A stretch of DNA of 64,000 bases from Haloarcula limicola (GCF_010119205.1 NZ_WRXM01000003.1:124001-188000), one strand, 5' to 3'. Positions 1 through 64,000 are shown, counted from the first letter of the stretch. A program made the numbers and translations. Notes: generated by a model from the letters alone, not told the origin.

Positions 1-699
1 GTCGAGAATCTCGACGGCCGCTGTGGCGGCCCAGCCGTTTCCTCGCGCCCAGAACGTCCCCTGTGGATAGTGGTCGGGCTCCTCGACCCAGATGTGGCGG
101 AACAGCCCGGTTCGCGGGTCGCGGAGATGTTCGGCGTGGACCTGATACTGCTCGACGGCCTCGTCGTGTGCCGTCGGTTCCTCGGCCGCCTCGGCGAACC
201 TGCTGAAAAACGGACACATCATGTACACCGAGTCGATCCACAGCGATTTGATGCCGGCCACCTCCGGGTCGTGGTGGGGGATGCCGCCGGTCTTCGTCCG
301 GTCGACGGACATGAGCCACTCGTACTCGTTCCTCGCCGCGTCGAGATACTCCTCGTCTCCCGTCCGCTCGTAGAAGTCGAGCACGCCGTGGCCGATCGCG
401 GTCGTGTTGTTCGCGTTCATGCATTTCTTCACCGTCAGCTCCCAGCTGGCCTCGTACTCCCGGCCGTGGCTGAACACCTCGATGGGATAGCTCGGCCCGT
501 ATCCCAGCTGTCCGTCGTCGTCCTGCGTCGCGACGGCCCTGTCGACGAGTTCTCTGGCGGTCTGTACGGACTCTTCGCTCCCCTCGGCCAACAGTCCGTT
601 GATCGCGACGCCGGTGATCCACGACTGTCCGTCGAGGTCGAGGGTCCGTAGATGCGACGCTGCACGTGCCGCTGGGGGTGTAGAATTCTCTGACGCCAT
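1..699 (-). CDS. Glycoside hydrolase family 88/105-like protein (partial, C-terminus beyond window)
   Basis: The minus-strand frame is open from an ATG at 699 to the window edge (233 codons). I translated it by hand because it has no stop inside the window. The protein shows WIDSVYMMCPFFSRFAEA and a later WARGNGWA segment, both typical of the (alpha/alpha)6-barrel unsaturated uronyl hydrolases (GH88/GH105, YteR/UGL type). In that family an Asp in the WxDxxYM segment acts as the catalytic acid that hydrates the double bond of unsaturated glucuronyl or galacturonyl oligosaccharides left by polysaccharide lyases. No signal peptide is visible, so it is probably cytoplasmic. A T/A-rich box 26-33 nt upstream of the ATG supports this start and a leaderless mRNA. 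Substrate (pectin, rhamnogalacturonan, ulvan) cannot be told from this half. Confidence 0.85.
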   Translation of the reverse strand, partial: MASENSTPPAARAASHLRTLDLDGQSWITGVAINGLLAEGSEESVQTARELVDRAVATQDDDGQLGYGPSYPIEVFSHGREYEASWELTVKKCMNANNTTAIGHGVLDFYERTGDEEYLDAARNEYEWLMSVDRTKTGGIPHHDPEVAGIKSLWIDSVYMMCPFFSRFAEAAEEPTAHDEAVEQYQVHAEHLRDPRTGLFRHIWVEEPDHYPQGTFWARGNGWAATAAVEILD

Positions 700-724
700 C
701 TATCTGGCACCTCAGCCCGTACCG

Positions 725-732
725 TTAAAAAA
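725..732 (-). promoter_or_regulatory. TATA box of the GH88/105 gene
   Basis: On the minus strand this reads TTTTTTAA, centred about 30 nt upstream of the ATG at 699. This is the spacing expected for a haloarchaeal leaderless transcript. Confidence 0.5.
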
Positions 733-845
733 GTAGCTGTCCGACGGGACGCGCCTTTCAGCCAGTTAGCGGAGCGGGAGAGTCGAGACGCTTCTACTAC
801 CAAGATTCCCTATTCTAACTATAGAATCGTAGATTGTAAAGACAA

Positions 846-867
846 ATATATAATTTTGGTTATATAT
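846..867. repeat. AT-rich inverted repeat
   Basis: Arms ATATATAA and TTATATAT (8 bp, perfect) flank the 6-nt spacer TTTTGG. It lies in the AT-rich part of the gap between the GH88/105 gene and the subtilase. It could be a protein-binding site or simply a DNA-unwinding AT island. Confidence 0.5.
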
Positions 868-1210
868 AATCAGATAGATACAGGATATTCTCCATTAGAT
901 ATCTTTTTCTCACCAATTTAGAGAAGACGGTGCCATACTGAGCACAGATAATGCTACAATTTGGATATCACTTCGAACGGAGACGGAGGCTCCGGGGTCG
1001 GTGCGTGCTGGCAGAAGTCGAACGAACCGGAGCAGTCTCGCGGCGACGTTCGGAGCCCGCCTCACTGAAACCGTTCGATAGTGTGACTGTAGCTACCGCG
1101 GAGCGCAGTTCAGACGGAACCAGCGTCGCTGGCCGTACTCGTAGTTCATGAAGAGATAGAGCCGTACACGAAGGGAGGCCCATGGGAGCCGATACTCCCA
1201 GTGAGGGCAC

Positions 1211-1270
1211 CGTCGCCCGGCTCTCGCGGGCGACGAACGGTCGACGCTACATGCAGGGACCGTGCCTGCA
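1211..1270. repeat. Two consecutive short hairpins
   Basis: Hairpin 1 has arms CGTCGCCCG (1211-1219) and CGGGCGACG (1227-1235) around a 7-nt loop. Hairpin 2 has arms TGCAGG (1252-1257) and CCTGCA (1265-1270), also with a 7-nt loop. No gene is supported on either side for several hundred bases, so they could be part of a structured RNA or remnants of a lost gene's 3' end. Confidence 0.35.
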
Positions 1271-2048
1271 CCCTGTCATTCGTTGTCACTCGATAAATGC
1301 TTTCTGGTGAGACGGTCACGGACCGGCGAGCAGCTATCGGGCCCGCCGACCCCTCGTCGTCGGGTTTCGTCGCAGGCATATACTGATGCGGGTCCGGACA
1401 CCGGGAGTCTATAGTAACGGCCAATAGAGTTTTGAGACCCTCTCGTCTATCCGTGGATGCACGTGTTCGAACGTGCATTCGGAGCCGTCGAGAACACGCG
1501 TTCGGTAGTGGGATGCTGTCTGATCCCAACAAGGTGAGACAGCGTGGCTCTCTCGTACGAAGGGAGGTGGTCGTGCCACTCCACCGTCGCAGTTCTGATA
1601 TCGCGGGAGGAAGTCGCTCTCCTCTCGCCTTCGAACGCCCGTGATCGCGATGTAGGTCGGCCGCGATCGGCGTCGCGTGACCGGTGTCGTTACAGGAACG
1701 GGGTAGTCTACCGAAAACGTCCCGAGACGTTCGACTCGATAATCCGTCGAGGCTGTCCTCAGCACGGTCGCTTGCGAAGCACCATCGGTCGATACGGCTC
1801 GCGGGTTACCGCGACGTTTCGGTCGGAACGGGTGGTAAGCGGCGACTAGTCGGTCCGAATCCGGGTCGTTATCGCATTTCAGACGCCGTGACGACTCACT
1901 GTTACAACTGAACCGTCGCACGCGTCACAACTGTTTCGCGTTTGTATTGCGTTTCTAACTATTTATGCCGAGGCTGCGTCTCGACTATGTTCCGCTGTCA
2001 GGCCGCCGTCGCTCGATGCCACGCAGGGACGAGGTGGGGGAGCGTTCG

Positions 2049-4796
2049 ATGAGCGTTCGACGGTTGATCGCCGTCGTCCTCGGGGGGACGCTCGTGGTGT
2101 CGCTCGTCGCTGTGACGGGATTCACCGGCGCGGCCGCGACAGACGACCCGAGCGCGGCGTCGGTCCCGGGACCAGACATCGAAGCGGAGCGAGTTTCGCC
2201 CGACGATTCGACCGCCGCCGTCGACCCCGCGCTCCGGAACGCGACCGGCACCGTCGATATCTTCGTTCGATTGGACGCGGAAACCGACACCGATACCGAC
2301 CGGCCGACGACGGTGACGGGGCTGAAAGTCCGGAGTAACCGGACGCAGACACCGGTTCTGCAGTACGCGGCCGCCCGCGGCGGGGCCAGCGTCGAGAACA
2401 GATTCTGGCTCGTCGACGGCGTCCTTCTCCGGGCCGATCTCGACCGCGTGAACCTCACTCGAATCGCGGCGCTCGACGGCGTCGCGTCGCTCGCGCTGTT
2501 CCCGGAGTCGTCGGAAACGACTGACAGTTCGGTGAGTGCGTCGGGGGCGTCGATGCCGGATCCGAACCGTTCCGAGTGGGCTGCGGTGTCACGGCCGGGC
2601 ACGCAGCGCCGAGCCGAAGCTGACCGGTCGGCGGAACCGGCGTGGCAGGTCACCGCGACGAACGCCTCGGCGGTGTGGTCGGAGTACGACACTCGCGGGG
2701 ACGGGACCCGAGTCGCCGTCCTCGACAGAGGAATAGCGCCCGCCCACCCGACGCTGTCGCTCTACACCGAGAACGAGAGCGACCCGACCTACCCCGGCGG
2801 CTGGGCCGAGTTCGACGCTGACGGGCGTCGCGTGCCCGATTCCCGCCCGCATCTCGAAAGCGCCCACGGGCAGTCGACCAGCGGGCTGGTCGCCGCCGAC
2901 GGCACCGGTCGGTACCGAGCGATGGGCGTTGCGCCCGACACGCAGTTGATGCACGGACTCGTCGAGAGCCGCGCGTCGGCGATCGCGGGCCTGGAATGGG
3001 CGATAGAGAACGACGCGGACGTCGTCAGCATCAGCCGCACTCAGAGCGGGCCGACCGCCCGCTACGACCCGCTGGTCCGGGCGGTCTGGCGCGCACAGCG
3101 ACTCGGCACCGTGGTCGTCGCTTCGACGGGGAACGAGGGGGCCGGCTACGTCTCGGCACCCGGGAAAATCTACGAGACGGTCGGCGTCGGTGCCCACGAC
3201 ACCGACGGCCGCGTGACGGCGTTCTCCGGGTCGAGTCGGCGGGCGCTCTTCTCGGGTCCGTACAGCCGGGACCGCAGTAGGGTCGTCCGGTATCCCCGGA
3301 CGTGGCCGCTGGCCTACGACAAGCCCGACGTGGTCGCGCCCGGGACCGACCTCCCGGTGCCGTACGGGACGAACGGGACCGGCACCTTCCGGGGGACGAG
3401 CGGAGCCGCGCCGGTAGCCGCCGGGACTCTCGCGCTCGCTGAGAGCGCCGCCGGTCGGGACGTCCATCCCGGGGTCTTGCAGACGGCGCTGCGCTGTTCG
3501 GCGCGCCCGCCCGCTAACGCCGCCGACCTCGACGCGACCCGCTACGGCGGGGGCACCGTCGACGCCTACGCGACGACCGAGCGAGTCGTCGAGGGGCAGG
3601 GGATCCGCGGGGCGGTGCGTACCGAGGACGGGGAGCGCATCGAACAGGCTCACGTCGCCGTCAGCGACTGCGCGTACTACAGCTCGCACAGTGGCACCTA
3701 CGGGCTCTCGACCGCCGCCGGCGAGCAGATGCTGACGGTCGACGCGCCCGGCTACCGCTCGAAGACCGTCACTGTCGGCGTTCCCGACGGCGAGTACGTC
3801 GAGCGGACGGTCCGCCTCGAACGCGCAGGCGTCGTCGAGCGCTGGAACGACACCTATGCCGAGGACTTCGAAGCCGACGACGTGGGGACCGTCCGCGCGG
3901 CGGTCGCGGACCTCCGCGCGGTCCGCCTCGAAACTGGCGAGAACAACACCGTCGACCCCTCACGAATCTCCGTCGAGATCGAGTACGACGCTCACGAGAC
4001 CGGCGGACTGTACGACCGGTCGTCCCTGGAACTCGGAAGCCGCTATCGGCTGTCGACGCCGCAGACGAACTACGTCCTGTTCCACGTCACCGTCGACGGC
4101 GAGTACGCGGGCCGGCTCGACCTCGACGCGACTCTCTACGGCGACGGCGAGTCGGCGACGCGGGACGTGACCGCGACGTTCTCGGAACCGACGCCGCCGG
4201 AGACGGCGACCCCGACCCAGACAGCAACCCCTGCCCCGACGGAGACCGCGACGCCGCGGTCGATGGAGACGGCCACGGCGACGGACACACCGGTCGCGAC
4301 ACCTACGCCGACCCAAACTTCGACTCGACCCGCTCCCGCCACACCACCGTCCACGGAGACGCCGACACGAGCGGTACCGACGTCGACCGCGACGGCATCG
4401 GACCAGTCGACAGCGTCGGCTCCGTCTTCGCCGGCTCCCGAGAGCGACGGCGACGGGTCGGTCCCGGAGAGCGAAATCGCGACGGACGAGTCACCGAGCC
4501 GAGCGACGGCGACGCCTGTGAGGGGTACGGCCCGGTCGACGGTGACGCCGACGACCGCGACGGCGGATGCGACTGCCGATGGATCCCGGACCGCGTCCGC
4601 TACGACGGACAGCGATACGTCGGTAACGGCCGGCGGTGGCGCACCGAGATCCTCGCGACCGGTTAGCGAGGGGACGCCGACGCGGTCGGATAGTTCGGGA
4701 CCGTCGAACGGGGCCACACCCGGAACCGAGACGGCGGCGCTGCTGAGCGTCGCGGCCGTCCTCGGTGCGCTCCTCGTCGGCAGCCGAGTACTGTAA
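2049..4796 (+). CDS. Secreted subtilisin-like serine protease (S8) with regulatory-like beta domain and Thr/Pro-rich stalk
   Basis: This is a predicted exported S8 protease of 915 residues. I chose the ATG at 2049, although the frame is open from 1965, because it directly precedes a signal peptide (MSVRRLIAVVLGGTLV...) and follows the purine-rich GGTGGGGGAG. Triad candidates are Asp in VAVLDRG (about residue 226), His in SAHGQSTSG (about 272) and Ser in GTSGAAPVAAG (about 451); the oxyanion Asn lies in ASTGNEG. The His and Ser blocks deviate from the usual HGTHVAG and GTSMAAP. After the protease comes a carboxypeptidase-regulatory-like beta domain (GIRGAVRTEDG... to TVTVGVPDGEY, roughly 520-600), then about 180 residues of Thr/Pro/Ser repeats and a C-terminal hydrophobic helix. 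The stalk and helix suggest cell-surface anchoring. No clear PGF archaeosortase motif is seen. It stands alone. Confidence 0.88.
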   Translation: MSVRRLIAVVLGGTLVVSLVAVTGFTGAAATDDPSAASVPGPDIEAERVSPDDSTAAVDPALRNATGTVDIFVRLDAETDTDTDRPTTVTGLKVRSNRTQTPVLQYAAARGGASVENRFWLVDGVLLRADLDRVNLTRIAALDGVASLALFPESSETTDSSVSASGASMPDPNRSEWAAVSRPGTQRRAEADRSAEPAWQVTATNASAVWSEYDTRGDGTRVAVLDRGIAPAHPTLSLYTENESDPTYPGGWAEFDADGRRVPDSRPHLESAHGQSTSGLVAADGTGRYRAMGVAPDTQLMHGLVESRASAIAGLEWAIENDADVVSISRTQSGPTARYDPLVRAVWRAQRLGTVVVASTGNEGAGYVSAPGKIYETVGVGAHDTDGRVTAFSGSSRRALFSGPYSRDRSRVVRYPRTWPLAYDKPDVVAPGTDLPVPYGTNGTGTFRGTSGAAPVAAGTLALAESAAGRDVHPGVLQTALRCSARPPANAADLDATRYGGGTVDAYATTERVVEGQGIRGAVRTEDGERIEQAHVAVSDCAYYSSHSGTYGLSTAAGEQMLTVDAPGYRSKTVTVGVPDGEYVERTVRLERAGVVERWNDTYAEDFEADDVGTVRAAVADLRAVRLETGENNTVDPSRISVEIEYDAHETGGLYDRSSLELGSRYRLSTPQTNYVLFHVTVDGEYAGRLDLDATLYGDGESATRDVTATFSEPTPPETATPTQTATPAPTETATPRSMETATATDTPVATPTPTQTSTRPAPATPPSTETPTRAVPTSTATASDQSTASAPSSPAPESDGDGSVPESEIATDESPSRATATPVRGTARSTVTPTTATADATADGSRTASATTDSDTSVTAGGGAPRSSRPVSEGTPTRSDSSGPSNGATPGTETAALLSVAAVLGALLVGSRVL

Positions 4797-5169
4797 TGGC
4801 CGCGCCCATCTCCGTCCCGACGGCTTCGGGTACCGCTTCGAAGGCGTATCGAGCTCCGTCGCGGTCCGTCCTCCGCCCCGCCGATCACCCGTGAGTTTTC
4901 GAACGTCTCTCGATCCAGGATATACTTGATAATTTCGCGGATTTAGTGTTCATATTGGCAATTCCTGGATACATGGTCGAATATATGGGACTAATAATTC
5001 GCAAATAGGAATAAAAATGCCGAAAGTGGTGATATATATCTTTATATAGGTACTAAAATTAGAAACATAGCTATACTTGAGAGCGGACGATCTGCTGTTC
5101 GATCGTTCTTGCGGGCCCGAGCGACACCGACGAACGGGGTCGAACGGCTCCTCCGCGGTGACGACGAAC
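4797..5169. other. AT-rich intergenic region
   Basis: This gap lies between the 3' ends of the convergent subtilase and SDR-like genes. Bases 4915-5090 are very AT-rich with runs such as GATATATATCTTTATATAGG. I see no gene and no clear terminator hairpin. Confidence 0.5.
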
Positions 5170-5814
5170 TCACTCGTCGGGGTTGATTGCCTGTTCGATG
5201 GGGGTGTCACCGCCGAAGAGTCGGATCGTCTCGCCGATTGTCGCCTCGGTATCGAGACAGGCGACGACTGTCTGTGCGACGTCGGCACGCGGGATCTCGT
5301 CGCCGTCCTCGTCCTCGGGTCCGAAAGCCGTCGATATCTGCCCCGTTTCCGCGTCGTCGGTGAGCGCGGTGGGACGCAGAATCGTGGCGTCGAGCGGTGA
5401 CGACCTGAGAGCGTCGTCAGCGCATCGCTTGGCGACCAGGTACGGTCGAATCGCGTCCGGCGCGGCGAGCGGTTCGCCGGCCCGGTACGAACTGATCATC
5501 ACGAAGCGGTCGATACCCTGCTCGACACACGCCTCGATACTTCGGCGCGCTCCCCAGAGATCGACTAACAGCGTCTTGTCCCAGCCGGTGTCCCCGCCGG
5601 CACCGGCGGTGAACACCACCGCGTCAGCGCCTTCGAGCGCCCGGGCGAACTCCCCTTCCAGATCACCCAGCCGGGGCTCCCCGCCACGCTCGCGAACTGC
5701 CTCGAACTGCGTGTCGTCGCGTACAACACCGATCGGATCGTGTCCGGCGTCCGCGAGTCGCCGAACTACTTCGCGGCCGATTCCTCCGTTCGCACCGATC
5801 ACTGCGACGTCCAT
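5170..5814 (-). CDS. NAD(P)-binding Rossmann-fold oxidoreductase (atypical SDR, NAD(P)H-binding)
   Basis: The 214-residue protein begins MDVAVIGANGGIGREVVRRL, whose GxxGxxG dinucleotide loop sits at residues 8-14. RDDTQFEAVRERG follows at the end of strand 2, DAVVFTAGAGGD in the middle, and RFVMISSYRA in place of the classical active-site strand. It matches the short atypical SDR group (NmrA/YwnB-like) that lacks a full Tyr-x-x-x-Lys pair: a Tyr is present in SSYRAGEPLAAP, with YLVAKR further on. The substrate is unknown; it could be a quinone or flavin reductase or a redox sensor. It is monocistronic and convergent with the subtilase. Confidence 0.85.
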   Translation of the reverse strand: MDVAVIGANGGIGREVVRRLADAGHDPIGVVRDDTQFEAVRERGGEPRLGDLEGEFARALEGADAVVFTAGAGGDTGWDKTLLVDLWGARRSIEACVEQGIDRFVMISSYRAGEPLAAPDAIRPYLVAKRCADDALRSSPLDATILRPTALTDDAETGQISTAFGPEDEDGDEIPRADVAQTVVACLDTEATIGETIRLFGGDTPIEQAINPDE

Positions 5815-6250
5815 CGTGTCTACACGACTGTGGTTTCACAGCAATAGGGCTGTCGTCGTCTCAGGCGTCTGTATCACTCCTCGAGACGACATTCGCGTCT
5901 CACTGGCCTCCATCATTCCCGAACGAGATATGCGAGACTGCGTCCGTCTAGTCGGCACCGAATGAGCGAAAGTACCCGTACAGCGTCGAAACCGTCGGAG
6001 ACTTCATCGAAAAGCTATCTTCGAAGTGCGAAACTGACAGAACAGCTCTCCAAGCGGGCTATTCGAGGTGATCTGCGCCGGGCTGTCGACTCGAATTCTC
6101 TCACTCGCCGAGTACCCTTTCGTGAGCGGATTGCTGGGCGTGGGTGCGGTCCAGAGCCGTCACGCTGTCACCGCGAGACGAGTAGTGACTGGCGTTCACA
6201 TCTACGCTGCTGACATTATTCTCCACCTCGGTCGGGCTAACGAGGGGCGT
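5815..6250. other. Gene-free gap between SDR and histidine kinase
   Basis: About 435 bases with no supported gene. Short frames here are basic and motif-free. It probably holds the SDR promoter at its left end and the 3' region of the histidine kinase at its right end. Confidence 0.4.
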
Positions 6251-7744
6251 TCAGGAGCGTTCGGTGTTCGTAAATTCGAAGCGTGCGCCACCTGCATAGC
6301 TCTCCGTAATCTGACAGCGCCAGTCGTACATCTCCGCCAACTCGGCGATGAATGCGAGTCCGATTCCCATCCCATCGTCTGCGGTGGTGTAACCCGTTTC
6401 GAACACTCGGTCGCGCTCGCTTTCCGCAATCCCGGAGCCGTTGTCCGCGACGTAGAATCCAGTCGAAAGGTCTCCAACGGTAACCTCTACCGGGTTCTCT
6501 GCCGCGTGATGGGTGACAGCGTTTTCGAAGAGATTCTCGAGAAGATGCCGGAAGTGGACCGGGTCGACTTCGAGACTGTGGGACGCTGTGACCGTAAGCT
6601 CCGCGTCATCGACGTCGGCATCCGACCATGCCGCTCTGGCGGCGTCTGCCACCGCGACCGTCTCCCAGTCGATTCCGACTGTCGCTTCCTGGGAGAGAAT
6701 GAGAAGCACGTCGATGAGTTCCTCGATACGGTCGAACGCTTCGGCGACGTGATCGACTGCTTCCGGCGTGATCTCGTCTCGCAGCTGCCTACTGTATATC
6801 TGCCCGATGGCCAGCGGATTGCGCAGTTCGTGGGCGAGCATACTCGCGAACGATTCGAGGCGAGCGGTCTGGCGCTGGCGTTCGATTTCCGCACTCACCC
6901 AGTTGCCGAGGTGCTCGACGAACGCCACTTCCCAGTCAGAGAACGTTTCGTCTCGCGGTTCCATGTCGTAGAAGCAGAACGTCCCGTACGAGTTTCCGTC
7001 GACGGATATCGGTGTCCCCAGATAGCAGGAAATCCCCCAGTCCGCGTTCCCCGCTCGGTCGGCTAACTCGGATGCGTCATTCCGGACATCGTTCAGTACG
7101 AGTGTCTGCTCGGTTTCGACGGCGCGCTCGCAGTTCGTTATATCGAGCGGCGCCGTATCGCCGGCTTCGAGGTCGGCGTCTGCCGGTGTGGCGACGGCTT
7201 CGAACAGGTAGGAATTGGCGTTTTTATCGACCCGAGAGAGCGTCGCGTAGTCCGTTCCGACTGCCGTCCGAACGACCTCGAGCAGCGCGTCGATCTGCTC
7301 GTCAAACGAGAGTTCGGGGTCTGCGATAACGTCGTACGCGCGGTTCATAGCCTGCTCGCGTTTCTGTAGTCGCGTCCGGCGGCGAGCGCGTTCAGAGACG
7401 TCACGGAACTGAAGCCACAGGTCCGTCCCCATGGGATACGCACGTCCGGCCAGCCAGCGATCCAGTGAAGGGAACTGTGCTTCGAACGACCTCGGTTCCC
7501 GTGTTTCACGGGCTCGTTCGAGTGCTTGCTGGAGACTCGACTCAGGGGTCCCGAAGAGGACTTCGCGAGCATCTGTTCCGAGAAGGTCGTCTTCGGTCCG
7601 CTGGAGAACCTCCACGGCGTATCGGTTACAATATGTAACCTGCCACCGCTCATCAAGGCCGACAACACCGTCGACAATACGTCTATAGACTGCTATCGGC
7701 GGAGTAGCAGTGGCCGATGTCTCTGTCGGTTCGTGATCGGCCAT
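6251..7744 (-). CDS. PAS-GAF sensor histidine kinase
   Basis: A 497-residue cytoplasmic kinase with no membrane helix. An N-terminal PAS domain (about 20-115, VVGLDERWQVTYCNRYAVE) is followed by a GAF domain (about 140-290, CYLGTPISVDGNSYGTFCF). The HisKA dimerisation domain carries the phospho-acceptor His in MLAHELRNPLA (about 304). The HATPase has its N box in LLENLFENAVTHH, G1 in VADNGSGI and G2 in GMGIGLAFI. It should autophosphorylate in response to a soluble or redox ligand and pass phosphate to a receiver; no response regulator adjoins it. A TTTATGTAT box (7766-7775) lies about 27 nt upstream of the ATG. A fragment of a second kinase tail lies just upstream at 7912-7986. Confidence 0.93.
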   Translation of the reverse strand: MADHEPTETSATATPPIAVYRRIVDGVVGLDERWQVTYCNRYAVEVLQRTEDDLLGTDAREVLFGTPESSLQQALERARETREPRSFEAQFPSLDRWLAGRAYPMGTDLWLQFRDVSERARRRTRLQKREQAMNRAYDVIADPELSFDEQIDALLEVVRTAVGTDYATLSRVDKNANSYLFEAVATPADADLEAGDTAPLDITNCERAVETEQTLVLNDVRNDASELADRAGNADWGISCYLGTPISVDGNSYGTFCFYDMEPRDETFSDWEVAFVEHLGNWVSAEIERQRQTARLESFASMLAHELRNPLAIGQIYSRQLRDEITPEAVDHVAEAFDRIEELIDVLLILSQEATVGIDWETVAVADAARAAWSDADVDDAELTVTASHSLEVDPVHFRHLLENLFENAVTHHAAENPVEVTVGDLSTGFYVADNGSGIAESERDRVFETGYTTADDGMGIGLAFIAELAEMYDWRCQITESYAGGARFEFTNTERS

Positions 7745-7911
7745 TTATATAGTATAGTCGCTCAAAATACATAAATCCAATCCCGTCTCTGCGGTTATTG
7801 CGTTCGTTGGAATCTGGCTTGCTCCTCGTTATCGTCCCCCGCATTTATTCATCGCTCCGCACTGTCGCGGTGCAAACGAATCAGGAACGCTGTGACTAGT
7901 CGATGAGATTC

Positions 7912-7986
7912 TCAAGGCGGTCCGCACGCCGCCGTATCGCTCTCGGTAATTTCACACGTCCACCCGTAGACGTCCGCGAGTGCATC
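7912..7986 (-). pseudogene. Remnant of a histidine-kinase C-terminus
   Basis: A 24-codon stretch on the minus strand reads DALADVYGWTCEITESDTAA and ends in TGA at 7912. It aligns with the last helix and strand of the intact kinase to its left (AELAEMYDWRCQITESYAGG). A stop lies directly upstream in the same frame, so only the tail of a HATPase domain survives. It sits between the MFS gene's 3' end and the intact kinase's promoter. It may be the trace of a tandem duplication followed by deletion, or of a gene replaced when the MFS gene arrived. Confidence 0.6.
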
Positions 7987-7989
7987 GCT

Positions 7990-9198
7990 CTAACTCACCG
8001 CTCGTTGGTTCGTTCCCCAGTGGAAGAGACCAGCCCCGAGGACGATACTGGCACCCAATACGACGAAGGGCAGTACAGATCCACCGGTCGCGTTTCGAAT
8101 CGCGCTTACGACGAGCGGTGCGAGGAATGCCGAACCGGCCACGGCGATATTGATCAGGCCGACCGTCGCCGTCGCATTCTCGGAGCCGAAGCGAGTGAGG
8201 ATAATCGGTGACCAGAGCGAGGCGAGAGGGCCGAGAGCGACACCGAATCCGAAGAGTACGAGATAGAGTAGGAGGTTCGAACGCGCGAACGGGAAGGCAA
8301 ACGTACAGAGGCCGGCGAGGACGACACTCGCTACGAAGGTCTCGCGCTGCCCCACGCGGTCTCCGACGATCCCGCCCCCGATACGGGTGAAGACGCTGAC
8401 GCCACCGATGACACTGAGCCCAGCGGCGGCGACCCTGACATCGATACCGTTCGCTGTGAGAATCTCGACGAGGTGAGCGGAGAGCACGTAATACCAGCTG
8501 AACGCGAGGGCGAACCCGAGAGCCGTGCTGAGAAACCGCCGGTCGCCGATCCTCGCACGGAGCCACGCGGTATCGACTGTGGCGGCACTCTGGGACTCCC
8601 GTGGTGGTCGGTGATAGACGAGGCTCGATACGAACACGAGAACGGCGGTTACGCCGATGACGATAGCGAAGGCGGGTCGGAGGCTGGTCCGGTCGAACAG
8701 CCGGAGCCACACGAACGGTAGCAGTAGCGGACCGAGACCGATCCCCGTCATCGTGACACTCGTTGCGAGCCCCTCGTGGATATCGAACCACTGCGGTGCG
8801 AGCGACACGACGATCGTAAACGCGGTACCTCCCGCCGTACCGAGGAGTGCAAACGCGACGACGACGCCGGCGTAGGAGGTGACGATTTGCAGGAGCGCGG
8901 TCGCAGCGACGAGACCGACGCCGACCGCCGCGAGGATCGGTCGGAGTGAGAACCGAGCAGCGAACACGCCGAAGAGGCCGCCGATCAGCAGGAAGAACGC
9001 AGTCGTGATCGAGAACACCGACGAGACCTGCAACGAGGAGAGGCCGAAGGTCGCGGCGAGGCGGTCAGCGTAGACGGTGAAGGTGAAGACAGCCCCCCAG
9101 ATGGCCGTGAGGAGGCAGATACCGAGTCCGACGATCAGCCACCCCTGCGCGGAGTCGAGGGCCTCTTCGCGCGCAGTGGACGTCTCAGTCGCAGTCAT
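7990..9198 (-). CDS. Major facilitator superfamily transporter
   Basis: A 402-residue polytopic membrane protein with about 12 hydrophobic segments split by a charged central loop (VYHRPPRESQSAATVDTAW, around residue 200). Repeated Gly-rich helices (GLFGVFAARFSLRP, GGIVGDRVGQRET) resemble motif A of MFS carriers. Its layout is closest to the OFA/monocarboxylate-type carriers, which exchange organic acids, but the substrate is not readable from sequence. The gene is not visibly coupled to others. A strong palindrome at 9418-9435 lies 220 bases upstream and may control it. Confidence 0.88.
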   Translation of the reverse strand: MTATETSTAREEALDSAQGWLIVGLGICLLTAIWGAVFTFTVYADRLAATFGLSSLQVSSVFSITTAFFLLIGGLFGVFAARFSLRPILAAVGVGLVAATALLQIVTSYAGVVVAFALLGTAGGTAFTIVVSLAPQWFDIHEGLATSVTMTGIGLGPLLLPFVWLRLFDRTSLRPAFAIVIGVTAVLVFVSSLVYHRPPRESQSAATVDTAWLRARIGDRRFLSTALGFALAFSWYYVLSAHLVEILTANGIDVRVAAAGLSVIGGVSVFTRIGGGIVGDRVGQRETFVASVVLAGLCTFAFPFARSNLLLYLVLFGFGVALGPLASLWSPIILTRFGSENATATVGLINIAVAGSAFLAPLVVSAIRNATGGSVLPFVVLGASIVLGAGLFHWGTNQRAVS

Positions 9199-9707
9199 AC
9201 TCTCTACATCCGCTACCGTAGTTACGTACTGTCTGTCGAGGGAAACTGGCCATCATTCAGAGTGCTGTCCGAATCGAGAGTGTCTTCTGGAGGACTACGC
9301 CTGTACTGGCACGTCTCATCGATCTCGAAGAGTGTCCGTGCCGAAAGCGTTCTTCGCCGTGAACTGTGTCGCTGTGAGGTCTAGTGATCCAACACCGATG
9401 ATTGGGCTGTCTAGCATACTAACTGATTAGTTAGTTAGTGCGAAAAATGTCTCGATCTCACACCGACCGGCTGTCGTTGAATTCCGGCCGGCTGTGCTGG
9501 TGAGAGTTCCCGGTCGACTCCTCGAAACACAGATTCAGATACCACACGCGGGACGAACCGGATAGACGTGATGACGGCCATCGCGGAGATAGTAGGATAC
9601 AAGCCCTGGTCAGCGATTCGCGGCTTGGCCATCGAGGCGGGCTTTCCGGACGATATATCGGCGCTTCAGGGGTAACGCAGTCTTCACAGGTGTCCGAGGT
9701 TCCGCAT
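9199..9707. other. Gap with palindromic operator and possible decayed coding sequence
   Basis: About 500 bases with no intact gene. A TetR-type palindrome lies at 9418-9435. Bases 9572-9676 on the plus strand read as an acidic peptide (MTAIAEIVGYKPWSAIRG...) ending in TAA. This resembles the tail of a real protein but is too short to assign. Confidence 0.4.
9418..9435. promoter_or_regulatory. Palindromic operator, ACTAACT half-sites
   Basis: ACTAACTGATTAGTTAGT pairs at 8 of 9 positions. The half-site ACTAACT also occurs in the palindrome upstream of the TetR gene at 17707-18306. This is a candidate binding site for a TetR-family repressor, near the MFS gene (start 9198) or a lost plus-strand gene. 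Confidence 0.55.
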
Positions 9708-9992
9708 TCAGTCGCCCTGCTCCATGTAGAGCGAATACATGATGATCGCGAGTCCGACCGCGACGAGCAAGCTATTGATCAACACGCCGGTCTCGAGGGA
9801 TACCGAGAGGGCCTGATTAGCGATGCCAGCGAGGAGTGCACCGAGTGTGATGATGCCGAACCCGACCCCGAGCACGCGCAGCGACGGGGCTTCGGTTCGG
9901 CGATAGGCCTTATATGCGATGACCGTGATTCCCCCTCCAAGCAGGAGGATCACCGTCTTCACGGCGATGATGGCCGTATCGACCCACGTCAT
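9708..9992 (-). CDS. Small three-helix membrane protein (haloarchaeal, DUF7521-like)
   Basis: 94 residues with three hydrophobic helices: AIIAVKTVILLLGGGITVIAY, GVGFGIITLGALLAGIAN and LINSLLVAVGLAIIMYSLYM. The ATG overlaps the stop region of the winged-helix gene by 4 bases, so the two are translationally coupled. In haloarchaea such small membrane proteins are commonly paired with a one-domain winged-helix regulator, which suggests a membrane-linked regulatory unit. The assignment to DUF7521 is from memory of the pairing and pattern, not from a search. Molecular function is unknown. Confidence 0.75.
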   Translation of the reverse strand: MTWVDTAIIAVKTVILLLGGGITVIAYKAYRRTEAPSLRVLGVGFGIITLGALLAGIANQALSVSLETGVLINSLLVAVGLAIIMYSLYMEQGD

Positions 9993-10366
9993 AGTTCGTC
10001 TCCCATCTTCGACCAGATATCGGCGAGACGCTCGTCGGACTGTCGGGACGGTCGGCCGACCGTCACTGAAAAGGTGTCCGTCTCGTCCATAGAGATCGTG
10101 ACGTCGTCGAAGTCCCGTTCGTATTTGGTCGTTCGCCCTCCGCCGGAGTTGATCGTATCTCGCTCTCGAACGAGCGACGCTCGGCTAAGACGGTCTAATT
10201 TCCGGTACACCGTCGATTTCGGTATCTCGCAGGTGTCGATAAGTTCGGTCGCTGTCATGGGTTCGGCCGTTTCACGGAGGATGGCCCGACAGTCGGGGTC
10301 GTCCAGCGCGTTCAGGACGTCCTGCAACGACGGCGTGTCGTCGGCTGACGCTGGATCACTCGCCAT
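9989..10366 (-). CDS. Winged helix-turn-helix regulator (ArsR-like)
   Basis: 125 residues from the ATG at 10366 (MASDPASADDTPSLQ); the frame runs further upstream but the extension is basic and motif-free. A single winged-helix domain covers about residues 10-85, with DPDCRAILRETAEPMTATEL and the recognition region CEIPKSTVYRKLDRLSRASL. The C-terminal strands (DDVTISMDETDTFSVTV) may bind the partner or a ligand. It is likely a DNA-binding regulator, coupled to the downstream membrane protein. Its targets are unknown; autoregulation is plausible. Confidence 0.82.
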   Translation of the reverse strand: MASDPASADDTPSLQDVLNALDDPDCRAILRETAEPMTATELIDTCEIPKSTVYRKLDRLSRASLVRERDTINSGGGRTTKYERDFDDVTISMDETDTFSVTVGRPSRQSDERLADIWSKMGDEL

Positions 10367-10493
10367 CGGTCGGACGTGGTGGGAACTCGGGAGCGGGCAT
10401 CCGGTTACGAGTCGAAGGCGCGGGGGTGACAGCCGCTTCGGAGCGGGGCCGGTGGCGATCTGCTGCCGGAGATAGCTGCCGTAACCGCCGGCA

Positions 10494-11468
10494 TCAGACG
10501 GCACCACTGTCCGCGGCATACGCCTCGAGTAGCTCCTTGTACCGGGTTCGAATCGTGACTTTGCTGACGTGTGCGGCGTCGGCGACAGTCTCCTGTGTCA
10601 GTTGTTCGTTCGCGAGATGCGTCGCCGCGTAGATCGCCGCTGCGGCGAGGCCTGCCGGACTCTTCCCGCTGTGAACGCCTTCGGCTTTCGCGGTCCTGAG
10701 GAGGTCCCGAGCCTGACGAATCGCCTCGTCACTCACTTCGAGTGCCGATGCGAACTGAGGCACGTATTCGAGTGGATCCGCCGGTTCGATCCGGAGGTCG
10801 AGTTCTCGAGACGTGTATCGGTATGCCCGCTGGATGCGGATCTCTTTCACTCGGCTCACGGTCGCGAACTCCGAGAGCGACCGCGGGGTGCCGTGTCGCC
10901 GGGCGGCCGCGTACAGCGCCGCCGTCGACATGCCTTCGATGGACCGGCCGGGGAGGAGGTGCTCATCGACCGCTCGGCGGTATAGCGCTCCGGCAGTTTC
11001 ACGGACCGGATCAGGCACGCCGAGTGCGGACGCCATGCGGTCGATCTCACCGAGCGCTTGTCTGAGATTTCGCTCGTGAGCGTCTTTCGTTCGGAACCGT
11101 TCGTCCCACGTTCGCAGGCGCTGCAGTTGCTCCCGTTTCTGCGCGGAGACTGACTTCCCGTAGGCGTCCTTGTCCTGCCAGCCGATCGTCGTACTCAGCC
11201 CCTTATCGTGCATGAGCTGGGTCGTCGGCGCGCCGACGCGACTCTTCTCCGCACGCTCGTCAGTATAGAACGCCCGCCACTCCGGTCCTCGGTCGATCGA
11301 TATGTCGTCGAGTACGAGCCCGCACTCCTCGCAAGTCGTCTCCCCGTGTTCCTCGTCGTGGACGACCTGTCCGTCGCACTCCGGACACGACGAGGGCGGC
11401 TGGGGTTCGGTATCCGCTCGCTGTTCCTCTATATCGGATCTTCCCGTATCGAGTTTCGGATTGGACAT
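10494..11468 (-). CDS. tfb: Transcription initiation factor IIB
   Basis: 324 residues from the ATG at 11468 (MSNPKLDTG). The N-terminal zinc ribbon is CPECDGQVVHDEEHGETTCEEC in pattern, with pairs CPEC and CEEC. The B-reader region follows (RGPEWRAFYTDE). Two cyclin-like repeats then run at about 125-215 (GEIDRMASALGVPDPVRETA) and 220-315 (PQFASALEVSDEAIRQARDL), ending in a helix-turn-helix that reads the BRE (VSKVTIRTRYKELLEAY). It recruits RNA polymerase to TBP-bound promoters. Haloarchaea carry many TFB paralogues for different gene programmes, and this one sits in an accessory region. An upstream frame extension to 11645 is basic and unlike a TFB N-terminus, so I excluded it. Confidence 0.95.
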   Translation of the reverse strand: MSNPKLDTGRSDIEEQRADTEPQPPSSCPECDGQVVHDEEHGETTCEECGLVLDDISIDRGPEWRAFYTDERAEKSRVGAPTTQLMHDKGLSTTIGWQDKDAYGKSVSAQKREQLQRLRTWDERFRTKDAHERNLRQALGEIDRMASALGVPDPVRETAGALYRRAVDEHLLPGRSIEGMSTAALYAAARRHGTPRSLSEFATVSRVKEIRIQRAYRYTSRELDLRIEPADPLEYVPQFASALEVSDEAIRQARDLLRTAKAEGVHSGKSPAGLAAAAIYAATHLANEQLTQETVADAAHVSKVTIRTRYKELLEAYAADSGAV

Positions 11469-11687
11469 GCGTAATAGGCCTCGAATAGCGGCGCACAGTT
11501 GTTCCGAGCGTGTCTCTATCAGGGACGAGGGCGGTCGGCCAGAAGAAGGTGTGTCGGTTTCCCATACACTGGGAATCCGTCGGTCTGGTCGTATCGAGAT
11601 CCGCGAATCCCATCCTCGGGATACCGACGGAGGCGATTCGGGCACCGTACCAGAACCTCTACTCGCGTGCCGCTCGATTACCCAACA

Positions 11688-12755
11688 ATGAACCGTAGAC
11701 GGGCCCTCAAGAGCGGACTTGGACTACTGGGGGGGACGGCTCTCACCGGGTGTCTCGGCAGTCTCGGTTTCGAGACGCAGTCGGCGTGGCGCGACCCGCC
11801 GCTCGTCGAGGATCGCCCTCGGGCAGTCTATTACCCCGCGGTCGTGGAGGGGATGGGAACGTATGGGACGACGACCGCCGGTGATGTCGGATTCGCGCTG
11901 ATGCACTCGTTCCCGCACCGGTTCTGGAATCTCACGGGGACGGACAAGACGGAGGTCGTCGTCCAATCCGACGACTCGCTCCACCTGATGGCGAGCGCGT
12001 GGGACGTCGAGACGAATACGATCCTGCCGGTGGATATCTCCGCAGAGATCAGCGATACCGACGGGCGAGTGGCCAGTAGCACGCTGTGGCCGATGATCTC
12101 GCCGAACATGGGGTTTCACTACGGGGACAATATCGGGCTTCCGGGCGAGGGAACGTACGATATTACACTTCGCGTCGGGCCACTCCAGACCAATCGGACG
12201 AAACCGTTCGAAGGCCGGTTCACGGAGGCGCACTCCGCCACGATGAGTTTCACGTTCGATACGAGTGAAACGTACGATCTCGCGTATCGCAGACTGGGGG
12301 AGAAAGCCGGTTCACGGGGAACAGTCGATCTGATGGAAACGCAGCGGGCGCCCGAACCGCTGGCACCGCCAAAGAACGACCTTCCCGGTCGGCCAATCGG
12401 TGAGGGGTCCTCCGGCGATGCGACGTTCTTCACCACCGTCGTCGAGGACGGGGCCCGCTTCGGTGAGGCCGGTCGCCCCTCTCTGGTCGTCTCACCACGA
12501 ACGCCGTACAACCGCGTTATCCTGCCTCGAATGACACTCTCGGCGACCGTGAAGCGCGGACAGGAAACCGTCTTTGAGGGGCCGCTTCAGGCGTCGCTCG
12601 ACCCCGAGATCAGCTATTATTACGGGGCGTCTCTGTCCGGGGTCGAGTCGGGTGACTCGGTCGCGATTACCGTTCAGACACCGCCGCAACTCGCCCGGCA
12701 CGACGGTTACGAGACCGCCTTCATCGACATGCCACCGATCGAGTTCACTGTCTGA
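11688..12755 (+). CDS. Tat-exported lipoprotein, P19/iron-transporter-like (DUF7350-like)
   Basis: 355 residues from the ATG at 11688. MNRRRALKSGLGLLGG is a twin-arginine signal and TALTGCLG a lipobox, so it should be a lipid-anchored protein outside the membrane. The mature part starts with a beta domain (YYPAVVEGMGTYGTTTAGD, ALMHSFPHRFWNLTG) that recalls periplasmic P19/Tp34 metal-binding proteins, including scattered His and Met residues. A second beta domain follows (VVEDGARFGEAGRPSLVVSP to the end). It converges on a membrane operon at 12816-14577, and together they may handle iron or copper. I am confident of export and lipidation, less so of the metal role. Confidence 0.75.
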   Translation: MNRRRALKSGLGLLGGTALTGCLGSLGFETQSAWRDPPLVEDRPRAVYYPAVVEGMGTYGTTTAGDVGFALMHSFPHRFWNLTGTDKTEVVVQSDDSLHLMASAWDVETNTILPVDISAEISDTDGRVASSTLWPMISPNMGFHYGDNIGLPGEGTYDITLRVGPLQTNRTKPFEGRFTEAHSATMSFTFDTSETYDLAYRRLGEKAGSRGTVDLMETQRAPEPLAPPKNDLPGRPIGEGSSGDATFFTTVVEDGARFGEAGRPSLVVSPRTPYNRVILPRMTLSATVKRGQETVFEGPLQASLDPEISYYYGASLSGVESGDSVAITVQTPPQLARHDGYETAFIDMPPIEFTV

Positions 12756-12815
12756 GTGGGTCGGGCCCCGTCCGAGAATCGAGCACTCGATTCCCGTGGC
12801 ACAGTCCGGCGTCGA

Positions 12816-14327
12816 TCAGGGTAAGTACGGGGGCGTAGCGCCGGGGAGGGAGAGGATCCAGAGGCTGATCATCGTGTATCCGATCATCACGGCGACGAAC
12901 GGGTACTGACTTCGAATCGCGACGAGACGACTGGAGAAGACGTCGTACGCGACCGCGTGAGTCACCCAGATCGACAGGAGATGGCCGACGAGCACGGCCG
13001 CGATACTCAGCCCCTCGAACCAAGACGGCACGGAGAGAACCGAGGGATTCGCCGGTGGGGACAGCGGAGCGGCAAGCGCCGTGGCGAGTGCCGGGCTGAG
13101 CGAGACGAACAGTCCCGCGTAGTGGGCGAGGTGATAACCGGCCGCGATCGCCAGGAGCGGTGGAGCGAACCGAAACCCGATCGTCCGAACGGTGACGTAG
13201 GTGTCGGTGCTCCGTCGCGAGACGCGGCCCGCGTACCAGTACGCACACAGGAAGACGGCATAGCCGCAGAGAAACAACAGCGTGTAGACGGCGATCGCAC
13301 GCGTCTCCACGTTTACGACCTCGAACGGGGCGATACCGACGAGGCTCTCGATGGCCGTTGCGCCTGCGCTGGTGGTGATAAAGCCGCTGTACGTGAGTTC
13401 CCAGATCAGCGCGACGATGAAGGCAACGTCGGAGGTGTCCGAGACTACGTCTGAATTCCGCAGTCCACTTCCGGGAGGCGTCACCCGGAGCGTCCCGTTG
13501 TGCCGTTGAATCGGGGCGACAGCACCGTACAGGCCGAAGAGAACAGAGAGGGGGTCCGCATTGTCGAACCACGATGCCGGACCGAACAGGAGCGCACCGG
13601 CAATCGTCATCGTCGAGTAGAGGACGATCCCCGTGGCGAGTGTGGACGGGACGGTACTGACCGGGAAGATAACTTCGGCCCAGACCAGCGCTAACAGGCC
13701 GGCGACGGCCGGCCAGCGATGCAACCAGCGAGGGTACTCGCGAAAGCCGGCGGGGAGAACGGTGGCGATAGTCCGCCAGGGGTTGAGTAGCGGCCACGCG
13801 TTTCCGACGAGATAGGTCGCTATCGGCAGGCCGGCACGCAGCCCGGTGAACGCGAGTAAGATCGGGAAGCTCGCAGTCGGGAGCTCCGGGCCGGTGAATC
13901 CGAGGTACACCGCCAGAGCGAGCGCACCGACGCCGAGACCGCGAGTGAGCCACGTCATCGGTTCCCACCACTGTTCGACCGTCGGGAGTGCTCGCGACCA
14001 GCTATGAACGTCGCGGACGAATGTCCTGTCGGTGACGAAACTCGCGAGGAGTGCCGACGCCCCGATCGTGGCACCGCCGGTAGTGAGATAGAGCCACCGT
14101 GGAATAGCGAGTGTGTCCCGCGGCCCCTTCGAGAGCGTGAGCCCGTTCGCTGCCGCGACAGTATCGACGACAAATACGGACGCTACGAGCCACGCCAGCG
14201 ACTGGACGATGCGTCTGCAGTGAGCCGCCGAGAGAACTGTCTTCCCGACCTCCGACGCCGACCACTGCTTCGTCCGTGTCTCGGTATCGGGGGACACGTC
14301 CGCGTCCGGATCAGGCGAAGACGGCAT
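12816..14327 (-). CDS. Polytopic integral membrane protein of unknown function
   Basis: 503 residues with about 11-12 hydrophobic helices after a hydrophilic, acidic 25-residue start. Recognisable patches are GNAWPLLNPWRTIA, FVSLSPALATALAAP and AAGYHLAHYAGLF. The NPW and HLAHY segments recall a membrane family seen in actinobacteria and haloarchaea and often labelled fenitrothion hydrolase. That label says little about function, and the family link is from memory. It overlaps the upstream C2H2-TM gene by 17 bases, so the two form an operon. It converges on the Tat lipoprotein gene with a 60-base gap. Confidence 0.7.
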   Translation of the reverse strand: MPSSPDPDADVSPDTETRTKQWSASEVGKTVLSAAHCRRIVQSLAWLVASVFVVDTVAAANGLTLSKGPRDTLAIPRWLYLTTGGATIGASALLASFVTDRTFVRDVHSWSRALPTVEQWWEPMTWLTRGLGVGALALAVYLGFTGPELPTASFPILLAFTGLRAGLPIATYLVGNAWPLLNPWRTIATVLPAGFREYPRWLHRWPAVAGLLALVWAEVIFPVSTVPSTLATGIVLYSTMTIAGALLFGPASWFDNADPLSVLFGLYGAVAPIQRHNGTLRVTPPGSGLRNSDVVSDTSDVAFIVALIWELTYSGFITTSAGATAIESLVGIAPFEVVNVETRAIAVYTLLFLCGYAVFLCAYWYAGRVSRRSTDTYVTVRTIGFRFAPPLLAIAAGYHLAHYAGLFVSLSPALATALAAPLSPPANPSVLSVPSWFEGLSIAAVLVGHLLSIWVTHAVAYDVFSSRLVAIRSQYPFVAVMIGYTMISLWILSLPGATPPYLP

Positions 14328-14577
14328 ACACCATCAGGAATGCAAAATAGAGGAGTATCAACACTCCCAGCATTTTCAGACGGAGTCGACGGAGGCTATC
14401 GCCTTCGGCAGAGAATGTCGACGCAAACGCCTTTCGCTCGGATTCGTCGAGTCGGTCGGGATGTCTCACTCCCTTGTGGAGTGAAAGCCGCTTGCCGGTC
14501 GGAAAGGGTTGCCCACAGTACTCACACTCGCCCGCCGGTGTTTCGTCCGCGGGTACGGCTGTCTGTATCTGTGACAT
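14311..14577 (-). CDS. C2H2 zinc-finger protein with C-terminal membrane helix
   Basis: 88 residues from the ATG at 14577 (MSQIQTAVPADET). One classical finger is visible: CEYCGQPFPTGKRLSLHKGV followed by RH, a C-x2-C-x12-H-x4-H arrangement. A charged linker (DESERKAFASTF) leads to one membrane helix (LGVLILLYFAFLMVYAVF). A membrane-tethered zinc finger is more likely to bind metal or protein than DNA. The gene overlaps the next membrane-protein gene by 17 bases. An upstream extension to 14637 lacks support. Confidence 0.78.
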   Translation of the reverse strand: MSQIQTAVPADETPAGECEYCGQPFPTGKRLSLHKGVRHPDRLDESERKAFASTFSAEGDSLRRLRLKMLGVLILLYFAFLMVYAVFA

Positions 14578-14700
14578 TGCGATCGGTGTTCGGTAATGTG
14601 AACTAGCGGAGTCGCTACTGAAACGGTTCTGGTTCACCAGTCGAATTCCGGCGGTGATATCGCTCTACCCTACTGTCGACCGAGTGACTCGCGTCCGACT

Positions 14701-14734
14701 GAGACGGCGAAACCGTCTCGTGGCCACGAGACGG
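14701..14734. repeat. Overlapping alternative hairpins
   Basis: Three consecutive 7-bp units GAGACGG (14701-14707), CCGTCTC (14713-14719) and GAGACGG (14728-14734) allow two mutually exclusive stems. One pairs units 1 and 2 around a CGAAA loop. The other is a perfect 22-bp palindrome, 14713-14734, centred on GTGGCCAC. On the minus strand this lies 34 nt after the ClC stop and about 125 nt before the C2H2-TM start. It could be a terminator/antiterminator or a dimeric protein site. Confidence 0.55.
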
Positions 14735-14767
14735 CATTTCGATCCCGAATACACCAGTAATGGCGGG

Positions 14768-16039
14768 TCAGCGTGGCTCGGCACGATCTGCGAACGGCAA
14801 AGTCTCCGCGAACCGGACGACAACTGCACCGGCGACCGCACCGACGGTTGCGACCAGAAACAGGGAGGGAGAGAAGAAGAGCGCGACTGAGCCGGCAATT
14901 ACCAACGGGCGAGTCAGTTCGGCAGTCGGGAGACTGGCCATCATCGCGGTCAGCCCGACTACCGAACCGACCGCCGGAACGGCTTCGGCGAGTCCGGCAC
15001 CGAGAGTCGCGCCGCCGGCCATCAGCGGGAGAATCGGCCCGCCCTTCCAACCGGTTTCGAGCATCACGCTCACCATGACGATCTTGGCGAAACCGGCTGT
15101 CACCAACGCCCAGGCCGCAAGCGGCAACCCCGTGAAGAGTTCGCCGACGACGTCCTGCCCGGAAAACAGGATTCGTGGCGCGACCGCTCCGGCGAGTCCC
15201 AGTAAAACGCCACCAAGCGTGGATCGAACGAGTACGTTTCCCGTTGTCCCGACGTTCCGGAGCCGATATCGGAACTGGAGGTAACATACGGAGATACAGC
15301 CGCCGGCGACCCCGAGGAGCACTGTGATGACCAACTGCCATCCGAGCGGCGATTGGATCCGGGGAACGGATCGGCCGAAGTGTAGGCCGGCACCCGCGGC
15401 CAGTTTAAGCATCAGGAGGCCACAGGCAAGCGCGGCAACTGTCGGTATGCCCTTCCACCATCGCGGAACCGGAGGGACGTCGCCGTCTCCGAACCGCCGT
15501 AGTGTCTGCTCGCTTCTGAAGATGACAGAGCGTAGTGACAGACTGGTTCCCATAGCCGTCGCGGTCCACGTCGCGCTGACGGCCGCAGTCAACCTCTCTT
15601 TGACTTGCGAACTCAGCCCGCCGCCGATCGTCGCCAACGCCAGTTCGGGCCCCAGACTCGCGCCGAACGTGAGCGAGACGAGTGAGTTCACTGCCTCCTT
15701 CGAAATGACGCCGTGATGAATCCGGCGTCCCTCGCGGATTTCCGCGATCAATTCGTCGGCACCTCTGGGATAGTCACCGAGGTACTCGCGACCCAATCCG
15801 AGGACGACTCCACCGGCTGTGCAGACGACGAGAGTATACCCCGGGTGACCCGGAAGTACGGCGATCGCTTCGGGGATGATTCTCCAGAGGAGAGTCGTCG
15901 ACCAGTAGAGGACGCGGAGAAATACGCCCGTCAGGCACCCGATTAGCACTGCGAGACCGATGGCCACGAAGAGAACGCGAGAGAAGTTGCCGACGAGAGG
16001 CGAGATAGGGCGTAGATATTGCGACCTCTTCTTTGCCAT
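14768..16039 (-). CDS. ClC-family chloride channel/antiporter-like protein
   Basis: 423 residues from the ATG at 16039 (MAKKRSQYLRPISP). It has about 10-12 membrane helices. Selectivity-filter-like motifs are FGASLGPELALATIGGG (about residues 125-140) and GWKGGPILPLMAGGATLGAG (about 345). The first replaces the canonical GREGP with SLGPE, as in a subgroup of prokaryotic ClC-like proteins, so the classical gating Glu is shifted or absent. It likely conducts or exchanges anions across the cytoplasmic membrane. It is monocistronic. The frame can extend to 16090 but the extension is basic and unlikely. Confidence 0.85.
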   Translation of the reverse strand: MAKKRSQYLRPISPLVGNFSRVLFVAIGLAVLIGCLTGVFLRVLYWSTTLLWRIIPEAIAVLPGHPGYTLVVCTAGGVVLGLGREYLGDYPRGADELIAEIREGRRIHHGVISKEAVNSLVSLTFGASLGPELALATIGGGLSSQVKERLTAAVSATWTATAMGTSLSLRSVIFRSEQTLRRFGDGDVPPVPRWWKGIPTVAALACGLLMLKLAAGAGLHFGRSVPRIQSPLGWQLVITVLLGVAGGCISVCYLQFRYRLRNVGTTGNVLVRSTLGGVLLGLAGAVAPRILFSGQDVVGELFTGLPLAAWALVTAGFAKIVMVSVMLETGWKGGPILPLMAGGATLGAGLAEAVPAVGSVVGLTAMMASLPTAELTRPLVIAGSVALFFSPSLFLVATVGAVAGAVVVRFAETLPFADRAEPR

Positions 16040-16237
16040 AATGCCGTATCTAGCCGGAATAAACGGCGAATGAAGTGGATTTCGTTTCACCCGTCGCTGA
16101 CGGGGCAGCTATACTTTTCTCCCGTGATACCGAGCGTCCCATCGCTCTATTTTCGAGCCGCGAGACAGTCTCCCCCACGTCGCGTCCCCGCCGGTTCAGA
16201 CCCGCAGACGAGACGAGATACCCCACGGTCACTACTA

Positions 16238-17710
16238 TCAATCTCCGTCCGTTGGAGACTCAGTAGTGGTTTTACCGAGGCTGACTCGAGATTCCGTGAG
16301 GGTGGTCTCCCGCCACGTTCCACGTCGATACCATGCATAGGCGAGTGTCGCTCCCGCGACGTTCGAGGTCGCGAACGACAGCCAGATGCCGGATTCGCCG
16401 AGCGGATCGGCGGCGATCCACGCGATCGGGAAGCGGATGATGCCGAGCATCGACACGGAGATGGCCGCGGCGGTGAGCGTCTTGCCGGCACCTCGAAAGC
16501 TACCGGTGTAGGCCCGCGTGATCCCGATGAACCCGAAGGTCAGCGCGACGTACCGGACGAACTGAGCGGCGATCCCGACGACGTCGGGATCCGTCGTGAA
16601 GAGACCGGCGACCGGTGCTGCAGTGACCCAGACGAGGATGCCTGCGGCGGTAAGCACGACGAAGAGCACCTTCGCCGCGAGGTCCGCCGCTCGTTTCGCT
16701 CGGTCCGGCTCGTTCGCTCCCACGTTCTGGCCGGTCATCGTCTCTACCCCCCGGGCGACGGCGATGGCAGGCAGGAAGACGACGGAGAACACGCGCGTTC
16801 CGATCCCGTAGGCGGCGACGACCGTGTCGGGAAAGAGCGCGACGATGACCAACAGCAGGTTCATCGATAGCGCCCGCCCCGTGCCCTCGATCGACGCGGG
16901 CAGACCGATACGGACGAGTCGCCGGAGAGACGAGAGATCGGGAAACATGTCTCGGAGGTGGATCTGAACCCCGCGGTTCCCTCGGAACATGATTGCCAAC
17001 CCGACGAGGAGCGCCAGTGCACGTGAGAAGACGGTCGCGATGGCGGCGCCCCGGATCCCGAGTTCGGGAAAGGAGAGGGTGCCGACGAGCGGCGCGTTCT
17101 CGACGACGGTCCAACCGAAGATGAGGAAGGGATCGATGACGATGTTGAGCACGACCGACCCGAACATCACGAGCATCGGCGTGATCGTATCGCCGTACCC
17201 GCGCATGAGCGAGACGAAGACGGCGAACCCGAACATGAACAGCAGTCCGAGCGAGATGACTTCCATGTAACTCGTCGCCAGCGGCAGCACATCCTGTGAC
17301 GCACCCATCAGGCCGAGGAACGTATCGACGCCGAAGTAGCCCGCGACGCCGAGGACGACCGAGGCGATGACGGCGAACGTGACCGTCTGTGAAGCCGCGT
17401 ATTCGGCTTCACGTTCCTCGTCCGCACCGGTGAACTGAGCGACGAGGACGCTGCCGGCGACAGAGATGCCCATCCCGAGCGAGATGAGGAGGAAGACCGT
17501 CGGGAACGCGAAGCTGATCGCCGCCAAGGCGTCGGTGCTGTACTGGCCGAGCCAGAACGTGTCCGCGAGGTTGTACGCCGTCTGGAAGAGGTTCGTGACG
17601 ACGATCGGCATCGAGAGGAAGAACAGGGGCTTCCCGATGCTACCCGCGGTGAGGTCGAACTCTTCGGGTCCCCTGAACAGGGAGCGAATACGGTCCCGAA
17701 CGCCCATCAC
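16238..17710 (-). CDS. MATE family efflux transporter
   Basis: 490 residues, 12 predicted helices in two MatE repeats. Repeat 1 includes PLFFLSMPIVVTNLFQTAYN, and repeat 2 begins around residue 240 (LSSLRRLVRIGLPASIEG). The conserved starts ADTFWLGQYSTDALAAIS and GTRVFSVVFLPAIAVARGVE are typical of MATE Na+/H+-coupled multidrug exporters. Its ATG overlaps the stop of the TetR gene by 4 bases, so repressor and pump form one operon. The simplest model is drug-inducible efflux. Confidence 0.93.
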   Translation of the reverse strand: MMGVRDRIRSLFRGPEEFDLTAGSIGKPLFFLSMPIVVTNLFQTAYNLADTFWLGQYSTDALAAISFAFPTVFLLISLGMGISVAGSVLVAQFTGADEEREAEYAASQTVTFAVIASVVLGVAGYFGVDTFLGLMGASQDVLPLATSYMEVISLGLLFMFGFAVFVSLMRGYGDTITPMLVMFGSVVLNIVIDPFLIFGWTVVENAPLVGTLSFPELGIRGAAIATVFSRALALLVGLAIMFRGNRGVQIHLRDMFPDLSSLRRLVRIGLPASIEGTGRALSMNLLLVIVALFPDTVVAAYGIGTRVFSVVFLPAIAVARGVETMTGQNVGANEPDRAKRAADLAAKVLFVVLTAAGILVWVTAAPVAGLFTTDPDVVGIAAQFVRYVALTFGFIGITRAYTGSFRGAGKTLTAAAISVSMLGIIRFPIAWIAADPLGESGIWLSFATSNVAGATLAYAWYRRGTWRETTLTESRVSLGKTTTESPTDGD

Positions 17711-18306
17711 GGGGTCGCCCCCGATAGGTCATCTCCGATGAGATGGCTGTCAACGTACCAGATTACCGTCTCGTGAAGTCGCTCGGACGAGTGATCGACG
17801 GCCACACGTCGCGTATGAGCGCCCTTGATGACGGTTACGAGGAACTCGGCGGCGACGGTCGGCTCGACGGCTGCGTCGAACTCGCCGGTCTCGACACCGG
17901 CCGCGATGATATCCCGCACCCGTTCGAAAAGCACCTGGTCCAGGCTCACGAGTCGCGTCTGGATAGCGTCGCTGTACGGCGCTTGTGCCTTCACTTCGAG
18001 TAGTGCAGTTCGGAACTCCTGGCCAGGCGCGGCCTCTTCTTCGGTGAGAACTATCTCGAGGAGCGCGGAGAGTTGCTCGCGCGGCGTGCCACCGTCGGCT
18101 GCCGGGAGCTTCGCAGTGTACCGGTCGTACAGGAAGTCGAGAAACTCGATGAAGAGATTCTCCTTGCTGTCGTAGTAGTAGTGAATGCTCGCTTTGCTCC
18201 GTTCCGCTTCGTCGGCGATATTCTCGACGGTGAGATCGGCGTATCCGTGCTTGCAGAGGGCCCGATACGTCGATTCTAGAATCTCAGTAGCTGTATCGTC
18301 GTCCAT
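17707..18306 (-). CDS. TetR/AcrR family transcriptional repressor
   Basis: 199 residues. The N-terminal TetR DNA-binding domain contains ATEILESTYRALCKHGYADL, then the helix-turn-helix TVENIADEAERSKASIHYYYDSKENLF. The remaining helices form the ligand-binding dimer domain (RELAALLEIVLT region onward). It is the first gene of an operon with the MATE pump. An 18-bp palindrome at 18323-18340 overlaps the probable TATA box (CTTATTAG) just upstream of its start, as expected for autorepression. It is similar to the divergent TetR at 18486. Confidence 0.93.
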   Translation of the reverse strand: MDDDTATEILESTYRALCKHGYADLTVENIADEAERSKASIHYYYDSKENLFIEFLDFLYDRYTAKLPAADGGTPREQLSALLEIVLTEEEAAPGQEFRTALLEVKAQAPYSDAIQTRLVSLDQVLFERVRDIIAAGVETGEFDAAVEPTVAAEFLVTVIKGAHTRRVAVDHSSERLHETVIWYVDSHLIGDDLSGATP

Positions 18307-18322
18307 CGTGAGTGCTACTGTA

Positions 18323-18340
18323 ACTTACTAACTAATAAGT
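18323..18340. promoter_or_regulatory. Probable TetR operator overlapping the TATA box
   Basis: ACTTACTAACTAATAAGT is palindromic at 7 of 9 pairs. It lies 17-34 bases upstream of the TetR start at 18306, covering the expected TATA position. It shares ACTAACT with the palindrome at 9418-9435. Confidence 0.6.
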
Positions 18341-18403
18341 CAAAAGACCTTCTCCCAATCTCTATCGTGTCAATATCGGCTATTGAGGCGTCTATCGGCA
18401 GAA

Positions 18404-18419
18404 TAGTAGTTAACTATTA
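18404..18419. promoter_or_regulatory. Palindrome between the two TetR genes
   Basis: TAGTAGTTAACTATTA has a perfect 10-bp core, TAGTTAACTA, and one mismatch over 16 bp. It lies 67-82 bases upstream of the second TetR gene. It is related in composition to the site at 18323-18340 and may be its operator. A second perfect palindrome, ATATCGATAT, abuts the ATG at 18474-18483. Confidence 0.45.
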
Positions 18420-18485
18420 GGTATGTCTGACCCTCGATATACGGGGTCACAACCGTTATCCACTCATAGGTAATATCGATATCCG

Positions 18486-19076
18486 ATGACCGAACCATCG
18501 GATCGGACCCTCTCGGAACCCGATGAGGCGATCATGGAGGCCACCTATCGGGCCCTTCGGAAACACGGGTACGCTGACCTCACGATAAAACGGATTGCAG
18601 CGGAGTACGGGAAATCCACGGCTGCGGTGCACTACCATTACGACACCAAAGACGAGCTCCTCGCCGCCTTTCTCGATTATCTACTGGACCAGTTCGTCGA
18701 TTCGATACACGACGTCGCGACGACCGACCCGGAGGACCGCTTAGAACTGCTGCTCGACGAACTGCTGGTCAAACCACAGGAGAACCCCGACCTCTCCATC
18801 GCACTACTGGAAATGCGGAGTCAGGCCCCGTACAAAGCGGCGTTTAGTGAGCGCTTCCAGCAGAACGATGAATACATCCGGTATATGCTCAAAGCGGTCA
18901 TCAACCACGGTATCGACGAAGGCGTATTCGACGACGTCGACGCCGACCACGTAACTCGTTCGCTGATGACCATCGTCGATGGTGCCCGGACTCGGGCCGT
19001 GGTGTTGGACGAGGTCGAAGCCCTCGAAACGGCACGGCGGACCGCAAATGAGTACGTCGATGCGATGTTACGTTGA
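18486..19076 (+). CDS. TetR/AcrR family transcriptional regulator
   Basis: 196 residues. The helix-turn-helix domain reads EATYRALRKHGYADLTIKRI then AAEYGKSTAAVHYHYDTKDE. It is close to the TetR at 17707 (both have the YRALxKHGYADLT block and a TKDELL/SKENLF segment). A C-terminal ligand domain follows (LLDELLVKPQENPDLSIALL). The two genes are divergently transcribed across 180 bases that contain several palindromes, so cross-regulation is likely. Its own target genes are not obvious; the small membrane gene at 19376 is the next plus-strand gene. Confidence 0.92.
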   Translation: MTEPSDRTLSEPDEAIMEATYRALRKHGYADLTIKRIAAEYGKSTAAVHYHYDTKDELLAAFLDYLLDQFVDSIHDVATTDPEDRLELLLDELLVKPQENPDLSIALLEMRSQAPYKAAFSERFQQNDEYIRYMLKAVINHGIDEGVFDDVDADHVTRSLMTIVDGARTRAVVLDEVEALETARRTANEYVDAMLR

Positions 19077-19375
19077 CTTCTTCTTCGCTCTGAAGGTCGG
19101 GTTTTTGCTACCGCGATAAACGGTCTCATACTGGCCACGGGAACAGACGTTTCAGCGTACTCGACTGCAATTAGCAGCTCTCGCGTTGAACCGTTACTGC
19201 TACTTTCCGCCCTTCTGTGCATATGCTTCCCCTCGCTAGCTGCACTGCTTCGCTAACCGAAAGGTCAGTACGAACAAAGATACATAATCGAAATGGGCCT
19301 TTGAGTGGTATAGAAACGACCCTCTCGAACTTATCGACCAGTTAGTTTTTGACGTAGCGGTACGTGGTGTCGGAC

Positions 19376-19531
19376 ATGGCGAGATCGATAAACCGTCCTC
19401 GACCAAACAGTTCGAATACCGGAATGCGTCTGATCGGATATCTGGTCGCTGCGCCGTTGGTACTCCTCCTCCTTCCGCTTCTCCCCGTTATAGTGCTCCT
19501 CTGGATCGGGGGCAAACTCACGGCAAGTTAA
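19376..19531 (+). CDS. Small single-helix membrane protein (51 aa)
   Basis: The ORF starts at ATG 19376 and ends at TAA 19529-19531. A basic N-terminus with RSINRPRPNSSNTG is followed by a long hydrophobic stretch, LVAAPLVLLLLPLLPVIVLL, then WIGGKLTAS. The half-site AGTTAGT and a T-rich box at about 19340-19350 lie roughly 30 nt upstream, fitting a leaderless promoter. Haloarchaeal genomes encode many such miniproteins with a positively charged head and a Pro-interrupted helix; their roles are mostly unknown. It is directly followed by a strong potential RNA structure. Confidence 0.6.
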   Translation: MARSINRPRPNSSNTGMRLIGYLVAAPLVLLLLPLLPVIVLLWIGGKLTAS

Positions 19532-19537
19532 GGAAAC

Positions 19538-19596
19538 GACCCAGTCACTAGGCCGGCTGCTCTAGCAGACAGAGCAGTTAGGGGCGAGACTGGGTC
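19538..19596 (+). other. Nested stem structure downstream of the small membrane gene
   Basis: The outer stem pairs GACCCAGTC (19538-19546) with GACTGGGTC (19588-19596), 9 bp perfect. The inner stem pairs CTGCTCT (19557-19563) with AGAGCAG (19571-19577) around a 7-nt loop. The structure begins 7 nt after the stop codon. It may be a 3'-UTR stabiliser, a terminator or a small RNA. Strand is assumed from the upstream gene. Confidence 0.4.
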
Positions 19597-19706
19597 TCAT
19601 TCGACGGCCGTGCTAAGTGGGACTGACCAATCCGCTTTTCGCTGTTTCAAGTGGGTAGGCTAGAGGCGGAAGACACTGCATGCGGGAATAGAGAGCCAGT
19701 CGGGAC

Positions 19707-20159
19707 TCAGTCGGCACCACGACAGAGCACGATGGTCGTCGCGGTCCACGAGATCACTTCCTCGTCGTCCTGATTGTACGCGCGAGTCTGATTGCGCACG
19801 TAGCCCCGATCGTCGCGACTTCTCGACGCTCGGGTATCGAGAATTTCGTTTTCGACGGTGAGGGTGTCGCCAGCGTACACGGGCGTCGACCAAGATAGCG
19901 TATCTAACCCGGGCGAGCCGATACTCACCGTCTCACGGAGGAAGGCATCGGTGAGCAGTCGCATGCAGATACAGGCGGTGTACCAGCCACTGGCGATAAT
20001 CTCTCCGAATACGTGGTTCGACGCCGCCTCCTCGTCGATATGTATCGGTTGCGGATCGTACCGCTCGGAGAACGCGACCATCTCCTCTTTCGGAACGGTG
20101 TAACTGCCGACGTCTCTTACTGTGCCCTCTTTGATGTCTTCGAAGTAGATCTCCGGCAT
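19707..20159 (-). CDS. MaoC-like (R)-hydratase family protein
   Basis: 150 residues from the ATG at 20159 (MPEIYFEDIKEGT). It is a single hotdog domain. The segment FSERYDPQPIHIDEEAASNH carries the Asp/His pair that binds and activates water in (R)-specific enoyl-CoA hydratases, and GEIIASGWYTACICMRLL is the usual following helix. The C-terminal strands (LSWSTPVYAGDTLTVENEIL) complete the fold. It may hydrate trans-2-enoyl-CoA or act on branched acyl-CoA. In PaaZ a MaoC domain opens the oxepin ring, so this separate copy might supply that step for the distant island, but it is about 27 kb away. An upstream extension to 20279 is unsupported. Confidence 0.88.
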   Translation of the reverse strand: MPEIYFEDIKEGTVRDVGSYTVPKEEMVAFSERYDPQPIHIDEEAASNHVFGEIIASGWYTACICMRLLTDAFLRETVSIGSPGLDTLSWSTPVYAGDTLTVENEILDTRASRSRDDRGYVRNQTRAYNQDDEEVISWTATTIVLCRGAD

Positions 20160-20317
20160 CAAGCGAACGCTCGTCCGTGAGGACGATAAAACGAGTGACA
20201 TCCTCTTGGCGTGAACGGAGGGGAAACAGTTCGTCACGTTACATATCCCGCGTCTCGTCCCTGAATGGTTATACACCAAACAGTTTTAGCTCTCTGTGGT
20301 TTGATGCTGAACAAGCA

Positions 20318-23233
20318 ATGAGCGAACATCGCGGTTCAGAACGGCACCGAGACGGGGTCCCCCCGACCGTTCTCGAATCGTCGACCGTTTTGGTTGTCGG
20401 GTCGAGCGAGTGGCTCGCGGAATTCGCAACGACGCTCGACACCCGGATCGGTGCGACCGTACAGCAGGTTGAAACCAAAGCGGCGGCGATGGAGCTCGTC
20501 CGGGAGCGAGCGGCGGACTGTCTCATCAGCGAGTACGCGCTCGCGGAGACGACCGGCATCGAACTCCTCAGAGCGGTCCGCAGCGAAACCAGCACGCTGC
20601 CGTTTCTCCTCGTGACTACGGATGGAAGCGAAGCCGTTGCCAGCAGCGCCATCGAAGCCGGCGTCACCGATTATATCGCGCTTACGGATCCAGCCGAGCA
20701 GTTGCCCGACGAGCTCGTCACCCGAGCGGAACGCGCGATTCGGTCCGCACAGCGGTCGGCCACGCGACGAGAACGCGCGAGACAGTTCGACGCGATCTTC
20801 GACGACACGCGGACGGCGACCTGGGTACTGGACCCGGATGGGTCACTCGCCCGCGTGAACCAGACGGCACGGGAGATGATCGACGCGGATATCGACGCGG
20901 TCGTCGGCGAGCCGTTCTGGACACTTCCGTGGTGGTCGCGCCCGGACGGCACAAACAAGGATATCCAACAACTCGTGGAGAAGGCGCTCGACGGGTCGTT
21001 CGGCAGTGCGGTCGTCCTACAGCCGCCACACGTCGACGATCCGCGCGTCGTCGACCTCTCCGTACGTCCCGTCGAAAACGAGCGTGGCGACCCCGTCTCG
21101 GTCGTCGTCGAAGGCGTCGACGTCACCGAACGCGTCGACCTCGAACGGAACCTCCGCCAGTCGGAGGAGCTCCATCGCGTCACGCTCAATAACATGACCG
21201 ATACGATCCTCATCACGGACGAGGACGGGGAATACACCTACGTCTGTCCCAACGTCCACTTCATCTTCGGGTACACGGCCGCGGAGATCCGGGAACTCGG
21301 CGCGATCGACGACCTCCTCGGCGGCGACCTCTTCGACCGGGAAGAACTCGCCGAGAACGGGATCCTCAAGAACATCGAGACCACGGTGACGGACAAAGCC
21401 GGGCGCGAACACACGCTGCTCGTCAATGTTCGGGAGGTCTCGATCCAGGACGGCACGCTCCTCTTCAGCTGTCGGGACATCACGAAACGGAAACAACGGG
21501 AGGAGGCCCTCGCGACGCTCCACGAAACGGCCCGCGATTTCCTCTACGCCGAGACGCACCGGGAGATCGCTCAGCACGTCGTCGACGACACCCCGGGGGT
21601 ACTCGATCTCGATGCGAGTGCCGTCTATCTCTTCGACGGCGATACCAACGAACTCAGGCCCGCGGCGCACTCGGCGACGATGAAAGAGCTCAACGGGCCG
21701 CTCCCGACCGTTCCCGCGAACGGCGAGACGCTTCCGAGCCACAGCTTCGTCGAGGACGAAGTGCTGTTCTTCGACGACGTCCACGATTCGGACCGACTCG
21801 AAAACCGGGCGACCGACCTCCGAAGCGCGGCCTACATCCCGCTCGGCAACCACGGCGTGTTCGTCGCCGGCTCGGACCGAGTCGGCATCTTCGATGCGGT
21901 GACCCGAGAGTTAGCTGACCTACTCGCTGCAACCGCCGAGGCGGCCCTCGACCGCGTCACGCGCGAGTCCCGACTCCGCGAACAGGATCGCACGTTGCAA
22001 ACGCGAAACGAGCAACTGACCGCGCTGAACCGCATCAACGAGACGATTCGGGAGATCGACCAAGCGCTCGTGCAAGCGGAGACGCGCGAGGAGATCGATC
22101 ACACGGTCTGTGAACTCCTGACTGCCGACGACCGGTTCCGGTTCGCCTGGATCGGCACGGTCGACCCGGCGAGCGAGAGCCTCGAGCCGCGGGCTTGGGC
22201 GGGCACCGAACGGGGCTACCTAGATAGCCAATCGTTCGACATCGCCGAGTCGGAGGCGGAACCGGCCGGTCGAACCGCAGCCACCGGTAACGTGACGATG
22301 GTGACGAACGTCGCTGCCGGGCTCCGCGAGGAAGCGTGGCGGAAGGACGCTCTCTCTCGGGACTACCTCTCCGTCCTCGGCATCCCGCTCGTCTACAACG
22401 ATCTCACGCACGGCGTCCTGACGGTGTACGCACCGACGCAAGACGCGTTCGACGAGACGACGAAAGCGGTCCTCACGGAACTCGGCGACACCATCGCGTC
22501 GGCCCTCAGTGCGATCGAGCGGAAGAACGCGTTGCTCACGACGTCGATGACACGCGTCGAGTTCGCCATCGACGATTCCTCGTTCGTCCTCTCACGGCTC
22601 GCACGGGAGACGGAGTGCACCCTCTCGTACCAGGGCGGCGTCCAGCAATCGACGGACGGCAGCTACGTGTTCGTGACCGTCGACGACGGGGCGGTAACCG
22701 ACGTTGCGGACGCCGCCTCGCAGTTGGTGGGTATCGACGCGGTACGACAGATCAGCGCGGATACCGAAGGAGGCGTGCTGCAGCTCCGACTCACACAGCC
22801 GTTCCTCGCCTTAGATCTGGCCGATCACGGTGCCGTCTTCCGTGAAGCGACTGCTGGGCCGACGACGACGACGCTCGTTATCGACATTCCGGAGAGCATC
22901 GACGTCCGAACGATCGCGCGGCTCGTCCGCGAAACGTTCACCGGTGTCGAGCTCCGTGCCAAGCAGACGCTCGATCAGACCGCGGAACACGACCTCTACT
23001 CGAAGTTCCTCGAGGCGGTGACGGACCGGCAGCTGGAAGTGATTCAGACGGCGTACTACAGCGGGTTCTTCGAATCGCCGCGCGAGAACACGGGCGAGGA
23101 GATCGCGGCGATGCTCGACATCTCCCCACCCGCGTTCTATCAGCACGTCCGGACCGTCCAGCGGAAACTGTTCGCCGCGCTATTCGAGGAGAACGAACTC
23201 TCGGTAGCGGCTTCTACGAGGGCGGTTGAATAA
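20318..23233 (+). CDS. Bat-like multidomain sensor regulator (receiver-PAS-PAS-GAF-GAF-HTH_10)
   Basis: 971 residues from the ATG at 20318. Domains in order: a receiver-like domain (about 20-140, TVLVVGSSEWLAEFATTLDT), PAS 1 (about 155-275, WVLDPDGSLARVNQTAREM), PAS 2 (about 290-395, DTILITDEDGEYTYVCPN), GAF 1 (about 400-550), GAF 2 (about 590-730), the bacterio-opsin-activator domain (about 745-890) and the C-terminal HTH_10 (about 905-960, TGEEIAAMLDISPPAFYQHV). It should bind DNA in response to small-molecule or redox cues. In the receiver the usual phospho-acceptor Asp position reads LISEYAL, so a classical phosphorelay is doubtful. A TTTTAG box lies about 32 nt upstream. Confidence 0.92.
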   Translation: MSEHRGSERHRDGVPPTVLESSTVLVVGSSEWLAEFATTLDTRIGATVQQVETKAAAMELVRERAADCLISEYALAETTGIELLRAVRSETSTLPFLLVTTDGSEAVASSAIEAGVTDYIALTDPAEQLPDELVTRAERAIRSAQRSATRRERARQFDAIFDDTRTATWVLDPDGSLARVNQTAREMIDADIDAVVGEPFWTLPWWSRPDGTNKDIQQLVEKALDGSFGSAVVLQPPHVDDPRVVDLSVRPVENERGDPVSVVVEGVDVTERVDLERNLRQSEELHRVTLNNMTDTILITDEDGEYTYVCPNVHFIFGYTAAEIRELGAIDDLLGGDLFDREELAENGILKNIETTVTDKAGREHTLLVNVREVSIQDGTLLFSCRDITKRKQREEALATLHETARDFLYAETHREIAQHVVDDTPGVLDLDASAVYLFDGDTNELRPAAHSATMKELNGPLPTVPANGETLPSHSFVEDEVLFFDDVHDSDRLENRATDLRSAAYIPLGNHGVFVAGSDRVGIFDAVTRELADLLAATAEAALDRVTRESRLREQDRTLQTRNEQLTALNRINETIREIDQALVQAETREEIDHTVCELLTADDRFRFAWIGTVDPASESLEPRAWAGTERGYLDSQSFDIAESEAEPAGRTAATGNVTMVTNVAAGLREEAWRKDALSRDYLSVLGIPLVYNDLTHGVLTVYAPTQDAFDETTKAVLTELGDTIASALSAIERKNALLTTSMTRVEFAIDDSSFVLSRLARETECTLSYQGGVQQSTDGSYVFVTVDDGAVTDVADAASQLVGIDAVRQISADTEGGVLQLRLTQPFLALDLADHGAVFREATAGPTTTTLVIDIPESIDVRTIARLVRETFTGVELRAKQTLDQTAEHDLYSKFLEAVTDRQLEVIQTAYYSGFFESPRENTGEEIAAMLDISPPAFYQHVRTVQRKLFAALFEENELSVAASTRAVE

Positions 23234-23343
23234 CGAACCCGTTAGCTGGATCGGGGCTAGGTACTCAACCCCCAGATATTCCCTTATACACTTATTACAC
23301 CTATAACGAGTACCCCGCCGCTACGGGGCGCTCGTGACCTACA

Positions 23344-23487
23344 ATGAGAGATGTCAACCCGAAATCGGACGAAGAGACGCCGTACGAATGCTTCGAGTGT
23401 GGCAGTATTATCGTCGCAGAGAACGATCCCGGCCAGTGTCCTGATTGCGGTGGCCCGATGCGAAACCGCCTGACAGCACTCGAATGA
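23344..23487 (+). CDS. Rubrerythrin-like zinc ribbon miniprotein (47 aa)
   Basis: The ORF runs from ATG 23344 to TGA 23487. It contains [11 protein letters not shown] and [14 protein letters not shown], a rubredoxin/rubrerythrin-type CxxC...CxxC ribbon. Its stop overlaps the start of glutamate dehydrogenase (ATGA), so the two are translationally coupled. The promoter region before it holds two AT boxes (TTATAC near 23283 and CTATAAC near 23303). The same miniprotein type occurs widely in haloarchaea. Metal binding is likely; the role beside GDH is unknown. Confidence 0.75.
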
Positions 23488-24791
23488 CGATGGCATCGGA
23501 GACCGAGAGCGTCCACGACGAATCCGGCGACGCTTCGGCGGAGTCGACCGGCCCGGAGTCCGCGCTCGAAACTGCTCGACGACAGCTCTACCACGCGGCC
23601 GATCACCTCGACATCGACCGGAACATCGTCGAACGGCTCAAACATCCGAAGAAAGTCCACGAGGTGACAGTCCCCATCGAGCGAGACGACGGGTCAGTCG
23701 AAGTGTTCACGGGCTATCGCGCCCAGCACGACAGCGTGAGAGGGCCGTTCAAAGGCGGGCTTCGGTATCACCCCGAAGTCACTCGGGACGAGTGTGTCGG
23801 CCTCGGCATGTGGATGACCTGGAAATGTGCCGTGATGGACCTCCCCTTCGGCGGTGCCAAAGGCGGCGTCGCGGTCAATCCGAAGGAATTGAGTGACGAG
23901 GAAAAGGAGCGGCTCACCCGACGATTCGCGCAGGAACTGCGCGACAACATCGGACCCAATCAGGACATTCCCGCTCCCGACATGGGTACCGACCCGCAGA
24001 CGATGGCATGGTTGATGGACGCCTATTCGATGCAGGAGGGCGAGACGACGCCGGGCGTCGTCACCGGGAAACCGCCGGTCGTCGGCGGGAGCGAAGGGCG
24101 CGAGGAGGCCCCCGGACGGAGCGTAGCGATCATCACGCAGTTGGTGTGTGAGTACTACGACCGGCGACTCGAGGACACGACCGTCGCGATTCAGGGCTAC
24201 GGGAGCGTCGGAGCGAATGCGGCCCGCCTCCTCGACGAGTGGGGTGCGACCGTCGTCGCGGTTAGTGACGTGAACGGGGCGATGTACGAGCCGGACGGGA
24301 TCGAGACGGCGGCCGTCCCATCACACGACGAGGAACCGGAGGCCGTCACTACGTACGCCGACACCGTGATATCGAACGACGAGCTGCTCACGCTCGACGT
24401 CGACGTCCTCGTTCCGGCCGCCTTGGGGAACGTGATCACCGAGGAGAACGCGGACGCGATCGCGGCGGACTTCGTCGTGGAAGGCGCGAACGGTCCGACG
24501 ACCCCGACGGCCGATTCGATTCTCGCGGAGCGGGACATCGCCGTGATTCCCGACATCCTCGCCAACGCCGGCGGTGTTACGGTCAGTTACTTCGAGTGGC
24601 TCCAGGACATCAACCGGCGAGCCTGGTCGCTCGAACGAGTCAACGACGAACTCGAAGCGGAGATGCAGGCCGCCTGGGACGCGGTTCGATCCGAGTTCGA
24701 ACGGCGCGACGTCACCTGGCGCGATGCGGCGTACATCGTCGCGCTCTCACGGATCGCGGACGCACACGAAGCGCGTGGACTGTGGCCGTAA
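23484..24791 (+). CDS. Glutamate dehydrogenase (Glu/Leu/Phe/Val dehydrogenase family)
   Basis: 435 residues, starting at ATG 23484 inside the ATGA overlap with the zinc-ribbon gene. It converts glutamate to 2-oxoglutarate and ammonia with NAD(P). [13 protein letters not shown] carries the substrate-binding Lys, [13 protein letters not shown] the catalytic Lys, and IPAPDMGTD the catalytic Asp. The Rossmann domain starts at [15 protein letters not shown] with [11 protein letters not shown] at the end of strand 2. Length is normal. Coenzyme preference and direction cannot be fixed from sequence. Confidence 0.96.
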
Positions 24792-24933
24792 ACGAGCGGT
24801 CACGTTTCTTCCCCGTGGACGCGTATTCCGTTCTCGTTGCAGTCGTGTGACCCGTCCCAGGGTCACGTCGTGCGAGAGCGACGTTCTCTCGGTAGCACGA
24901 GACGACAGGTCGCCTCGGACGATCCGAGGCGGT

Positions 24934-25290
24934 TCACTCGAGCCAGTCGGTTCCCCACTCGTCTAGGGCGTCGAACACCGGACAGAGGTCACCGCCCTTT
25001 TCGGTCAACGAGTAGTAACTGGCGACCGGCGACGCCAACTCCTTGCGATTCTCGACGAATCCCTCCGTCTCCAGGCCGTCGAGGACGCGAGAGAGCGTAT
25101 AGGAACTCGCCCCCGTCGACCGTTTGAGTTCGTTGAACCGCTTTTCCCCGCCCCGTAAGTCGTTGAGGACGATGAGTTTCCACTTCGACCCGACCGCTTC
25201 CACTGCGCCAACGACGGTACAGACGTCCGCGTTCCGCCGTTCGACGTCGGTCGGTTCCTCACCGTCCCCCTCCGATGGTTGGGTCGCCAT
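24934..25290 (-). CDS. HxlR family winged-helix regulator
   Basis: 118 residues with the HxlR core: VEAVGSKWKLIVLNDLRGG, RFNELKRSTGASSYTLSRVL and the wing region FVENRKELASPVASYYSLTE. A Cys precedes the core (NADVCTVVGAVEAV), as in many HxlR sensors of reactive electrophiles or redox stress. It is divergent from the SDR remnant-DoxX-VOC block. Palindromes at 25290-25300 (TAACCTGGTTA) and 25328-25341 lie in the 60-base space between them, so it probably controls both directions. Confidence 0.92.
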   Translation of the reverse strand: MATQPSEGDGEEPTDVERRNADVCTVVGAVEAVGSKWKLIVLNDLRGGEKRFNELKRSTGASSYTLSRVLDGLETEGFVENRKELASPVASYYSLTEKGGDLCPVFDALDEWGTDWLE

Positions 25291-25327
25291 AACCTGGTTA
25301 CATGCTTGTCGCCTGAACTATATGTGG

Positions 25328-25341
25328 GTTTGCATTCAAAC
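25328..25341. promoter_or_regulatory. Candidate HxlR operator
   Basis: GTTTG-CATT-CAAAC is a perfect 5-bp inverted repeat with a 4-nt spacer. It lies just downstream of the ACTATATG box (about 25317-25324) that could serve as TATA for both divergent genes. Confidence 0.45.
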
Positions 25342-25352
25342 TAGATACTGTA

Positions 25353-25550
25353 ATGGAACTACGAAGCGAGACGGTACTCGTTCTCGGTGCCACCGGGAAC
25401 GCGGGCCCGAACGTGACGGACCAGTTTGTCGACCAAGGTGCCGCCGCCGCAGATCGCACGTTGGCCGAGTCACTTGACGCCGAACTCGCGGCCCGCGTCG
25501 CGGACCGGGTCGTTCAGACGACCGGCGGGCAATCGGTGGTGGAGAGCTAA
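25353..25550 (+). pseudogene. Internally deleted SDR/NAD(P)-binding gene
   Basis: 65 codons. The start, ETVLVLGATGNAGPNVTDQF, is a normal first strand with the GxxGxxG loop. It runs directly into DRTLAESLDAELAARVADRV and ends after TTGGQSVVES. A functional SDR or epimerase needs 200 residues or more, so the centre seems to have been removed in frame. The stop overlaps the DoxX start (TAATG), keeping translational coupling. It may now only serve as a leader for DoxX translation, or be a real miniprotein. Confidence 0.55.
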
Positions 25551-26041
25551 TGGTCGAGAGCGCGCCACAGCGGCGCTCCTCCGAGACGGCGACGCAGTGG
25601 AGCCTGGCCTTCGTTCGACTGGCCCTCGGGATTCCGATGTTGGTCGGCGGCGTCGGCAAAGTCTTCGCAGTCGGGCCGAAAGCGATGGGGATCTCCGGCT
25701 TCGCGGGCTTCTTGGGAGGTCTCGGCGTTCCGCTCCCCGCGGTTGCGGCGTGGGGTGTCGGTCTCCTCGAACTCCTCGGTGGCGTCTTGTTGGTAGCCGG
25801 CTTGGCCGTTCGAATCACGAGCGCGTTAGTCGCCATCGACATGCTCGTTGCCACAGTGCTCGTCCATCTTCCCAACGGGTATCCAGCCGCGGGCAGCGGG
25901 ATCGAGTTGACGCTCACGCTGGCCTTGATCGCGGTAGCACTCGCCTTGAGTGGCCCCGGAGCGCTGTCGGTAGAGCGTGCGCTGTTCGAACAGGCAGGTC
26001 GCTCCCGCGAGTCGTCTCAGGCGGGGACCACAGACAGATAA
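25550..26041 (+). CDS. DoxX family membrane protein
   Basis: 163 residues with four membrane helices. Typical DoxX patches are LGIPMLVGGVGKVFAVGPK, GFLGGLGVPLPAVAAWGVGL and GLLELLGGVLLVAGLAVRIT. DoxX proteins sit in the cytoplasmic membrane and are linked to thiol, quinone or sulfur redox stress. It is translationally coupled to the deleted SDR gene and followed after 21 bases by a VOC protein. Together with the divergent HxlR this resembles an electrophile or oxidative stress unit. Confidence 0.9.
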   Translation: MVESAPQRRSSETATQWSLAFVRLALGIPMLVGGVGKVFAVGPKAMGISGFAGFLGGLGVPLPAVAAWGVGLLELLGGVLLVAGLAVRITSALVAIDMLVATVLVHLPNGYPAAGSGIELTLTLALIAVALALSGPGALSVERALFEQAGRSRESSQAGTTDR

Positions 26042-26062
26042 GCGCTGCTCACGTCCCGTACT

Positions 26063-26917
26063 ATGACCTCAATGAACTCGAACGAACTCCCGCAAAACGC
26101 ACGTATCGGACGAACCGCACTCCGTGTCAATGACCTCTCTGAGCTGACCGAGTTCTACCGAGATATCGTCGGGCTCAGCGTGCTTCGGCAATCCGACGCT
26201 CGGACCGTCCTCGGTGCTGCGGGCACACCGCTCCTCGTCTTGGAGGGTGCTGAGGATGCGCTCGAACGACACCAGTCGAGTACGGGACTCTTTCACAACG
26301 CGTTCCGCGTTCCCTCGCGTGAGGCGTTAGGTGACGCGTTAGCCCGCATTCGGGAGCACTGGCAGCTGGGCGGCGCGTCCGATCACGGCGTCAGCGAAGC
26401 GTTGTACCTGACTGACCCGGAGGGCAATGGCATCGAGATTTACCGAGACTACCCGCGTGAAGGCTGGCCGCGCAGTGAGGACGGGCGTATTCAGATGGGG
26501 ACGTATCCCCTCGACCTCGAGGCGGTGGAAGCCGCTGCCACGGGTGACTCGGGACTCCCTCCAGAGACGGACCTCGGACACGTACACCTCGAAGTGTCCT
26601 CGCTGGAGACGTTCGACGACTTCTACGTGGACACTCTCGGATTCGCGGTCCAAACGGAGATGCCGGCCGCGCTCTTCGTCGGTGCTGGCGGCTACCATCA
26701 CCACATCGGGGCGAACACGTGGAACCATCGGACGGGCCCGGTCAGCGGGCGGGGACTGTCGTGGTTCGAGCTACTCGTCCCAGAACGGGCAGCGCTCGAG
26801 GCAATTCAGGATCGTCTCGAAGCCAGCGATGTTCCGTTCACCGAGACAGACGGCGGTCTCGTCGTTCGCGATCCCGACGAAATTGAAGTTCGCATTCGGG
26901 TCGAAACAGACCGATAG
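26063..26917 (+). CDS. Two-domain VOC protein, CatE-like extradiol dioxygenase/glyoxalase family
   Basis: 284 residues with two vicinal-oxygen-chelate domains. Domain 1: RTALRVNDLSELTEFYRDIV to GNGIEIYRDYP. Domain 2: LGHVHLEVSSLETFDDFYVD, GGYHHHIGANTW and LSWFELLVP. The His in LGHVHLEV, the His cluster in YHHHIG and the Glu in SWFELLV form the expected metal site. This matches the CatE-type proteins annotated as catechol-2,3-dioxygenase but often of unknown substrate. The next in-frame ATG at 26072 is also possible. It is the third gene of the DoxX block. Confidence 0.88.
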   Translation: MTSMNSNELPQNARIGRTALRVNDLSELTEFYRDIVGLSVLRQSDARTVLGAAGTPLLVLEGAEDALERHQSSTGLFHNAFRVPSREALGDALARIREHWQLGGASDHGVSEALYLTDPEGNGIEIYRDYPREGWPRSEDGRIQMGTYPLDLEAVEAAATGDSGLPPETDLGHVHLEVSSLETFDDFYVDTLGFAVQTEMPAALFVGAGGYHHHIGANTWNHRTGPVSGRGLSWFELLVPERAALEAIQDRLEASDVPFTETDGGLVVRDPDEIEVRIRVETDR

Positions 26918-27070
26918 CGCAGCCCACCGTCTTCGGATGGCGGGCCCAGAGGGCCGTCGCCGCCCACTATCGACATTCGAGACTCCATCTCGGCTACCCG
27001 AACACGCCGCACTCACCCTCGAAGCGACAGATTCAATCAGGCGCTCCGAGTACGGAAACCACAGTAACTG

Positions 27071-27709
27071 ATGCTAGATAGCTCGCTGTTTTGGGTCGTA
27101 AATGCCGTTGGACTGGCGGCTTTCGCGCTTGTCGGCGCTAGCAAAGCCATTCGAGAGGGCTTTGATCCGTTCGGTGTAACAGTCGTCGGACTCGTGACTG
27201 CGTTCGGGGGCGGAACGACACGGGACCTCCTCGTTTTGCGCGTTCCGCTCTCCCTCCAGACGCTCACGAACATCGGTTTCGGGATGCTGGGTGTGATTCT
27301 GGCCGTAGTTCTCTCGGTGTATCTCAGGGACCCCGACCGCCATCCGTTTTCGCTCGCCGCCGATGCGATCGGGCTCGGTGCGTTCGCGACGACGGGTGCG
27401 ATCGTCGCGACGAACGTCGGGGTATCTCCGTTCGGGGTGATCGCTATCGCGACGATCAACGCCGTCGGTGGCGGGGCGTTCGCAGATATTCTGCTCGACC
27501 GGCCACCGTTTATCCTCCTCGAGGATTTCTATGCGAGTTGCGCGCTGCTCGGTGGGTGTACTTACTGGGTGATCTCGATGACCGCCGGAGGGGGGCTCCT
27601 CGCGGCCGGTGGGTGCGCTGGGATCACAGTCGGAACGCGGCTCGTCGCAGTCCGATACGAGTGGGAGCTTCCCAATATTCGGGAGTACACGATAGACACT
27701 ACCCGTTGA
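27071..27709 (+). CDS. Trimeric intracellular cation channel family protein (YadS/UPF0126)
   Basis: 212 residues with seven hydrophobic helices and an internal duplication. Repeat 1 has AALVGASKAIREGFDPFG-like sequence and AFGGGTTRDLLVLRVPLSL; repeat 2 has GAFATTGAIVATNVGVSPFG and AVGGGAFADILLDRPPFIL. The GGGTTRD motif is diagnostic of prokaryotic TRIC proteins, which form trimeric cation-permeable pores. Role in the halophile is unknown; potassium or Na+ handling is possible. Confidence 0.92.
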   Translation: MLDSSLFWVVNAVGLAAFALVGASKAIREGFDPFGVTVVGLVTAFGGGTTRDLLVLRVPLSLQTLTNIGFGMLGVILAVVLSVYLRDPDRHPFSLAADAIGLGAFATTGAIVATNVGVSPFGVIAIATINAVGGGAFADILLDRPPFILLEDFYASCALLGGCTYWVISMTAGGGLLAAGGCAGITVGTRLVAVRYEWELPNIREYTIDTTR

Positions 27710-27783
27710 GGCCAATCTTCGATCGGTGAGTCGCTTTGATATTGGCGTCCGGACCCGCTCACTACGCCGAACACAGTTGCTGC

Positions 27784-28011
27784 TCAGACCGCAGCAACCC
27801 GGTTCGTTCCGTCGTCGAATGCTGTGTCTTCCGGCACTAGGGCGACCACGAGAGACTCGACATGGTCCTCGAAACACTCGACGAGCAGAGCGATCCGATG
27901 CGAGTCGATCGCTTCCAGCGAATCCACCAGCGCGAACGGCACTGTCTCGTGGAGGTCGAACGCGTTCTTCTCTCCTTTCTGCTGACTCACGAGGGGTTGT
28001 CCGACGCTCAC
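27784..28011 (-). pseudogene. Remnant of an archaea-specific SMC-related ATPase (C-terminal end)
   Basis: 75 codons. The peptide HETVPFALVDSLEAIDSHRI followed by ALLVECFEDHVESLVVALVP is the Walker B/D-loop end of the Rad50/SMC-like proteins that haloarchaea carry in mobile and rod-shape loci. Upstream, LVSQQKGEKNAFDLHETVPF joins what looks like the signature-motif region directly to Walker B, so about 15-20 residues that normally lie between are missing. The N-terminal head and coiled coil are absent. It cannot be a working ATPase. Family assignment is from pattern memory. Confidence 0.55.
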
Positions 28012-28017
28012 CCTCGG

Positions 28018-28233
28018 TCAGCCATTCACTGATGCTACCCTTTTCGTTTCTAATTCGCGAATCAGGCGTTCGATACCGGCAATATCGACGAGACACGCGA
28101 TTAGCTTGCGCAGATCGCCGCCGCCAGCGACAGACCGGCGAGATTCGCTGGTCTCGACCAGAAGCGCGAAGCGATCGGCGACTTCGGGGTCCTCGAAGTA
28201 ACCCGCACCATCGATCTCGACTGCGTCATCTGC
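28018..28233 (-). pseudogene. Start-less acidic coding fragment, frame-shifted to the HTH gene
   Basis: In the +1 frame relative to the end of the HTH gene, the minus strand reads ADDAVEIDGAGYFEDPEVAD, then RFALLVETSES, GGGDLRKLIACLVDIAGIER and LIRELETKRVASVNG before a TGA at 28018. The composition is acidic and halophile-like, unlike chance frames, but no in-frame start codon exists. It may be the tail of a gene fused or frame-shifted to the HTH, or a remnant linked to the adjoining SMC-like remnant. I do not recognise the family. Confidence 0.4.
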
Positions 28234-28537
28234 TCGAGTGGGCGTCCGTTCGCACGTACTCGGGCTGATCTGTCGTCGTCTCCTGGGAGGTATCCGCGAT
28301 CGAATAGACGCTCTGTCGAGCGTCTCCGAGTTTGGTCCGTGAGGTGATCTCGTCCGCCGCTTCGAGCCGATGGACCGCGGACCGAACTGTCCGCTGGACG
28401 AGCGCGGTCTTCTCTACGAGCTGTTTTTGCGTGAGTTCTCCCTCGTACTGAAGCGTCTTGTAGACGAGCTTCGCACTCGGTGAGAGATCTTCGATAGACG
28501 CGCGCTGACCCTCGGACCCGCTGGACTTCTGCGTCAT
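28226..28537 (-). CDS. MarR-like winged-helix regulator
   Basis: 103 residues. The core PSAKLVYKTLQYEGELTQKQ, KTALVQRTVRSAVHRLEAAD and TSRTKLGDARQSVYSI is a winged helix with an R-rich recognition helix. The C-terminus is polar. The acidic frame-shifted fragment at 28018-28233 overlaps its 3' end, so the protein may originally have been longer. No target is obvious; the formate dehydrogenase-like operon starts far upstream and is read in the same direction. Confidence 0.82.
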   Translation of the reverse strand: MTQKSSGSEGQRASIEDLSPSAKLVYKTLQYEGELTQKQLVEKTALVQRTVRSAVHRLEAADEITSRTKLGDARQSVYSIADTSQETTTDQPEYVRTDAHSSR

Positions 28538-28693
28538 GTACTGAGTTGTTCTGTCGAGGCCAGTTTGTCTTATCGATTCTCGGCTATCGCTCGAAACCGA
28601 GTTCGTCTACGGACTCCCGATTTCCGTCGCGTGTCAGCTGACAGCCGATGGAACGGGACGGGCAGACTGTTCCGCGGCCTATCGGTCTCGTAC

Positions 28694-29428
28694 TCATCGT
28701 CGCCGTATTCGGCTTCCCAGGGCCGTCAGAAGCTCGACGACGAACCCGAGCCCTGCGCGAGCGTCCCGTGATCGAAGGCGACTGAGCAGTCCCAACGGCC
28801 CGACCGATTCGGAATCGCGCTGCGCCTCACCGAGCGCCGAGAGCATCGCGTTCAGACCCGCTGCAGTGTCGGCGTCTATCTCCAGCGTCGAGAGCGTGGT
28901 CGCCAGCTCGACCAGTTCTTCGAGGTGGTTCTCACGCTGTAGCTCGAGGAGCATCTCGAGGGTCTCGATCATCTCTCCTCCCCCTTCCTCGAGGACCGTG
29001 GCCAAGTCGCTGATCTCCTCAGCGGAGAGCGAATCCGAGAAAGCGGTCGCTATCGCAACGAGGTCGTCGAGGTCGCCAGTTCGCTGGAGCGCGACCACGG
29101 TGTCGAGTGCGTCCGCGAGTTCGCTCGCGTTCGCTCCGACGTCGGCGGCGAGCTCGGCCGTCTCTCGGGTCGAGATCCCGTCTGCCGCCTCGAGAAGGTT
29201 GGCCGACGACGCCGTGAGATGCGCTATCTCGTCCTCGTCGGCCGTGGCGAGCATCAGTATCGCCGTCTCGAGCGCGTCTTCGGCTTCGTCAGTTCGCTCG
29301 ACCGCCGCTGCCAGCGCTTCGCCGTGGCGATCGAGTACTTCACGGAGCGCCGCCTCGCCGTCGCCAGTCTCTAATCGGCGTTCTCCGTTAGTGGCGTCGT
29401 TCGGGTAGACGTCTGTGGGGTTAGCCAT
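28694..29428 (-). CDS. DUF1641 protein, formate dehydrogenase accessory
   Basis: 244 residues, helical and very acidic, with repeated Leu/Glu patterns (AALREVLDRHGEALAAAVER, TLEMLLELQRENHLEELVEL) and a C-terminal GLLSRLRSRDARAGLGFVVE. DUF1641 proteins usually lie beside formate dehydrogenase catalytic subunits, and that is the case here: it starts 2 bases after the FdhA gene ends. It is the last gene of a four-gene operon. Its biochemical role (maturation or structural subunit) is not established. Confidence 0.85.
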   Translation of the reverse strand: MANPTDVYPNDATNGERRLETGDGEAALREVLDRHGEALAAAVERTDEAEDALETAILMLATADEDEIAHLTASSANLLEAADGISTRETAELAADVGANASELADALDTVVALQRTGDLDDLVAIATAFSDSLSAEEISDLATVLEEGGGEMIETLEMLLELQRENHLEELVELATTLSTLEIDADTAAGLNAMLSALGEAQRDSESVGPLGLLSRLRSRDARAGLGFVVELLTALGSRIRRR

Positions 29429-29430
29429 CG

Positions 29431-31722
29431 TCAGTCGCCCCCTTCGAGCGCCTCTGGGCGGTCGGTTACTTCACGAGTGGGGGTCCGTTCTCCCAGAGCG
29501 CCGTCGTCTGCGGGAGCGATCCGGACCGCGGAGACCTTGAACTCGGGAGTCGCCGCCGACGGATCGAGGCGGGTTTCGTCGGTGAGCCGGTTGACAGCGC
29601 TCTCGGCGAAGTGAATCGGCGCGAAGAGCGTCTCCGGCCCGACGCGGTCGGTCACCTGTGCGGGGACGGTGATCTCGCCCCGCCTGGATTCGACGGTCAC
29701 CGCGTCACCGCTCTCGATGCCGTACGCTTCTGCCGTCGCTGGATTGACTTCGACGAAGTCGCTCGGCGTGTACTCCATGATTCCCTCCTCGCGGTGAGTC
29801 ATCGTCCCCGTGTGGTACTGGTAGAGGACGCGGCCGGTCGTCAGCGTGAACGGGTACTCCTCGTCGGGCGTTTCGGCGGGTTCGCTGTAGCCGACCGCCT
29901 GCAGATGGGCCTTCCCGTCGTCCGTGTTGAACTCGTCTTCGTACAACCGCTCCGTCCCCGGGTGGTTCTCGTCCCAACAGGGCCACTGGAGACCGCCCTC
30001 GTTCTCGACTCGGTCGTGAGTCACGCCGCCGTAAAGCGGCGTCAGCGAGTTCACTTCCTCCATGATCTCGGCCGTCGAGTCGTAGTCCCAGTCGCGTCCC
30101 ATCCGACCGGCGAGGTCCTGCAGAATCCGCCAGTCGGGACGGGAGTCCCCTTTCGGTTCCATCACCCGATTGACCTTCTGCACGGTCCGGTCGGTGTTCG
30201 TGAACGTCCCCGTCTTCTCGACGAACGAACAGGCCGGGAGGACGACGTCGGCGTACTTCGCAGTCTCGGTGACGAAGAGGTCCTGCACCGCGAGGAACTC
30301 TAAGTTCTCCAGCACCTCCTCGGCGTGATTCACCCCCGGTTCGGAGAGGGCGGAGTTCTCGCCGATGATGTACATGCCGCGGAGGTTTCCCTCGTCGGCT
30401 TCGAGAAACATCTGCGTGGTGTAGTACCCGTACTCCGGGGAGATGTCGCAGTCCCACGCGTCCTCGAACTTCGCTCGGACCTCGTCGTCGGCGATATCCT
30501 GATACCCCGGGAAACTGTCGGGGAGCGGCCCCATGTCGCCACCGCCGCCCTGCACGTTGTTCTGGCCGCGGAACGGCGAGACGCCCGCGCCGGGCTTGCC
30601 GAGATTCCCGGTCACCGCCGCGAGGTTCGCCATCGCCATGACGTTCTCCGTCCCGTGGGAGTGCTCGGTCAGGCCGAGCGTCCAGCCGAACACGCAGGTG
30701 TCCGCCGCCGCGATCGTCTCGGCGGCCGACGCGATCTCCTCGGGCGGGACGCCGGTCACCTCTCGGACGCGCTCGGGCGTGAACTCTCGCACCGCCTCGG
30801 AGACCGCTTCGAAACCGGTCGTCCGCTCTTCGACGAAGGATTCGTCGTAGAGGTCGTTCTCGACGATGTAGCGCGTGATGCCGTTTATCCAGACCGCGTC
30901 GTAGCCCGGGTTGACGCGGCTGTACTGGGTCGCGTACTCGGCGATCTGGACCTCGCGGGGGTCGAAGACGAGCAGGTCCGCGCCGTCGCGGACGTTCTGC
31001 TTGATGCGCGTCCCGATGACGGGATGGGCCTCCGTGGTGTTCGACCCGGTGATGAGATAACAGTCGGTCGATTCGATGTCGTCCATGTTCACCGAGGCCG
31101 CGCCGTAGCCGTACGTCCGGGCGAGGCCGGCGACTGTCGATGAGTGACAGAGGCGGTTGCAGTTGTCGATGCTGTTGGTACCCAACACCTGGCGGGCGAA
31201 CTTGCCCATCAGGTAATTGTCCTCGTTGGTCGCTTTCGAGGAGGCGATGACCGACAGCGACTCGCCGCCGTGTTCGTCCTTGATCCGGGATAGTCCCTCG
31301 GCCACGCGTTCGAGAGCCTCGTCCCACGTCGCTGTCCGGAACTCCCCGCTCTCGTCGCGGACGAGCGGCGACGTCAGTCGGTCGTCCGAGTTGACGAAGT
31401 CGTACCCGAACTTGCCCTTTACGCAGGTGGAGATGCCGTTGACCGGCGCGTCCTCTTCGGCCGTCGGGCGCGCGGCGAGGATCTCCTCGCCGTCCGAGTA
31501 GAGGTCGAACCGACAGCCGACCGCGCAGTAGCCACAGGTGGTGTCGGCGACGTTCAGTTCTTCGAGTCGCTTGTCGCCGACCGACTGGGCGATCTCGAAC
31601 AGTTTCCCCTCCGGCAGCGTCTCCGCGGCGACGCCTTCCGCGAAGTGCTCGACGTTCTGGATCGCTCGATCTTTGGCCTGTTGCATATACCCCGCCACCC
31701 CGTCCATCTCGTCGTCACTCAT
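29431..31722 (-). CDS. fdhA: Molybdopterin formate dehydrogenase catalytic subunit
   Basis: 763 residues from ATG 31722, which overlaps the upstream gene's stop (ATGA); a GTG at 31728 is an alternative. The [4Fe-4S] motif CGYCAVGCRFDLY is followed by a later Cys in STCVKGKFGYDF. NRLCHSSTVAGL places Cys at the Mo/W ligand position (the Sec/Cys site) with the following conserved His. GRVLYQYHTGTMTHR and VTDRVGPETLFAPIHFAESA belong to the cofactor-binding C-terminal domain. It oxidises formate to CO2, or acts on a related substrate, and passes electrons to the NuoG-like and NuoF-like subunits encoded upstream. No Tat signal is seen, so it is cytoplasmic. Confidence 0.93.
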   Translation of the reverse strand: MSDDEMDGVAGYMQQAKDRAIQNVEHFAEGVAAETLPEGKLFEIAQSVGDKRLEELNVADTTCGYCAVGCRFDLYSDGEEILAARPTAEEDAPVNGISTCVKGKFGYDFVNSDDRLTSPLVRDESGEFRTATWDEALERVAEGLSRIKDEHGGESLSVIASSKATNEDNYLMGKFARQVLGTNSIDNCNRLCHSSTVAGLARTYGYGAASVNMDDIESTDCYLITGSNTTEAHPVIGTRIKQNVRDGADLLVFDPREVQIAEYATQYSRVNPGYDAVWINGITRYIVENDLYDESFVEERTTGFEAVSEAVREFTPERVREVTGVPPEEIASAAETIAAADTCVFGWTLGLTEHSHGTENVMAMANLAAVTGNLGKPGAGVSPFRGQNNVQGGGGDMGPLPDSFPGYQDIADDEVRAKFEDAWDCDISPEYGYYTTQMFLEADEGNLRGMYIIGENSALSEPGVNHAEEVLENLEFLAVQDLFVTETAKYADVVLPACSFVEKTGTFTNTDRTVQKVNRVMEPKGDSRPDWRILQDLAGRMGRDWDYDSTAEIMEEVNSLTPLYGGVTHDRVENEGGLQWPCWDENHPGTERLYEDEFNTDDGKAHLQAVGYSEPAETPDEEYPFTLTTGRVLYQYHTGTMTHREEGIMEYTPSDFVEVNPATAEAYGIESGDAVTVESRRGEITVPAQVTDRVGPETLFAPIHFAESAVNRLTDETRLDPSAATPEFKVSAVRIAPADDGALGERTPTREVTDRPEALEGGD

Positions 31723-32684
31723 GGCCACTCACCGCTGTTCGCATCGTCCGTCCAGACGTCGGTCTCGTCGGTCCCTTCGTCGTCGCTCGTCGACGCTTCG
31801 CTCGGTGGCGTGTCGCTCGTCGGCTCTTTGTCGTGTTTCTTCGGTGTCATCGGGCCGGTGGACGACCCGGAGCTTTCGTGGACCTTACCGATACTGTTTT
31901 TCTGCGTGAACCCGGGTAACGGAAGCGTCGTGGCGTCTTCGATGCCCTTCTCGACGAGCGACCCGGTCGGACAGACGGTCGCGCAGTGGCCACAGGAGAC
32001 ACACGCCGAGTCGTCCATCGTCTCGGCGTCGCTCTGAAACCCGATGCGCGTGTCTTTTCCGGACCCTTCCATGCGGAGGACGCCCTCGACCTGCACGTCG
32101 TTGCAGGCCTCGACGCAGCGGTTACAGAGGATACACTTGTTCCGGTCGATCTGGATGAACGACGAGGAGTCGTCCAGCGGCTCGTACTCGCCCCGGTCGT
32201 CGAGGACGCCGTAGCGGGGCTCCTCGACCTCCTGTTCGATCGCCGCGTCCTGCAGTTCACAGCGGCCGTTCTTCCCACAGGTGGTACAGCGGAGGTTGTG
32301 GTCCGAGAGGACCAGATCGAGGTTCACGTCCCGCGCTTCCGAAGCGGCGTCCGCATCGGTTCGGATAGTCATGTCCTCCTCGGGCGGAAAGCTACAGGCC
32401 GGGACGACGCCGTGGGCGTCGGTCTCGACCATACAGGTGCGACACTCGCTGCGCGGACCGATCTCCTCTCGGCCGTAGTGACACAGCGCGGGGACGGATT
32501 CCTCGGTATCGACGGCCTCTACGGCGTCGATAAGGGTCGATTCCGGCGGAATCGTCACCGCCGTCCCGTCGACGGTCACGGTGACCGACTCCTCGCTTCT
32601 GACCGGCGGGTCGGTCGCCGTCCCCGGTGCGATCTCCTCTGTCAGTGGCGGTGCATCCGTCGTCGCTTGGTTCTCCGAACTCAT
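31719..32684 (-). CDS. NuoG-like iron-sulfur subunit of the formate dehydrogenase complex
   Basis: 321 residues. The N-terminal [2Fe-2S] ferredoxin domain has CHYGREEIGPRSECRTCMVE and a following PACSFP. A His/Cys cluster comes next (HNLRCTTCGKNGRCELQDAA), then two [4Fe-4S] motifs, CILCNRCVEAC and CVSCGHCATVCPTGSLV. This is the arrangement of the Fe-S arm of NuoG and of the gamma part of NAD-linked formate dehydrogenases. The last 60 residues are a low-complexity acidic tail, unusual for the family. It is coupled to fdhA by an ATGA overlap and lies 2 bases after the NuoF-like gene. Confidence 0.92.
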   Translation of the reverse strand: MSSENQATTDAPPLTEEIAPGTATDPPVRSEESVTVTVDGTAVTIPPESTLIDAVEAVDTEESVPALCHYGREEIGPRSECRTCMVETDAHGVVPACSFPPEEDMTIRTDADAASEARDVNLDLVLSDHNLRCTTCGKNGRCELQDAAIEQEVEEPRYGVLDDRGEYEPLDDSSSFIQIDRNKCILCNRCVEACNDVQVEGVLRMEGSGKDTRIGFQSDAETMDDSACVSCGHCATVCPTGSLVEKGIEDATTLPLPGFTQKNSIGKVHESSGSSTGPMTPKKHDKEPTSDTPPSEASTSDDEGTDETDVWTDDANSGEWP

Positions 32685-32685
32685 G

Positions 32686-34176
32686 TTACGAGACCTCTAT
32701 CGCGTTGTCACAGCTGCCGGCCGGACAGCGCCCGTCCGCGTGCGCCCGAAACTCCGCTTCGAACACGTCGATGGCCGTCCGGGCCGGACGGGCGGCCTGA
32801 ACGCCGAACGCACAGATACTCGACGTCTCCATGACGCGAACCAGTTCCGCGATGCGGTCGGGGGCGTACTCGCCGTCGTAGACGTCGCGGAGCAGGTCCG
32901 TCAACTGCGTCGTTCCCTCTCGGCACGGTACGCACCGACCGCAGTTCTCCTCGGACGCGAACCGAGCCAGTCGTCCGACGAATCCGACGATACATCGGTC
33001 CGCGGAGAGCACTTTGATCGTGCCGTCCGTCCCGAGTTCCGCCTGCGAGAGCGAGTGCGGGTCGACGGCGACGTCGAGGTCTCGGGTCAGTCCGCCGAAC
33101 CGACCACCGACGCAAGCGGCTTTGACCGTCCCCTCCACGGAGACGGCCGAGAGCGCTTCGGAGATCGTCCCCGACTCGGGGAGCTCTATCGTCGCGGGCG
33201 CGGCGACGTCACCCGTCAGCGTCAGTACGCGGGAGGCCGGTGGCGATTTCCGGCGGAGCGCTACCGAGAGATTCGCGAGCGTTCTGGGGGTGTGAACCAG
33301 CGTCGGACGCCCGTGCACTCCCACGTCCTCCAGATCGGGCGGTCGGAGTCGGGCCTCCAGTCGATGGTTCCCCTCGATGGCCTCGACGGCCATCGTCGGC
33401 TCGGCCGCCCGGTAGTCCGCGGGGCCCGTCACCACGTCCAGCGGCGTCTGGAGGTTCGGGTGGTCGTCTACCGCCGTTCGGAGCGTCTCGACGGGTCGCT
33501 CGTCGTCGGCCGATGCGTACACGACCACCCGGTCGATATCGGCGGCGCGGGCGACGGCGGCCACGCCGTCCAGCACCTCGAACGGAGCGCTCGCCAGCAA
33601 CACCGCGTCACCGTCGTTCCCGTGGCCGTTCACGACGAGCGTCGTCTCCTCGTCCGCGTCGCGGACGGTCTGCCACGCGTCCGCCACGAGTTCGTCGTGA
33701 CAGGCGTCCCCCCACCCTCTGCCACGGAGCTGTCGCCCGATTTCCAGCACCGTCGCGGGTTCCGTGTCGGGGAATCCGCCGGCCCGCTCGTGGTCCGACG
33801 GACTCGCCGGTCGCCGCCACCCGCAGCCGCCGAGTACGTCCCGCACGCCCGTACTCAGTCCGGACGCCTCGGGAACTGGAAGCCGGGTCGCCTCGGGGTC
33901 GTGTTCGGCGACGGCGTCCGGTGTACCGGGCGGCCCGCCGTCAGATTCGCCGGCCCGTTCGATGATTTCCTCGATCCGTTCGGGGGAACACCGCGTGTAG
34001 AACGCGGTTCGGCCGCGGCGAGTCGCCATGACGAGCGGCTCGATCGCCCGTACGCCCGTCGTTCCTACTCCCGCAACGATACCGTCCGCGGTCGCGTTCG
34101 TTTCTGAGAGCAGCCGCGGTGAGTCCCTGGCGGCTACCCGTACGACTGTCTCGTCGGCAGTTACGATAGCGCTCAT
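32686..34176 (-). CDS. Divergent NuoF-like subunit (diaphorase subunit homologue)
   Basis: 496 residues from ATG 34176 (MSAIVTADETVV); an ATG at 34209 would add 11 residues. The C-terminal part is NuoF-like: a SLBB-like segment (PASRVLTLTGDVAAPATIEL) and the [4Fe-4S] motif ENCGRCVPCREGTTQL, then SSICAFGVQAARP. In the middle, where NuoF proteins have a GRGGAGFPTG FMN loop and an ADEGDPG NADH loop, this protein reads LRGRGWGDACHDEL and VVNGHGNDGDAVLLASAP. FMN/NADH binding is therefore doubtful. It is the first gene of the operon. The electron acceptor may not be NAD. Confidence 0.82.
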   Translation of the reverse strand: MSAIVTADETVVRVAARDSPRLLSETNATADGIVAGVGTTGVRAIEPLVMATRRGRTAFYTRCSPERIEEIIERAGESDGGPPGTPDAVAEHDPEATRLPVPEASGLSTGVRDVLGGCGWRRPASPSDHERAGGFPDTEPATVLEIGRQLRGRGWGDACHDELVADAWQTVRDADEETTLVVNGHGNDGDAVLLASAPFEVLDGVAAVARAADIDRVVVYASADDERPVETLRTAVDDHPNLQTPLDVVTGPADYRAAEPTMAVEAIEGNHRLEARLRPPDLEDVGVHGRPTLVHTPRTLANLSVALRRKSPPASRVLTLTGDVAAPATIELPESGTISEALSAVSVEGTVKAACVGGRFGGLTRDLDVAVDPHSLSQAELGTDGTIKVLSADRCIVGFVGRLARFASEENCGRCVPCREGTTQLTDLLRDVYDGEYAPDRIAELVRVMETSSICAFGVQAARPARTAIDVFEAEFRAHADGRCPAGSCDNAIEVS

Positions 34177-34464
34177 GTATTGCTGGCTTTGGGTGTGACT
34201 ATCATGCACTACGATACCGCGTCGGAAGCGAGGCTTCGGCGGTCTCGATACTCATCGGCCGGTCGACCGTCGCTGTCGAAGAAGTGAAACAGGAACGGAT
34301 CGCCCCGCGAGACAGCGACGGAAGCACATGGACAGACACTTGGTAAGCGTTCGGTACGGCAGAGCTGGGTACGAGTGCCAGCCAGCGGTACGAGTACCGT
34401 TCCTGCGTTCGTTCATCATCTTCCGGGTGCATATACGTGGCGGTATCGCGCCGCTGAATCCGGT

Positions 34465-35277
34465 TCATTCCCCTTTCCACTCGGGCTCTCGATCCTCGAA
34501 GAAGGCGTCGATACCCTCGTCCTTGTCCTCGGTCGCGAACAGCTGGGCGAACAGCTCGGCCTCGTACTCGATGCCGTTGTCCAGATTCATCCGTGACGCG
34601 GCCCGGACGCTCTCCTTGGCGTATCGGAGCGCGACGGGGCTCTTCTCGGCGATGGAGGTCACGACGTCCGAGACGCAGTCGTCGAACCCCTCAGGGTCGC
34701 TCACCTCGTCGACGAGCCCGATGTCGTGGGCCTCGTCCACGTCGATGAGATCGCCCGTCAGGATGAGCTTCATCGCCTGCCCCTCCCCGATCAGTCGGGG
34801 GAGCCGCTGCGTGCCGCCGCCGCCGGGAATGATGCCGAGGTTGATCTCCGGCTGGCCGAGCTTGGCCCCGCGCTGGGCGATTCGGATGTCGCAGGCGGTC
34901 GCGAGTTCGAGGCCGCCTCCGAGCGCGTGTCCGTTGATGCGAGCGACCATCGGCGTCTGCAGGTCCGCGACGGTCTCGTAGATCCGGGGGCGCTCGCTCG
35001 CGTCGCGCTGTTCGAGCATCCCCCGGTCGCGGAATTCGCTCACGTCCGCACCGGCGACGAAGGCGTTACAGTCCTCGGAGCCGGTGATCACGCCGACGCG
35101 GGCGTCGGAGTCCTCGACCGCCTCAAGGACCTCGGTCAGCTCCGCACGAACGGTCCCGTTCAGCGCGTTCCGTGCGTCCGGCCGGTCGATGGTGACCGTG
35201 GCGGTGCCCTCCCCGTCTCGGTCGACGCGAATCGTCTCGTAGTCCGCCTCCAGAACGGCCGCCGGGTCGTCGGTCAT
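34465..35277 (-). CDS. Enoyl-CoA hydratase (PaaF-like crotonase)
   Basis: 270 residues. ALGGGLELATACD and LGQPEINLGIIPGGGGTQRL keep both catalytic Glu residues of crotonase (equivalents of rat E144 and E164), so it should hydrate trans-2-enoyl-CoA to (S)-3-hydroxyacyl-CoA. The oxyanion loop is in AFVAGADVSEF. It overlaps the upstream dehydrogenase gene by 4 bases, forming a hydratase/dehydrogenase operon that could carry out the beta-oxidation part of the Paa pathway (PaaF/PaaH steps). Confidence 0.93.
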   Translation of the reverse strand: MTDDPAAVLEADYETIRVDRDGEGTATVTIDRPDARNALNGTVRAELTEVLEAVEDSDARVGVITGSEDCNAFVAGADVSEFRDRGMLEQRDASERPRIYETVADLQTPMVARINGHALGGGLELATACDIRIAQRGAKLGQPEINLGIIPGGGGTQRLPRLIGEGQAMKLILTGDLIDVDEAHDIGLVDEVSDPEGFDDCVSDVVTSIAEKSPVALRYAKESVRAASRMNLDNGIEYEAELFAQLFATEDKDEGIDAFFEDREPEWKGE

Positions 35278-36158
35278 CGGTCACCCCACTGCCCGCTCAT
35301 CGAGACGCGTTCGCCGTCCTCCCAGACGTAGAACCCCTCGCCGGCTTTCTGTCCGGTCTTGCCGGCGCGAACCTTCCGCTTCAGCAACTGCGGCGGTTTG
35401 AACCGCTCGCCCAGTTCCTCTCGGAGGTACTCGAGGATGTCGAGACGGACGTCCAGTCCCACGACGTCCGTGAGTTCGAGGGGGCCCATCGGATGGTTGT
35501 ACCCGAGTTCCATCGCGGCGTCGATGTCCTCCGGCGACGCGACGCCCTCCTCGACCATCCGGATCGCCTCGACGCCGAGCGTGACGCCGAGCCGGGACGA
35601 CGCGAATCCCGGCGTGTCGCGTATGACGACCGGCGTCTTGTCGATGCTCTCGATGTAGTCCACGGCGAACTCCCGCGTGCGGTCGGCCGTCCGTTCCGCG
35701 ACGATGGTCTCGACCAGCGACATGATGTGGACCGGGTTGAAGAAGTGCAGGCCGACGAACTGCTCCGGCCGGTCGAGCGTGCTCGCCAGCTCGGTCACCG
35801 AGAGCGACGAGGTGTTGGTCGCGAGGACGACGTCATCCTCGACGGCCTCCTCGGCCTCCGAGAGGACGCTCTTCTTCAGGTCGACCTTCTCGGGGACGGC
35901 CTCGACGACGAGGTCGGTCCCCGCGACGGCGGTCGACAGATCCGTCTCCGGCGTGATGCGTCCGAGCGTCTCCGTCTTCTCTTCCTCCGTGACCTTCCCG
36001 CGTTCGACGCCGCCGTCGAGGTTCGATTCGATGGCGTCGATGCCGTCGGCGACGAGGTCGTCGTCGAGGTCCCGAAGCGTGACGTCGTGGCCGGCCATCG
36101 CACTGACCTGTGTGATACCGTGGCCCATGGTGCCGGCACCGAGTACTGTTACCCGCAT
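35274..36158 (-). CDS. 3-hydroxyacyl-CoA dehydrogenase (PaaH/Hbd-like)
   Basis: 294 residues from ATG 36158 (MRVTVLGAGTMGHGI). The GxGxxG NAD loop lies at residues 7-12. The family signature is seen in ATNTSSLSVTELASTLDRPE and GLHFFNPVHIMSLVE, with the catalytic His in HFFNPVH and the Glu in VETIVAERT. The C-terminal dimerisation domain is LGYNHPMGPLELTDVVGLDV. A TATAAGTG box lies 25-32 nt upstream of 36158, favouring this start over an ATG at 36173. It oxidises 3-hydroxyacyl-CoA with NAD and is coupled to the hydratase. Confidence 0.94.
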   Translation of the reverse strand: MRVTVLGAGTMGHGITQVSAMAGHDVTLRDLDDDLVADGIDAIESNLDGGVERGKVTEEEKTETLGRITPETDLSTAVAGTDLVVEAVPEKVDLKKSVLSEAEEAVEDDVVLATNTSSLSVTELASTLDRPEQFVGLHFFNPVHIMSLVETIVAERTADRTREFAVDYIESIDKTPVVIRDTPGFASSRLGVTLGVEAIRMVEEGVASPEDIDAAMELGYNHPMGPLELTDVVGLDVRLDILEYLREELGERFKPPQLLKRKVRAGKTGQKAGEGFYVWEDGERVSMSGQWGDR

Positions 36159-36182
36159 ATGTACGAACGACACAGGAGACGG

Positions 36183-36190
36183 TATAAGTG
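36183..36190 (-). promoter_or_regulatory. TATA box of the hydroxyacyl-CoA dehydrogenase operon
   Basis: Minus-strand CACTTATA centred about 28 nt upstream of the ATG at 36158. Confidence 0.55.
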
Positions 36191-36289
36191 TTAATACTAC
36201 GCGTCGGGCGCACCCTTGCAGTCGGCGTCAGTTCGTCCGGCGTGTGCAACAGCGGAAGAACGATGTGACTGGCCGAACACACGTACCGT

Positions 36290-36796
36290 GTGCAAGAGTC
36301 GATATACGGTGCTTCCCCGATAGTGGCGGATTCGGCGTTCGTCTCGAAGATGGCGTACCTCGTCGGCGACGTCGCGGTCGGCGAACGGAGCAGTCTCTGG
36401 CCGTTCGTCTGCCTGCGCGGCGACGAGAGCGACATGCCGACGACGGTCGGCGACGAGTGTAACGTCCAGGAGTTCACGATGCTTCACGGGGCGACGCTCG
36501 AAGACGAGGTGTCCGTCGGACACAACGTGGTCGTCGACTACGCCACCGTCGAGGAGCACTCTCTCGTCGGGATGCACAGCGCGGTGTTGCGCGGTGCGAC
36601 GGTGGAGTCGAACTGCCTCGTGGCGGCGGGGAGTCTCGTGAGGCAGGGGCAGACCATACCCGAGGGGCACTTAGCCTACGGCGTCCCGGCGGAGACGCGA
36701 CCGCTGAGCGAGACGCAGCGCGAGGAGATCTCCATGGTCCACGAACACTACGTGGAACTCGGCCGGGATTACAAGGAGACCGGCCGGTTCGAGTGA
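36290..36796 (+). CDS. PaaY/gamma-carbonic-anhydrase-like hexapeptide-repeat protein
   Basis: 168 residues, start codon GTG. The left-handed beta-helix repeats include AYLVGDVAVGERSSLWPFVC, CNVQEFTMLHGATLEDEVSV and VGHNVVVDYATVEEHSLVGM. Gamma-class proteins bind zinc with three His. Two are present (TMLHG and SVGHN), but the third, normally in GHxxxxHG, is replaced by Asp (VVVDYA). PaaY proteins hydrolyse off-pathway CoA thioesters in phenylacetate catabolism, which fits the location. Catalysis with the altered metal site is uncertain. Confidence 0.85.
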   Translation: MQESIYGASPIVADSAFVSKMAYLVGDVAVGERSSLWPFVCLRGDESDMPTTVGDECNVQEFTMLHGATLEDEVSVGHNVVVDYATVEEHSLVGMHSAVLRGATVESNCLVAAGSLVRQGQTIPEGHLAYGVPAETRPLSETQREEISMVHEHYVELGRDYKETGRFE

Positions 36797-36811
36797 CGTC
36801 GGTATCGACCG

Positions 36812-36820
36812 TTTTTATAT
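36812..36820 (+). promoter_or_regulatory. TATA box of the CxxC miniprotein gene
   Basis: TTTTTATAT centred about 31 nt upstream of ATG 36847. It indicates a separate leaderless transcript rather than read-through from the PaaY-like gene. Confidence 0.5.
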
Positions 36821-36846
36821 CGCCGGAGCGTATCCGTCGCTGACAC

Positions 36847-37047
36847 ATGCAATACGACGTTACCGAGTGTCCAGCGTGTGGTAACCCGCTCGAAGAGGAC
36901 GGCGAGATACCGGACAGCATCGAGGACGGGAGCCTGCGCGTGGCGATCGTCTGTCCGACCTGTGAGACTCCCCTGCGGATCGAGTTCGAGGACCTCGACC
37001 CGCGGACCGGCGACGTCGCTATCTCCGTCGAACCGCGCGAGGAGTGA
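36847..37047 (+). CDS. Small zinc-ribbon protein (66 aa)
   Basis: Two CxxC pairs, TECPACGNPLEEDG and VCPTCETPLRIEF, frame a beta ribbon of haloarchaeal acidic composition. The C-terminus is DLDPRTGDVAISVEPREE. It has its own TATA box. I do not recognise a specific family; it may be a structural zinc protein or an OB/DUF35-like chaperone partner. It precedes the amidohydrolase gene by 64 bases, with another promoter in between. Confidence 0.7.
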   Translation: MQYDVTECPACGNPLEEDGEIPDSIEDGSLRVAIVCPTCETPLRIEFEDLDPRTGDVAISVEPREE

Positions 37048-37080
37048 AGCGGTCGGCCCGCCGAATCAGCGCACCAGCAC

Positions 37081-37086
37081 TTATAA
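37081..37086 (+). promoter_or_regulatory. TATA box of the amidohydrolase operon
   Basis: TTATAA centred 28 nt upstream of ATG 37112. This supports that start and a leaderless mRNA. Confidence 0.55.
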
Positions 37087-37111
37087 GGAGGCGTCGGTCG
37101 TTCTGAGAGCT

Positions 37112-38008
37112 ATGACCGATAGCGCAACGAATACCGATGGTACCGGACGCATCATCGACGCGCACGTCCACATGAACCCGTTCTGGCGACTCGACGACGA
37201 CGCCCGTGGACTGCTCCGCGAACACGGGCACGGGTTCGACCAGAAAGTGGAACTGGCTCGCAACCCGGAACAGTTCGTGGCGTACCTCGACGAGCAGGGT
37301 GTCGAGAAAGCGGCGATCATCAACTACGTGACGCCGATTCTGGGGTACACACACGACGTGAACGAATGGGCCGCGGAGTTCCGCGACACGGCTCCCGAGC
37401 GCATCCTCGCGTTCGGAGGGTTCGACCCGAACGATACCGACGACCCGGAAGCGGAGCTCGACCGGGCCATCGACGACCTCGACCTGGACGGGATCAAGAT
37501 ACACCCCCCGCATCAGAACATACAGGCCAACGACTACCTCTCGGACCCCGGCTATCGCGGGCTCGACGAACTGCGCAGCCTCTACGAGCGCTGTGCGGAG
37601 GCCGACATCCCGGTGATGGTGCACACGGGAACGAGCATCTTCCCCGGCGCTCGCTCCCGGCTGGCGGATCCGATGCCGTTGGACGACGTCGCCGTGGACT
37701 TCCCCGACCTCGACATCGTCATGGCCCACGGCGGACGGCCGATGTACACGGACGAGGCCTGGTTCCTCCTCCGCCGACACGAGAACGTCTACTTCGACAT
37801 CTCGTCCATCCCGCCGTCGAACTTGCTGGAGCACTTCCCGCGGCTGGCGGAGGTCGTAGACCAGGTGCTCTTCGGGACCGACTGGCCGGGTCCGATGGTC
37901 CCCGGGATCGGCGAGAACGCCGAGGCCGTCCGCTCGCTCTCGCTGCCGTCGGACGCCGTCGACCGCATCCTCTATGGGACCGCCGCCGAACTGTTCGACG
38001 TGAGATGA
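37112..38008 (+). CDS. Amidohydrolase family 2 protein (ACMSD-like TIM barrel)
   Basis: 298 residues from ATG 37112. Metal ligands of the amidohydrolase-2 barrel are all visible: HxH in IDAHVHMNPFW, His in IPVMVHTGTS, His in IVMAHGGRPMY and Asp in LFGTDWPGP. An extra KIHPPHQN segment lies in the middle. Members either hydrolyse C-N or C-O bonds or, as in ACMSD and gamma-resorcylate decarboxylase, remove CO2 non-oxidatively without other cofactors. Its stop overlaps the start of the metallo-hydrolase gene (ATGA). Proximity to UbiD-like genes makes a decarboxylase or ring-fission product hydrolase plausible. Confidence 0.9.
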   Translation: MTDSATNTDGTGRIIDAHVHMNPFWRLDDDARGLLREHGHGFDQKVELARNPEQFVAYLDEQGVEKAAIINYVTPILGYTHDVNEWAAEFRDTAPERILAFGGFDPNDTDDPEAELDRAIDDLDLDGIKIHPPHQNIQANDYLSDPGYRGLDELRSLYERCAEADIPVMVHTGTSIFPGARSRLADPMPLDDVAVDFPDLDIVMAHGGRPMYTDEAWFLLRRHENVYFDISSIPPSNLLEHFPRLAEVVDQVLFGTDWPGPMVPGIGENAEAVRSLSLPSDAVDRILYGTAAELFDVR

Positions 38009-38976
38009 ACCCGTTCCGTATCGCTCACAGTCACGGCAGTCCGGAGGGAGAGAACAGCGCGTACGTCTTCCCGGAGCGAGGCGTCGTCATCGACCCCGGC
38101 CCGCCGGGTGACGAGCCGTGGGAGGTCCTCCGTGACGGCCTCGAAGCGTACGGACTCGAAGTGGCCGACGTGGAAGACGTCGTCCTCACTCACTGGCACT
38201 CGGACCACGCCGGGCTCGGGCCGCGGCTGGCGACGGCCGCCGACGCCGCGCTGCACATGCACGAACGAGACGCCCCCTTGATCCGCGACTACGGGACCGA
38301 GCGCCGGCGGCGGGTCGAACGAGACGCCGAGACGCTCACTTCGTGGGGCGTGCCGGAGCGGATCGTCTCGGACGTTCGCGACAGCGACACGCCGTCACCG
38401 ATGCCCGACAGCGTCCCGGTGGTCGGCCACGAGGACGGGGACAGCGTGGCTGACCTCGAACTCAAGCACACGCCCGGACATACGCGCGGCCACGTCGCGG
38501 TTCGCGCGGAGCGGACGCTCTACGTCGGCGACGCGGTGCTCCCGATGTACACGCCGAACGTCGGCGGAAGCGACACTCGGACCGCCGCCGGCAACCCGCT
38601 CGAAACGTATCTGCGGACGCTCGACCGCATCGGCGACTGGAACGTGGAGCAGACGGCTCGGCCGGGGCACGGCCCGCTCGTGTCTCTCGACGACCGCATC
38701 GCGGTCATTAGAGCGCACCATCGGGAACGCATCGCCGATAGCTGCGAAGCGATCCCCGACGGAGAGGCCGTCACGCCCTGGACCGTCGCTCGGACGCTCT
38801 TCGGTGAGATGTCCGGGATCCACGCCAAGATGGGGGCCGGCGAAGCGGCGGCCCACCTCACCCACGCTGCGAAACTCGGCTTAGTGGAACGGACCGACGA
38901 ACGCCCTCACCGATATCGGACGACGGGCGAGTCCCTCGACGACGTTCCGCAGCTGTCGACAGGCCAGCAGGCATAG
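38005..38976 (+). CDS. Metallo-beta-lactamase fold hydrolase with winged-helix tail (LACTB2-like)
   Basis: 323 residues from ATG 38005. The HxHxDH motif is in LTHWHSDHAGLGP, the following His in HTPGHTRGHV and the bridging Asp in YVGDAVLPMY. The C-terminal 70 residues (GEMSGIHAKMGAGEAAAHLT) form the BLACT winged-helix extension typical of LACTB2-like hydrolases. Such enzymes cleave thioesters, phosphodiesters or lactones. Being coupled to the amidohydrolase, it may open a lactone or thioester made by that enzyme. Confidence 0.9.
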   Translation: MNPFRIAHSHGSPEGENSAYVFPERGVVIDPGPPGDEPWEVLRDGLEAYGLEVADVEDVVLTHWHSDHAGLGPRLATAADAALHMHERDAPLIRDYGTERRRRVERDAETLTSWGVPERIVSDVRDSDTPSPMPDSVPVVGHEDGDSVADLELKHTPGHTRGHVAVRAERTLYVGDAVLPMYTPNVGGSDTRTAAGNPLETYLRTLDRIGDWNVEQTARPGHGPLVSLDDRIAVIRAHHRERIADSCEAIPDGEAVTPWTVARTLFGEMSGIHAKMGAGEAAAHLTHAAKLGLVERTDERPHRYRTTGESLDDVPQLSTGQQA

Positions 38977-39039
38977 CTATATATATTACCGCTGTATACA
39001 CCGTTCTAGGTTCCGAGACTCCGCTCGTGAGTACCCATT

Positions 39040-39534
39040 ATGACTAGATACAGTACTGCCGAAGAGAATCTCCCCGACGACCCCGAAGGCGAAGTGCGTC
39101 TGCAACTGACAAATACGGACACGAAGGAGATTTTCGTCACGCGAGCGCGCGTCGCGAAGTCCGAGACAGAACTCGACGACCCGGAGCCGCTCACGGTCGT
39201 TCGCGGTCCCCACGAGAACATCAAGGAGGACTGGTACATCGAGATACTGGAGGCGAACCCGGAACTCGAGGAGATAGACGAGGAGATCCTCCAGGAGTGC
39301 ATCGAGTACAGTCGCACCGAGTCCAACGTCATCAACGCCCGGTCGGAAGACGCCCGAGCGCTATTACAGTATCTCGTCGCGGTCGACGAGTTCGACTCCG
39401 TCTCGGACGCCGTCCGGACCATCGTAAACGCGTACATGCGAGAGACCTACCCCGAACTACTCGACGCCTATCTCGATGCCAAAGCGGAGCGCATCCGGGA
39501 CGATCTCTCCAGTTCGTTCGGTGACAGTAAATGA
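39040..39534 (+). CDS. Unknown acidic protein with a C-terminal ribbon-helix-helix-like region, coupled to UbiD
   Basis: 164 residues, strongly acidic. The first half (EVRLQLTNTDTKEIFVTRAR) looks like a beta-strand domain. The second half contains EFDSVSDAVRTIVNAYMRE, which resembles the two helices of CopG/ribbon-helix-helix proteins, then a long charged helix. The stop overlaps the UbiD start (ATGA at 39531-39534). A TATATATATT run at 38980-38989 is the likely promoter for the three-gene operon. It could be a regulator or a small third subunit of the decarboxylase. I do not recognise a family for the N-terminal half. Confidence 0.72.
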   Translation: MTRYSTAEENLPDDPEGEVRLQLTNTDTKEIFVTRARVAKSETELDDPEPLTVVRGPHENIKEDWYIEILEANPELEEIDEEILQECIEYSRTESNVINARSEDARALLQYLVAVDEFDSVSDAVRTIVNAYMRETYPELLDAYLDAKAERIRDDLSSSFGDSK

Positions 39535-41063
39535 CTGATCGCCAGGGCGACGCCGTCGACAGCTTTCGCGACTACCTAGAGCGGTTAGCGGAACGCGGGG
39601 TCTGTAATCGAATCGACCAGCGGATCTCGTGGAACCTCGAGGCGAGCGCGGTGACGATGCGAGCCAACGAGCAGGACTCGGCGATTCCGGTTTTCGAAGA
39701 CGTGAGCGACGACTCCTCGGCTCGGCTCGTGGGGGACCCGTATCGCGGAGCGCGCCGGAAACCGTGGAAGCGCATCGCGATGGCCTTGGGATTGAGCGAG
39801 GACCTGACGACCGATAGCTTCTACGAGGCGGTCATCGACCGGTTGCGTTCGCCCATCTCGCCGACAGTCGTCGACAGCGAGGCGGCACTGTGTAAGGAGA
39901 CCGTCCACACCGGCGACGACGTCGATCTCCTCTCGTTCCCGTGGCCGTTCCTCCACGTCGGCGACGGCGGGCGCTACTCGAACCTACACACGCTCATCGC
40001 GGACGACAGGGACACGGAGTGGACGGACTGGTCGTCACATCGCGCGATGTTCCACGACAACACGCGGGCGAGCGTGCTGTTGCTCGCCGGCGAGCAGACG
40101 CCGAACATCTACTACTACAAGTACGAGCGCCACGACGAACCGATGCCGGTCGCCATCACCGTCGGCGCGGAGCCGGCGGTCGAGTGCGTCTCGATGATGT
40201 GGATCCCGACCGGGCGGAGCGAAGCGGAGTTCGCGGGCGGGCTGAAACGCGCACCGGTCGAACTCGTCCCCTGCGAGACGAACGATCTCCGCGTCCCGGC
40301 GACGGCGGAGATCGTCCTCGAGGGGCGCATCCTCCCCAACAGTCGCCTCGACGAGGGGCCCTACGGCGACTACTTCGGGTACATGCACGGTCCGCGTCGG
40401 TCGATGCCCGTCCTCGAGATCGACGCGATCACGCACCGGGAACGACCCCACATCCCGTTCACCGTCGAGTGGTCGGAGGTCGGGTACGCGCACAACACGA
40501 CCTCTTCGATGGAAGTCGCGTGCGTCGGTCCCGACGCGACGCTCGGCCTCCGGGCGGTCGGGTTCGACGTGGAGAAACTGGCTCCGTGGCCCTTCACGCC
40601 GCGAACGGTCTACGTCGTCTCGACGGATACGACCAATCCGTCGTACCTCCACGAGCTCGCCAACTTCATCTTCACGACGTGGGGGATGCTCCACGTGGAC
40701 TTCTTCGTCTTCGTCGATTCGGACGTGGACCCGTTCGACCAGCGCGCGGTACTCGAGGCGATGGCGCTGTACGCCGACCCGGACGAGGACTTCCACCAGT
40801 TCGGCGCGGAGACGATGCCGAAAGTGCCGCTCAACATCTATCAGACGCCCGAGGAGAAGGGGGACGTGCAGATGGGGACGTCGAAGGCGAAGACGGCGAA
40901 GACGTACATCGACGCGACGCGTCCCGAGGGCCAGGGTCAGGAACGCGGTTTCGGGCTCGAAGACACGGAACGGAGACGGCGTGCGCGCGAGATACTCGAA
41001 GCGGCCGGTCTAGCGAGTGCCGCCGCCGAGACGGCCGACGCCGACCGGGAGGTAGACGAATGA
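39531..41063 (+). CDS. UbiD family decarboxylase (catalytic paralogue)
   Basis: 510 residues of the prenylated-FMN-dependent UbiD family, which (de)carboxylates aromatic and alpha,beta-unsaturated acids. The prFMN-binding domain shows VAITVGAEPAVECVSMMW and LKRAPVELVPCETNDLRVPA. Catalytic candidates are Arg in SSHRAMF (about residue 169) and Glu in EGPYGDYFGYM (about 273). The second acid of the usual EGPxGE is Asp here, a conservative change. The family's typical YRMQ strand is altered to SSHRAMF. The last 60 residues are polar. It is coupled upstream to the unknown 164-residue protein and downstream to a second UbiD-like gene by ATGA overlaps. No UbiX prenyltransferase is in the window. Confidence 0.9.
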   Translation: MTDRQGDAVDSFRDYLERLAERGVCNRIDQRISWNLEASAVTMRANEQDSAIPVFEDVSDDSSARLVGDPYRGARRKPWKRIAMALGLSEDLTTDSFYEAVIDRLRSPISPTVVDSEAALCKETVHTGDDVDLLSFPWPFLHVGDGGRYSNLHTLIADDRDTEWTDWSSHRAMFHDNTRASVLLLAGEQTPNIYYYKYERHDEPMPVAITVGAEPAVECVSMMWIPTGRSEAEFAGGLKRAPVELVPCETNDLRVPATAEIVLEGRILPNSRLDEGPYGDYFGYMHGPRRSMPVLEIDAITHRERPHIPFTVEWSEVGYAHNTTSSMEVACVGPDATLGLRAVGFDVEKLAPWPFTPRTVYVVSTDTTNPSYLHELANFIFTTWGMLHVDFFVFVDSDVDPFDQRAVLEAMALYADPDEDFHQFGAETMPKVPLNIYQTPEEKGDVQMGTSKAKTAKTYIDATRPEGQGQERGFGLEDTERRRRAREILEAAGLASAAAETADADREVDE

Positions 41064-42451
41064 CGGACGCGCGCTCGTTCCGCGAGGGCGTCGACGCGCT
41101 GGCGGCGAACGACGACCTCCTCGACGTCGACGAGCGCGTCTCGGACGAGGACGTCGCCGCAGTCGCAGCGGAAGCGGCCCGCTCGAACGGGCCGGCGGTG
41201 CGATTCACCGAAACGAGCGGCGTCGTGACTCCGGTCTCGGGGGCGTTCGCGGGACCGGAGCAGGTGACACAGAGCTCGGAGAGACCGTGGAAGCGCATCG
41301 CGACCGCGCTCGGCCTCGAGACGGACGCGTCGTACCGACGCGTCGTAGAGCGCGTCGCCGCGCCGCTGGCGGCGGCGACGGAGCCCGCGGAGACGGACCT
41401 GCTCGCCGACCCGTCGGACGCTGACTGTTACTCGCTGGGCCTGCCGCCGCTGGAACCCGGCGCGCCGCCCGCGTTCACGCTGGGCGTACTCGCTTTCGAA
41501 CACGGGGACGAGACGCGGTGGCTTCCGGTCCGCGGGTCCGTCCGCGGCACGCATCGCGTCCGAGCGGTCGTCCCGGCGGACAGCGGCCTGACGTCCAGCG
41601 CCGAGGTGTCGCTCTGTCTCGGTGTGCCGGGAGCGGCGGTGACCAACACACTCCTCCACTGGCTTGACCGATCCCAGACCGGGAGCATCCGTCCGGGGAC
41701 GAAGTCCGACGCCGTGCCGACGGCGACCCACGAGGGACGGGTAGTCCCAGCCACGTCCGAAGTCCTCTTCTCGGGCCGCGTCGCGGACTTCGAGGCGGGA
41801 TCGGAGCCGTCGGTCGACGGGGGAACGGCCTGGGAACTGGCGATGGAGACGGAGGTCGTCGACGTGAGCGTCGACGCGGTGGCCCACCGCGAGTCGCCGC
41901 TCGTCCCGTTCGTCCCGCTCGGAACGCCGCTCACCGACGACGTCCAACTGGTCGGCATCACCGAGTCGGCGCGCCTGAACTACCGCGTGAACAACTACTG
42001 GGGCATCGAGCCCGTCGAGTGGATTCGCCTCCCCGCGGAGATGAGCCTCGGCATGTGCGTCGTCGCCTCCGAGATACTGTACGCCGGCTTCGAGTGGCAA
42101 CTGTCGAACACGCTCTTCGCCTTCTCCAGCCTGTTCGACAAGATACTCATCTTGGACGAGAACACCTCGGCTGCGGACCTCTCGCGCCCGCTAGACGACA
42201 TCTGGGTGAAGGCTCACCCGTCTCAGGACTGGGTGTTCAGCGAACCGAGCGCCCCAGCCGCGACCGCACCGCGGTACCGGACCGACGGCGAGCCGGGGTC
42301 GCGGCTGTTCATCAACGCCACGTGGGACCCGCGCTGGGACGAGGAGTACATCGCGCCGCGGGTGACCTACGAGACCTCCTATCCCGAGGAGGTCCGCCGG
42401 ACCGTCGCGGAGATGTGGAGCAACCTCGGATTCGACTCCTCGGACGACTGA
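41060..42451 (+). CDS. Degenerate UbiD-like protein, probable non-catalytic partner
   Basis: 463 residues from ATG 41060, inside the ATGA overlap. It aligns over its length with the upstream UbiD: both have PWKRIATALGLE/PWKRIAMALGLS near the start, and VDAVAHRESPLVPF/IDAITHRERPHIPF after the active-site loop. Between these, where the partner has EGPYGDYFGYM, this protein reads EPSVDGGTAWELAMETEV, so the catalytic acid is missing. The region corresponding to the partner's Arg is also shortened. It is likely a structural or regulatory subunit of a hetero-oligomeric UbiD enzyme. It ends one base before the convergent thiolase-fold gene. Confidence 0.8.
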   Translation: MTDARSFREGVDALAANDDLLDVDERVSDEDVAAVAAEAARSNGPAVRFTETSGVVTPVSGAFAGPEQVTQSSERPWKRIATALGLETDASYRRVVERVAAPLAAATEPAETDLLADPSDADCYSLGLPPLEPGAPPAFTLGVLAFEHGDETRWLPVRGSVRGTHRVRAVVPADSGLTSSAEVSLCLGVPGAAVTNTLLHWLDRSQTGSIRPGTKSDAVPTATHEGRVVPATSEVLFSGRVADFEAGSEPSVDGGTAWELAMETEVVDVSVDAVAHRESPLVPFVPLGTPLTDDVQLVGITESARLNYRVNNYWGIEPVEWIRLPAEMSLGMCVVASEILYAGFEWQLSNTLFAFSSLFDKILILDENTSAADLSRPLDDIWVKAHPSQDWVFSEPSAPAATAPRYRTDGEPGSRLFINATWDPRWDEEYIAPRVTYETSYPEEVRRTVAEMWSNLGFDSSDD

Positions 42452-42452
42452 G

Positions 42453-43871
42453 TCACTCGGGGACGAACTTCAGTCCGTATCGAGTGACGCCCTCGACGCT
42501 GTATATTCTCCGGAGCCGCCCGCTGACCCGGTCGCCGACGGATACCTCGTCGGGTTCGCAGTCGGTCAGCTGAACGGGGAACCGAGCCGACCCGTCCCCG
42601 GCGGTGACTTCGACGATCGCGACGGCGAACGGCCCGTCGCGGCGCTGGAACTCGACGAACTCCGGCGGCGCGCCGCCCTGACCGATGACGGTCACGGCGA
42701 CGATCTCGCCGGTCCGCGGAAGTTCGACGGTCTCGAACTCCACGCGTTCGTGACAGTCGGGACAGGCTCCTTCGGGCGGGAACGCGACTGCCCCACATTC
42801 GGGGCACTGACCCGCTTCGAGCCGATATCGCTGCGGGATGGTCCGCTGCCAGGAGGGGAGACTCACGTGGGCACCGCCGCCGGCGACCTCCGTTTCGCCG
42901 ACGACGCCGCGCTCGCGTAGCGCCGCTGTGTACGGGATGGAGACGCCGCTCTCGACGGCCGCCGAGACGCCCGTATCGAGGGCGTCCCGGGTCTCGAACG
43001 CGAGCGCGACGGCCGTCGCTCCGCTCCCGAAGAAGCCCGCGACGGTCGTCGACGAGGGGTCGCTCTCGCCCAGCGCCGCGAGCAAGCCGATGGCCGGCGT
43101 CGCCGCGCCGGCGTCGCCGACGTCGTCGACGAGCGTGCCCCGCGCGACCGCCTCCGCGTCGTAGGGGAGCGCGCCGGCGATCCGATGCGGGATATCCGGC
43201 GTCGGCTGGTGGAAACTCGCGCCATCGACGGCCTCGTGGTCGACGTCGAGCGCTTCGACGGCCGTCGAGACGAGGTCGCGGGTCGTCTCGCGCTCGTAGG
43301 TCGTGATGTCCAGCTCTTCGACGCCGTCGGCCCCGCGCTCGCGGAACCGGAGCCCCGGCGCGTCGCGCGAGCGCGTCGCCGAGTCTGCGAGGACGACAGC
43401 GCCGCCCTCGTCGAAGAGGAACGCGGCGGCACCGGCACCGACGCGCTGTCCGACCTCGGCCGGGTCGCCGTTCGGGGTGTCCGAGACGACGGCCAGCGCG
43501 GGACCGGGGGCGGCGGCGGCCGACAGGAGCGCGTCCGCGCCGGCCACCGTGCTCTGCGTGGCCGCCTCCAAGACGCAGTCCGCATCGAGGCCGAGCGCCG
43601 ACGCGGCCCGCGGCGCGAACTCCTCCTCTTCGAGCGGCGGCGTCGTCGTGCCGATCGCGAGGTGGTCGACGTCGCTCGCGTCCGCGTCGCCGCTATCGAG
43701 CGCGTTTCGGCCCGCCGCGACGGCCATCGTGAGCGCGTCCTCGTCGGCCGTCGGCACGGCGGCCCGCGAGACCGGCGCGCCGGTCCCCCACGCCGCTTCG
43801 ATCTCCTCGCCGTCCAGCCGAGACCGCGGGAGGTAGACGCCGGTCGCGACGATTCCGCGGTCGGCGCTCAT
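42453..43871 (-). CDS. Fused thiolase-fold (HMG-CoA-synthase/KASIII-like) and DUF35 zinc-ribbon/OB protein
   Basis: 472 residues. The first 330 form a thiolase superfamily domain of the HMG-CoA synthase/KAS III type (IVATGVYLPRSRLDGEEI, GAAAFLFDEGGAVVLADSAT, GFFGSGATAVALAFETRD). The nucleophile region reads EAATQSTVAGADALL with no Cys, so condensing activity is doubtful. From about 345 a DUF35 unit begins: rubredoxin-like ribbon CPECGAVAFPPEGACPDC, then an OB fold (GEIVAVTVIGQGGAPPEFVE). DUF35 proteins often scaffold thiolases in archaea. It overlaps the upstream thiolase gene by 4 bases, so the two probably form one complex. Confidence 0.88.
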   Translation of the reverse strand: MSADRGIVATGVYLPRSRLDGEEIEAAWGTGAPVSRAAVPTADEDALTMAVAAGRNALDSGDADASDVDHLAIGTTTPPLEEEEFAPRAASALGLDADCVLEAATQSTVAGADALLSAAAAPGPALAVVSDTPNGDPAEVGQRVGAGAAAFLFDEGGAVVLADSATRSRDAPGLRFRERGADGVEELDITTYERETTRDLVSTAVEALDVDHEAVDGASFHQPTPDIPHRIAGALPYDAEAVARGTLVDDVGDAGAATPAIGLLAALGESDPSSTTVAGFFGSGATAVALAFETRDALDTGVSAAVESGVSIPYTAALRERGVVGETEVAGGGAHVSLPSWQRTIPQRYRLEAGQCPECGAVAFPPEGACPDCHERVEFETVELPRTGEIVAVTVIGQGGAPPEFVEFQRRDGPFAVAIVEVTAGDGSARFPVQLTDCEPDEVSVGDRVSGRLRRIYSVEGVTRYGLKFVPE

Positions 43872-45043
43872 AGTTCACCCCCGTCGACCCGCTCGAAGAC
43901 GTGGACGGTCACGCCACCGCCGGAGCCGCCGACGTTGTGTGTCAGCCCCACCCTCGGGTCGTCGACCTGTACGTGGGCCTCGCCGCGGAGCTGGGAGAAC
44001 GCTTCGACGACCTGTCCGGTCCCCGTCGCCCCGATGGGATGGCCCTTCGATTTGAGACCGCCGGAGGTGTTCACCGGCAGTTCCCCGTCCGGGTCGGTGA
44101 CCCCCTCTCGGAGGAGTCGGGGGGCCTCGCCCCGGTCACAGAAGCCGAGGTCCTCGTAGGCGGCGAGTTCGGCGATGGCGAAGCAGTCGTGGACCTCCGC
44201 GAAGTCGAGGTCGTCCGGCCGGACATCGGCCTCGTCGTACGCGCGCTCGGCGGCCGTCTCGGAGGCCGGAATACCCGTCAGCGAGTCGCGCTGAAAGAGG
44301 CCGACGCGACCGCTCGCCGCGCCCGCGCCCGCGACCCGAACGGGGGCGTCCGAGAGCTCGCGGGCGACCTCCTCGCTTGCGACGAAGACCGCGCTCGCGC
44401 CGTCCGTCGTCGGACAGCAGTGATACAGGTTCAGCGGCGCGGCGACGTCGGGGGCGTTCATCGCGTCCTCGAGCGAGCACTCGAAGCCGAGCTGCGCGTG
44501 GGGGTTCTGGGCTCCGTTGGCGTGGTTCTTGACCGCGACGCGGGAGATGTCCTCCTTCGTCGCCTCGTACTCGCGCATGTAGGCGCTCGCCATCTGCGCG
44601 TAGACGCCCGCGAACGTCGTCCCGGAGAGGCGCTCCCACTCCGTCTCGCCGCTGACGCCGAGCCACCACTTCGTGTGGTCGCCGCTCATGTCGGTCATCA
44701 CTTCGTAGCCACCGGCCAGCGCGATGTCCGCCATCCCCGAGCGAACGGCCATCACGGCCTGTCGGAGCGCGTACCCGGAGGCCGCACACGCGTTCTCGAC
44801 GCGCGTCGTCGGGATGCCGTGGAGCCCGAGGTGTTCGGTCACGGCCGGCCCGCTCAGCCCCAGTTGGCGGCCGCCGACGCCGAGCGTGCCGAGAAAGGCC
44901 TCGTCGATCCGGTTGGTGTCGAACTCCCCGTCGACGCTCTCGAGGGCCTCGTCGAACGCGTCGTCGAACAGCGATCGGTACGACTCCGAGGGAAACGACC
45001 CGAAGTCCGACTGTCCAGCGCCGATGATGTACGCATCGGTCAT
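43868..45043 (-). CDS. SCPx-type thiolase (acetyl-CoA acetyltransferase-like)
   Basis: 391 residues. The nucleophilic Cys is in VENACAASGYALRQA (about residue 84), the catalytic His in FAEVHDCFAIAELAAYE and the conserved GGLKSKGHPIGATGTGQVVE near 340. The second thiolase Cys is replaced by THNVGGSGGG, as in SCP2/archaeal thiolases. It should cleave 3-oxoacyl-CoA, or run the reverse reaction, jointly with the DUF35 fusion protein. It is the PaaJ-equivalent candidate of the island. A CTTATAGT box lies about 28 nt upstream of the ATG at 45043. Confidence 0.93.
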   Translation of the reverse strand: MTDAYIIGAGQSDFGSFPSESYRSLFDDAFDEALESVDGEFDTNRIDEAFLGTLGVGGRQLGLSGPAVTEHLGLHGIPTTRVENACAASGYALRQAVMAVRSGMADIALAGGYEVMTDMSGDHTKWWLGVSGETEWERLSGTTFAGVYAQMASAYMREYEATKEDISRVAVKNHANGAQNPHAQLGFECSLEDAMNAPDVAAPLNLYHCCPTTDGASAVFVASEEVARELSDAPVRVAGAGAASGRVGLFQRDSLTGIPASETAAERAYDEADVRPDDLDFAEVHDCFAIAELAAYEDLGFCDRGEAPRLLREGVTDPDGELPVNTSGGLKSKGHPIGATGTGQVVEAFSQLRGEAHVQVDDPRVGLTHNVGGSGGGVTVHVFERVDGGEL

Positions 45044-45065
45044 ACACGGTAGATGATGATGAGCG

Positions 45066-45075
45066 ACTATAAGAT
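45066..45075 (-). promoter_or_regulatory. TATA box of the thiolase/DUF35 operon
   Basis: Minus-strand ATCTTATAGT centred about 28 nt before the ATG at 45043. Confidence 0.55.
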
Positions 45076-45148
45076 ACGGGGGTTCAGTCGGCGATGGCGC
45101 TCGGTGGGCGAATCGCTCGCTCGGCGGCGCGGGCGCTGATCGGGCAGT

Positions 45149-45991
45149 TCACTCCGCGGCGAATAGCGCTCGCACTTGCGGAGTGAACGAAACCGGGTTC
45201 CCGGCGTCGTCGAAGCGGCCGTATTCGGTGATGCCTTCGATGCTCACACGGTCGTCGCTCTCGAATCGATGCCCGATTCGGAGCGTGTCTTCGGTGACGG
45301 ACCGAACGTCCGACTCGACGGTGAGCGTCGACTCGTACTGGACCGGGGAGACGAACTCCCAGCGCCAGTCGCGCAGTCGGAATGGATTGTCGCCGCCGCC
45401 CGCCGCCTCGGGACTCGTCTCCCTCGATTCGAGGAAGCGTTCGAGCGCCACGTCCGCGAAGCGCGGATACTCCTCGAAGTACGCGAGCGAAGACCCCTCA
45501 ACGTGGGGGCTTCGGACGTCGAACGACGCCGAGAAGGACTCCCACTCCCGGTCGTCGTCCGCTCCACGGGGGCCGACTTCGGGGCTCGTCTCTTCGAGGG
45601 CCTCTCGGAACTGTCGTCGCGTCTCTGCCGGAAGCGACTGCGCGCCCCCGTCGGGCGCGATAGTGACGTGTGTGATCCGCGCGGTCGCGAGACGGTTGCC
45701 GGCGTCGTCGGTCATCTCGTAGCACAGTTCGACGCTGCTCTCGCCGACCGATATCGGCGTCGTCTCGACGGTCACCGTGTCGCGAAACCCCGGATAGCGA
45801 TAGACCGACGTCGCGGCGACGACGGGCGCGTAGGGGATCCCGTCGGCGTCGACGATGTCCTCGAAGGCGTGGCCGAACGACTCGGTGACGACCTGTGTCG
45901 AGATGAGTTCCCAGTCGAAGAACCGCGCCCCGTGGACGAGCTGTCCGGCGAGCTCGCCGAACCGAACGTCGTGTGTCTCGATAGTTCGCAC
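45149..45991 (-). CDS. Double-hotdog acyl-CoA thioesterase-like protein
   Basis: 280 residues from GTG 45991; a GTG at 46012 is also in frame, but the TATA box at 46017-46024 sits about 30 nt before 45991, supporting the shorter form. Two hotdog domains are seen. The first has THDVRFGELAGQLVHGARFF and FRDTVTVETTPISVGESSVE. The second has PHVEGSSLAYFEEYPRFADV and ESTLTVESDVRSVTEDTLRI. The pattern follows 4-hydroxybenzoyl-CoA/acyl-ACP thioesterases (YbgC-like) in tandem. It would release CoA from aromatic or ring-cleavage thioesters. It is divergent from the PaaG-like gene and shares its promoter space. Confidence 0.82.
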   Translation of the reverse strand: MRTIETHDVRFGELAGQLVHGARFFDWELISTQVVTESFGHAFEDIVDADGIPYAPVVAATSVYRYPGFRDTVTVETTPISVGESSVELCYEMTDDAGNRLATARITHVTIAPDGGAQSLPAETRRQFREALEETSPEVGPRGADDDREWESFSASFDVRSPHVEGSSLAYFEEYPRFADVALERFLESRETSPEAAGGGDNPFRLRDWRWEFVSPVQYESTLTVESDVRSVTEDTLRIGHRFESDDRVSIEGITEYGRFDDAGNPVSFTPQVRALFAAE

Positions 45992-46016
45992 AGTACGCGG
46001 AGTGCGGGGCACGCGC

Positions 46017-46048
46017 TATTAAACGTCCCGACCCGGCTGGTTTTATAT
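46017..46048. promoter_or_regulatory. Divergent promoter with back-to-back TATA boxes
   Basis: The minus-strand box is GTTTAATA (46017-46024), serving the thioesterase (start 45991). The plus-strand box is TTTTATAT (46041-46048), serving the PaaG-like gene (start 46071). The boxes are only 16 bases apart, so the two transcription complexes probably compete or are co-regulated. Confidence 0.55.
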
Positions 46049-46070
46049 CGCTCCGAGGGCCACGTCGACT

Positions 46071-46838
46071 ATGGTCCGAGTCGAGACAGCCGACCGCGTA
46101 CACACGATCTCGTTCGACCGCCCGGAGACGAAGAACTCCTTTACGGCCGACGCGGCGACCCAACTCGTCGAGGCGCTGGAGACGGCCGAATCCGAGGACG
46201 CCCGAGCGGCGGTGATCACCGGCGACGGCGACGCGTTCTGCGCCGGCGGCGACATCCAAGCGATGGCCGACCGCGATGAGACGCCCGGCGAGTCGTTCGA
46301 ACGCGTGCAGTCGACGCTCAACGCCGTTATCGAACAGCTGCTGACCGCTCCGTTTCCGGTCGTCGCGAAGGTCAACGGCGACGCCGTCGGCGCTGGGACG
46401 AACATCGCCGCCGCCTGTGACTTCGCCCACGCCGACAGCGAGGCCCGCTTCGGCGAGGTGTTCGGCAACGTCGGACTGATACCCGACTCGGGCGGGACGT
46501 TCCTGCTCCCGGCGCTCGTGGGGCTCCGCAAGGCGAAGGAACTCACCATGACCGGCCGGCTCTTCGACGCGGAGGAGGCCGCGGAGATGGAGCTCGTCAA
46601 CCGCGCGGTCCCTGGCGAGGAACTCGACGAGTCCGTCGACGACCTGCTGGACACCCTCGATCGGAAACCGACCGAGACGCTCGGGCTGACGAAGCGCGGC
46701 ATCCACGAGAACATCGGACGCCCGTTCCGCGACGCCCTGGAGCGTGAAGCGCACCTACAGACGCTCGCGTACGGAAGCGAGGCGCATGACGTCGGGGTGA
46801 ACGCGTTCCTGCGGGACGAGCGACCGGAGTTCCGGTGA
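46071..46838 (+). CDS. PaaG-like enoyl-CoA isomerase (crotonase family)
   Basis: 255 residues. The crotonase oxyanion loop is in AFCAGGDIQAMAD. At the two Glu positions of hydratases it has GAGTNIAAACD and FGEVFGNVGLIPDSGGTFLL, which lack both Glu but carry Asp in IPDSGG. This is the arrangement of PaaG and delta-3,delta-2 enoyl-CoA isomerases, where that Asp is the base. It likely isomerises 1,2-epoxyphenylacetyl-CoA to the oxepin, or shifts a double bond later in the pathway. Its TATA box gives a leaderless start. Confidence 0.88.
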   Translation: MVRVETADRVHTISFDRPETKNSFTADAATQLVEALETAESEDARAAVITGDGDAFCAGGDIQAMADRDETPGESFERVQSTLNAVIEQLLTAPFPVVAKVNGDAVGAGTNIAAACDFAHADSEARFGEVFGNVGLIPDSGGTFLLPALVGLRKAKELTMTGRLFDAEEAAEMELVNRAVPGEELDESVDDLLDTLDRKPTETLGLTKRGIHENIGRPFRDALEREAHLQTLAYGSEAHDVGVNAFLRDERPEFR

Positions 46839-46855
46839 GTCGTCTTCGAGGCAAG

Positions 46856-46864
46856 TTTTTATAT
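46856..46864 (+). promoter_or_regulatory. TATA box of the aldehyde dehydrogenase gene
   Basis: TTTTTATAT centred about 30 nt upstream of ATG 46890. The preceding T run may also end the PaaG-like transcript. Confidence 0.55.
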
Positions 46865-46889
46865 GGGCGTGTATGGTAGTTGACCACGC

Positions 46890-48344
46890 ATGAGCTACGA
46901 CGGTCCTACAGAGTTGTATATCAACGGCGAATGGACGGCAGCCGAGAGCGGCGACACGATAGAGACGGTAGATCCGGCGACCGAGGAGACGTACGCGACG
47001 GTGGCCTGCGCCTCGGCCGAAGACGTCGGCCACGCGGTGGCCGCGGCGGACGCGGCCGCCGAGCGCGGGTCGGAGTGGCGGACGATGAGCCCGAGCGACC
47101 GGGGCCAGCGCCTCCGTGCGATGGCCGACGAGATCGAGTCGATGGCCGACGAGATCGGCCTCGTCGAGTCCCACGACAACGGCAAGACGCCGTTCGAGGC
47201 GAGCCTCGACATCGACATGGTCGTCGACACGTTCCGCTACTACGCCGGCTGGGCGGACAAGCTGACGGGCGAGACGGTCCCGGTTCCCGGTAACCGCCTC
47301 GACTACACGCTGCAGGAGCCGCTCGGCGTCACCGGCCACATCGCCCCGTGGAACTACCCCTTCCAGCTGGCCGGTCGCAGTCTGGCCCCCGCGCTCGCCT
47401 GCGGGAACACCGCGGTCCTCAAGCCCTCGAACACCACGCCGCTGTCCGCGCTCTACTACGCGAAGGCCGCCGAAGCGGCCGGCCTTCCCGACGGCGTCCT
47501 CAACGTCGTCCCGGGCACGGGCTCCGAGGCCGGGGGCGCGCTCGTCTCCGATCCCGCGGTCGACCACGTCGCCTTCACCGGGAGTACCGGCGTCGGGAAG
47601 CACATCATGTCGGAGGCCGCCGACAACGTGACCGGCGTCACGCTGGAGCTGGGCGGGAAAGGTCCGAACATGGTCTTCCCCGACGCCGACCTCGAAGCGG
47701 CGTCGAAGGGCGTCCACTACGGGATCTTCATGAACTGCGGGCAGATGTGCTGGGCGGGGTCGCGGCTCCTCGTTCACGAGGACGTTCACGACGAGGTCGT
47801 CGAACGGGTCGTGGACCGCGCGGAGGCGACGCCGCTCGGCAGCGGTATCGACGACGACGGTCGGATGGGTCCCGCGGTCAGCGAGAGCCACCGCGAGGAG
47901 GTCCTCGAGTACATCGAGACCGGCGTCGACGAGGGCGCGACGGTCGCGACCGGCGGCGGCGTCCCCGAGGACAAGGACCAGGGGTACTTCATCGAGCCGA
48001 CGGTGTTCACCGACGTGACGAACGACATGACCATCGCGCGCGAGGAGATCTTCGGGCCGGTCCTCTCGGTCATCGAGTTCGGCGACGACGAGGAGGCGAT
48101 CGACATCGCCAACGACTCGCCGTTCGGTCTGAGCGCCGGCATCTGGACGAGCGACATCCACAGAGCCCACGACACCGCGGCGCGACTCGACTACGGGATG
48201 GTCAGCATCAACGAGTACCCCCAGACGTTCCCGCAGACGCCGTTCGGCGGGTTCAAGGAGAGCGGCATCGGTCGCGAACAGGGGACCGAGGCCATCAAGG
48301 AGTACACGCAGGCGAAGAACGTCAACGTCAACATCGACCGGTAG
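46890..48344 (+). CDS. Aldehyde dehydrogenase
   Basis: 484 residues of normal ALDH length. The NAD-binding region has GVTGHIAPWNYPFQLAGRSL and GSTGVGKHIMSEAA. The catalytic Glu is in VTLELGGKGPNMVF and the nucleophilic Cys in NCGQMCWAGSRLLV. The C-terminus has SVIEFGDDEEAI and GFKESGIGREQGTEAIKEYT. It belongs to the betaine/aromatic-aldehyde type by general pattern. In this context it could oxidise the ring-opened semialdehyde, a job done by the ALDH half of PaaZ in bacteria; here no MaoC domain is fused. Confidence 0.95.
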   Translation: MSYDGPTELYINGEWTAAESGDTIETVDPATEETYATVACASAEDVGHAVAAADAAAERGSEWRTMSPSDRGQRLRAMADEIESMADEIGLVESHDNGKTPFEASLDIDMVVDTFRYYAGWADKLTGETVPVPGNRLDYTLQEPLGVTGHIAPWNYPFQLAGRSLAPALACGNTAVLKPSNTTPLSALYYAKAAEAAGLPDGVLNVVPGTGSEAGGALVSDPAVDHVAFTGSTGVGKHIMSEAADNVTGVTLELGGKGPNMVFPDADLEAASKGVHYGIFMNCGQMCWAGSRLLVHEDVHDEVVERVVDRAEATPLGSGIDDDGRMGPAVSESHREEVLEYIETGVDEGATVATGGGVPEDKDQGYFIEPTVFTDVTNDMTIAREEIFGPVLSVIEFGDDEEAIDIANDSPFGLSAGIWTSDIHRAHDTAARLDYGMVSINEYPQTFPQTPFGGFKESGIGREQGTEAIKEYTQAKNVNVNIDR

Positions 48345-48425
48345 ACGCCCGCCCTTCCTCTCTTCCGTTTCTCTCCCCGCTCTCTCCGTTTTCGACGGCG
48401 ATACGTCCCGCAGCGGAGCGCGAAA

Positions 48426-48434
48426 TCTTAATTA
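48426..48434 (+). promoter_or_regulatory. TATA box of the acyl-CoA dehydrogenase gene
   Basis: TCTTAATTA centred about 27 nt upstream of ATG 48457. Confidence 0.5.
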
Positions 48435-48456
48435 GGGCGGGGCGAGGTGACAACGT

Positions 48457-49611
48457 ATGCAGCTTCTAGAACGATCGCTGTCCGAGGAGCACCGTGAGAT
48501 ACGAGACCGCGCCGACGAGTTCGCGCGAGACGTCGTCGAACCGCGAGCGGAGGAGATAGAGGCCGCCGACGAGTTCCCGCGAGACGTCATCGAGGCGGCC
48601 GGTGACATGGACATCCTCGGCATTCTACTCCCCGAGGAGTACGGCGGACTGGACTCCGACTTCATCTCGTACGCGCTCGCGGTCGAGCGGGTCGCACGCG
48701 CGAGCGGCGCGGTCGCCGAGACCATACAGGGACACACCTTCGCCGCCCTCCCGATCGCGCGGCACGGCACGGAGTCGCAGAAGGAGGCGTGGCTCCCCGA
48801 GATGGCGGCCGGCGACGCCGTCGGCGCGATGCTGCTCACCGAACCCGGCGCGGGGAGCTCGCCGACGGAACTCGAGACGGTCGCCGAGGAAGCCGACGAC
48901 GGGTACCGCCTGTCGGGCGAGAAGTCCTTCGGGACGAACGCCGGCGTCGCCGACGTCCACCTCGTCGTCGCGCGGAAGCAGCCACAGCCCGAGGACTCCC
49001 ACGGCGTCAGCGTCTTCCTCGCTCCCGGAGTCGACGAGGCGGACGGGTTCTCGTTCGACCGCGCCGAGTTCATGGGGATGCGCGGCCACGTCACGGGCGA
49101 CTCGACGCTCGACGGCGTTCACGTCGACTCGGACGCGCTCCTCGGCAGCGTCGGGGAGGGCTTCCGCATCGCGATGGGGACCATCGACATGGCGAGGACC
49201 GGCCTCGGGGCCATCGGGACGGGCATCGCACAGGCCGCGTACGAGGACGCCGTCGACTACGCCAGCGAGCGTCGACAGGGCGGCAACGCCATCGGCGAGT
49301 ATCAGGCTGTCCAGGTCCTCGTGGCCAAGATGGACACGCGACTCGACGCGGCCCGCCACCTCGTCTACGAGTCGGCGGCGACGATCGCCGACGAGGGCGG
49401 GAACACGCGGAAGTCGAGCCAGTCGAAGTACTACGCGAGCGACGTCGCCGAGTTCGTCACGCGCAACGCGATGCAGATCTACGGCGGCAAGGGGTACCGG
49501 ACGGACTACCCGCTCGAACGGTACTTCCGTGACGCAAAAATACTGAGTTTGATCGGTGGGACCACCGAGATTCAGCAGACGACCGTCGCGACCGAATCGC
49601 TCTCGCTGTAG
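48457..49611 (+). CDS. Acyl-CoA dehydrogenase
   Basis: 384 residues, FAD-dependent. The N-terminal helical domain starts LLERSLSEEHREIRDRADEF, and the flavin-side signature is AMLLTEPGAGSSPTELETVA. The C-terminal domain has QIYGGKGYRTDYPLERYFRD and SLIGGTTEIQQTTVATE. Where many family members have the catalytic Glu in YEGT, this protein has IGGT, as in groups whose base lies elsewhere. It desaturates an acyl-CoA at the alpha,beta position and passes electrons to an ETF not seen here. It abuts the convergent hydratase gene with no spacer. Confidence 0.94.
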   Translation: MQLLERSLSEEHREIRDRADEFARDVVEPRAEEIEAADEFPRDVIEAAGDMDILGILLPEEYGGLDSDFISYALAVERVARASGAVAETIQGHTFAALPIARHGTESQKEAWLPEMAAGDAVGAMLLTEPGAGSSPTELETVAEEADDGYRLSGEKSFGTNAGVADVHLVVARKQPQPEDSHGVSVFLAPGVDEADGFSFDRAEFMGMRGHVTGDSTLDGVHVDSDALLGSVGEGFRIAMGTIDMARTGLGAIGTGIAQAAYEDAVDYASERRQGGNAIGEYQAVQVLVAKMDTRLDAARHLVYESAATIADEGGNTRKSSQSKYYASDVAEFVTRNAMQIYGGKGYRTDYPLERYFRDAKILSLIGGTTEIQQTTVATESLSL

Positions 49612-50457
49612 TCAGTCGTCCGACTGGGGTTCGGGCGCTTCTTTCTCGCCGATTTCGACGCCGACGAAGTCCGGCTCGCGGTCCTCGAGGAACGCGTTGA
49701 CGCCCTCCTTCGCGGATTCCGAACCGAGCAGCGCGTTCTGGAGCTCGCGCTCGTGAGAGAGCGCGTCCCAGAGCGGCATCTCGAGGCCCTCGTTGACGGC
49801 CAGCTTGTTGTGACCGACGGCTCCGGCGGGCTTCTCGACGATCTGCTCGGCGAACTCGAAGACGGCGTCCTCGAGGTCTTCCGGCGGGTGGATCTCGTCG
49901 AAGATGTCCTTGTCGTGGGCCTCCTGCGGCGTGAGCTCCTCGCCGGTGATCATCATTCGGAGCGCTTCCGAGCGGTCGATGTAGCGGGGGAGGAGCTGGG
50001 TCCCGGCCTCGCCGGCGATGAGACCGAGGTGGACCTCCGGCATCCCGACACGGTAGTCGTCGTCGTCGCCGACGAAGCGGAAGTCACAGGCCAGCGCCAG
50101 TTCGAGGCCACCACCCATGCAGTGCCCGTCGACGGCGGCGATGAAGATGGTGTCCGTCGTCCGCATCTTCATGATGATCTCCTTCGAGGTCTGGCTGGCG
50201 TAGCCGATCTGGTGGGCCTCCTCCGTCTGGAGGTCGTTGATGTCGAAGCCGGTCGAGAAGATGCTCTCGTTGGCGCTTCCGAAGACGCACACGCGGACGT
50301 TGTCGTCGAACCGAACGCCCTCGACGGCGCGCTGCAGTTCGAGCAGGACGTCGATGTTGTGGGCGTTCACGGGCGGCCGGTCGATGCGGAGGATACCGAC
50401 GTTGTTCTCTACTTCGGTCTGGAAGTACTCCAGGTCTAACTGGTCGAATGACTCCAT
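49612..50457 (-). CDS. Enoyl-CoA hydratase/crotonase family protein
   Basis: 281 residues. The oxyanion loop is in STGFDINDLQTEE. Both hydratase Glu residues are kept: HCMGGGLELALACDF and MPEVHLGLIAGEAGTQLLPR. An inserted segment (HQIGYASQTSKEIIMKMR) and a long C-terminal tail (VGVEIGEKEAPEPQSDD) distinguish it from the crotonase at 34465. It could be the hydratase or a ring-opening lyase of the pathway. TATAAAAAA on the complementary strand at 50485-50493 gives a leaderless start about 31 nt downstream. Confidence 0.92.
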   Translation of the reverse strand: MESFDQLDLEYFQTEVENNVGILRIDRPPVNAHNIDVLLELQRAVEGVRFDDNVRVCVFGSANESIFSTGFDINDLQTEEAHQIGYASQTSKEIIMKMRTTDTIFIAAVDGHCMGGGLELALACDFRFVGDDDDYRVGMPEVHLGLIAGEAGTQLLPRYIDRSEALRMMITGEELTPQEAHDKDIFDEIHPPEDLEDAVFEFAEQIVEKPAGAVGHNKLAVNEGLEMPLWDALSHERELQNALLGSESAKEGVNAFLEDREPDFVGVEIGEKEAPEPQSDD

Positions 50458-50484
50458 TGTACAGTGAGAACAACTCGGGCATAG

Positions 50485-50493
50485 TATAAAAAA
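50485..50493 (-). promoter_or_regulatory. TATA box of the crotonase gene
   Basis: Minus-strand TTTTTTATA centred about 31 nt before the ATG at 50457. It lies just downstream of the paa operon's last gene, which ends at 50593. Confidence 0.55.
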
Positions 50494-50592
50494 CCTTTGG
50501 GAAGTGAAGCGGGTGAGTTCGAGTGACCACCGGCTCTCAGAGGGAAAATTCCGGGTCGATTCAGCGTGATACGGCTCGAAGCCGCCCGACGA

Positions 50593-50778
50593 TCAGCGGC
50601 CGTCGTCGGGGGACTTCCCGTCGTACTTCAGCCGCTCGAACACCGTCTTACAGCCGTGACAGTAGTACTGGCTCTTGGAGATCTCGGAGCCGAACTTCGA
50701 CTCGCGTTCCGTCTCCCGGGACCCGCAGAACGGGCACTCCGGCCGTATCTCCGAGTCGTCGTTCGTGGATGCACTCAT
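50593..50778 (-). CDS. Stand-alone PaaD-type zinc ribbon
   Basis: 61 residues. CPFCGSRETERESKFGSEIS followed by KSQYYCHGCKTVFERLKYDG is the zinc-ribbon module that bacterial PaaD carries at its C-terminus (two CxxC pairs plus the SxFG and YxCxxC pattern). Here it is a separate gene, 3 bases after paaC ends, and the PaaD encoded at 51755 lacks it. The two pieces probably act together in maturing the di-iron or Fe-S centre of the epoxidase system. Confidence 0.82.
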   Translation of the reverse strand: MSASTNDDSEIRPECPFCGSRETERESKFGSEISKSQYYCHGCKTVFERLKYDGKSPDDGR

Positions 50779-50781
50779 CGG

Positions 50782-51549
50782 TCAGGCCCGTGCGAACTCA
50801 GCGTTCTTGACGCCGGTCAACGCGTCGATCAGTTCAGAGCGGATGTGTCCCTCGCCGACGCGGCGGCGCGTGCTGTCCCACTCGTCCGCGTCGGGCGCCT
50901 CCCAGTCGGCCACCGAGATATCTACGTCGGTCCCCTCGAACATCGAGTCGTACTGCGCTTTGAACCCGTCGCGGACGTCGGCGGCCGACCGATCGGTGAA
51001 GCCCGACTGCACGAGCGGGTCCGAGTCGGCGTCGAGCGCTGCCGGCCCGATGAACGCGAGCACGCCCGGGACCGCCGCCTCGAGCGCCGCTTCGACCGCT
51101 TCGGCGTTCTCTTCGGCGTGACGTTCGAGACTGCCGTCCAAGTGCTCTAAGTGGAAGTACTCGTCCTGGCCGATGCGCTCGCCGAGACCGTCGAAGTCCT
51201 CGTGGACGATGGAGTCGATGAGGTACCAGGCGGCGCGCTCGGTCAGGTCGGCGACCGTGACGAACTCGACCCACGAGTCGAACTCCTCGTCGAGGCAGGC
51301 GGCGTTGGCGAACTCCTCGGGCGACCGGTCGCCCTGCAACCACGGGAGGGCGCGGCCGTGGCTGGAGAGTTTCTCGAACAGCTGGCGGACGTGGCCGATC
51401 TCGTCCTGGGCGGCACTCGCGCCCGCGATGTCGTCCTCTAAGACCGGCCCGGAGAGCATCCACTCCGTGTACCGGTGTGAGAGGATCAGCTTCGTGTCCG
51501 CGATCGCCTGTACGTACTCTACCGCGTCGTCACTCCAGTTCTCAGTCAT
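50782..51549 (-). CDS. paaC: 1,2-phenylacetyl-CoA epoxidase structural subunit PaaC
   Basis: 255 residues from ATG 51549, which overlaps the paaB stop (ATGA). Ferritin-like helices show ADTKLILSHRYTEWMLSGPV, AQDEIGHVRQLFEKLSSHG and IDSIVHEDFDGLGERIGQDE. PaaC pairs with the catalytic PaaA in the epoxidase; in bacteria it is structural and has lost most di-iron ligands. Some ExxH-like pairs remain here (DEIGH, DEYFHLEH), so loss of metal binding is not certain. A longer upstream frame is a shadow of paaB. Confidence 0.93.
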   Translation of the reverse strand: MTENWSDDAVEYVQAIADTKLILSHRYTEWMLSGPVLEDDIAGASAAQDEIGHVRQLFEKLSSHGRALPWLQGDRSPEEFANAACLDEEFDSWVEFVTVADLTERAAWYLIDSIVHEDFDGLGERIGQDEYFHLEHLDGSLERHAEENAEAVEAALEAAVPGVLAFIGPAALDADSDPLVQSGFTDRSAADVRDGFKAQYDSMFEGTDVDISVADWEAPDADEWDSTRRRVGEGHIRSELIDALTGVKNAEFARA

Positions 51550-51758
51550 TGTGTGCTCCTGGGCGGCGATTCCGCCTTCTGGTTCCCGGTCACTTCGATG
51601 AGTTCGTCGCGGGGAACCGCGACCATCCGGTCCCAGTCCTCCTCGTCGAACGTCGTCCGCGCGTACGACTTCACTAGTCTGTCGTCCGGTGCGTCCACGT
51701 TGCCGACGTGGATGAGTTCGTCGCCGGCTCTGATGCGTGCGAATACTTCGTACTTCAT
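51546..51758 (-). CDS. paaB: Phenylacetyl-CoA epoxidase subunit PaaB
   Basis: 70 residues from ATG 51758, overlapping the paaD stop. It starts MKYEVFARIRAGDELIHVGN and continues VDAPDDRLVKSYARTTFDEE and WDRMVAVPRDELIEV. This is the PaaB fold, a small scaffold that holds PaaAC heterodimers together. Bacterial PaaB is about 95 residues, so this one is short. It is translationally coupled on both sides. Confidence 0.9.
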   Translation of the reverse strand: MKYEVFARIRAGDELIHVGNVDAPDDRLVKSYARTTFDEEDWDRMVAVPRDELIEVTGNQKAESPPRSTQ

Positions 51759-52144
51759 AGTGCAATCCCGGATTCTCGGAGTTCCTCTCGCGCGTGCTCG
51801 TCCAGCATGTCCTTGGACCACACCGGGTCCCAGACGACGTCGATCTCGACGTCGGTTACGCCGTCCATCGTCCGGAGGCAGCCCCGGATGTCGTCGTGGA
51901 TGAACTCGTAGGCGGGACAGCCCATACACGGGAACGAAAGGTCGACCCGTGCGACCCCGTCTCTGTCCACGCTGACGTCGTATATCATCGCCATCTCGAC
52001 CAGGCTCAGCGGGAGATGCGGGTCGGGGATCTCGTCGAGGTTCATCCAGACCGCCTCTTCCAGTTCGGTCTCGGTGCCGTCCGGGCCGATGTCGAACGGA
52101 CCGAATCCCAGTTCGTCGATCTGCGTCTCGGAAGTCTTGCTCAT
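51755..52144 (-). CDS. paaD: PaaD-like MIP18-family protein without its zinc ribbon
   Basis: 129 residues. The MIP18/DUF59 domain is clear: WMNLDEIPDPHLPLSLVEMA, then VDLSFPCMGCPAYEFIHDDI with the conserved Cys pair, and VTDVEIDVVWDPVWSKDML. Bacterial PaaD has an additional C-terminal zinc ribbon of about 40 residues; here the protein stops early and the ribbon is a separate gene at 50593-50778. PaaD is needed for maturation of the epoxidase. It lies 9 bases after paaA. Confidence 0.92.
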   Translation of the reverse strand: MSKTSETQIDELGFGPFDIGPDGTETELEEAVWMNLDEIPDPHLPLSLVEMAMIYDVSVDRDGVARVDLSFPCMGCPAYEFIHDDIRGCLRTMDGVTDVEIDVVWDPVWSKDMLDEHAREELRESGIAL

Positions 52145-52153
52145 AGTGGGAGG

Positions 52154-53092
52154 TTAGGGCATCACGTCGACTTTCCCGGACTGGATCAGGTTGACGTACT
52201 TCTCGTTGGCCGGGCCGCGGGCTCGCCAGCGGTCGATGACGTCGTCCCACGAGACCGGTTCGTCGAAGCGCCACTCCTTGTTCTCCTCGTCGAACGCGAC
52301 CGGGAACTCGTAGTCGATGACGTACTCGTCGGCGTCCTCGTCGTAGTGGGCGGGGAATTCGAGGCCGATCTCGTCGAGGAACGGGACCGTCCGATCCATC
52401 CAGTCCTGTCGGAGCTCGTCGTTGGACAGGCCCTTGATGCGGTATTCGAGCTGGTCGTCGTGCTGCTTCTTGTCGTCGGGGAGGCCGAACCACTCCAGCG
52501 CGATGGGGAACATCCAGTCGACTGCCTCCTGGACCTTCTCTCTGGTCGATTCGTTCTTGTTGGCGAGGCGGCGCATCCACGTCTCGCCGTGGCGGAGGTG
52601 GAACTGCTCCTCCTTGGAGACCTTCGTCAGCGCGCGTTTCCACGGGGCGTAGGACGTGTTCTCGTGGATGTCACCGAGGAGGGTGATCCCCGCGCGGTCG
52701 AACAGGCCGTGTGCACAGACGAGCTCGGCGAAGTTGTCGATGTGCTGGTCGAACCCGTAGGTGTTGCGGAACTCGTGGGGTTCGCGCTCGAAGATCAGCT
52801 CCTCTCGGTCCTCGCCGATGTCCTCCAGCAGGCGGTACGCGATGTGGCCGTGACCGAGTTCGTCCTGGATGACGCTCACACAGGAGGCCCGGGCGTCGAG
52901 ACTCGGCGCGTTGAGCGACTGCTCGTAGTACGCCGGCGCGCTCATCAGTTCGGTGTCGGCCGAAACCAACAGGATCTGTTTTAGCGCTTTCTTGTATCCC
53001 TCGGTCATGTCCTCCTCGGACTCGACCATCTTCCCGTTCTGTAGCTGCTCTTTGAACTCCTCTTCGGAGAGGGTAGCTGGGTCTACGGACAT
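52154..53092 (-). CDS. paaA: 1,2-phenylacetyl-CoA epoxidase catalytic subunit PaaA
   Basis: 312 residues, the di-iron ferritin-like oxygenase subunit. Ligand motifs are VSADTELMSAPAYYEQ, VIQDELGHGHIAYRLLED (ExxH) and SKEEQFHLRHGETWMRRLA (ExxH). It uses O2 and electrons to form the 2,3-1,2-epoxide of a ring CoA thioester. Length matches bacterial PaaA. It heads the operon A-D-B-C-zinc ribbon. A TTATTTAT box lies about 32 nt upstream of the ATG. The natural substrate could be phenylacetyl-CoA or another aryl-CoA. Confidence 0.95.
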   Translation of the reverse strand: MSVDPATLSEEEFKEQLQNGKMVESEEDMTEGYKKALKQILLVSADTELMSAPAYYEQSLNAPSLDARASCVSVIQDELGHGHIAYRLLEDIGEDREELIFEREPHEFRNTYGFDQHIDNFAELVCAHGLFDRAGITLLGDIHENTSYAPWKRALTKVSKEEQFHLRHGETWMRRLANKNESTREKVQEAVDWMFPIALEWFGLPDDKKQHDDQLEYRIKGLSNDELRQDWMDRTVPFLDEIGLEFPAHYDEDADEYVIDYEFPVAFDEENKEWRFDEPVSWDDVIDRWRARGPANEKYVNLIQSGKVDVMP

Positions 53093-53120
53093 TTGCTTAC
53101 ATCCTGATGTTCGAGTCTAC

Positions 53121-53180
53121 ATAAATAAGTCTTTCCCAGGTCGGGATGAGCCGTCCGTACCGAGCAGGGAATTTTTTATC
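53121..53180. promoter_or_regulatory. Divergent promoters of the paa operon and the GNAT-ferredoxin pair
   Basis: ATAAATAAG (53121-53129), read on the minus strand, lies about 32 nt before paaA. ATTTTTTATC (53171-53180), on the plus strand, lies about 27 nt before the acetyltransferase start at 53203. The two transcripts leave a shared 60-bp region, suggesting joint control. Confidence 0.55.
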
Positions 53181-53202
53181 ACAGGCCCCTCTATGGAGTT
53201 CC

Positions 53203-53682
53203 ATGGAAGCCGAGATACGGCAAGCCGAGAGAGAAGACGGCGACGAACTCATCGAACTCTGGCACGGTTTCACCGAACACCTCTCGAAGTACGACGACCG
53301 GTACAAACACAAGGACGAGGCCGGCGACCGCTGGCTGCAGTACTTCGAGAACCAGCTCCTCGATTCGAAGTACGGGACCGTCTTCGTCGCCGAAGCGGAC
53401 GAGCAGCTCGTGGGCGTCCTCGAGGTGCGGGTCGTCGGTGACCATCCGATATTCCGCCTGAAGGACCACGGATACATCAACGGCCACTTCGTGAAAGACG
53501 AGTATCGCCAGTCGGGGCTCGGACAGCAGTTACTCGAGGCCGCGGCCGACTGGCTCCGGGACCATCCGCGAGGGATAGAGTTCTGCCGCGTGGACGTGAT
53601 CGAGGGCGACGAGGACGGGATGTCGGTCTACGAAGACCTCGACTTCGAACCGATCGAACACGTCTACGAATACGAGCTATAA
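53203..53682 (+). CDS. GNAT family N-acetyltransferase
   Basis: 159 residues from ATG 53203, chosen over the frame start at 53146 because the TATA box at 53171-53180 fits a leaderless start. AEIRQAEREDGDELIELWHG opens the fold; INGHFVKDEYRQSGLGQQLL is the acetyl-CoA loop (Q/RxxGxG/A form) and DVIEGDEDGMSVYEDLDFEP the C-terminal motif. The acceptor is unknown. It is followed after 2 bases by the ferredoxin gene and divergent from paaA, so a protein- or CoA-related role in the pathway is possible. Confidence 0.9.
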   Translation: MEAEIRQAEREDGDELIELWHGFTEHLSKYDDRYKHKDEAGDRWLQYFENQLLDSKYGTVFVAEADEQLVGVLEVRVVGDHPIFRLKDHGYINGHFVKDEYRQSGLGQQLLEAAADWLRDHPRGIEFCRVDVIEGDEDGMSVYEDLDFEPIEHVYEYEL

Positions 53683-53684
53683 CG

Positions 53685-53969
53685 ATGGTTACGACGCACA
53701 CCGTCGAATTCGTCGATATGGACCGCTCGATAGAGGTGCCCGAAACGCAGACCATCCTCGAAGCGGCCGACGAAGCCGGGCTCGATCTCCCGTACCAGTG
53801 TCGGATGGGCGTCTGCGGGGTCTGCAGCGCGCTCTTAGTAGAGGAGGGCGAGGTTCAGCAAACGGAGGCGATGTTCCTCTCGCCGGCCGAGAAAGAGGAG
53901 GGATACGTCCTCACGTGCGTCGCCAAACCTCGATCGGATCTCAAGCTACGGTCCAACGAGGGGCCTTAA
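53685..53969 (+). CDS. Plant-type [2Fe-2S] ferredoxin
   Basis: 94 residues. The cluster loop is YQCRMGVCGVCSALLVEEG and the fourth Cys lies in GYVLTCVAKPRSDLKL, the layout of the ferredoxin domain found at the C-terminus of PaaE. No FAD/NAD reductase domain is attached or encoded nearby. It probably delivers electrons to the PaaA di-iron centre, being reduced by a housekeeping reductase. It forms an operon with the GNAT gene, divergent from paaA. Confidence 0.92.
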   Translation: MVTTHTVEFVDMDRSIEVPETQTILEAADEAGLDLPYQCRMGVCGVCSALLVEEGEVQQTEAMFLSPAEKEEGYVLTCVAKPRSDLKLRSNEGP

Positions 53970-54278
53970 GCGCCGCTCTCCGCCTCGTTTCTCGATGGAA
54001 GTCCACGAGACGGTCGTCGTCCGATCCGGCGTATACAAATATCGTAAACAGCATTCGATACATGGCCCCACGAAGCGAACGCGGAGTCGGTGAACGTAAC
54101 ATAGAGACTACAGTTCTGCCCGTGAGCCTCGAATATGTATGAATATTATTTTATATATTTCCTTATATTCTCGCCCTCTTTCGTCGCTCGCCTTCTAATA
54201 ACACAAGTACGCTAGTTATTTCATCTTCGGGAACTACCGCTGTTCTCTCGATCGCGGCTGGAGTCCAACACTCGATTT

Positions 54279-54298
54279 GCGCTCAGTAGCGCTCAGTA
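54279..54298. repeat. Tandem 10-bp direct repeat
   Basis: GCGCTCAGTA occurs twice in direct succession, 9 bases before the palindrome at 54308. Together they could form a composite binding site. Confidence 0.5.
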
Positions 54299-54307
54299 AA
54301 TATCATC

Positions 54308-54326
54308 CGTACATATGTTATGTACG
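54308..54326. promoter_or_regulatory. 19-bp palindrome, possible operator
   Basis: CGTACATA-TGT-TATGTACG has perfect 8-bp arms around a 3-nt centre. It lies in an AT-rich gap at the 3' side of the ligase and ferredoxin genes, with no start codon close by, so its target is unclear. Confidence 0.45.
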
Positions 54327-54560
54327 CTCGAATGATGTTGACGATTATTAGTTGTATACAATACTGTTTTCGCTCCCCGTAAATGTCAACCCAGAGTCCC
54401 AAGTCCGCTGGAAATTTCGAGAGAAATCGAGGTTATGGACGCTATCTGGTGGCGCAACTACGACAGCAAGGGAACGACGCTCGGGAGAGGGACCGGTTTT
54501 AGTTCGTCGGCAGCGTTCGTTCGAGAGCGACTGCAGCCGGTGGCGAAGTCTACGACTGTC

Positions 54561-56198
54561 TCACGCGACCTGTTCCCGGTCTCGGAGCTTCGTCCGCTGG
54601 ATCTTTCCCGTCTCCGTTCGGGGAAGCTCATCGATAAACTGGATCTCGCGGGGGTATTTGTACGGCGCGAGCGTGTTCTTGACGTGGTTCTGGAGTTCCG
54701 TGACGAGTTCTTCGTTCGCCTCGTGCCCCTCCTCGACCACGATGTACGCTTTCACGATCTCGCCGCGTTCCTCGTTAGGGGCACCGATGACGGCGACCTC
54801 CTGTACCTCCTCTCGCTCCTCTAGCACCATCTCGACCTCGGGGCCGGGGATGTTGTATCCGCTGGAGATGATGAGGTCGTCCTCTCGGGATTGGTACTCG
54901 AACCGACCGTCCTCTCGCTGGACAAAGATGTCGCCGGGGAAACTCCATCCGTTTTCGACGGCTTCGCTCTGCTTTTCGGGGCGATTCCAGTACGTGATAC
55001 CCGTCGGACCGCGGACCGCGAGCTGGCCGGACCGACCGCGTTCCAGTTCGTCACCCGTCTCCGGGTCGACGATCTTGGCCTCGTAGCCCGGAACGGCGAA
55101 CCCCGTCGCGCTGGCGTCGATGTCGTCGGTGTGACGGTGGGAGATGAAGATGTGGAGCATCTCCGTCGTGCCGATGCCGTCGAGGATGTCGATGCCGTAC
55201 TTCTCGTTGATCTCGTCGAACGTGTGCGGTGCCAGCGGTTCGCCGGCGCTCAGCCCGACTCGGAGAGAACTCACGTCGTACTCCTCGTGTCCCTCCGGGA
55301 ACTTCGAGAGGATCTGATTGTACGCGGTGGGAACGGAGCAGAACACGGTGATACCGTGGTCCTCGACGGCTTCGAGAAGCGTCTCCGGGGACGCGTCCTG
55401 GACGAGGCTGATCGTGGCACCGAATCGGAGCGGGAACGTGACGAGGTCGCCGTACCCGTACGCGAACGGGAGCGGCGGGTTCCCTCCGAACACGTCGTCC
55501 GCCGTCGGTTCGAGACAGTACCGCGCGTAGCCGTCGGCCGTCGCGAGGATGTCCGAGTGAGAGTGGACGGCTCCCTTCGGGCGACCGGTCGTCCCGCTGG
55601 TGTACAGCATCAGCCCGAGATCCGTCGCTTCCGTGTCGTGGGCCTCCAAGTCGTCGCTCGCGTCGTCGATGAGCGACTCGTAGCTCGGATGGTCGTGTTC
55701 GACGCCGACGTCGTCGGCGACGACGATCTCCTCGACGCAGTCGACGGCGTCCACCGCGTCTTCCAGTTCGTCCAGCAGGTCGTCGTAGACGATCGCGACC
55801 TTGATCTTGGCGTCGTCGAGGATGTGTGTGAGTTCCTTGGCCCGGAGAAGTTTCATCGAGGGCTGTGGGATCGCCCCGATCTTCTGGACGGCCAGACACG
55901 AGACGACGGCCTCCGGCCGGTTCGGGAATCGGACCAACACCCTATCGCCGGGTTCGACGCCGAGGTCGCGCAACGCGTTACCGAACCTGTCGACCTTCTC
56001 CTGTAACTCGCTGTACGTCGTCTCTCGGTCGCGGAACCGAATGGCCGCGTTGTCACCGCGTCCCTCCTCGACGTGTCTGTCGACCAACTCCTCCGCTACG
56101 TTGATGTGGGACGGATAGTCCGTTTCGGGCAGTGCGTTGACTGGTTCCGGGCCGTACGCTGCATCGGGCAGATATGACTCGGGTACGTTTTGCTGCAT
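54561..56198 (-). CDS. AMP-forming acyl-CoA ligase, benzoate-CoA-ligase-like
   Basis: 545 residues from ATG 56198 (MQQNVPESYLPDAAYGPE). The P-loop-like motif is LMLYTSGTTGRPKGAVHSHS, the A8 hinge is GDIFVQREDGRFEYQSREDD, and the catalytic Lys lies in LPRTETGKIQRTKLRD. The long N-terminal part and the PPLPFAYGYGDLVTFPLRFG segment match benzoate/2-aminobenzoate-CoA ligases rather than PaaK. It would activate an aromatic acid with ATP and CoA. It follows the CoA-transferase genes on the same strand with an 85-base gap. Confidence 0.9.
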   Translation of the reverse strand: MQQNVPESYLPDAAYGPEPVNALPETDYPSHINVAEELVDRHVEEGRGDNAAIRFRDRETTYSELQEKVDRFGNALRDLGVEPGDRVLVRFPNRPEAVVSCLAVQKIGAIPQPSMKLLRAKELTHILDDAKIKVAIVYDDLLDELEDAVDAVDCVEEIVVADDVGVEHDHPSYESLIDDASDDLEAHDTEATDLGLMLYTSGTTGRPKGAVHSHSDILATADGYARYCLEPTADDVFGGNPPLPFAYGYGDLVTFPLRFGATISLVQDASPETLLEAVEDHGITVFCSVPTAYNQILSKFPEGHEEYDVSSLRVGLSAGEPLAPHTFDEINEKYGIDILDGIGTTEMLHIFISHRHTDDIDASATGFAVPGYEAKIVDPETGDELERGRSGQLAVRGPTGITYWNRPEKQSEAVENGWSFPGDIFVQREDGRFEYQSREDDLIISSGYNIPGPEVEMVLEEREEVQEVAVIGAPNEERGEIVKAYIVVEEGHEANEELVTELQNHVKNTLAPYKYPREIQFIDELPRTETGKIQRTKLRDREQVA

Positions 56199-56282
56199 CG
56201 CTCGTTCTGATAAACAGTAACCTCGTATTTGTTTGTTTCGGTAATCCGCACTATTTATCAGAGACATTATTCGACGGCCGAC

Positions 56283-57059
56283 TCAGCGCGTCCAGAAGCC
56301 GTCGGGGTCGAACTCGCGTATCAGGTCCAGGACGGGCCGCGACGGCGGGTCGGTTCGGTCTACGCTCTCGCCGGTGACGTCGGCGGCGGTCCGGAGGTCC
56401 CAGGGAAAGTCAGCGACGACGTCGTCGAAGTCGACGCCAGGATGGAGCGATTCGAGGTACAGTTCGCCCCCGTCGTCGAACCCGAACGTGGCCTTCGTCG
56501 TGACGAGCGCGTCCGGTCCACCGCCCGCCACCGACTCGCGTTCGCGCCAGTCGCCGCCGTCGCCGTGGCCGGGACTCGTGTTGTACGTCACGTCTCGGAC
56601 GAACCGACGCGGTTCGTGGGCCATCAGCACGACCGTCCGCTGAGACAGACAGGCAATGTCGCAGGCCCCACCGCTCCCGGGCAGGCGGACCGACCCGGAA
56701 TCGGACGCGACGCGAGTCGTGTTCAGGTTCCCGTAGCGGTCGATCTCCGCGCCGCCGAGGAAGCCGACGTCGATATCGCCTCGCTGCAGCCGCGACATGA
56801 TGTCGATCATGCTCGTCGTCGAGACGGCCCGATCGAGATTGGGGAGATCGCACATCGTATGCAGGAAGCCGTCTGCCGGGGTGTCGCGCACGACGCCGCT
56901 CTCGAAGACCGAGCGCGCGTTCGAGGCGTGCGTGCTCACCGCGACCTGAAACGCGATGAGCGGCAGGCGCATCCCAACGAACGCGACGTCGCCGTCGTCT
57001 ATCTCGCGCGCCGCGGCGGCGACCATCAGCTCCCGATCCGTGTACGCGTCACCGTCCAT
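56283..57059 (-). CDS. CoA-transferase beta subunit (glutaconate CoA-transferase/IpdB type)
   Basis: 258 residues. FVGMRLPLIAFQVAVSTHAS and SVFESGVVRD resemble GctB, where the Glu of the ESG motif carries the CoA thioester intermediate; that Glu is present. FLGGAEIDRYGNLNTTRV, LPGSGGACDIACLSQRTVVL and VTYNTSPGHGDGG are further family blocks. It forms the beta half of a class I CoA-transferase with the alpha gene, which it overlaps by 11 bases. It could move CoA from succinyl- or acetyl-CoA to the imported acid. IpdAB-like hydrolytic use is an alternative. Confidence 0.9.
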   Translation of the reverse strand: MDGDAYTDRELMVAAAAREIDDGDVAFVGMRLPLIAFQVAVSTHASNARSVFESGVVRDTPADGFLHTMCDLPNLDRAVSTTSMIDIMSRLQRGDIDVGFLGGAEIDRYGNLNTTRVASDSGSVRLPGSGGACDIACLSQRTVVLMAHEPRRFVRDVTYNTSPGHGDGGDWRERESVAGGGPDALVTTKATFGFDDGGELYLESLHPGVDFDDVVADFPWDLRTAADVTGESVDRTDPPSRPVLDLIREFDPDGFWTR

Positions 57060-57945
57060 ACTCCACCTCCGCGGCGACGGTTCGCTCGGTGGGTCGCAGG
57101 TCCTTCTCGACCCTCTCCATGTACGCTTCCCGGTTCGGAACCGAATGGACCCACTCGTCCAGCCACTCGGCGGTTCCCGCTCGGTCGGTCGTTCGCTCGG
57201 CGTAGTCGACGTAGTGTTCGTTGTCCCGGTTGTACCGGCCCGCGAGTGGGGACGGATGACAACCGTAGGGTACCTCAGCGACTGCAGTCACCGAATCGCC
57301 CGTGATCGTCGTGCGGCTCGGGTCGCTCTTGATGACCGCCGGATCGACGATCTCCTCGGCGACGACGAGCGTCTCCGTCGCGGCGTCGACGCCCTCGAAC
57401 GTCACGCCGGAGTTCCCCCAGAAGTGCGCGTCGCCGTACGGCGAGGCCCGCTGAACGTGGACGATACTCCAGTCCGGTCGGATCGCGGGGACCAGAGCCA
57501 GCCGGTCGCCGGAGTAGGGGTCTTCCGCCTCGCGGAACCGCTCGCTCTCCGCGAAGACGTCACTTCCGAGCAGCGACCGGGTCGGGAGGTACGGCACGCC
57601 CATCGCGCCGGCTTTCAGCGATAGCGCGACGCTGAAGTTCGAGTGGTTCTCCACGTCCAGATTCCCCTCCTCGACGGCCCGTCTGAAGTTGTAGCCGGTG
57701 CCGGTGCTCACGTTCCCGACCCACGCGGCCCGGACCGTCTCGACCAGCTCGGCGCCGATCAGCTGGTCGAACAGGAGGTCGCTGATCGGCCCGACGAGCG
57801 TCAGATCGTCGGTTCCCTGCCGGATGAGTTCGTGGCCGGCGGCGAACGGAATCGCGTGTTCGAGCGCGAGCCCCAACGCGACGGAGCTCCCCGAGTCGAT
57901 GAGGTCGACCGCCGCTGAGAGATCTCTCACCTTCGACTGTGGCAT
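57049..57945 (-). CDS. CoA-transferase alpha subunit (glutaconate CoA-transferase/IpdA type)
   Basis: 298 residues. The N-terminus SKVRDLSAAVDLIDSGSSVA and GTDDLTLVGPISDLLFDQLI, then the AWVGNVSTGTGYNFRRAVEE core and GAMGVPYLPTRSLLGSDVF, are typical of the alpha chain. The C-terminal 40 residues (EWVHSVPNREAYMERVEKDL) form the usual closing helices. Its TATA box (ATTTTATAT, minus strand, 57969-57977) gives a leaderless start. It heads an operon with the beta subunit and possibly the ligase. Confidence 0.9.
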   Translation of the reverse strand: MPQSKVRDLSAAVDLIDSGSSVALGLALEHAIPFAAGHELIRQGTDDLTLVGPISDLLFDQLIGAELVETVRAAWVGNVSTGTGYNFRRAVEEGNLDVENHSNFSVALSLKAGAMGVPYLPTRSLLGSDVFAESERFREAEDPYSGDRLALVPAIRPDWSIVHVQRASPYGDAHFWGNSGVTFEGVDAATETLVVAEEIVDPAVIKSDPSRTTITGDSVTAVAEVPYGCHPSPLAGRYNRDNEHYVDYAERTTDRAGTAEWLDEWVHSVPNREAYMERVEKDLRPTERTVAAEVEYGR

Positions 57946-57968
57946 ATACGACCGAACTCCGCAGTCGC

Positions 57969-57977
57969 ATATAAAAT
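57969..57977 (-). promoter_or_regulatory. TATA box of the CoA-transferase operon
   Basis: Minus-strand ATTTTATAT centred about 28 nt before the ATG at 57945, lying between the livM stop and the CoA-transferase start. Confidence 0.55.
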
Positions 57978-57988
57978 GCGGGGGCGGG

Positions 57989-59071
57989 CTACTGGAAGAC
58001 CTTCTCCCGATAGGTCGTCAGCGCGTCGCCCGCTCTGCGCAGCAGGACTTTCGGGTGCGGGTTCTTTCGAACCGTCTGGAAGATTCCGGCCAGCCCGCGG
58101 GGGGCGAAGATGACGATGACGATGTAGACGATCCCGAGGTAGATCTCCCAGTTCCCGATGGCCGAGAGCGAGTCCTCGAGGAACACGACGAGGAACGCGC
58201 CGGCTATCGGACCCCAGAGCGTGCCCATGCCGCCCAGCAGCGTCATCACTATCAGTTCCCCACTGGTCGTCCAGTGGAGCATCGACGTGGTGGCGGTGCT
58301 GTTGAACGGCACCCAGAGCCCGCCCGCCAGTCCGGCCATCGCGCCGCTGATAGTGAACGCGACGATCTTGTACCGGTCGACGTTGTAGCCGATGAACGCG
58401 ACGCGGTCCTCGTTCTCGCGGATGGCCTGCAGCACCCGACCGAACGGCGAGTTCGCGAGCCGGGTCACGACTGCCAGCATCCCCGCGAGTATGGCGAGCG
58501 AGAGGTAGTAGTACGACATCAGGGAACCGGTGTCCATCCCGAACAGCGTGAGCGACGTGATGCCGACCAGCCCGTTGTCGCCGTTCGTCACCGCCTCGAC
58601 GCCGAGCAGCATCGCGGGGATGTCGTTGAACGCGATCGTGTAGAACAGTTGGGCGAACGCCAGCGTGAGCATGGCGAAGTAGATACCGCGCGCGGAGACG
58701 CTCAACCAGCCGATGATCGCCGCGACGACGGCGCCGACGACGATGGCCGCCGGCAGGACGAGCAACGCGCTGGCCGTCACGTTCTGTATCAGTAACGCGG
58801 CCGCGTAGCCGCCGGCGCCGAACATGGCGGCGTGGCCGAAGGAGAGTAGGCCGGCGTAGCCGAAGACGAAGTCCAGGCTGAGCGCGAACAGCGCGAAGAT
58901 GAACATGTGGGTCACGAGGTCCATCCAGAACGGATGGACCACCTGTGCGACCGGTGCGAACAGCACCGCGACGACGCCGGCACCGAACAGACCGAGGCGA
59001 ACTCGGCCGCTGAGGACGTCCGTCTGCGCGTGCGCGGAGAAGCGACGGCCGACGAGGTCTCTCACGCCCAT
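57989..59071 (-). CDS. livM: Branched-chain-type ABC transporter permease LivM
   Basis: 360 residues with 9-10 membrane helices. Family blocks are SLDFVFGYAGLLSFGHAAMF, GAGGYAAALLIQNV, REDEDRVAFIGYNV-like sequence (VLQAIRENEDRVAFIGYNVD) and the EAA-like GLAGGLWVPFNSTATTSM. It pairs with LivH to form the channel of a Liv-type importer. Liv-family systems transport amino acids and also aromatic acids and other carboxylates. It lies one base after livH. The C-terminus extends about 30 residues beyond the last helix. Confidence 0.93.
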   Translation of the reverse strand: MGVRDLVGRRFSAHAQTDVLSGRVRLGLFGAGVVAVLFAPVAQVVHPFWMDLVTHMFIFALFALSLDFVFGYAGLLSFGHAAMFGAGGYAAALLIQNVTASALLVLPAAIVVGAVVAAIIGWLSVSARGIYFAMLTLAFAQLFYTIAFNDIPAMLLGVEAVTNGDNGLVGITSLTLFGMDTGSLMSYYYLSLAILAGMLAVVTRLANSPFGRVLQAIRENEDRVAFIGYNVDRYKIVAFTISGAMAGLAGGLWVPFNSTATTSMLHWTTSGELIVMTLLGGMGTLWGPIAGAFLVVFLEDSLSAIGNWEIYLGIVYIVIVIFAPRGLAGIFQTVRKNPHPKVLLRRAGDALTTYREKVFQ

Positions 59072-59072
59072 C

Positions 59073-59945
59073 TCACGTCGCCTCCGGGTTGCCGAACAGT
59101 CCGGCCGGTTTCACGAGCAGGACGGCCGCCATCAGCAGATACAGGAGCGCGTCGGTGAACTGCGGCGCGAACATCGGTCCGAACGCGTTGAGCATTCCGA
59201 CGATGAACGCGCCCACGACGGCACCGCGATAGCTCCCGAGCCCACCGATGACGACGATGGCGAACGCCTGGATGATGACGCTCGCGGCCATCCCCGGGTC
59301 GACCGCTCTCGCCGTCCCCAGGAGGACGCCGGCCAGTCCGGCGAGCACCGCGCCGAGGACGAAGACGGCGGTGAAGACGCGATTGACGTCCGTCCCGAGC
59401 GCGTCCACCATCTCCGAGTCGTGCGCGCTCGCCCGCATGACGATGCCGAAGTCGCTCTGGCGAATCGCCAGCCACAGCGCCGCCGTGACCGCGATACTCA
59501 CGCCGAGCACGAACAGGCGGAACAGGGGATACGAGAACAGCACCAGGTCGACGGACCCGTCGAGGACCGCCGGCGTCGAGATGTTCTGTACCTGCCCGCC
59601 CCATATCTCCGTGACTAGTCCGTGGAGCATGATGGCGAACCCGAACGTCAAGAGGATGTGATAGAGCGGATTCCTGCCGTACAGCGGCCGTATCGAGAAG
59701 TACTCGATGAGGCCGCCGAGGAGACCGACCAGTAGCGGCGCGACCAGGAGCGCGGCCCACCAGTTTCCGGTCACCCCGACGACTGCGAGACCGAAGTACG
59801 CGCCGAGCATGTACAGCGACCCGTGAGCGAAGTTGATGACGTCCATCATGCCGAATATCAGCGTCAGGCCCACGGTGACGAGCACGAGGGTCATCCCCAT
59901 CTCGAATCCGAGCAGCGCGGTCTTCGCGATTCCCTCGAACACCAT
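59073..59945 (-). CDS. livH: Branched-chain-type ABC transporter permease LivH
   Basis: 290 residues with about 8 helices. GLTLIFGMMDVINFAHGSLY is the classic LivH N-terminal block. RASAHDSEMVDALGTDVNRV and VIGGLGSYRGAVVGAFIVGM are the cytoplasmic coupling and C-terminal blocks. It forms the channel with LivM. It starts one base before the substrate-binding protein's stop, so binding protein, LivH and LivM are one transcript, while the ATPases are on the divergent transcript. Confidence 0.94.
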   Translation of the reverse strand: MVFEGIAKTALLGFEMGMTLVLVTVGLTLIFGMMDVINFAHGSLYMLGAYFGLAVVGVTGNWWAALLVAPLLVGLLGGLIEYFSIRPLYGRNPLYHILLTFGFAIMLHGLVTEIWGGQVQNISTPAVLDGSVDLVLFSYPLFRLFVLGVSIAVTAALWLAIRQSDFGIVMRASAHDSEMVDALGTDVNRVFTAVFVLGAVLAGLAGVLLGTARAVDPGMAASVIIQAFAIVVIGGLGSYRGAVVGAFIVGMLNAFGPMFAPQFTDALLYLLMAAVLLVKPAGLFGNPEAT

Positions 59946-59946
59946 C

Positions 59947-61179
59947 TTACAGACTGCACCCCCAAGTCGGCCCTTCGACCTTCGACAGCGTCTCGACCAC
60001 TTCGTTCCGGACGCCCTCGTTCGCTTCGACGACCTGACGGATATCCATATCCATGATCGGGTCGTGCGTCGAGGACCTGAACTTGAAGTAGCCGCGCGGG
60101 CTGTCCAGTTCCTTCCCGGAGAGGCTATCGACCATGGTGTCGGCGTCGGTACCGCCGGCCTCCTTGACCGCCATCTCGGCCGCGAGCCCCGAGTCGTACC
60201 CCTGACAGGCGTACACGTTCGGCGTCGCGTCGAACTGTCCCGAGTACGCGTCGACGAACTCCTGGTTCCGGTCGGACTGCTTCGTCGGGGTGTAGTGGAG
60301 CAGCGAATACATGCCGAGCGCCGCCTTCCCCTGTGCCTGTAGCGTGTCGGCCGAGAGGAGGAACCCGCTCCCGGTCTGTGTCATCGTCTCGTTGAGGCCG
60401 AAGGAACTGAACTGCTTGATGTAGTTCACGGCGTCGCTTCCGGCGAAAAAGGAGAACACGGCGTCCGCGCCGCTGTTCTCTATCTCCTGGAGGAACGACG
60501 AGTAATCGGACGTTCCGAGCGGAGCGCCGATCTCGCTGACCACGGTCCCGCCGATGCTTTCGAATTCCTCCCGGAAGAGGTTCTTCGACTGCTGTCCGAA
60601 GGTGTAGTTCGCGTACGAGAGGACGACGTTGTCCGAGACGTTGTTCTTGACGAAGGAAGCCAGCGGCGCGCTCGTCTGCCACGTGTTGAACGAGGTGCGG
60701 AAGTGATACTTCGTGCAGTTGTCCTGTACGAGTTTGTAGTTGCCCGCGTTGGCGTTCAGCCAGATGGCGCTCCCGGTGCCGGCTATCTCGGGTTTCATCG
60801 CTCCGGCGACGGCGCTCGAGACCGGACCGACGATGAAGTCGACGTTCTCGGACTGGAGGAACTCCTGTGTGATGGACGCGCCCGTCGACGGGTCCGCGCC
60901 GGTGTCCTGTCGGACGTATTCGACGGTCCGCCCGTCGATCTCGCCGTCCAACTGCTGGTCGAGGCGGAGCTTCACGCCGTTGACGATACTCTCTCCGAGG
61001 AACGAGTACGTCCCGGAGAACGGGAGGACGAATCCGAGCTTGACCGAGTCCGAACCACCCCCGCCGCCCCCCATACAACCGGCTACCGATGCGCCCGCGA
61101 GAGCGCCGGTTCCGGTGAGAAATTTGCGACGACTGTACCCCTCGCTACGCGTCTCATGAGGCATGCTCTCCGATGGCAT
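59947..61179 (-). CDS. Liv-type ABC transporter substrate-binding lipoprotein
   Basis: 410 residues from ATG 61179, about 28 nt after the GAATATATG TATA box; an ATG at 61164 is possible. A Tat signal (GYSRRKFLTGTGALAG) and lipobox (ASVAGCMGGG) precede a Gly-rich linker, so it is anchored outside the cell membrane. The type-I periplasmic binding fold (Peripla_BP_6) shows VKLGFVLPFSGTYSFLGESI, ENVDFIVGPVSSAVAGAM and ADAVFSFFAGSDAVNYIKQF. It captures the substrate for LivHMGF. Ligand specificity is not readable; neighbouring genes suggest an aromatic or cyclic carboxylate. Confidence 0.93.
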   Translation of the reverse strand: MPSESMPHETRSEGYSRRKFLTGTGALAGASVAGCMGGGGGGSDSVKLGFVLPFSGTYSFLGESIVNGVKLRLDQQLDGEIDGRTVEYVRQDTGADPSTGASITQEFLQSENVDFIVGPVSSAVAGAMKPEIAGTGSAIWLNANAGNYKLVQDNCTKYHFRTSFNTWQTSAPLASFVKNNVSDNVVLSYANYTFGQQSKNLFREEFESIGGTVVSEIGAPLGTSDYSSFLQEIENSGADAVFSFFAGSDAVNYIKQFSSFGLNETMTQTGSGFLLSADTLQAQGKAALGMYSLLHYTPTKQSDRNQEFVDAYSGQFDATPNVYACQGYDSGLAAEMAVKEAGGTDADTMVDSLSGKELDSPRGYFKFRSSTHDPIMDMDIRQVVEANEGVRNEVVETLSKVEGPTWGCSL

Positions 61180-61202
61180 ACTGTGTCGAACGCATACTGC
61201 AT

Positions 61203-61276
61203 GAATATATGTTACGGTTACGTCAAGCATCGCGTTAGCCGATCTGCTGTGCCTATAGGAGGGATAGATTTTTATA
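61203..61276. promoter_or_regulatory. Divergent promoters of the Liv importer
   Basis: GAATATATG (61203-61211) serves the minus-strand binding-protein operon (start 61179). TTTTTATA (61269-61276) serves livG on the plus strand (start 61299). Both spacings fit leaderless transcripts, so one control region drives both halves of the transporter. Confidence 0.55.
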
Positions 61277-61298
61277 GGCGTAAGGGTCTGTAGTTGGT

Positions 61299-62057
61299 AT
61301 GGCAACGCCTCTCTTGGCGTTGGACAGCGTTTCGAAAAAGTTCGGAGAGATCCAAGCTGTCGACGGGGTCACACTCGATATCCGCGAGGACGAGGTGACC
61401 GCCGTCATCGGCCCCAACGGGGCCGGGAAAACGACGCTGTTCAATCTGATCACCGGCCGATACGGGCTGACAGACGGACACATCGAACTGCGCGGGGAGC
61501 GGATCGACGGGCTCGAACCCCAACAGATAGTCCGACAGGGGCTCGCGCGCTCGTTCCAGATCACGAACTTCTTCCCCGACCTGACCGCGCTCGAAAACGT
61601 GCGGTTGGCGTCGCAGGCACAGCGAACCGGGCTGACGCCGGGAGCGTTACTGCGCCACCACAACGACGACCCGGAACCGCGCGACGCGGCGAGGGAGGTG
61701 CTGAAGCGTCTCGATCTCCTCGACATCGCGCGAGAGCCGGCCAGTTCGCTGGCGCACGGACAGCAGCGCCACCTGGAAATCGGCATCGCGCTCGCCTGTG
61801 ACCCCGACGTCCTCGTCATGGACGAACCGACGGCCGGGATGAGCCCGGACGAGACCGTCGAGACGCGAGAGCTCGTCGAATCCCTCGCCGAGGACATCAC
61901 CATCGTCATCGTCGAACACGACATGGACGTCGTGATGCGCGTCGCCGACCGCCTCGCCGTGATGGAGAACGGGTCGCTGCTCACGGCCGGGCCTCCGGAG
62001 ACGGTCCGGGAGGACGAACGCGTCCAGCAGGCGTATCTCGGGGGTGAGACGGCGTGA
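61299..62057 (+). CDS. livG: Liv-type ABC transporter ATP-binding protein LivG
   Basis: 252 residues. Walker A is GPNGAGKTTLFNL, the Q-loop region is FQITNFFPDLTALENVRLAS, the signature is SSLAHGQQRHLEIGIAL (LAHGQQ in place of LSGGQQ, common in LivG), and Walker B is DVLVMDEPTAGMSPDET with the switch His in IVIVEHDMDVVM. It energises the LivHM channel. Its stop overlaps the livF GTG start. It is divergent from the binding-protein/permease operon. Confidence 0.95.
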   Translation: MATPLLALDSVSKKFGEIQAVDGVTLDIREDEVTAVIGPNGAGKTTLFNLITGRYGLTDGHIELRGERIDGLEPQQIVRQGLARSFQITNFFPDLTALENVRLASQAQRTGLTPGALLRHHNDDPEPRDAAREVLKRLDLLDIAREPASSLAHGQQRHLEIGIALACDPDVLVMDEPTAGMSPDETVETRELVESLAEDITIVIVEHDMDVVMRVADRLAVMENGSLLTAGPPETVREDERVQQAYLGGETA

Positions 62058-62782
62058 CGGTGCTCGAAGTGGACGGTGTGAACACCTACTACGGGCCGAG
62101 TCACGTGCTCCACGACGTTTCCCTGGACGTCGACGAGGGGGAGATCGTCGCCCTCATCGGGCGAAACGGGGCCGGCAAGACCACGACCCTCCGGTCGATA
62201 ATGGGCGTCACGCCGCCCAAGGAGGGGACGGTCCGCCTCCACGGGGACGACCTACAGAATCTCAAGCCCAATCAGATTCGACGGCGAGGGATCTCTTGGA
62301 CGCCCGAAGATCGTCGCGTCTTCCCCGATCTGACCGTCGCCGAGAACCTTCAGATTGCGAACCGAGTCAAGGCTGACGGCGACGGATCGAACCGGGGAAC
62401 GACGTTCACTATCGAAGACGTGTACGACAGCTTCGCTCGCCTCGACGAGCGCCGAGGCCAGCGAGCGGGAACGATGAGCGGCGGCGAACAGCAGATGTTG
62501 GCGATCGCGCGCTCCCTCGTCGGCCCCCCGGTCGAAGTGCTGGCGCTCGACGAACCGTCGGAGGGGCTCGCACCGCAGATCGTCGACGACGTGCGCGGCA
62601 TGATAGAGCAGTTGAACGAGCGCGGCATGACGATCCTCCTCGTCGAACAGAACGCGCACCTGGCCCTGGAGTTGGCGGATCGAGCGTACGTGCTGGAGAC
62701 GGGCCACATCGAACTGACGGCACCCGCCGACGAGCTGTTGGACGATCAGGACGTGCTCGAAACGTATCTCGGAGTCCGATGA
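62054..62782 (+). CDS. livF: Liv-type ABC transporter ATP-binding protein LivF
   Basis: 242 residues, start GTG 62054 inside a GTGA overlap with livG. Walker A is GRNGAGKTTTLRSI, the signature is GTMSGGEQQMLAIARSL, Walker B is VEVLALDEPSEGLAPQIVDD and the switch His position is LLVEQNAHLALE. It pairs with LivG on the permeases. Its stop overlaps the start of the downstream crotonase-like gene, linking transport and catabolism in one transcript. Confidence 0.95.
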   Translation: MTVLEVDGVNTYYGPSHVLHDVSLDVDEGEIVALIGRNGAGKTTTLRSIMGVTPPKEGTVRLHGDDLQNLKPNQIRRRGISWTPEDRRVFPDLTVAENLQIANRVKADGDGSNRGTTFTIEDVYDSFARLDERRGQRAGTMSGGEQQMLAIARSLVGPPVEVLALDEPSEGLAPQIVDDVRGMIEQLNERGMTILLVEQNAHLALELADRAYVLETGHIELTAPADELLDDQDVLETYLGVR

Positions 62783-63603
62783 ACATGAGTCTGACCGACG
62801 GAGAAACTCGACGATACCACGACACTGTTCGAGCGGACGTAGATACCGACACGGGCGTCGCGTGGCTGGTCATGGAGGCCGACGAGAACGACGTGAACGC
62901 GTTCACCGCGACGAGCGTGGACGCGCTCACCGAGGCGGTGACCGATCTTCGAGAGGACGTGGAGTGCCTCGTCCTCTACGGGGAGCGCGATTTCTCCGTC
63001 GGTGCCGACCTGATCGACGTACAGGATACGCCCCAGGAACTCCGCCCGCCGAAGATAGACAACACCGCGGCGGCTTCGAACCGGTTCATCCAGACGCTCC
63101 GGTCGCTCGACGCGCCGGTCGTCGCCGCGGTCGTGGGGACCGCCGCCGGCGGCGGCCTCGGGTTCGCGCTGGCCTGTGACATGATCGCCATGCAGGAGTC
63201 GGCGACCCTAGACACGGCGTACGCGCGCATCGGCCTGACGCCCGACAACGCCACGCCGTTCTTCCTCACGCGCGCCGTCGGGCCGTATCAGGCGCGTGAC
63301 CTCCTCTTCGACCCGCGGCCGATATCCGCCGCCGAAGCCAAGAACCTCGGCATCACCGACCGAATCGTCGGCGGGTCGAACGCGGAGTTCCGCGACGAGG
63401 TGTCCGAACTGGCGAGTCGGCTCGCGATGGGCCCGACGGACGTCTACGGAAAAATCAAGACGCTGGTCGATAGCTCGTTCCACTCGCGACTCGACGAGCA
63501 TCTCGAACTGGAGCGGGACATGATAAGGGACGCGAGCGAGTCCGATACGTTCGACGAGGGACTGAAAGCGTTCGCCGAGAAGCGCGATCCGGACTGGGAG
63601 TGA
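62779..63603 (+). CDS. Crotonase-family protein (isomerase-like) coupled to livF
   Basis: 274 residues from ATG 62779; ATG 62785 is also possible. Oxyanion-loop region: DFSVGADLIDVQ. At the hydratase Glu positions it has AGGGLGFALACDM (Gly) and AYARIGLTPDNATPFFLTR (Ala), but the Asp of TPDNAT matches the catalytic Asp of PaaG-type isomerases. It is therefore more likely an isomerase or unusual crotonase than a hydratase. Translational coupling to livF suggests that it acts early on the imported compound, or on a close derivative. Confidence 0.85.
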   Translation: MNMSLTDGETRRYHDTVRADVDTDTGVAWLVMEADENDVNAFTATSVDALTEAVTDLREDVECLVLYGERDFSVGADLIDVQDTPQELRPPKIDNTAAASNRFIQTLRSLDAPVVAAVVGTAAGGGLGFALACDMIAMQESATLDTAYARIGLTPDNATPFFLTRAVGPYQARDLLFDPRPISAAEAKNLGITDRIVGGSNAEFRDEVSELASRLAMGPTDVYGKIKTLVDSSFHSRLDEHLELERDMIRDASESDTFDEGLKAFAEKRDPDWE

Positions 63604-63731
63604 CGACTTCGGAGGCCATCAGGTCGCTCGCCAGCGAGTAACTCTCTGAAGCTCTGACGGACCTCGACGCCACAGGACGATGCGGATATGATGGGGTTCA
63701 CTGGGGTTCGTGAAATCATATTTAGATAATA

Positions 63732-63739
63732 TTTTTAAG
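63732..63739 (+). promoter_or_regulatory. TATA box of the last gene
   Basis: TTTTTAAG centred about 28 nt upstream of ATG 63764. It supports that start over the in-frame ATG at 63743. Confidence 0.5.
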
Positions 63740-63763
63740 CCCATGTTACGGACCCACAGAGGC

Positions 63764-64000
63764 ATGTCGGACGACAGCAGTCCCGGCGACGAGCGGTTCG
63801 TGCACAGCCGTCGCAACTATCTGCAGGGTCTCCTCGGGGGGAGCGCAGCGATGGCCGGTCTGACCGGCAGCGGTTCGGCGGCCGTCGACGCCGACGCGGG
63901 CGACGTCAGCGAAGTGACGGTGACCGCGACGGAGGGGACGAATATCGCGGCCACGATCTCGCCCGACGCCGAGACGATCGTCGTCGATCACGCGGGGGTC
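63764..64000 (+). CDS. Tat-exported protein, TolB/amidohydrolase-like N-terminus (partial)
   Basis: The frame is open from ATG 63764 to the window edge (79 codons). HSRRNYLQGLLGGSAAMAGL is a twin-arginine signal without a lipobox Cys. The mature start, VTVTATEGTNIAATISPDAE followed by TIVVDH, resembles the first blade of WD40-like (PD40/TolB) propellers found at the start of large haloarchaeal amidohydrolases. With only about 40 mature residues the family call is tentative. Confidence 0.6.
   Translation, partial: MSDDSSPGDERFVHSRRNYLQGLLGGSAAMAGLTGSGSAAVDADAGDVSEVTVTATEGTNIAATISPDAETIVVDHAGV

Follow-up and report, generated by a model that had tools for sequence, protein, structure and literature searches.

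Three adjoining genes of Haloarcula limicola probably encode the subunits of a single hetero-oligomeric UbiD-type carboxylase or decarboxylase. Judged from sequence comparisons, the probability of this reading is about 0.7. The genes lie in a stretch of 64,000 nucleotides (NZ_WRXM01000003.1, 124001-188000), the whole of which is referred to below as the window. They are called S, B and C in the order in which they follow each other, and they code for a small protein, a UbiD-family chain with an intact catalytic motif and a UbiD paralogue that has lost this motif. The trio appears to be a variant of the multi-subunit UbiD systems, possibly one that is independent of UbiX.

In the proposed enzyme, B would carry out the chemistry with R171, E275 and D280 and would pair with C through the C-terminal (oligomerisation) domains of the two chains. 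C would be a pseudoenzyme with a structural or allosteric role, shaping the active site of B or opening it, and S a small linker or activator subunit, its role comparable to that of VdcD or of the naphthalene carboxylase linkers. Next to CoA activation, the complex would convert a carboxylic acid, either unsaturated or aromatic, into its decarboxylated form or the reverse. That a dead UbiD is one chain of a hetero-oligomer was already suggested in the preliminary description of the locus, and the genetic part of that suggestion is strong: B and C co-occur one to one, the distance matrices of the three proteins are congruent and C has a predicted UbiD fold. The suggestion is also supported by the known hetero-oligomeric UbiDs (PMC8379154, PMC12016498, PMC10570749, PMC7500099).

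More than 50 species carry an intact UbiD, a dead UbiD and a small protein but never UbiX, and they offer a direct test of the UbiX rule. The trio is the smallest set seen here of the kind that combines a small protein with several UbiD chains, as in naphthalene carboxylase. Haloarchaea are a culturable group with genetic tools, and the presence of the trio in them could open the multi-subunit UbiD carboxylases to experiment.

Gene layout and conservation of the trio

All three genes are on the plus strand. S (164 residues) occupies positions 39040-39534, B (510 residues) 39531-41063 and C (463 residues) 41060-42451; B is assigned by Pfam and alignment, and C by these and an AF2 model. Both junctions in the window are 4-base ATGA overlaps, at 39531-39534 between S and B and at 41060-41063 between B and C, so that the ATGA-linked set of three genes proposed earlier is found at 39040-42451, with the small protein as a member of the operon and its gene as the first of the three. 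Among 40 loci, 37 have a B/C overlap of exactly 4 bases. S is present in all 40 aligned loci, and its junction with B is looser: the overlap is 4 bases in 25 loci, and the others range from a 29-base overlap to a 34-base gap. An A/T-rich stretch 5' of S, spotted by eye (38974-38990, plus strand), is a possible TATA element.

Of 194 haloarchaeal genomes, 54 contain a high-scoring C, and these 54 are also the ones with B, in a single copy per genome; the occurrence of C homologues without B, which had been named as evidence against a partnership, was thus not observed. The order S-B-C on one strand is kept in all 39 further loci read in detail and in all 66 named loci from a scan of genome contigs, two sets that overlap in organisms. 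The distance matrices correlate at 0.90 for B and C, 0.87 for S and B and 0.93 for S and C, and none of 999 Mantel permutations was as high. Such correlated distances would fit co-inheritance of the three genes, yet they are also expected from shared vertical descent. The contig scan, made with two peptide patterns specific to the C family, returned haloarchaea alone, a result to be read in the light of the fact that bacteria may escape such patterns. Many trios are located on large plasmids (17 PLSDB records), which suggests that the entire catabolic island may move.

The chain with the intact motif and its cofactor

B is over the Pfam cut-off for UbiD_N, UbiD and UbiD_C, the UbiD match being at 1e-62. 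The motif defined for the UbiD family, RXnEX4(E/D) (PMC5818171), is present in B as R171, E275 and D280, and when 40 B and 40 C sequences are aligned together these residues are invariant in B, as the first reading of the window sequence had led one to expect. With Fdc1 of A. niger as the reference, R171 (codon at 40041-40043, plus strand) corresponds to Arg173, and E275 and D280, which enclose the residues GPYG (40353-40370, plus strand), correspond to Glu277 and Glu282. Three further residues of Fdc1, Asn168, His191 and Glu233, are presumably the Mn2+ ligands that hold prFMN. Glu233 is retained in B as E231. The Asn168 position is taken by D166 in the window (40026-40028, plus strand) and by N in only 1 of the 40 B sequences; N is found there in most of the canonical and archaeal sister UbiDs compared. 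At the Gln190 and His191 positions B has E and Q without exception, and His191 is likewise not conserved in most other UbiDs compared.

UbiD chemistry is taken to need prFMN made by UbiX, a flavin prenyltransferase. UbiX (TIGR00421) was found in 16 of the 194 haloarchaeal genomes and in none of the 54 with the trio; Haloferax volcanii, a laboratory host, likewise gives no match to the UbiX model. UbiD (PF01977) occurs in 70 of the 194, which are exactly the 54 trio genomes and the 16 UbiX genomes; UbiX is thus present in 16 of 16 UbiD-bearing haloarchaea that lack the trio. These genomes are non-independent samples, in which the trio is spread over 20 genera and UbiX over 8, and one genus (g16) contains both states, in different species. 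In the genome of the window, which is 99.98% complete, B is the only UbiD over the cut-off, and the one member of the Flavoprotein family reads as CoaBC. A wider Flavoprotein search returned a single gene per trio genome, which in G000, the genome inspected, reads as CoaBC; each of the 16 UbiX genomes has two or more. In a control set from elsewhere in the phylum, 222 of 230 UbiD-bearing genomes, counted by hand, have UbiX over the cut-off, and the exceptions are draft genomes that are at most 92% complete.

The absence of UbiX from 54 genomes sits badly with prFMN chemistry in the trio and counts against the hetero-oligomer reading. The earlier claim that B is an active UbiD holds as far as the catalytic motif is concerned, and activity with prFMN is doubtful. 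The chance that B is independent of UbiX-made prFMN, and works instead with unmodified FMN, a different cofactor or prFMN supplied by an unrelated or unknown prenyltransferase, is a little short of even. This alternative concerns the chemistry and is compatible with a complex of B, C and S. It draws on the distribution of UbiX, both within haloarchaea and among the UbiD-bearing relatives outside the class, on the altered Asn168, Gln190 and His191 positions, and on the precedent of a phenylphosphoamidate carboxylase with two UbiD chains that is reported to be active with FMN (PMC7500099). Against it stands the retained Arg-Glu-Asp triad, which is best understood with prFMN. In addition, HudA, whose aligned residue at the Asn168 position is Ser, binds prFMN together with Mn2+ and is active (PMC7976604), so that the loss of Asn168 alone is not decisive, and the change at His191 is shared with most other UbiDs. 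If borne out, the absence of UbiX would raise the novelty of the trio.

The degenerate chain and the small protein

In C, UbiD_N and UbiD_C are over the Pfam cut-off, but the match to the central UbiD domain, at 11.1 bits, is under the cut-off of 23.3 bits. Among 40 aligned C sequences, the Arg173 position is R, H, Y or A, the Glu277 position is variable, and the Glu282 position is P, R, K, S, G or W and never an acid, which agrees with the original observation that the second UbiD is devoid of the EGPxGD loop. The residues aligned to the lost E-x4-E/D loop are 250-254 (41807-41821, plus strand). Public records label C 'UbiD family decarboxylase', a label that is unlikely to be correct because the motif is lost. 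The degree of degeneration varies among lineages, since in one locus (L037, genome G075) the central UbiD domain of C is still over the Pfam cut-off, at 40.8 bits.

The AF2 model of C has a pTM of 0.80 and matches solved UbiD structures in the PDB at E values of 1e-20 to 1e-23. C is therefore predicted to have the UbiD fold, and the contrary outcome, which had been proposed as a test of the partnership, did not occur. The two domains of C have fared differently. The rift domain, which is the cofactor holder in live UbiDs, has drifted to a mean column identity of 0.39, whereas the C-terminal domain (residues 293-436) has a mean column identity of 0.65-0.72; both domains are conserved in B. Residues 381-436 (42200-42367, plus strand) are among the best conserved of C, yet their pLDDT in the monomer is below 50, and the segment may thus fold against a partner and is a candidate interface.

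These features bear on another role that might be considered for C, that of an assembly or cofactor-loading factor (a chaperone or maturase) which acts on B and is not a subunit, with S as the structural partner. A degenerate UbiD could hold the cofactor, such a factor might be needed more where UbiX is missing, and prFMN chaperones such as LpdD provide a precedent (PMC10865409). Most of the cofactor-site residues of C are gone, however, and the part of C that is conserved is the C-terminal oligomerisation domain, so that this role is improbable for C.

S is the least familiar of the three proteins. Its AF2 model (pLDDT 82, pTM 0.46) predicts an N-terminal beta domain and C-terminal helices, which are two consecutive helices with a low-confidence segment ahead of the first. 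No characterised family was matched in searches of Pfam, NCBIfam, PDB profiles and model folds, which weakens the hetero-oligomer reading; the NCBIfam models, among them the gamma subunit of phenylphosphate carboxylase, gave no match at E up to 1, and the fold search with the S model gave nothing below E 0.26. S is annotated in public records either as a 'hypothetical protein' or as a 'ubiD operon protein'. In its N-terminal part it is weakly similar to the small proteins that lie beside UbiD pairs in two-UbiD loci of other archaea, which account for 3 of the best 4 matches among 314 ORFs (E 0.014-0.19; best in the reverse direction 2.8e-5; hhalign probability 50).

The sole PDB profile match of S is to a ParD antitoxin, over residues 102-135, and together with the two successive helices of the model and the low-confidence segment before them it might suggest that S is a regulator of the operon with a ribbon-helix-helix-like C-terminus, outside the enzyme. 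This role is slightly less probable still than that of a loading factor for C: the E value of the ParD match is 1.6, which is not significant, and the N-terminal beta part of S matches small proteins that are interleaved with archaeal UbiD pairs and do not have this C-terminus. An identity as a ribbon-helix-helix protein or antitoxin was rejected except as this weak alternative, as the PDB profiles give E 1.6 at best and Pfam gives no such match in 40 members.

For C, 11 pairs gave dN/dS ratios from 0.09 to 0.28, which indicates that C is under purifying selection and hence maintained. A functionless duplicate in decay, which the loss of the catalytic residues might bring to mind, is very improbable in view of this ratio, of dozens of residues invariant across 40 C sequences and of the fact that C is nowhere lost where B remains, and the pseudogene reading was ruled out by selection and by co-occurrence with B.

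Related systems and gene neighbourhoods

Among the multi-subunit UbiD systems, the naphthalene carboxylase complex of culture N47 consists of UbiD chains, linker proteins and ParA/MinD ATPases (PMC10570749, PMC12016498). Like the trio, this enzyme and its phenanthrene analogues combine several UbiD-like chains with small linkers in one cluster, and the N47 enzyme likewise feeds a CoA ligase. In the trio, too, two UbiD chains are encoded in one operon. By published description the N47 system differs in its larger number of UbiD chains, in its ParA/MinD ATPases and in belonging to strict anaerobes (PMC12016498, PMC10570749). The haloarchaeal set has one small protein, one live UbiD and one dead UbiD, and a reading of the annotated trio loci revealed no ParA/MinD ATPase.

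Phenylphosphate carboxylase (alpha, beta, gamma and delta) resembles the trio in its two UbiD-like subunits (PMC7500099) and its small subunit. Its alpha and beta subunit models score 173.8 and 106.6 bits against B, at cut-offs of 564.6 and 468.95; identity with phenylphosphate carboxylase or with VdcC was rejected, since the family cut-offs are not reached. The phenylphosphoamidate carboxylase of Desulfatiglans anilini has two UbiD-like subunits as well; its chains are 52% alike, and neither a gamma nor a delta subunit is reported (PMC7500099). In the vanillate decarboxylase VdcCD the small protein is an obligate partner that activates the UbiD chain (PMC8379154), but VdcD is a zinc ribbon and there is no second UbiD, whereas 39 of 40 S proteins contain no more than one cysteine. 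LpdD, a prFMNH2 chaperone, is like S a small UbiD accessory protein; its gene is co-transcribed with the UbiX homologue lpdB (PMC10865409), and the sequence-profile search of the PDB set gave no match of S to LpdD.

Related sets were found by profile search in two non-haloarchaeal genomes of the phylum, where one gene run encodes two small proteins together with a UbiD and a degenerate counterpart (L157 in G396 and L159 in G368). The two UbiD genes are sisters of B and C and have small proteins between them, and as in the trio the degenerate chain is devoid of the Glu282 acid. Unlike the trio, both loci have two small proteins and a less degenerate C, UbiX is present in both genomes, and L159 has a gene for a ParA-type ATPase beside the UbiD pair. 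The C profile matches the degenerate chain of L157 at 1e-67 and the best canonical UbiD at 3e-33. In a tree built by a quick method without bootstrap, B clusters with the live chains of the other archaea at an SH-aLRT of 93 and C with their degenerate chains at 95; the canonical UbiDs are separated from B, C and both archaeal sister groups, which stand together (95). This sister grouping and the loss of the Glu282 acid in both degenerate archaeal chains indicate that the split into live and dead chains probably predates the haloarchaeal trio. The L159 run (1-4017), with its UbiD pair, two small proteins and ParA/Mrp-type ATPase, is laid out like the naphthalene carboxylase clusters, and UbiD is matched eight times in G368, an archaeal draft genome. 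The preliminary description regarded an enzyme of this kind as not yet described in archaea. Nothing relevant on haloarchaeal UbiD heteromers was found in the open papers searched, but the operon already bears the annotation 'ubiD operon protein' and related two-UbiD sets occur in these other archaea, so that the claim is right in part.

The trio loci lie in CoA-dependent acid degradation clusters of two kinds. Type I comprises the window and 20 other loci, most of which have a gene for an MBL-fold hydrolase adjoining the trio (38005-38976, plus strand, in the window), together with varying sets of PaaA/B/C-like oxygenase genes and genes for ferredoxin, acyl-CoA dehydrogenase, thiolase, enoyl-CoA hydratases and a benzoate-CoA-ligase-like enzyme. 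Type II comprises 19 loci with acyl-CoA synthetase, acyl-CoA dehydrogenase, biotin-dependent acyl-CoA carboxylase and MaoC hydratase, and in several of them a CitE/RipC-like lyase. To judge from these neighbours, the substrate would be an aromatic acid in the type I clusters, the window included, and type II trios would probably act on an unsaturated acid that is aliphatic. Each type forms one group in both the B tree and the C tree, so that a single switch would be enough. The two differing neighbourhoods count against the hetero-oligomer reading, as they make the substrate ambiguous.

A formate-dehydrogenase-like set near the trio in the window (28694-34209, minus strand) consists of a molybdopterin oxidoreductase, a NuoF-like protein, an Fe-S protein and DUF1641, and similar genes adjoin the trio on plasmid pHTUR01 of Haloterrigena turkmenica (L186). 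Box-like ring cleavage releases formate, which formate dehydrogenase-like genes at type I trios would suit. The PaaA/B/C-like oxygenase genes of the window are at 50782-53092 (minus strand); their counterparts in L032 score well under the phenylacetyl-CoA epoxidase cut-offs, so that the window genes possibly encode an epoxidase for a different aromatic CoA ester. Next to a thiolase gene, the window also encodes an HMG-CoA-synthase-like protein that is fused to a ChsH2/DUF35 zinc ribbon and an OB domain (42453-43871, minus strand).
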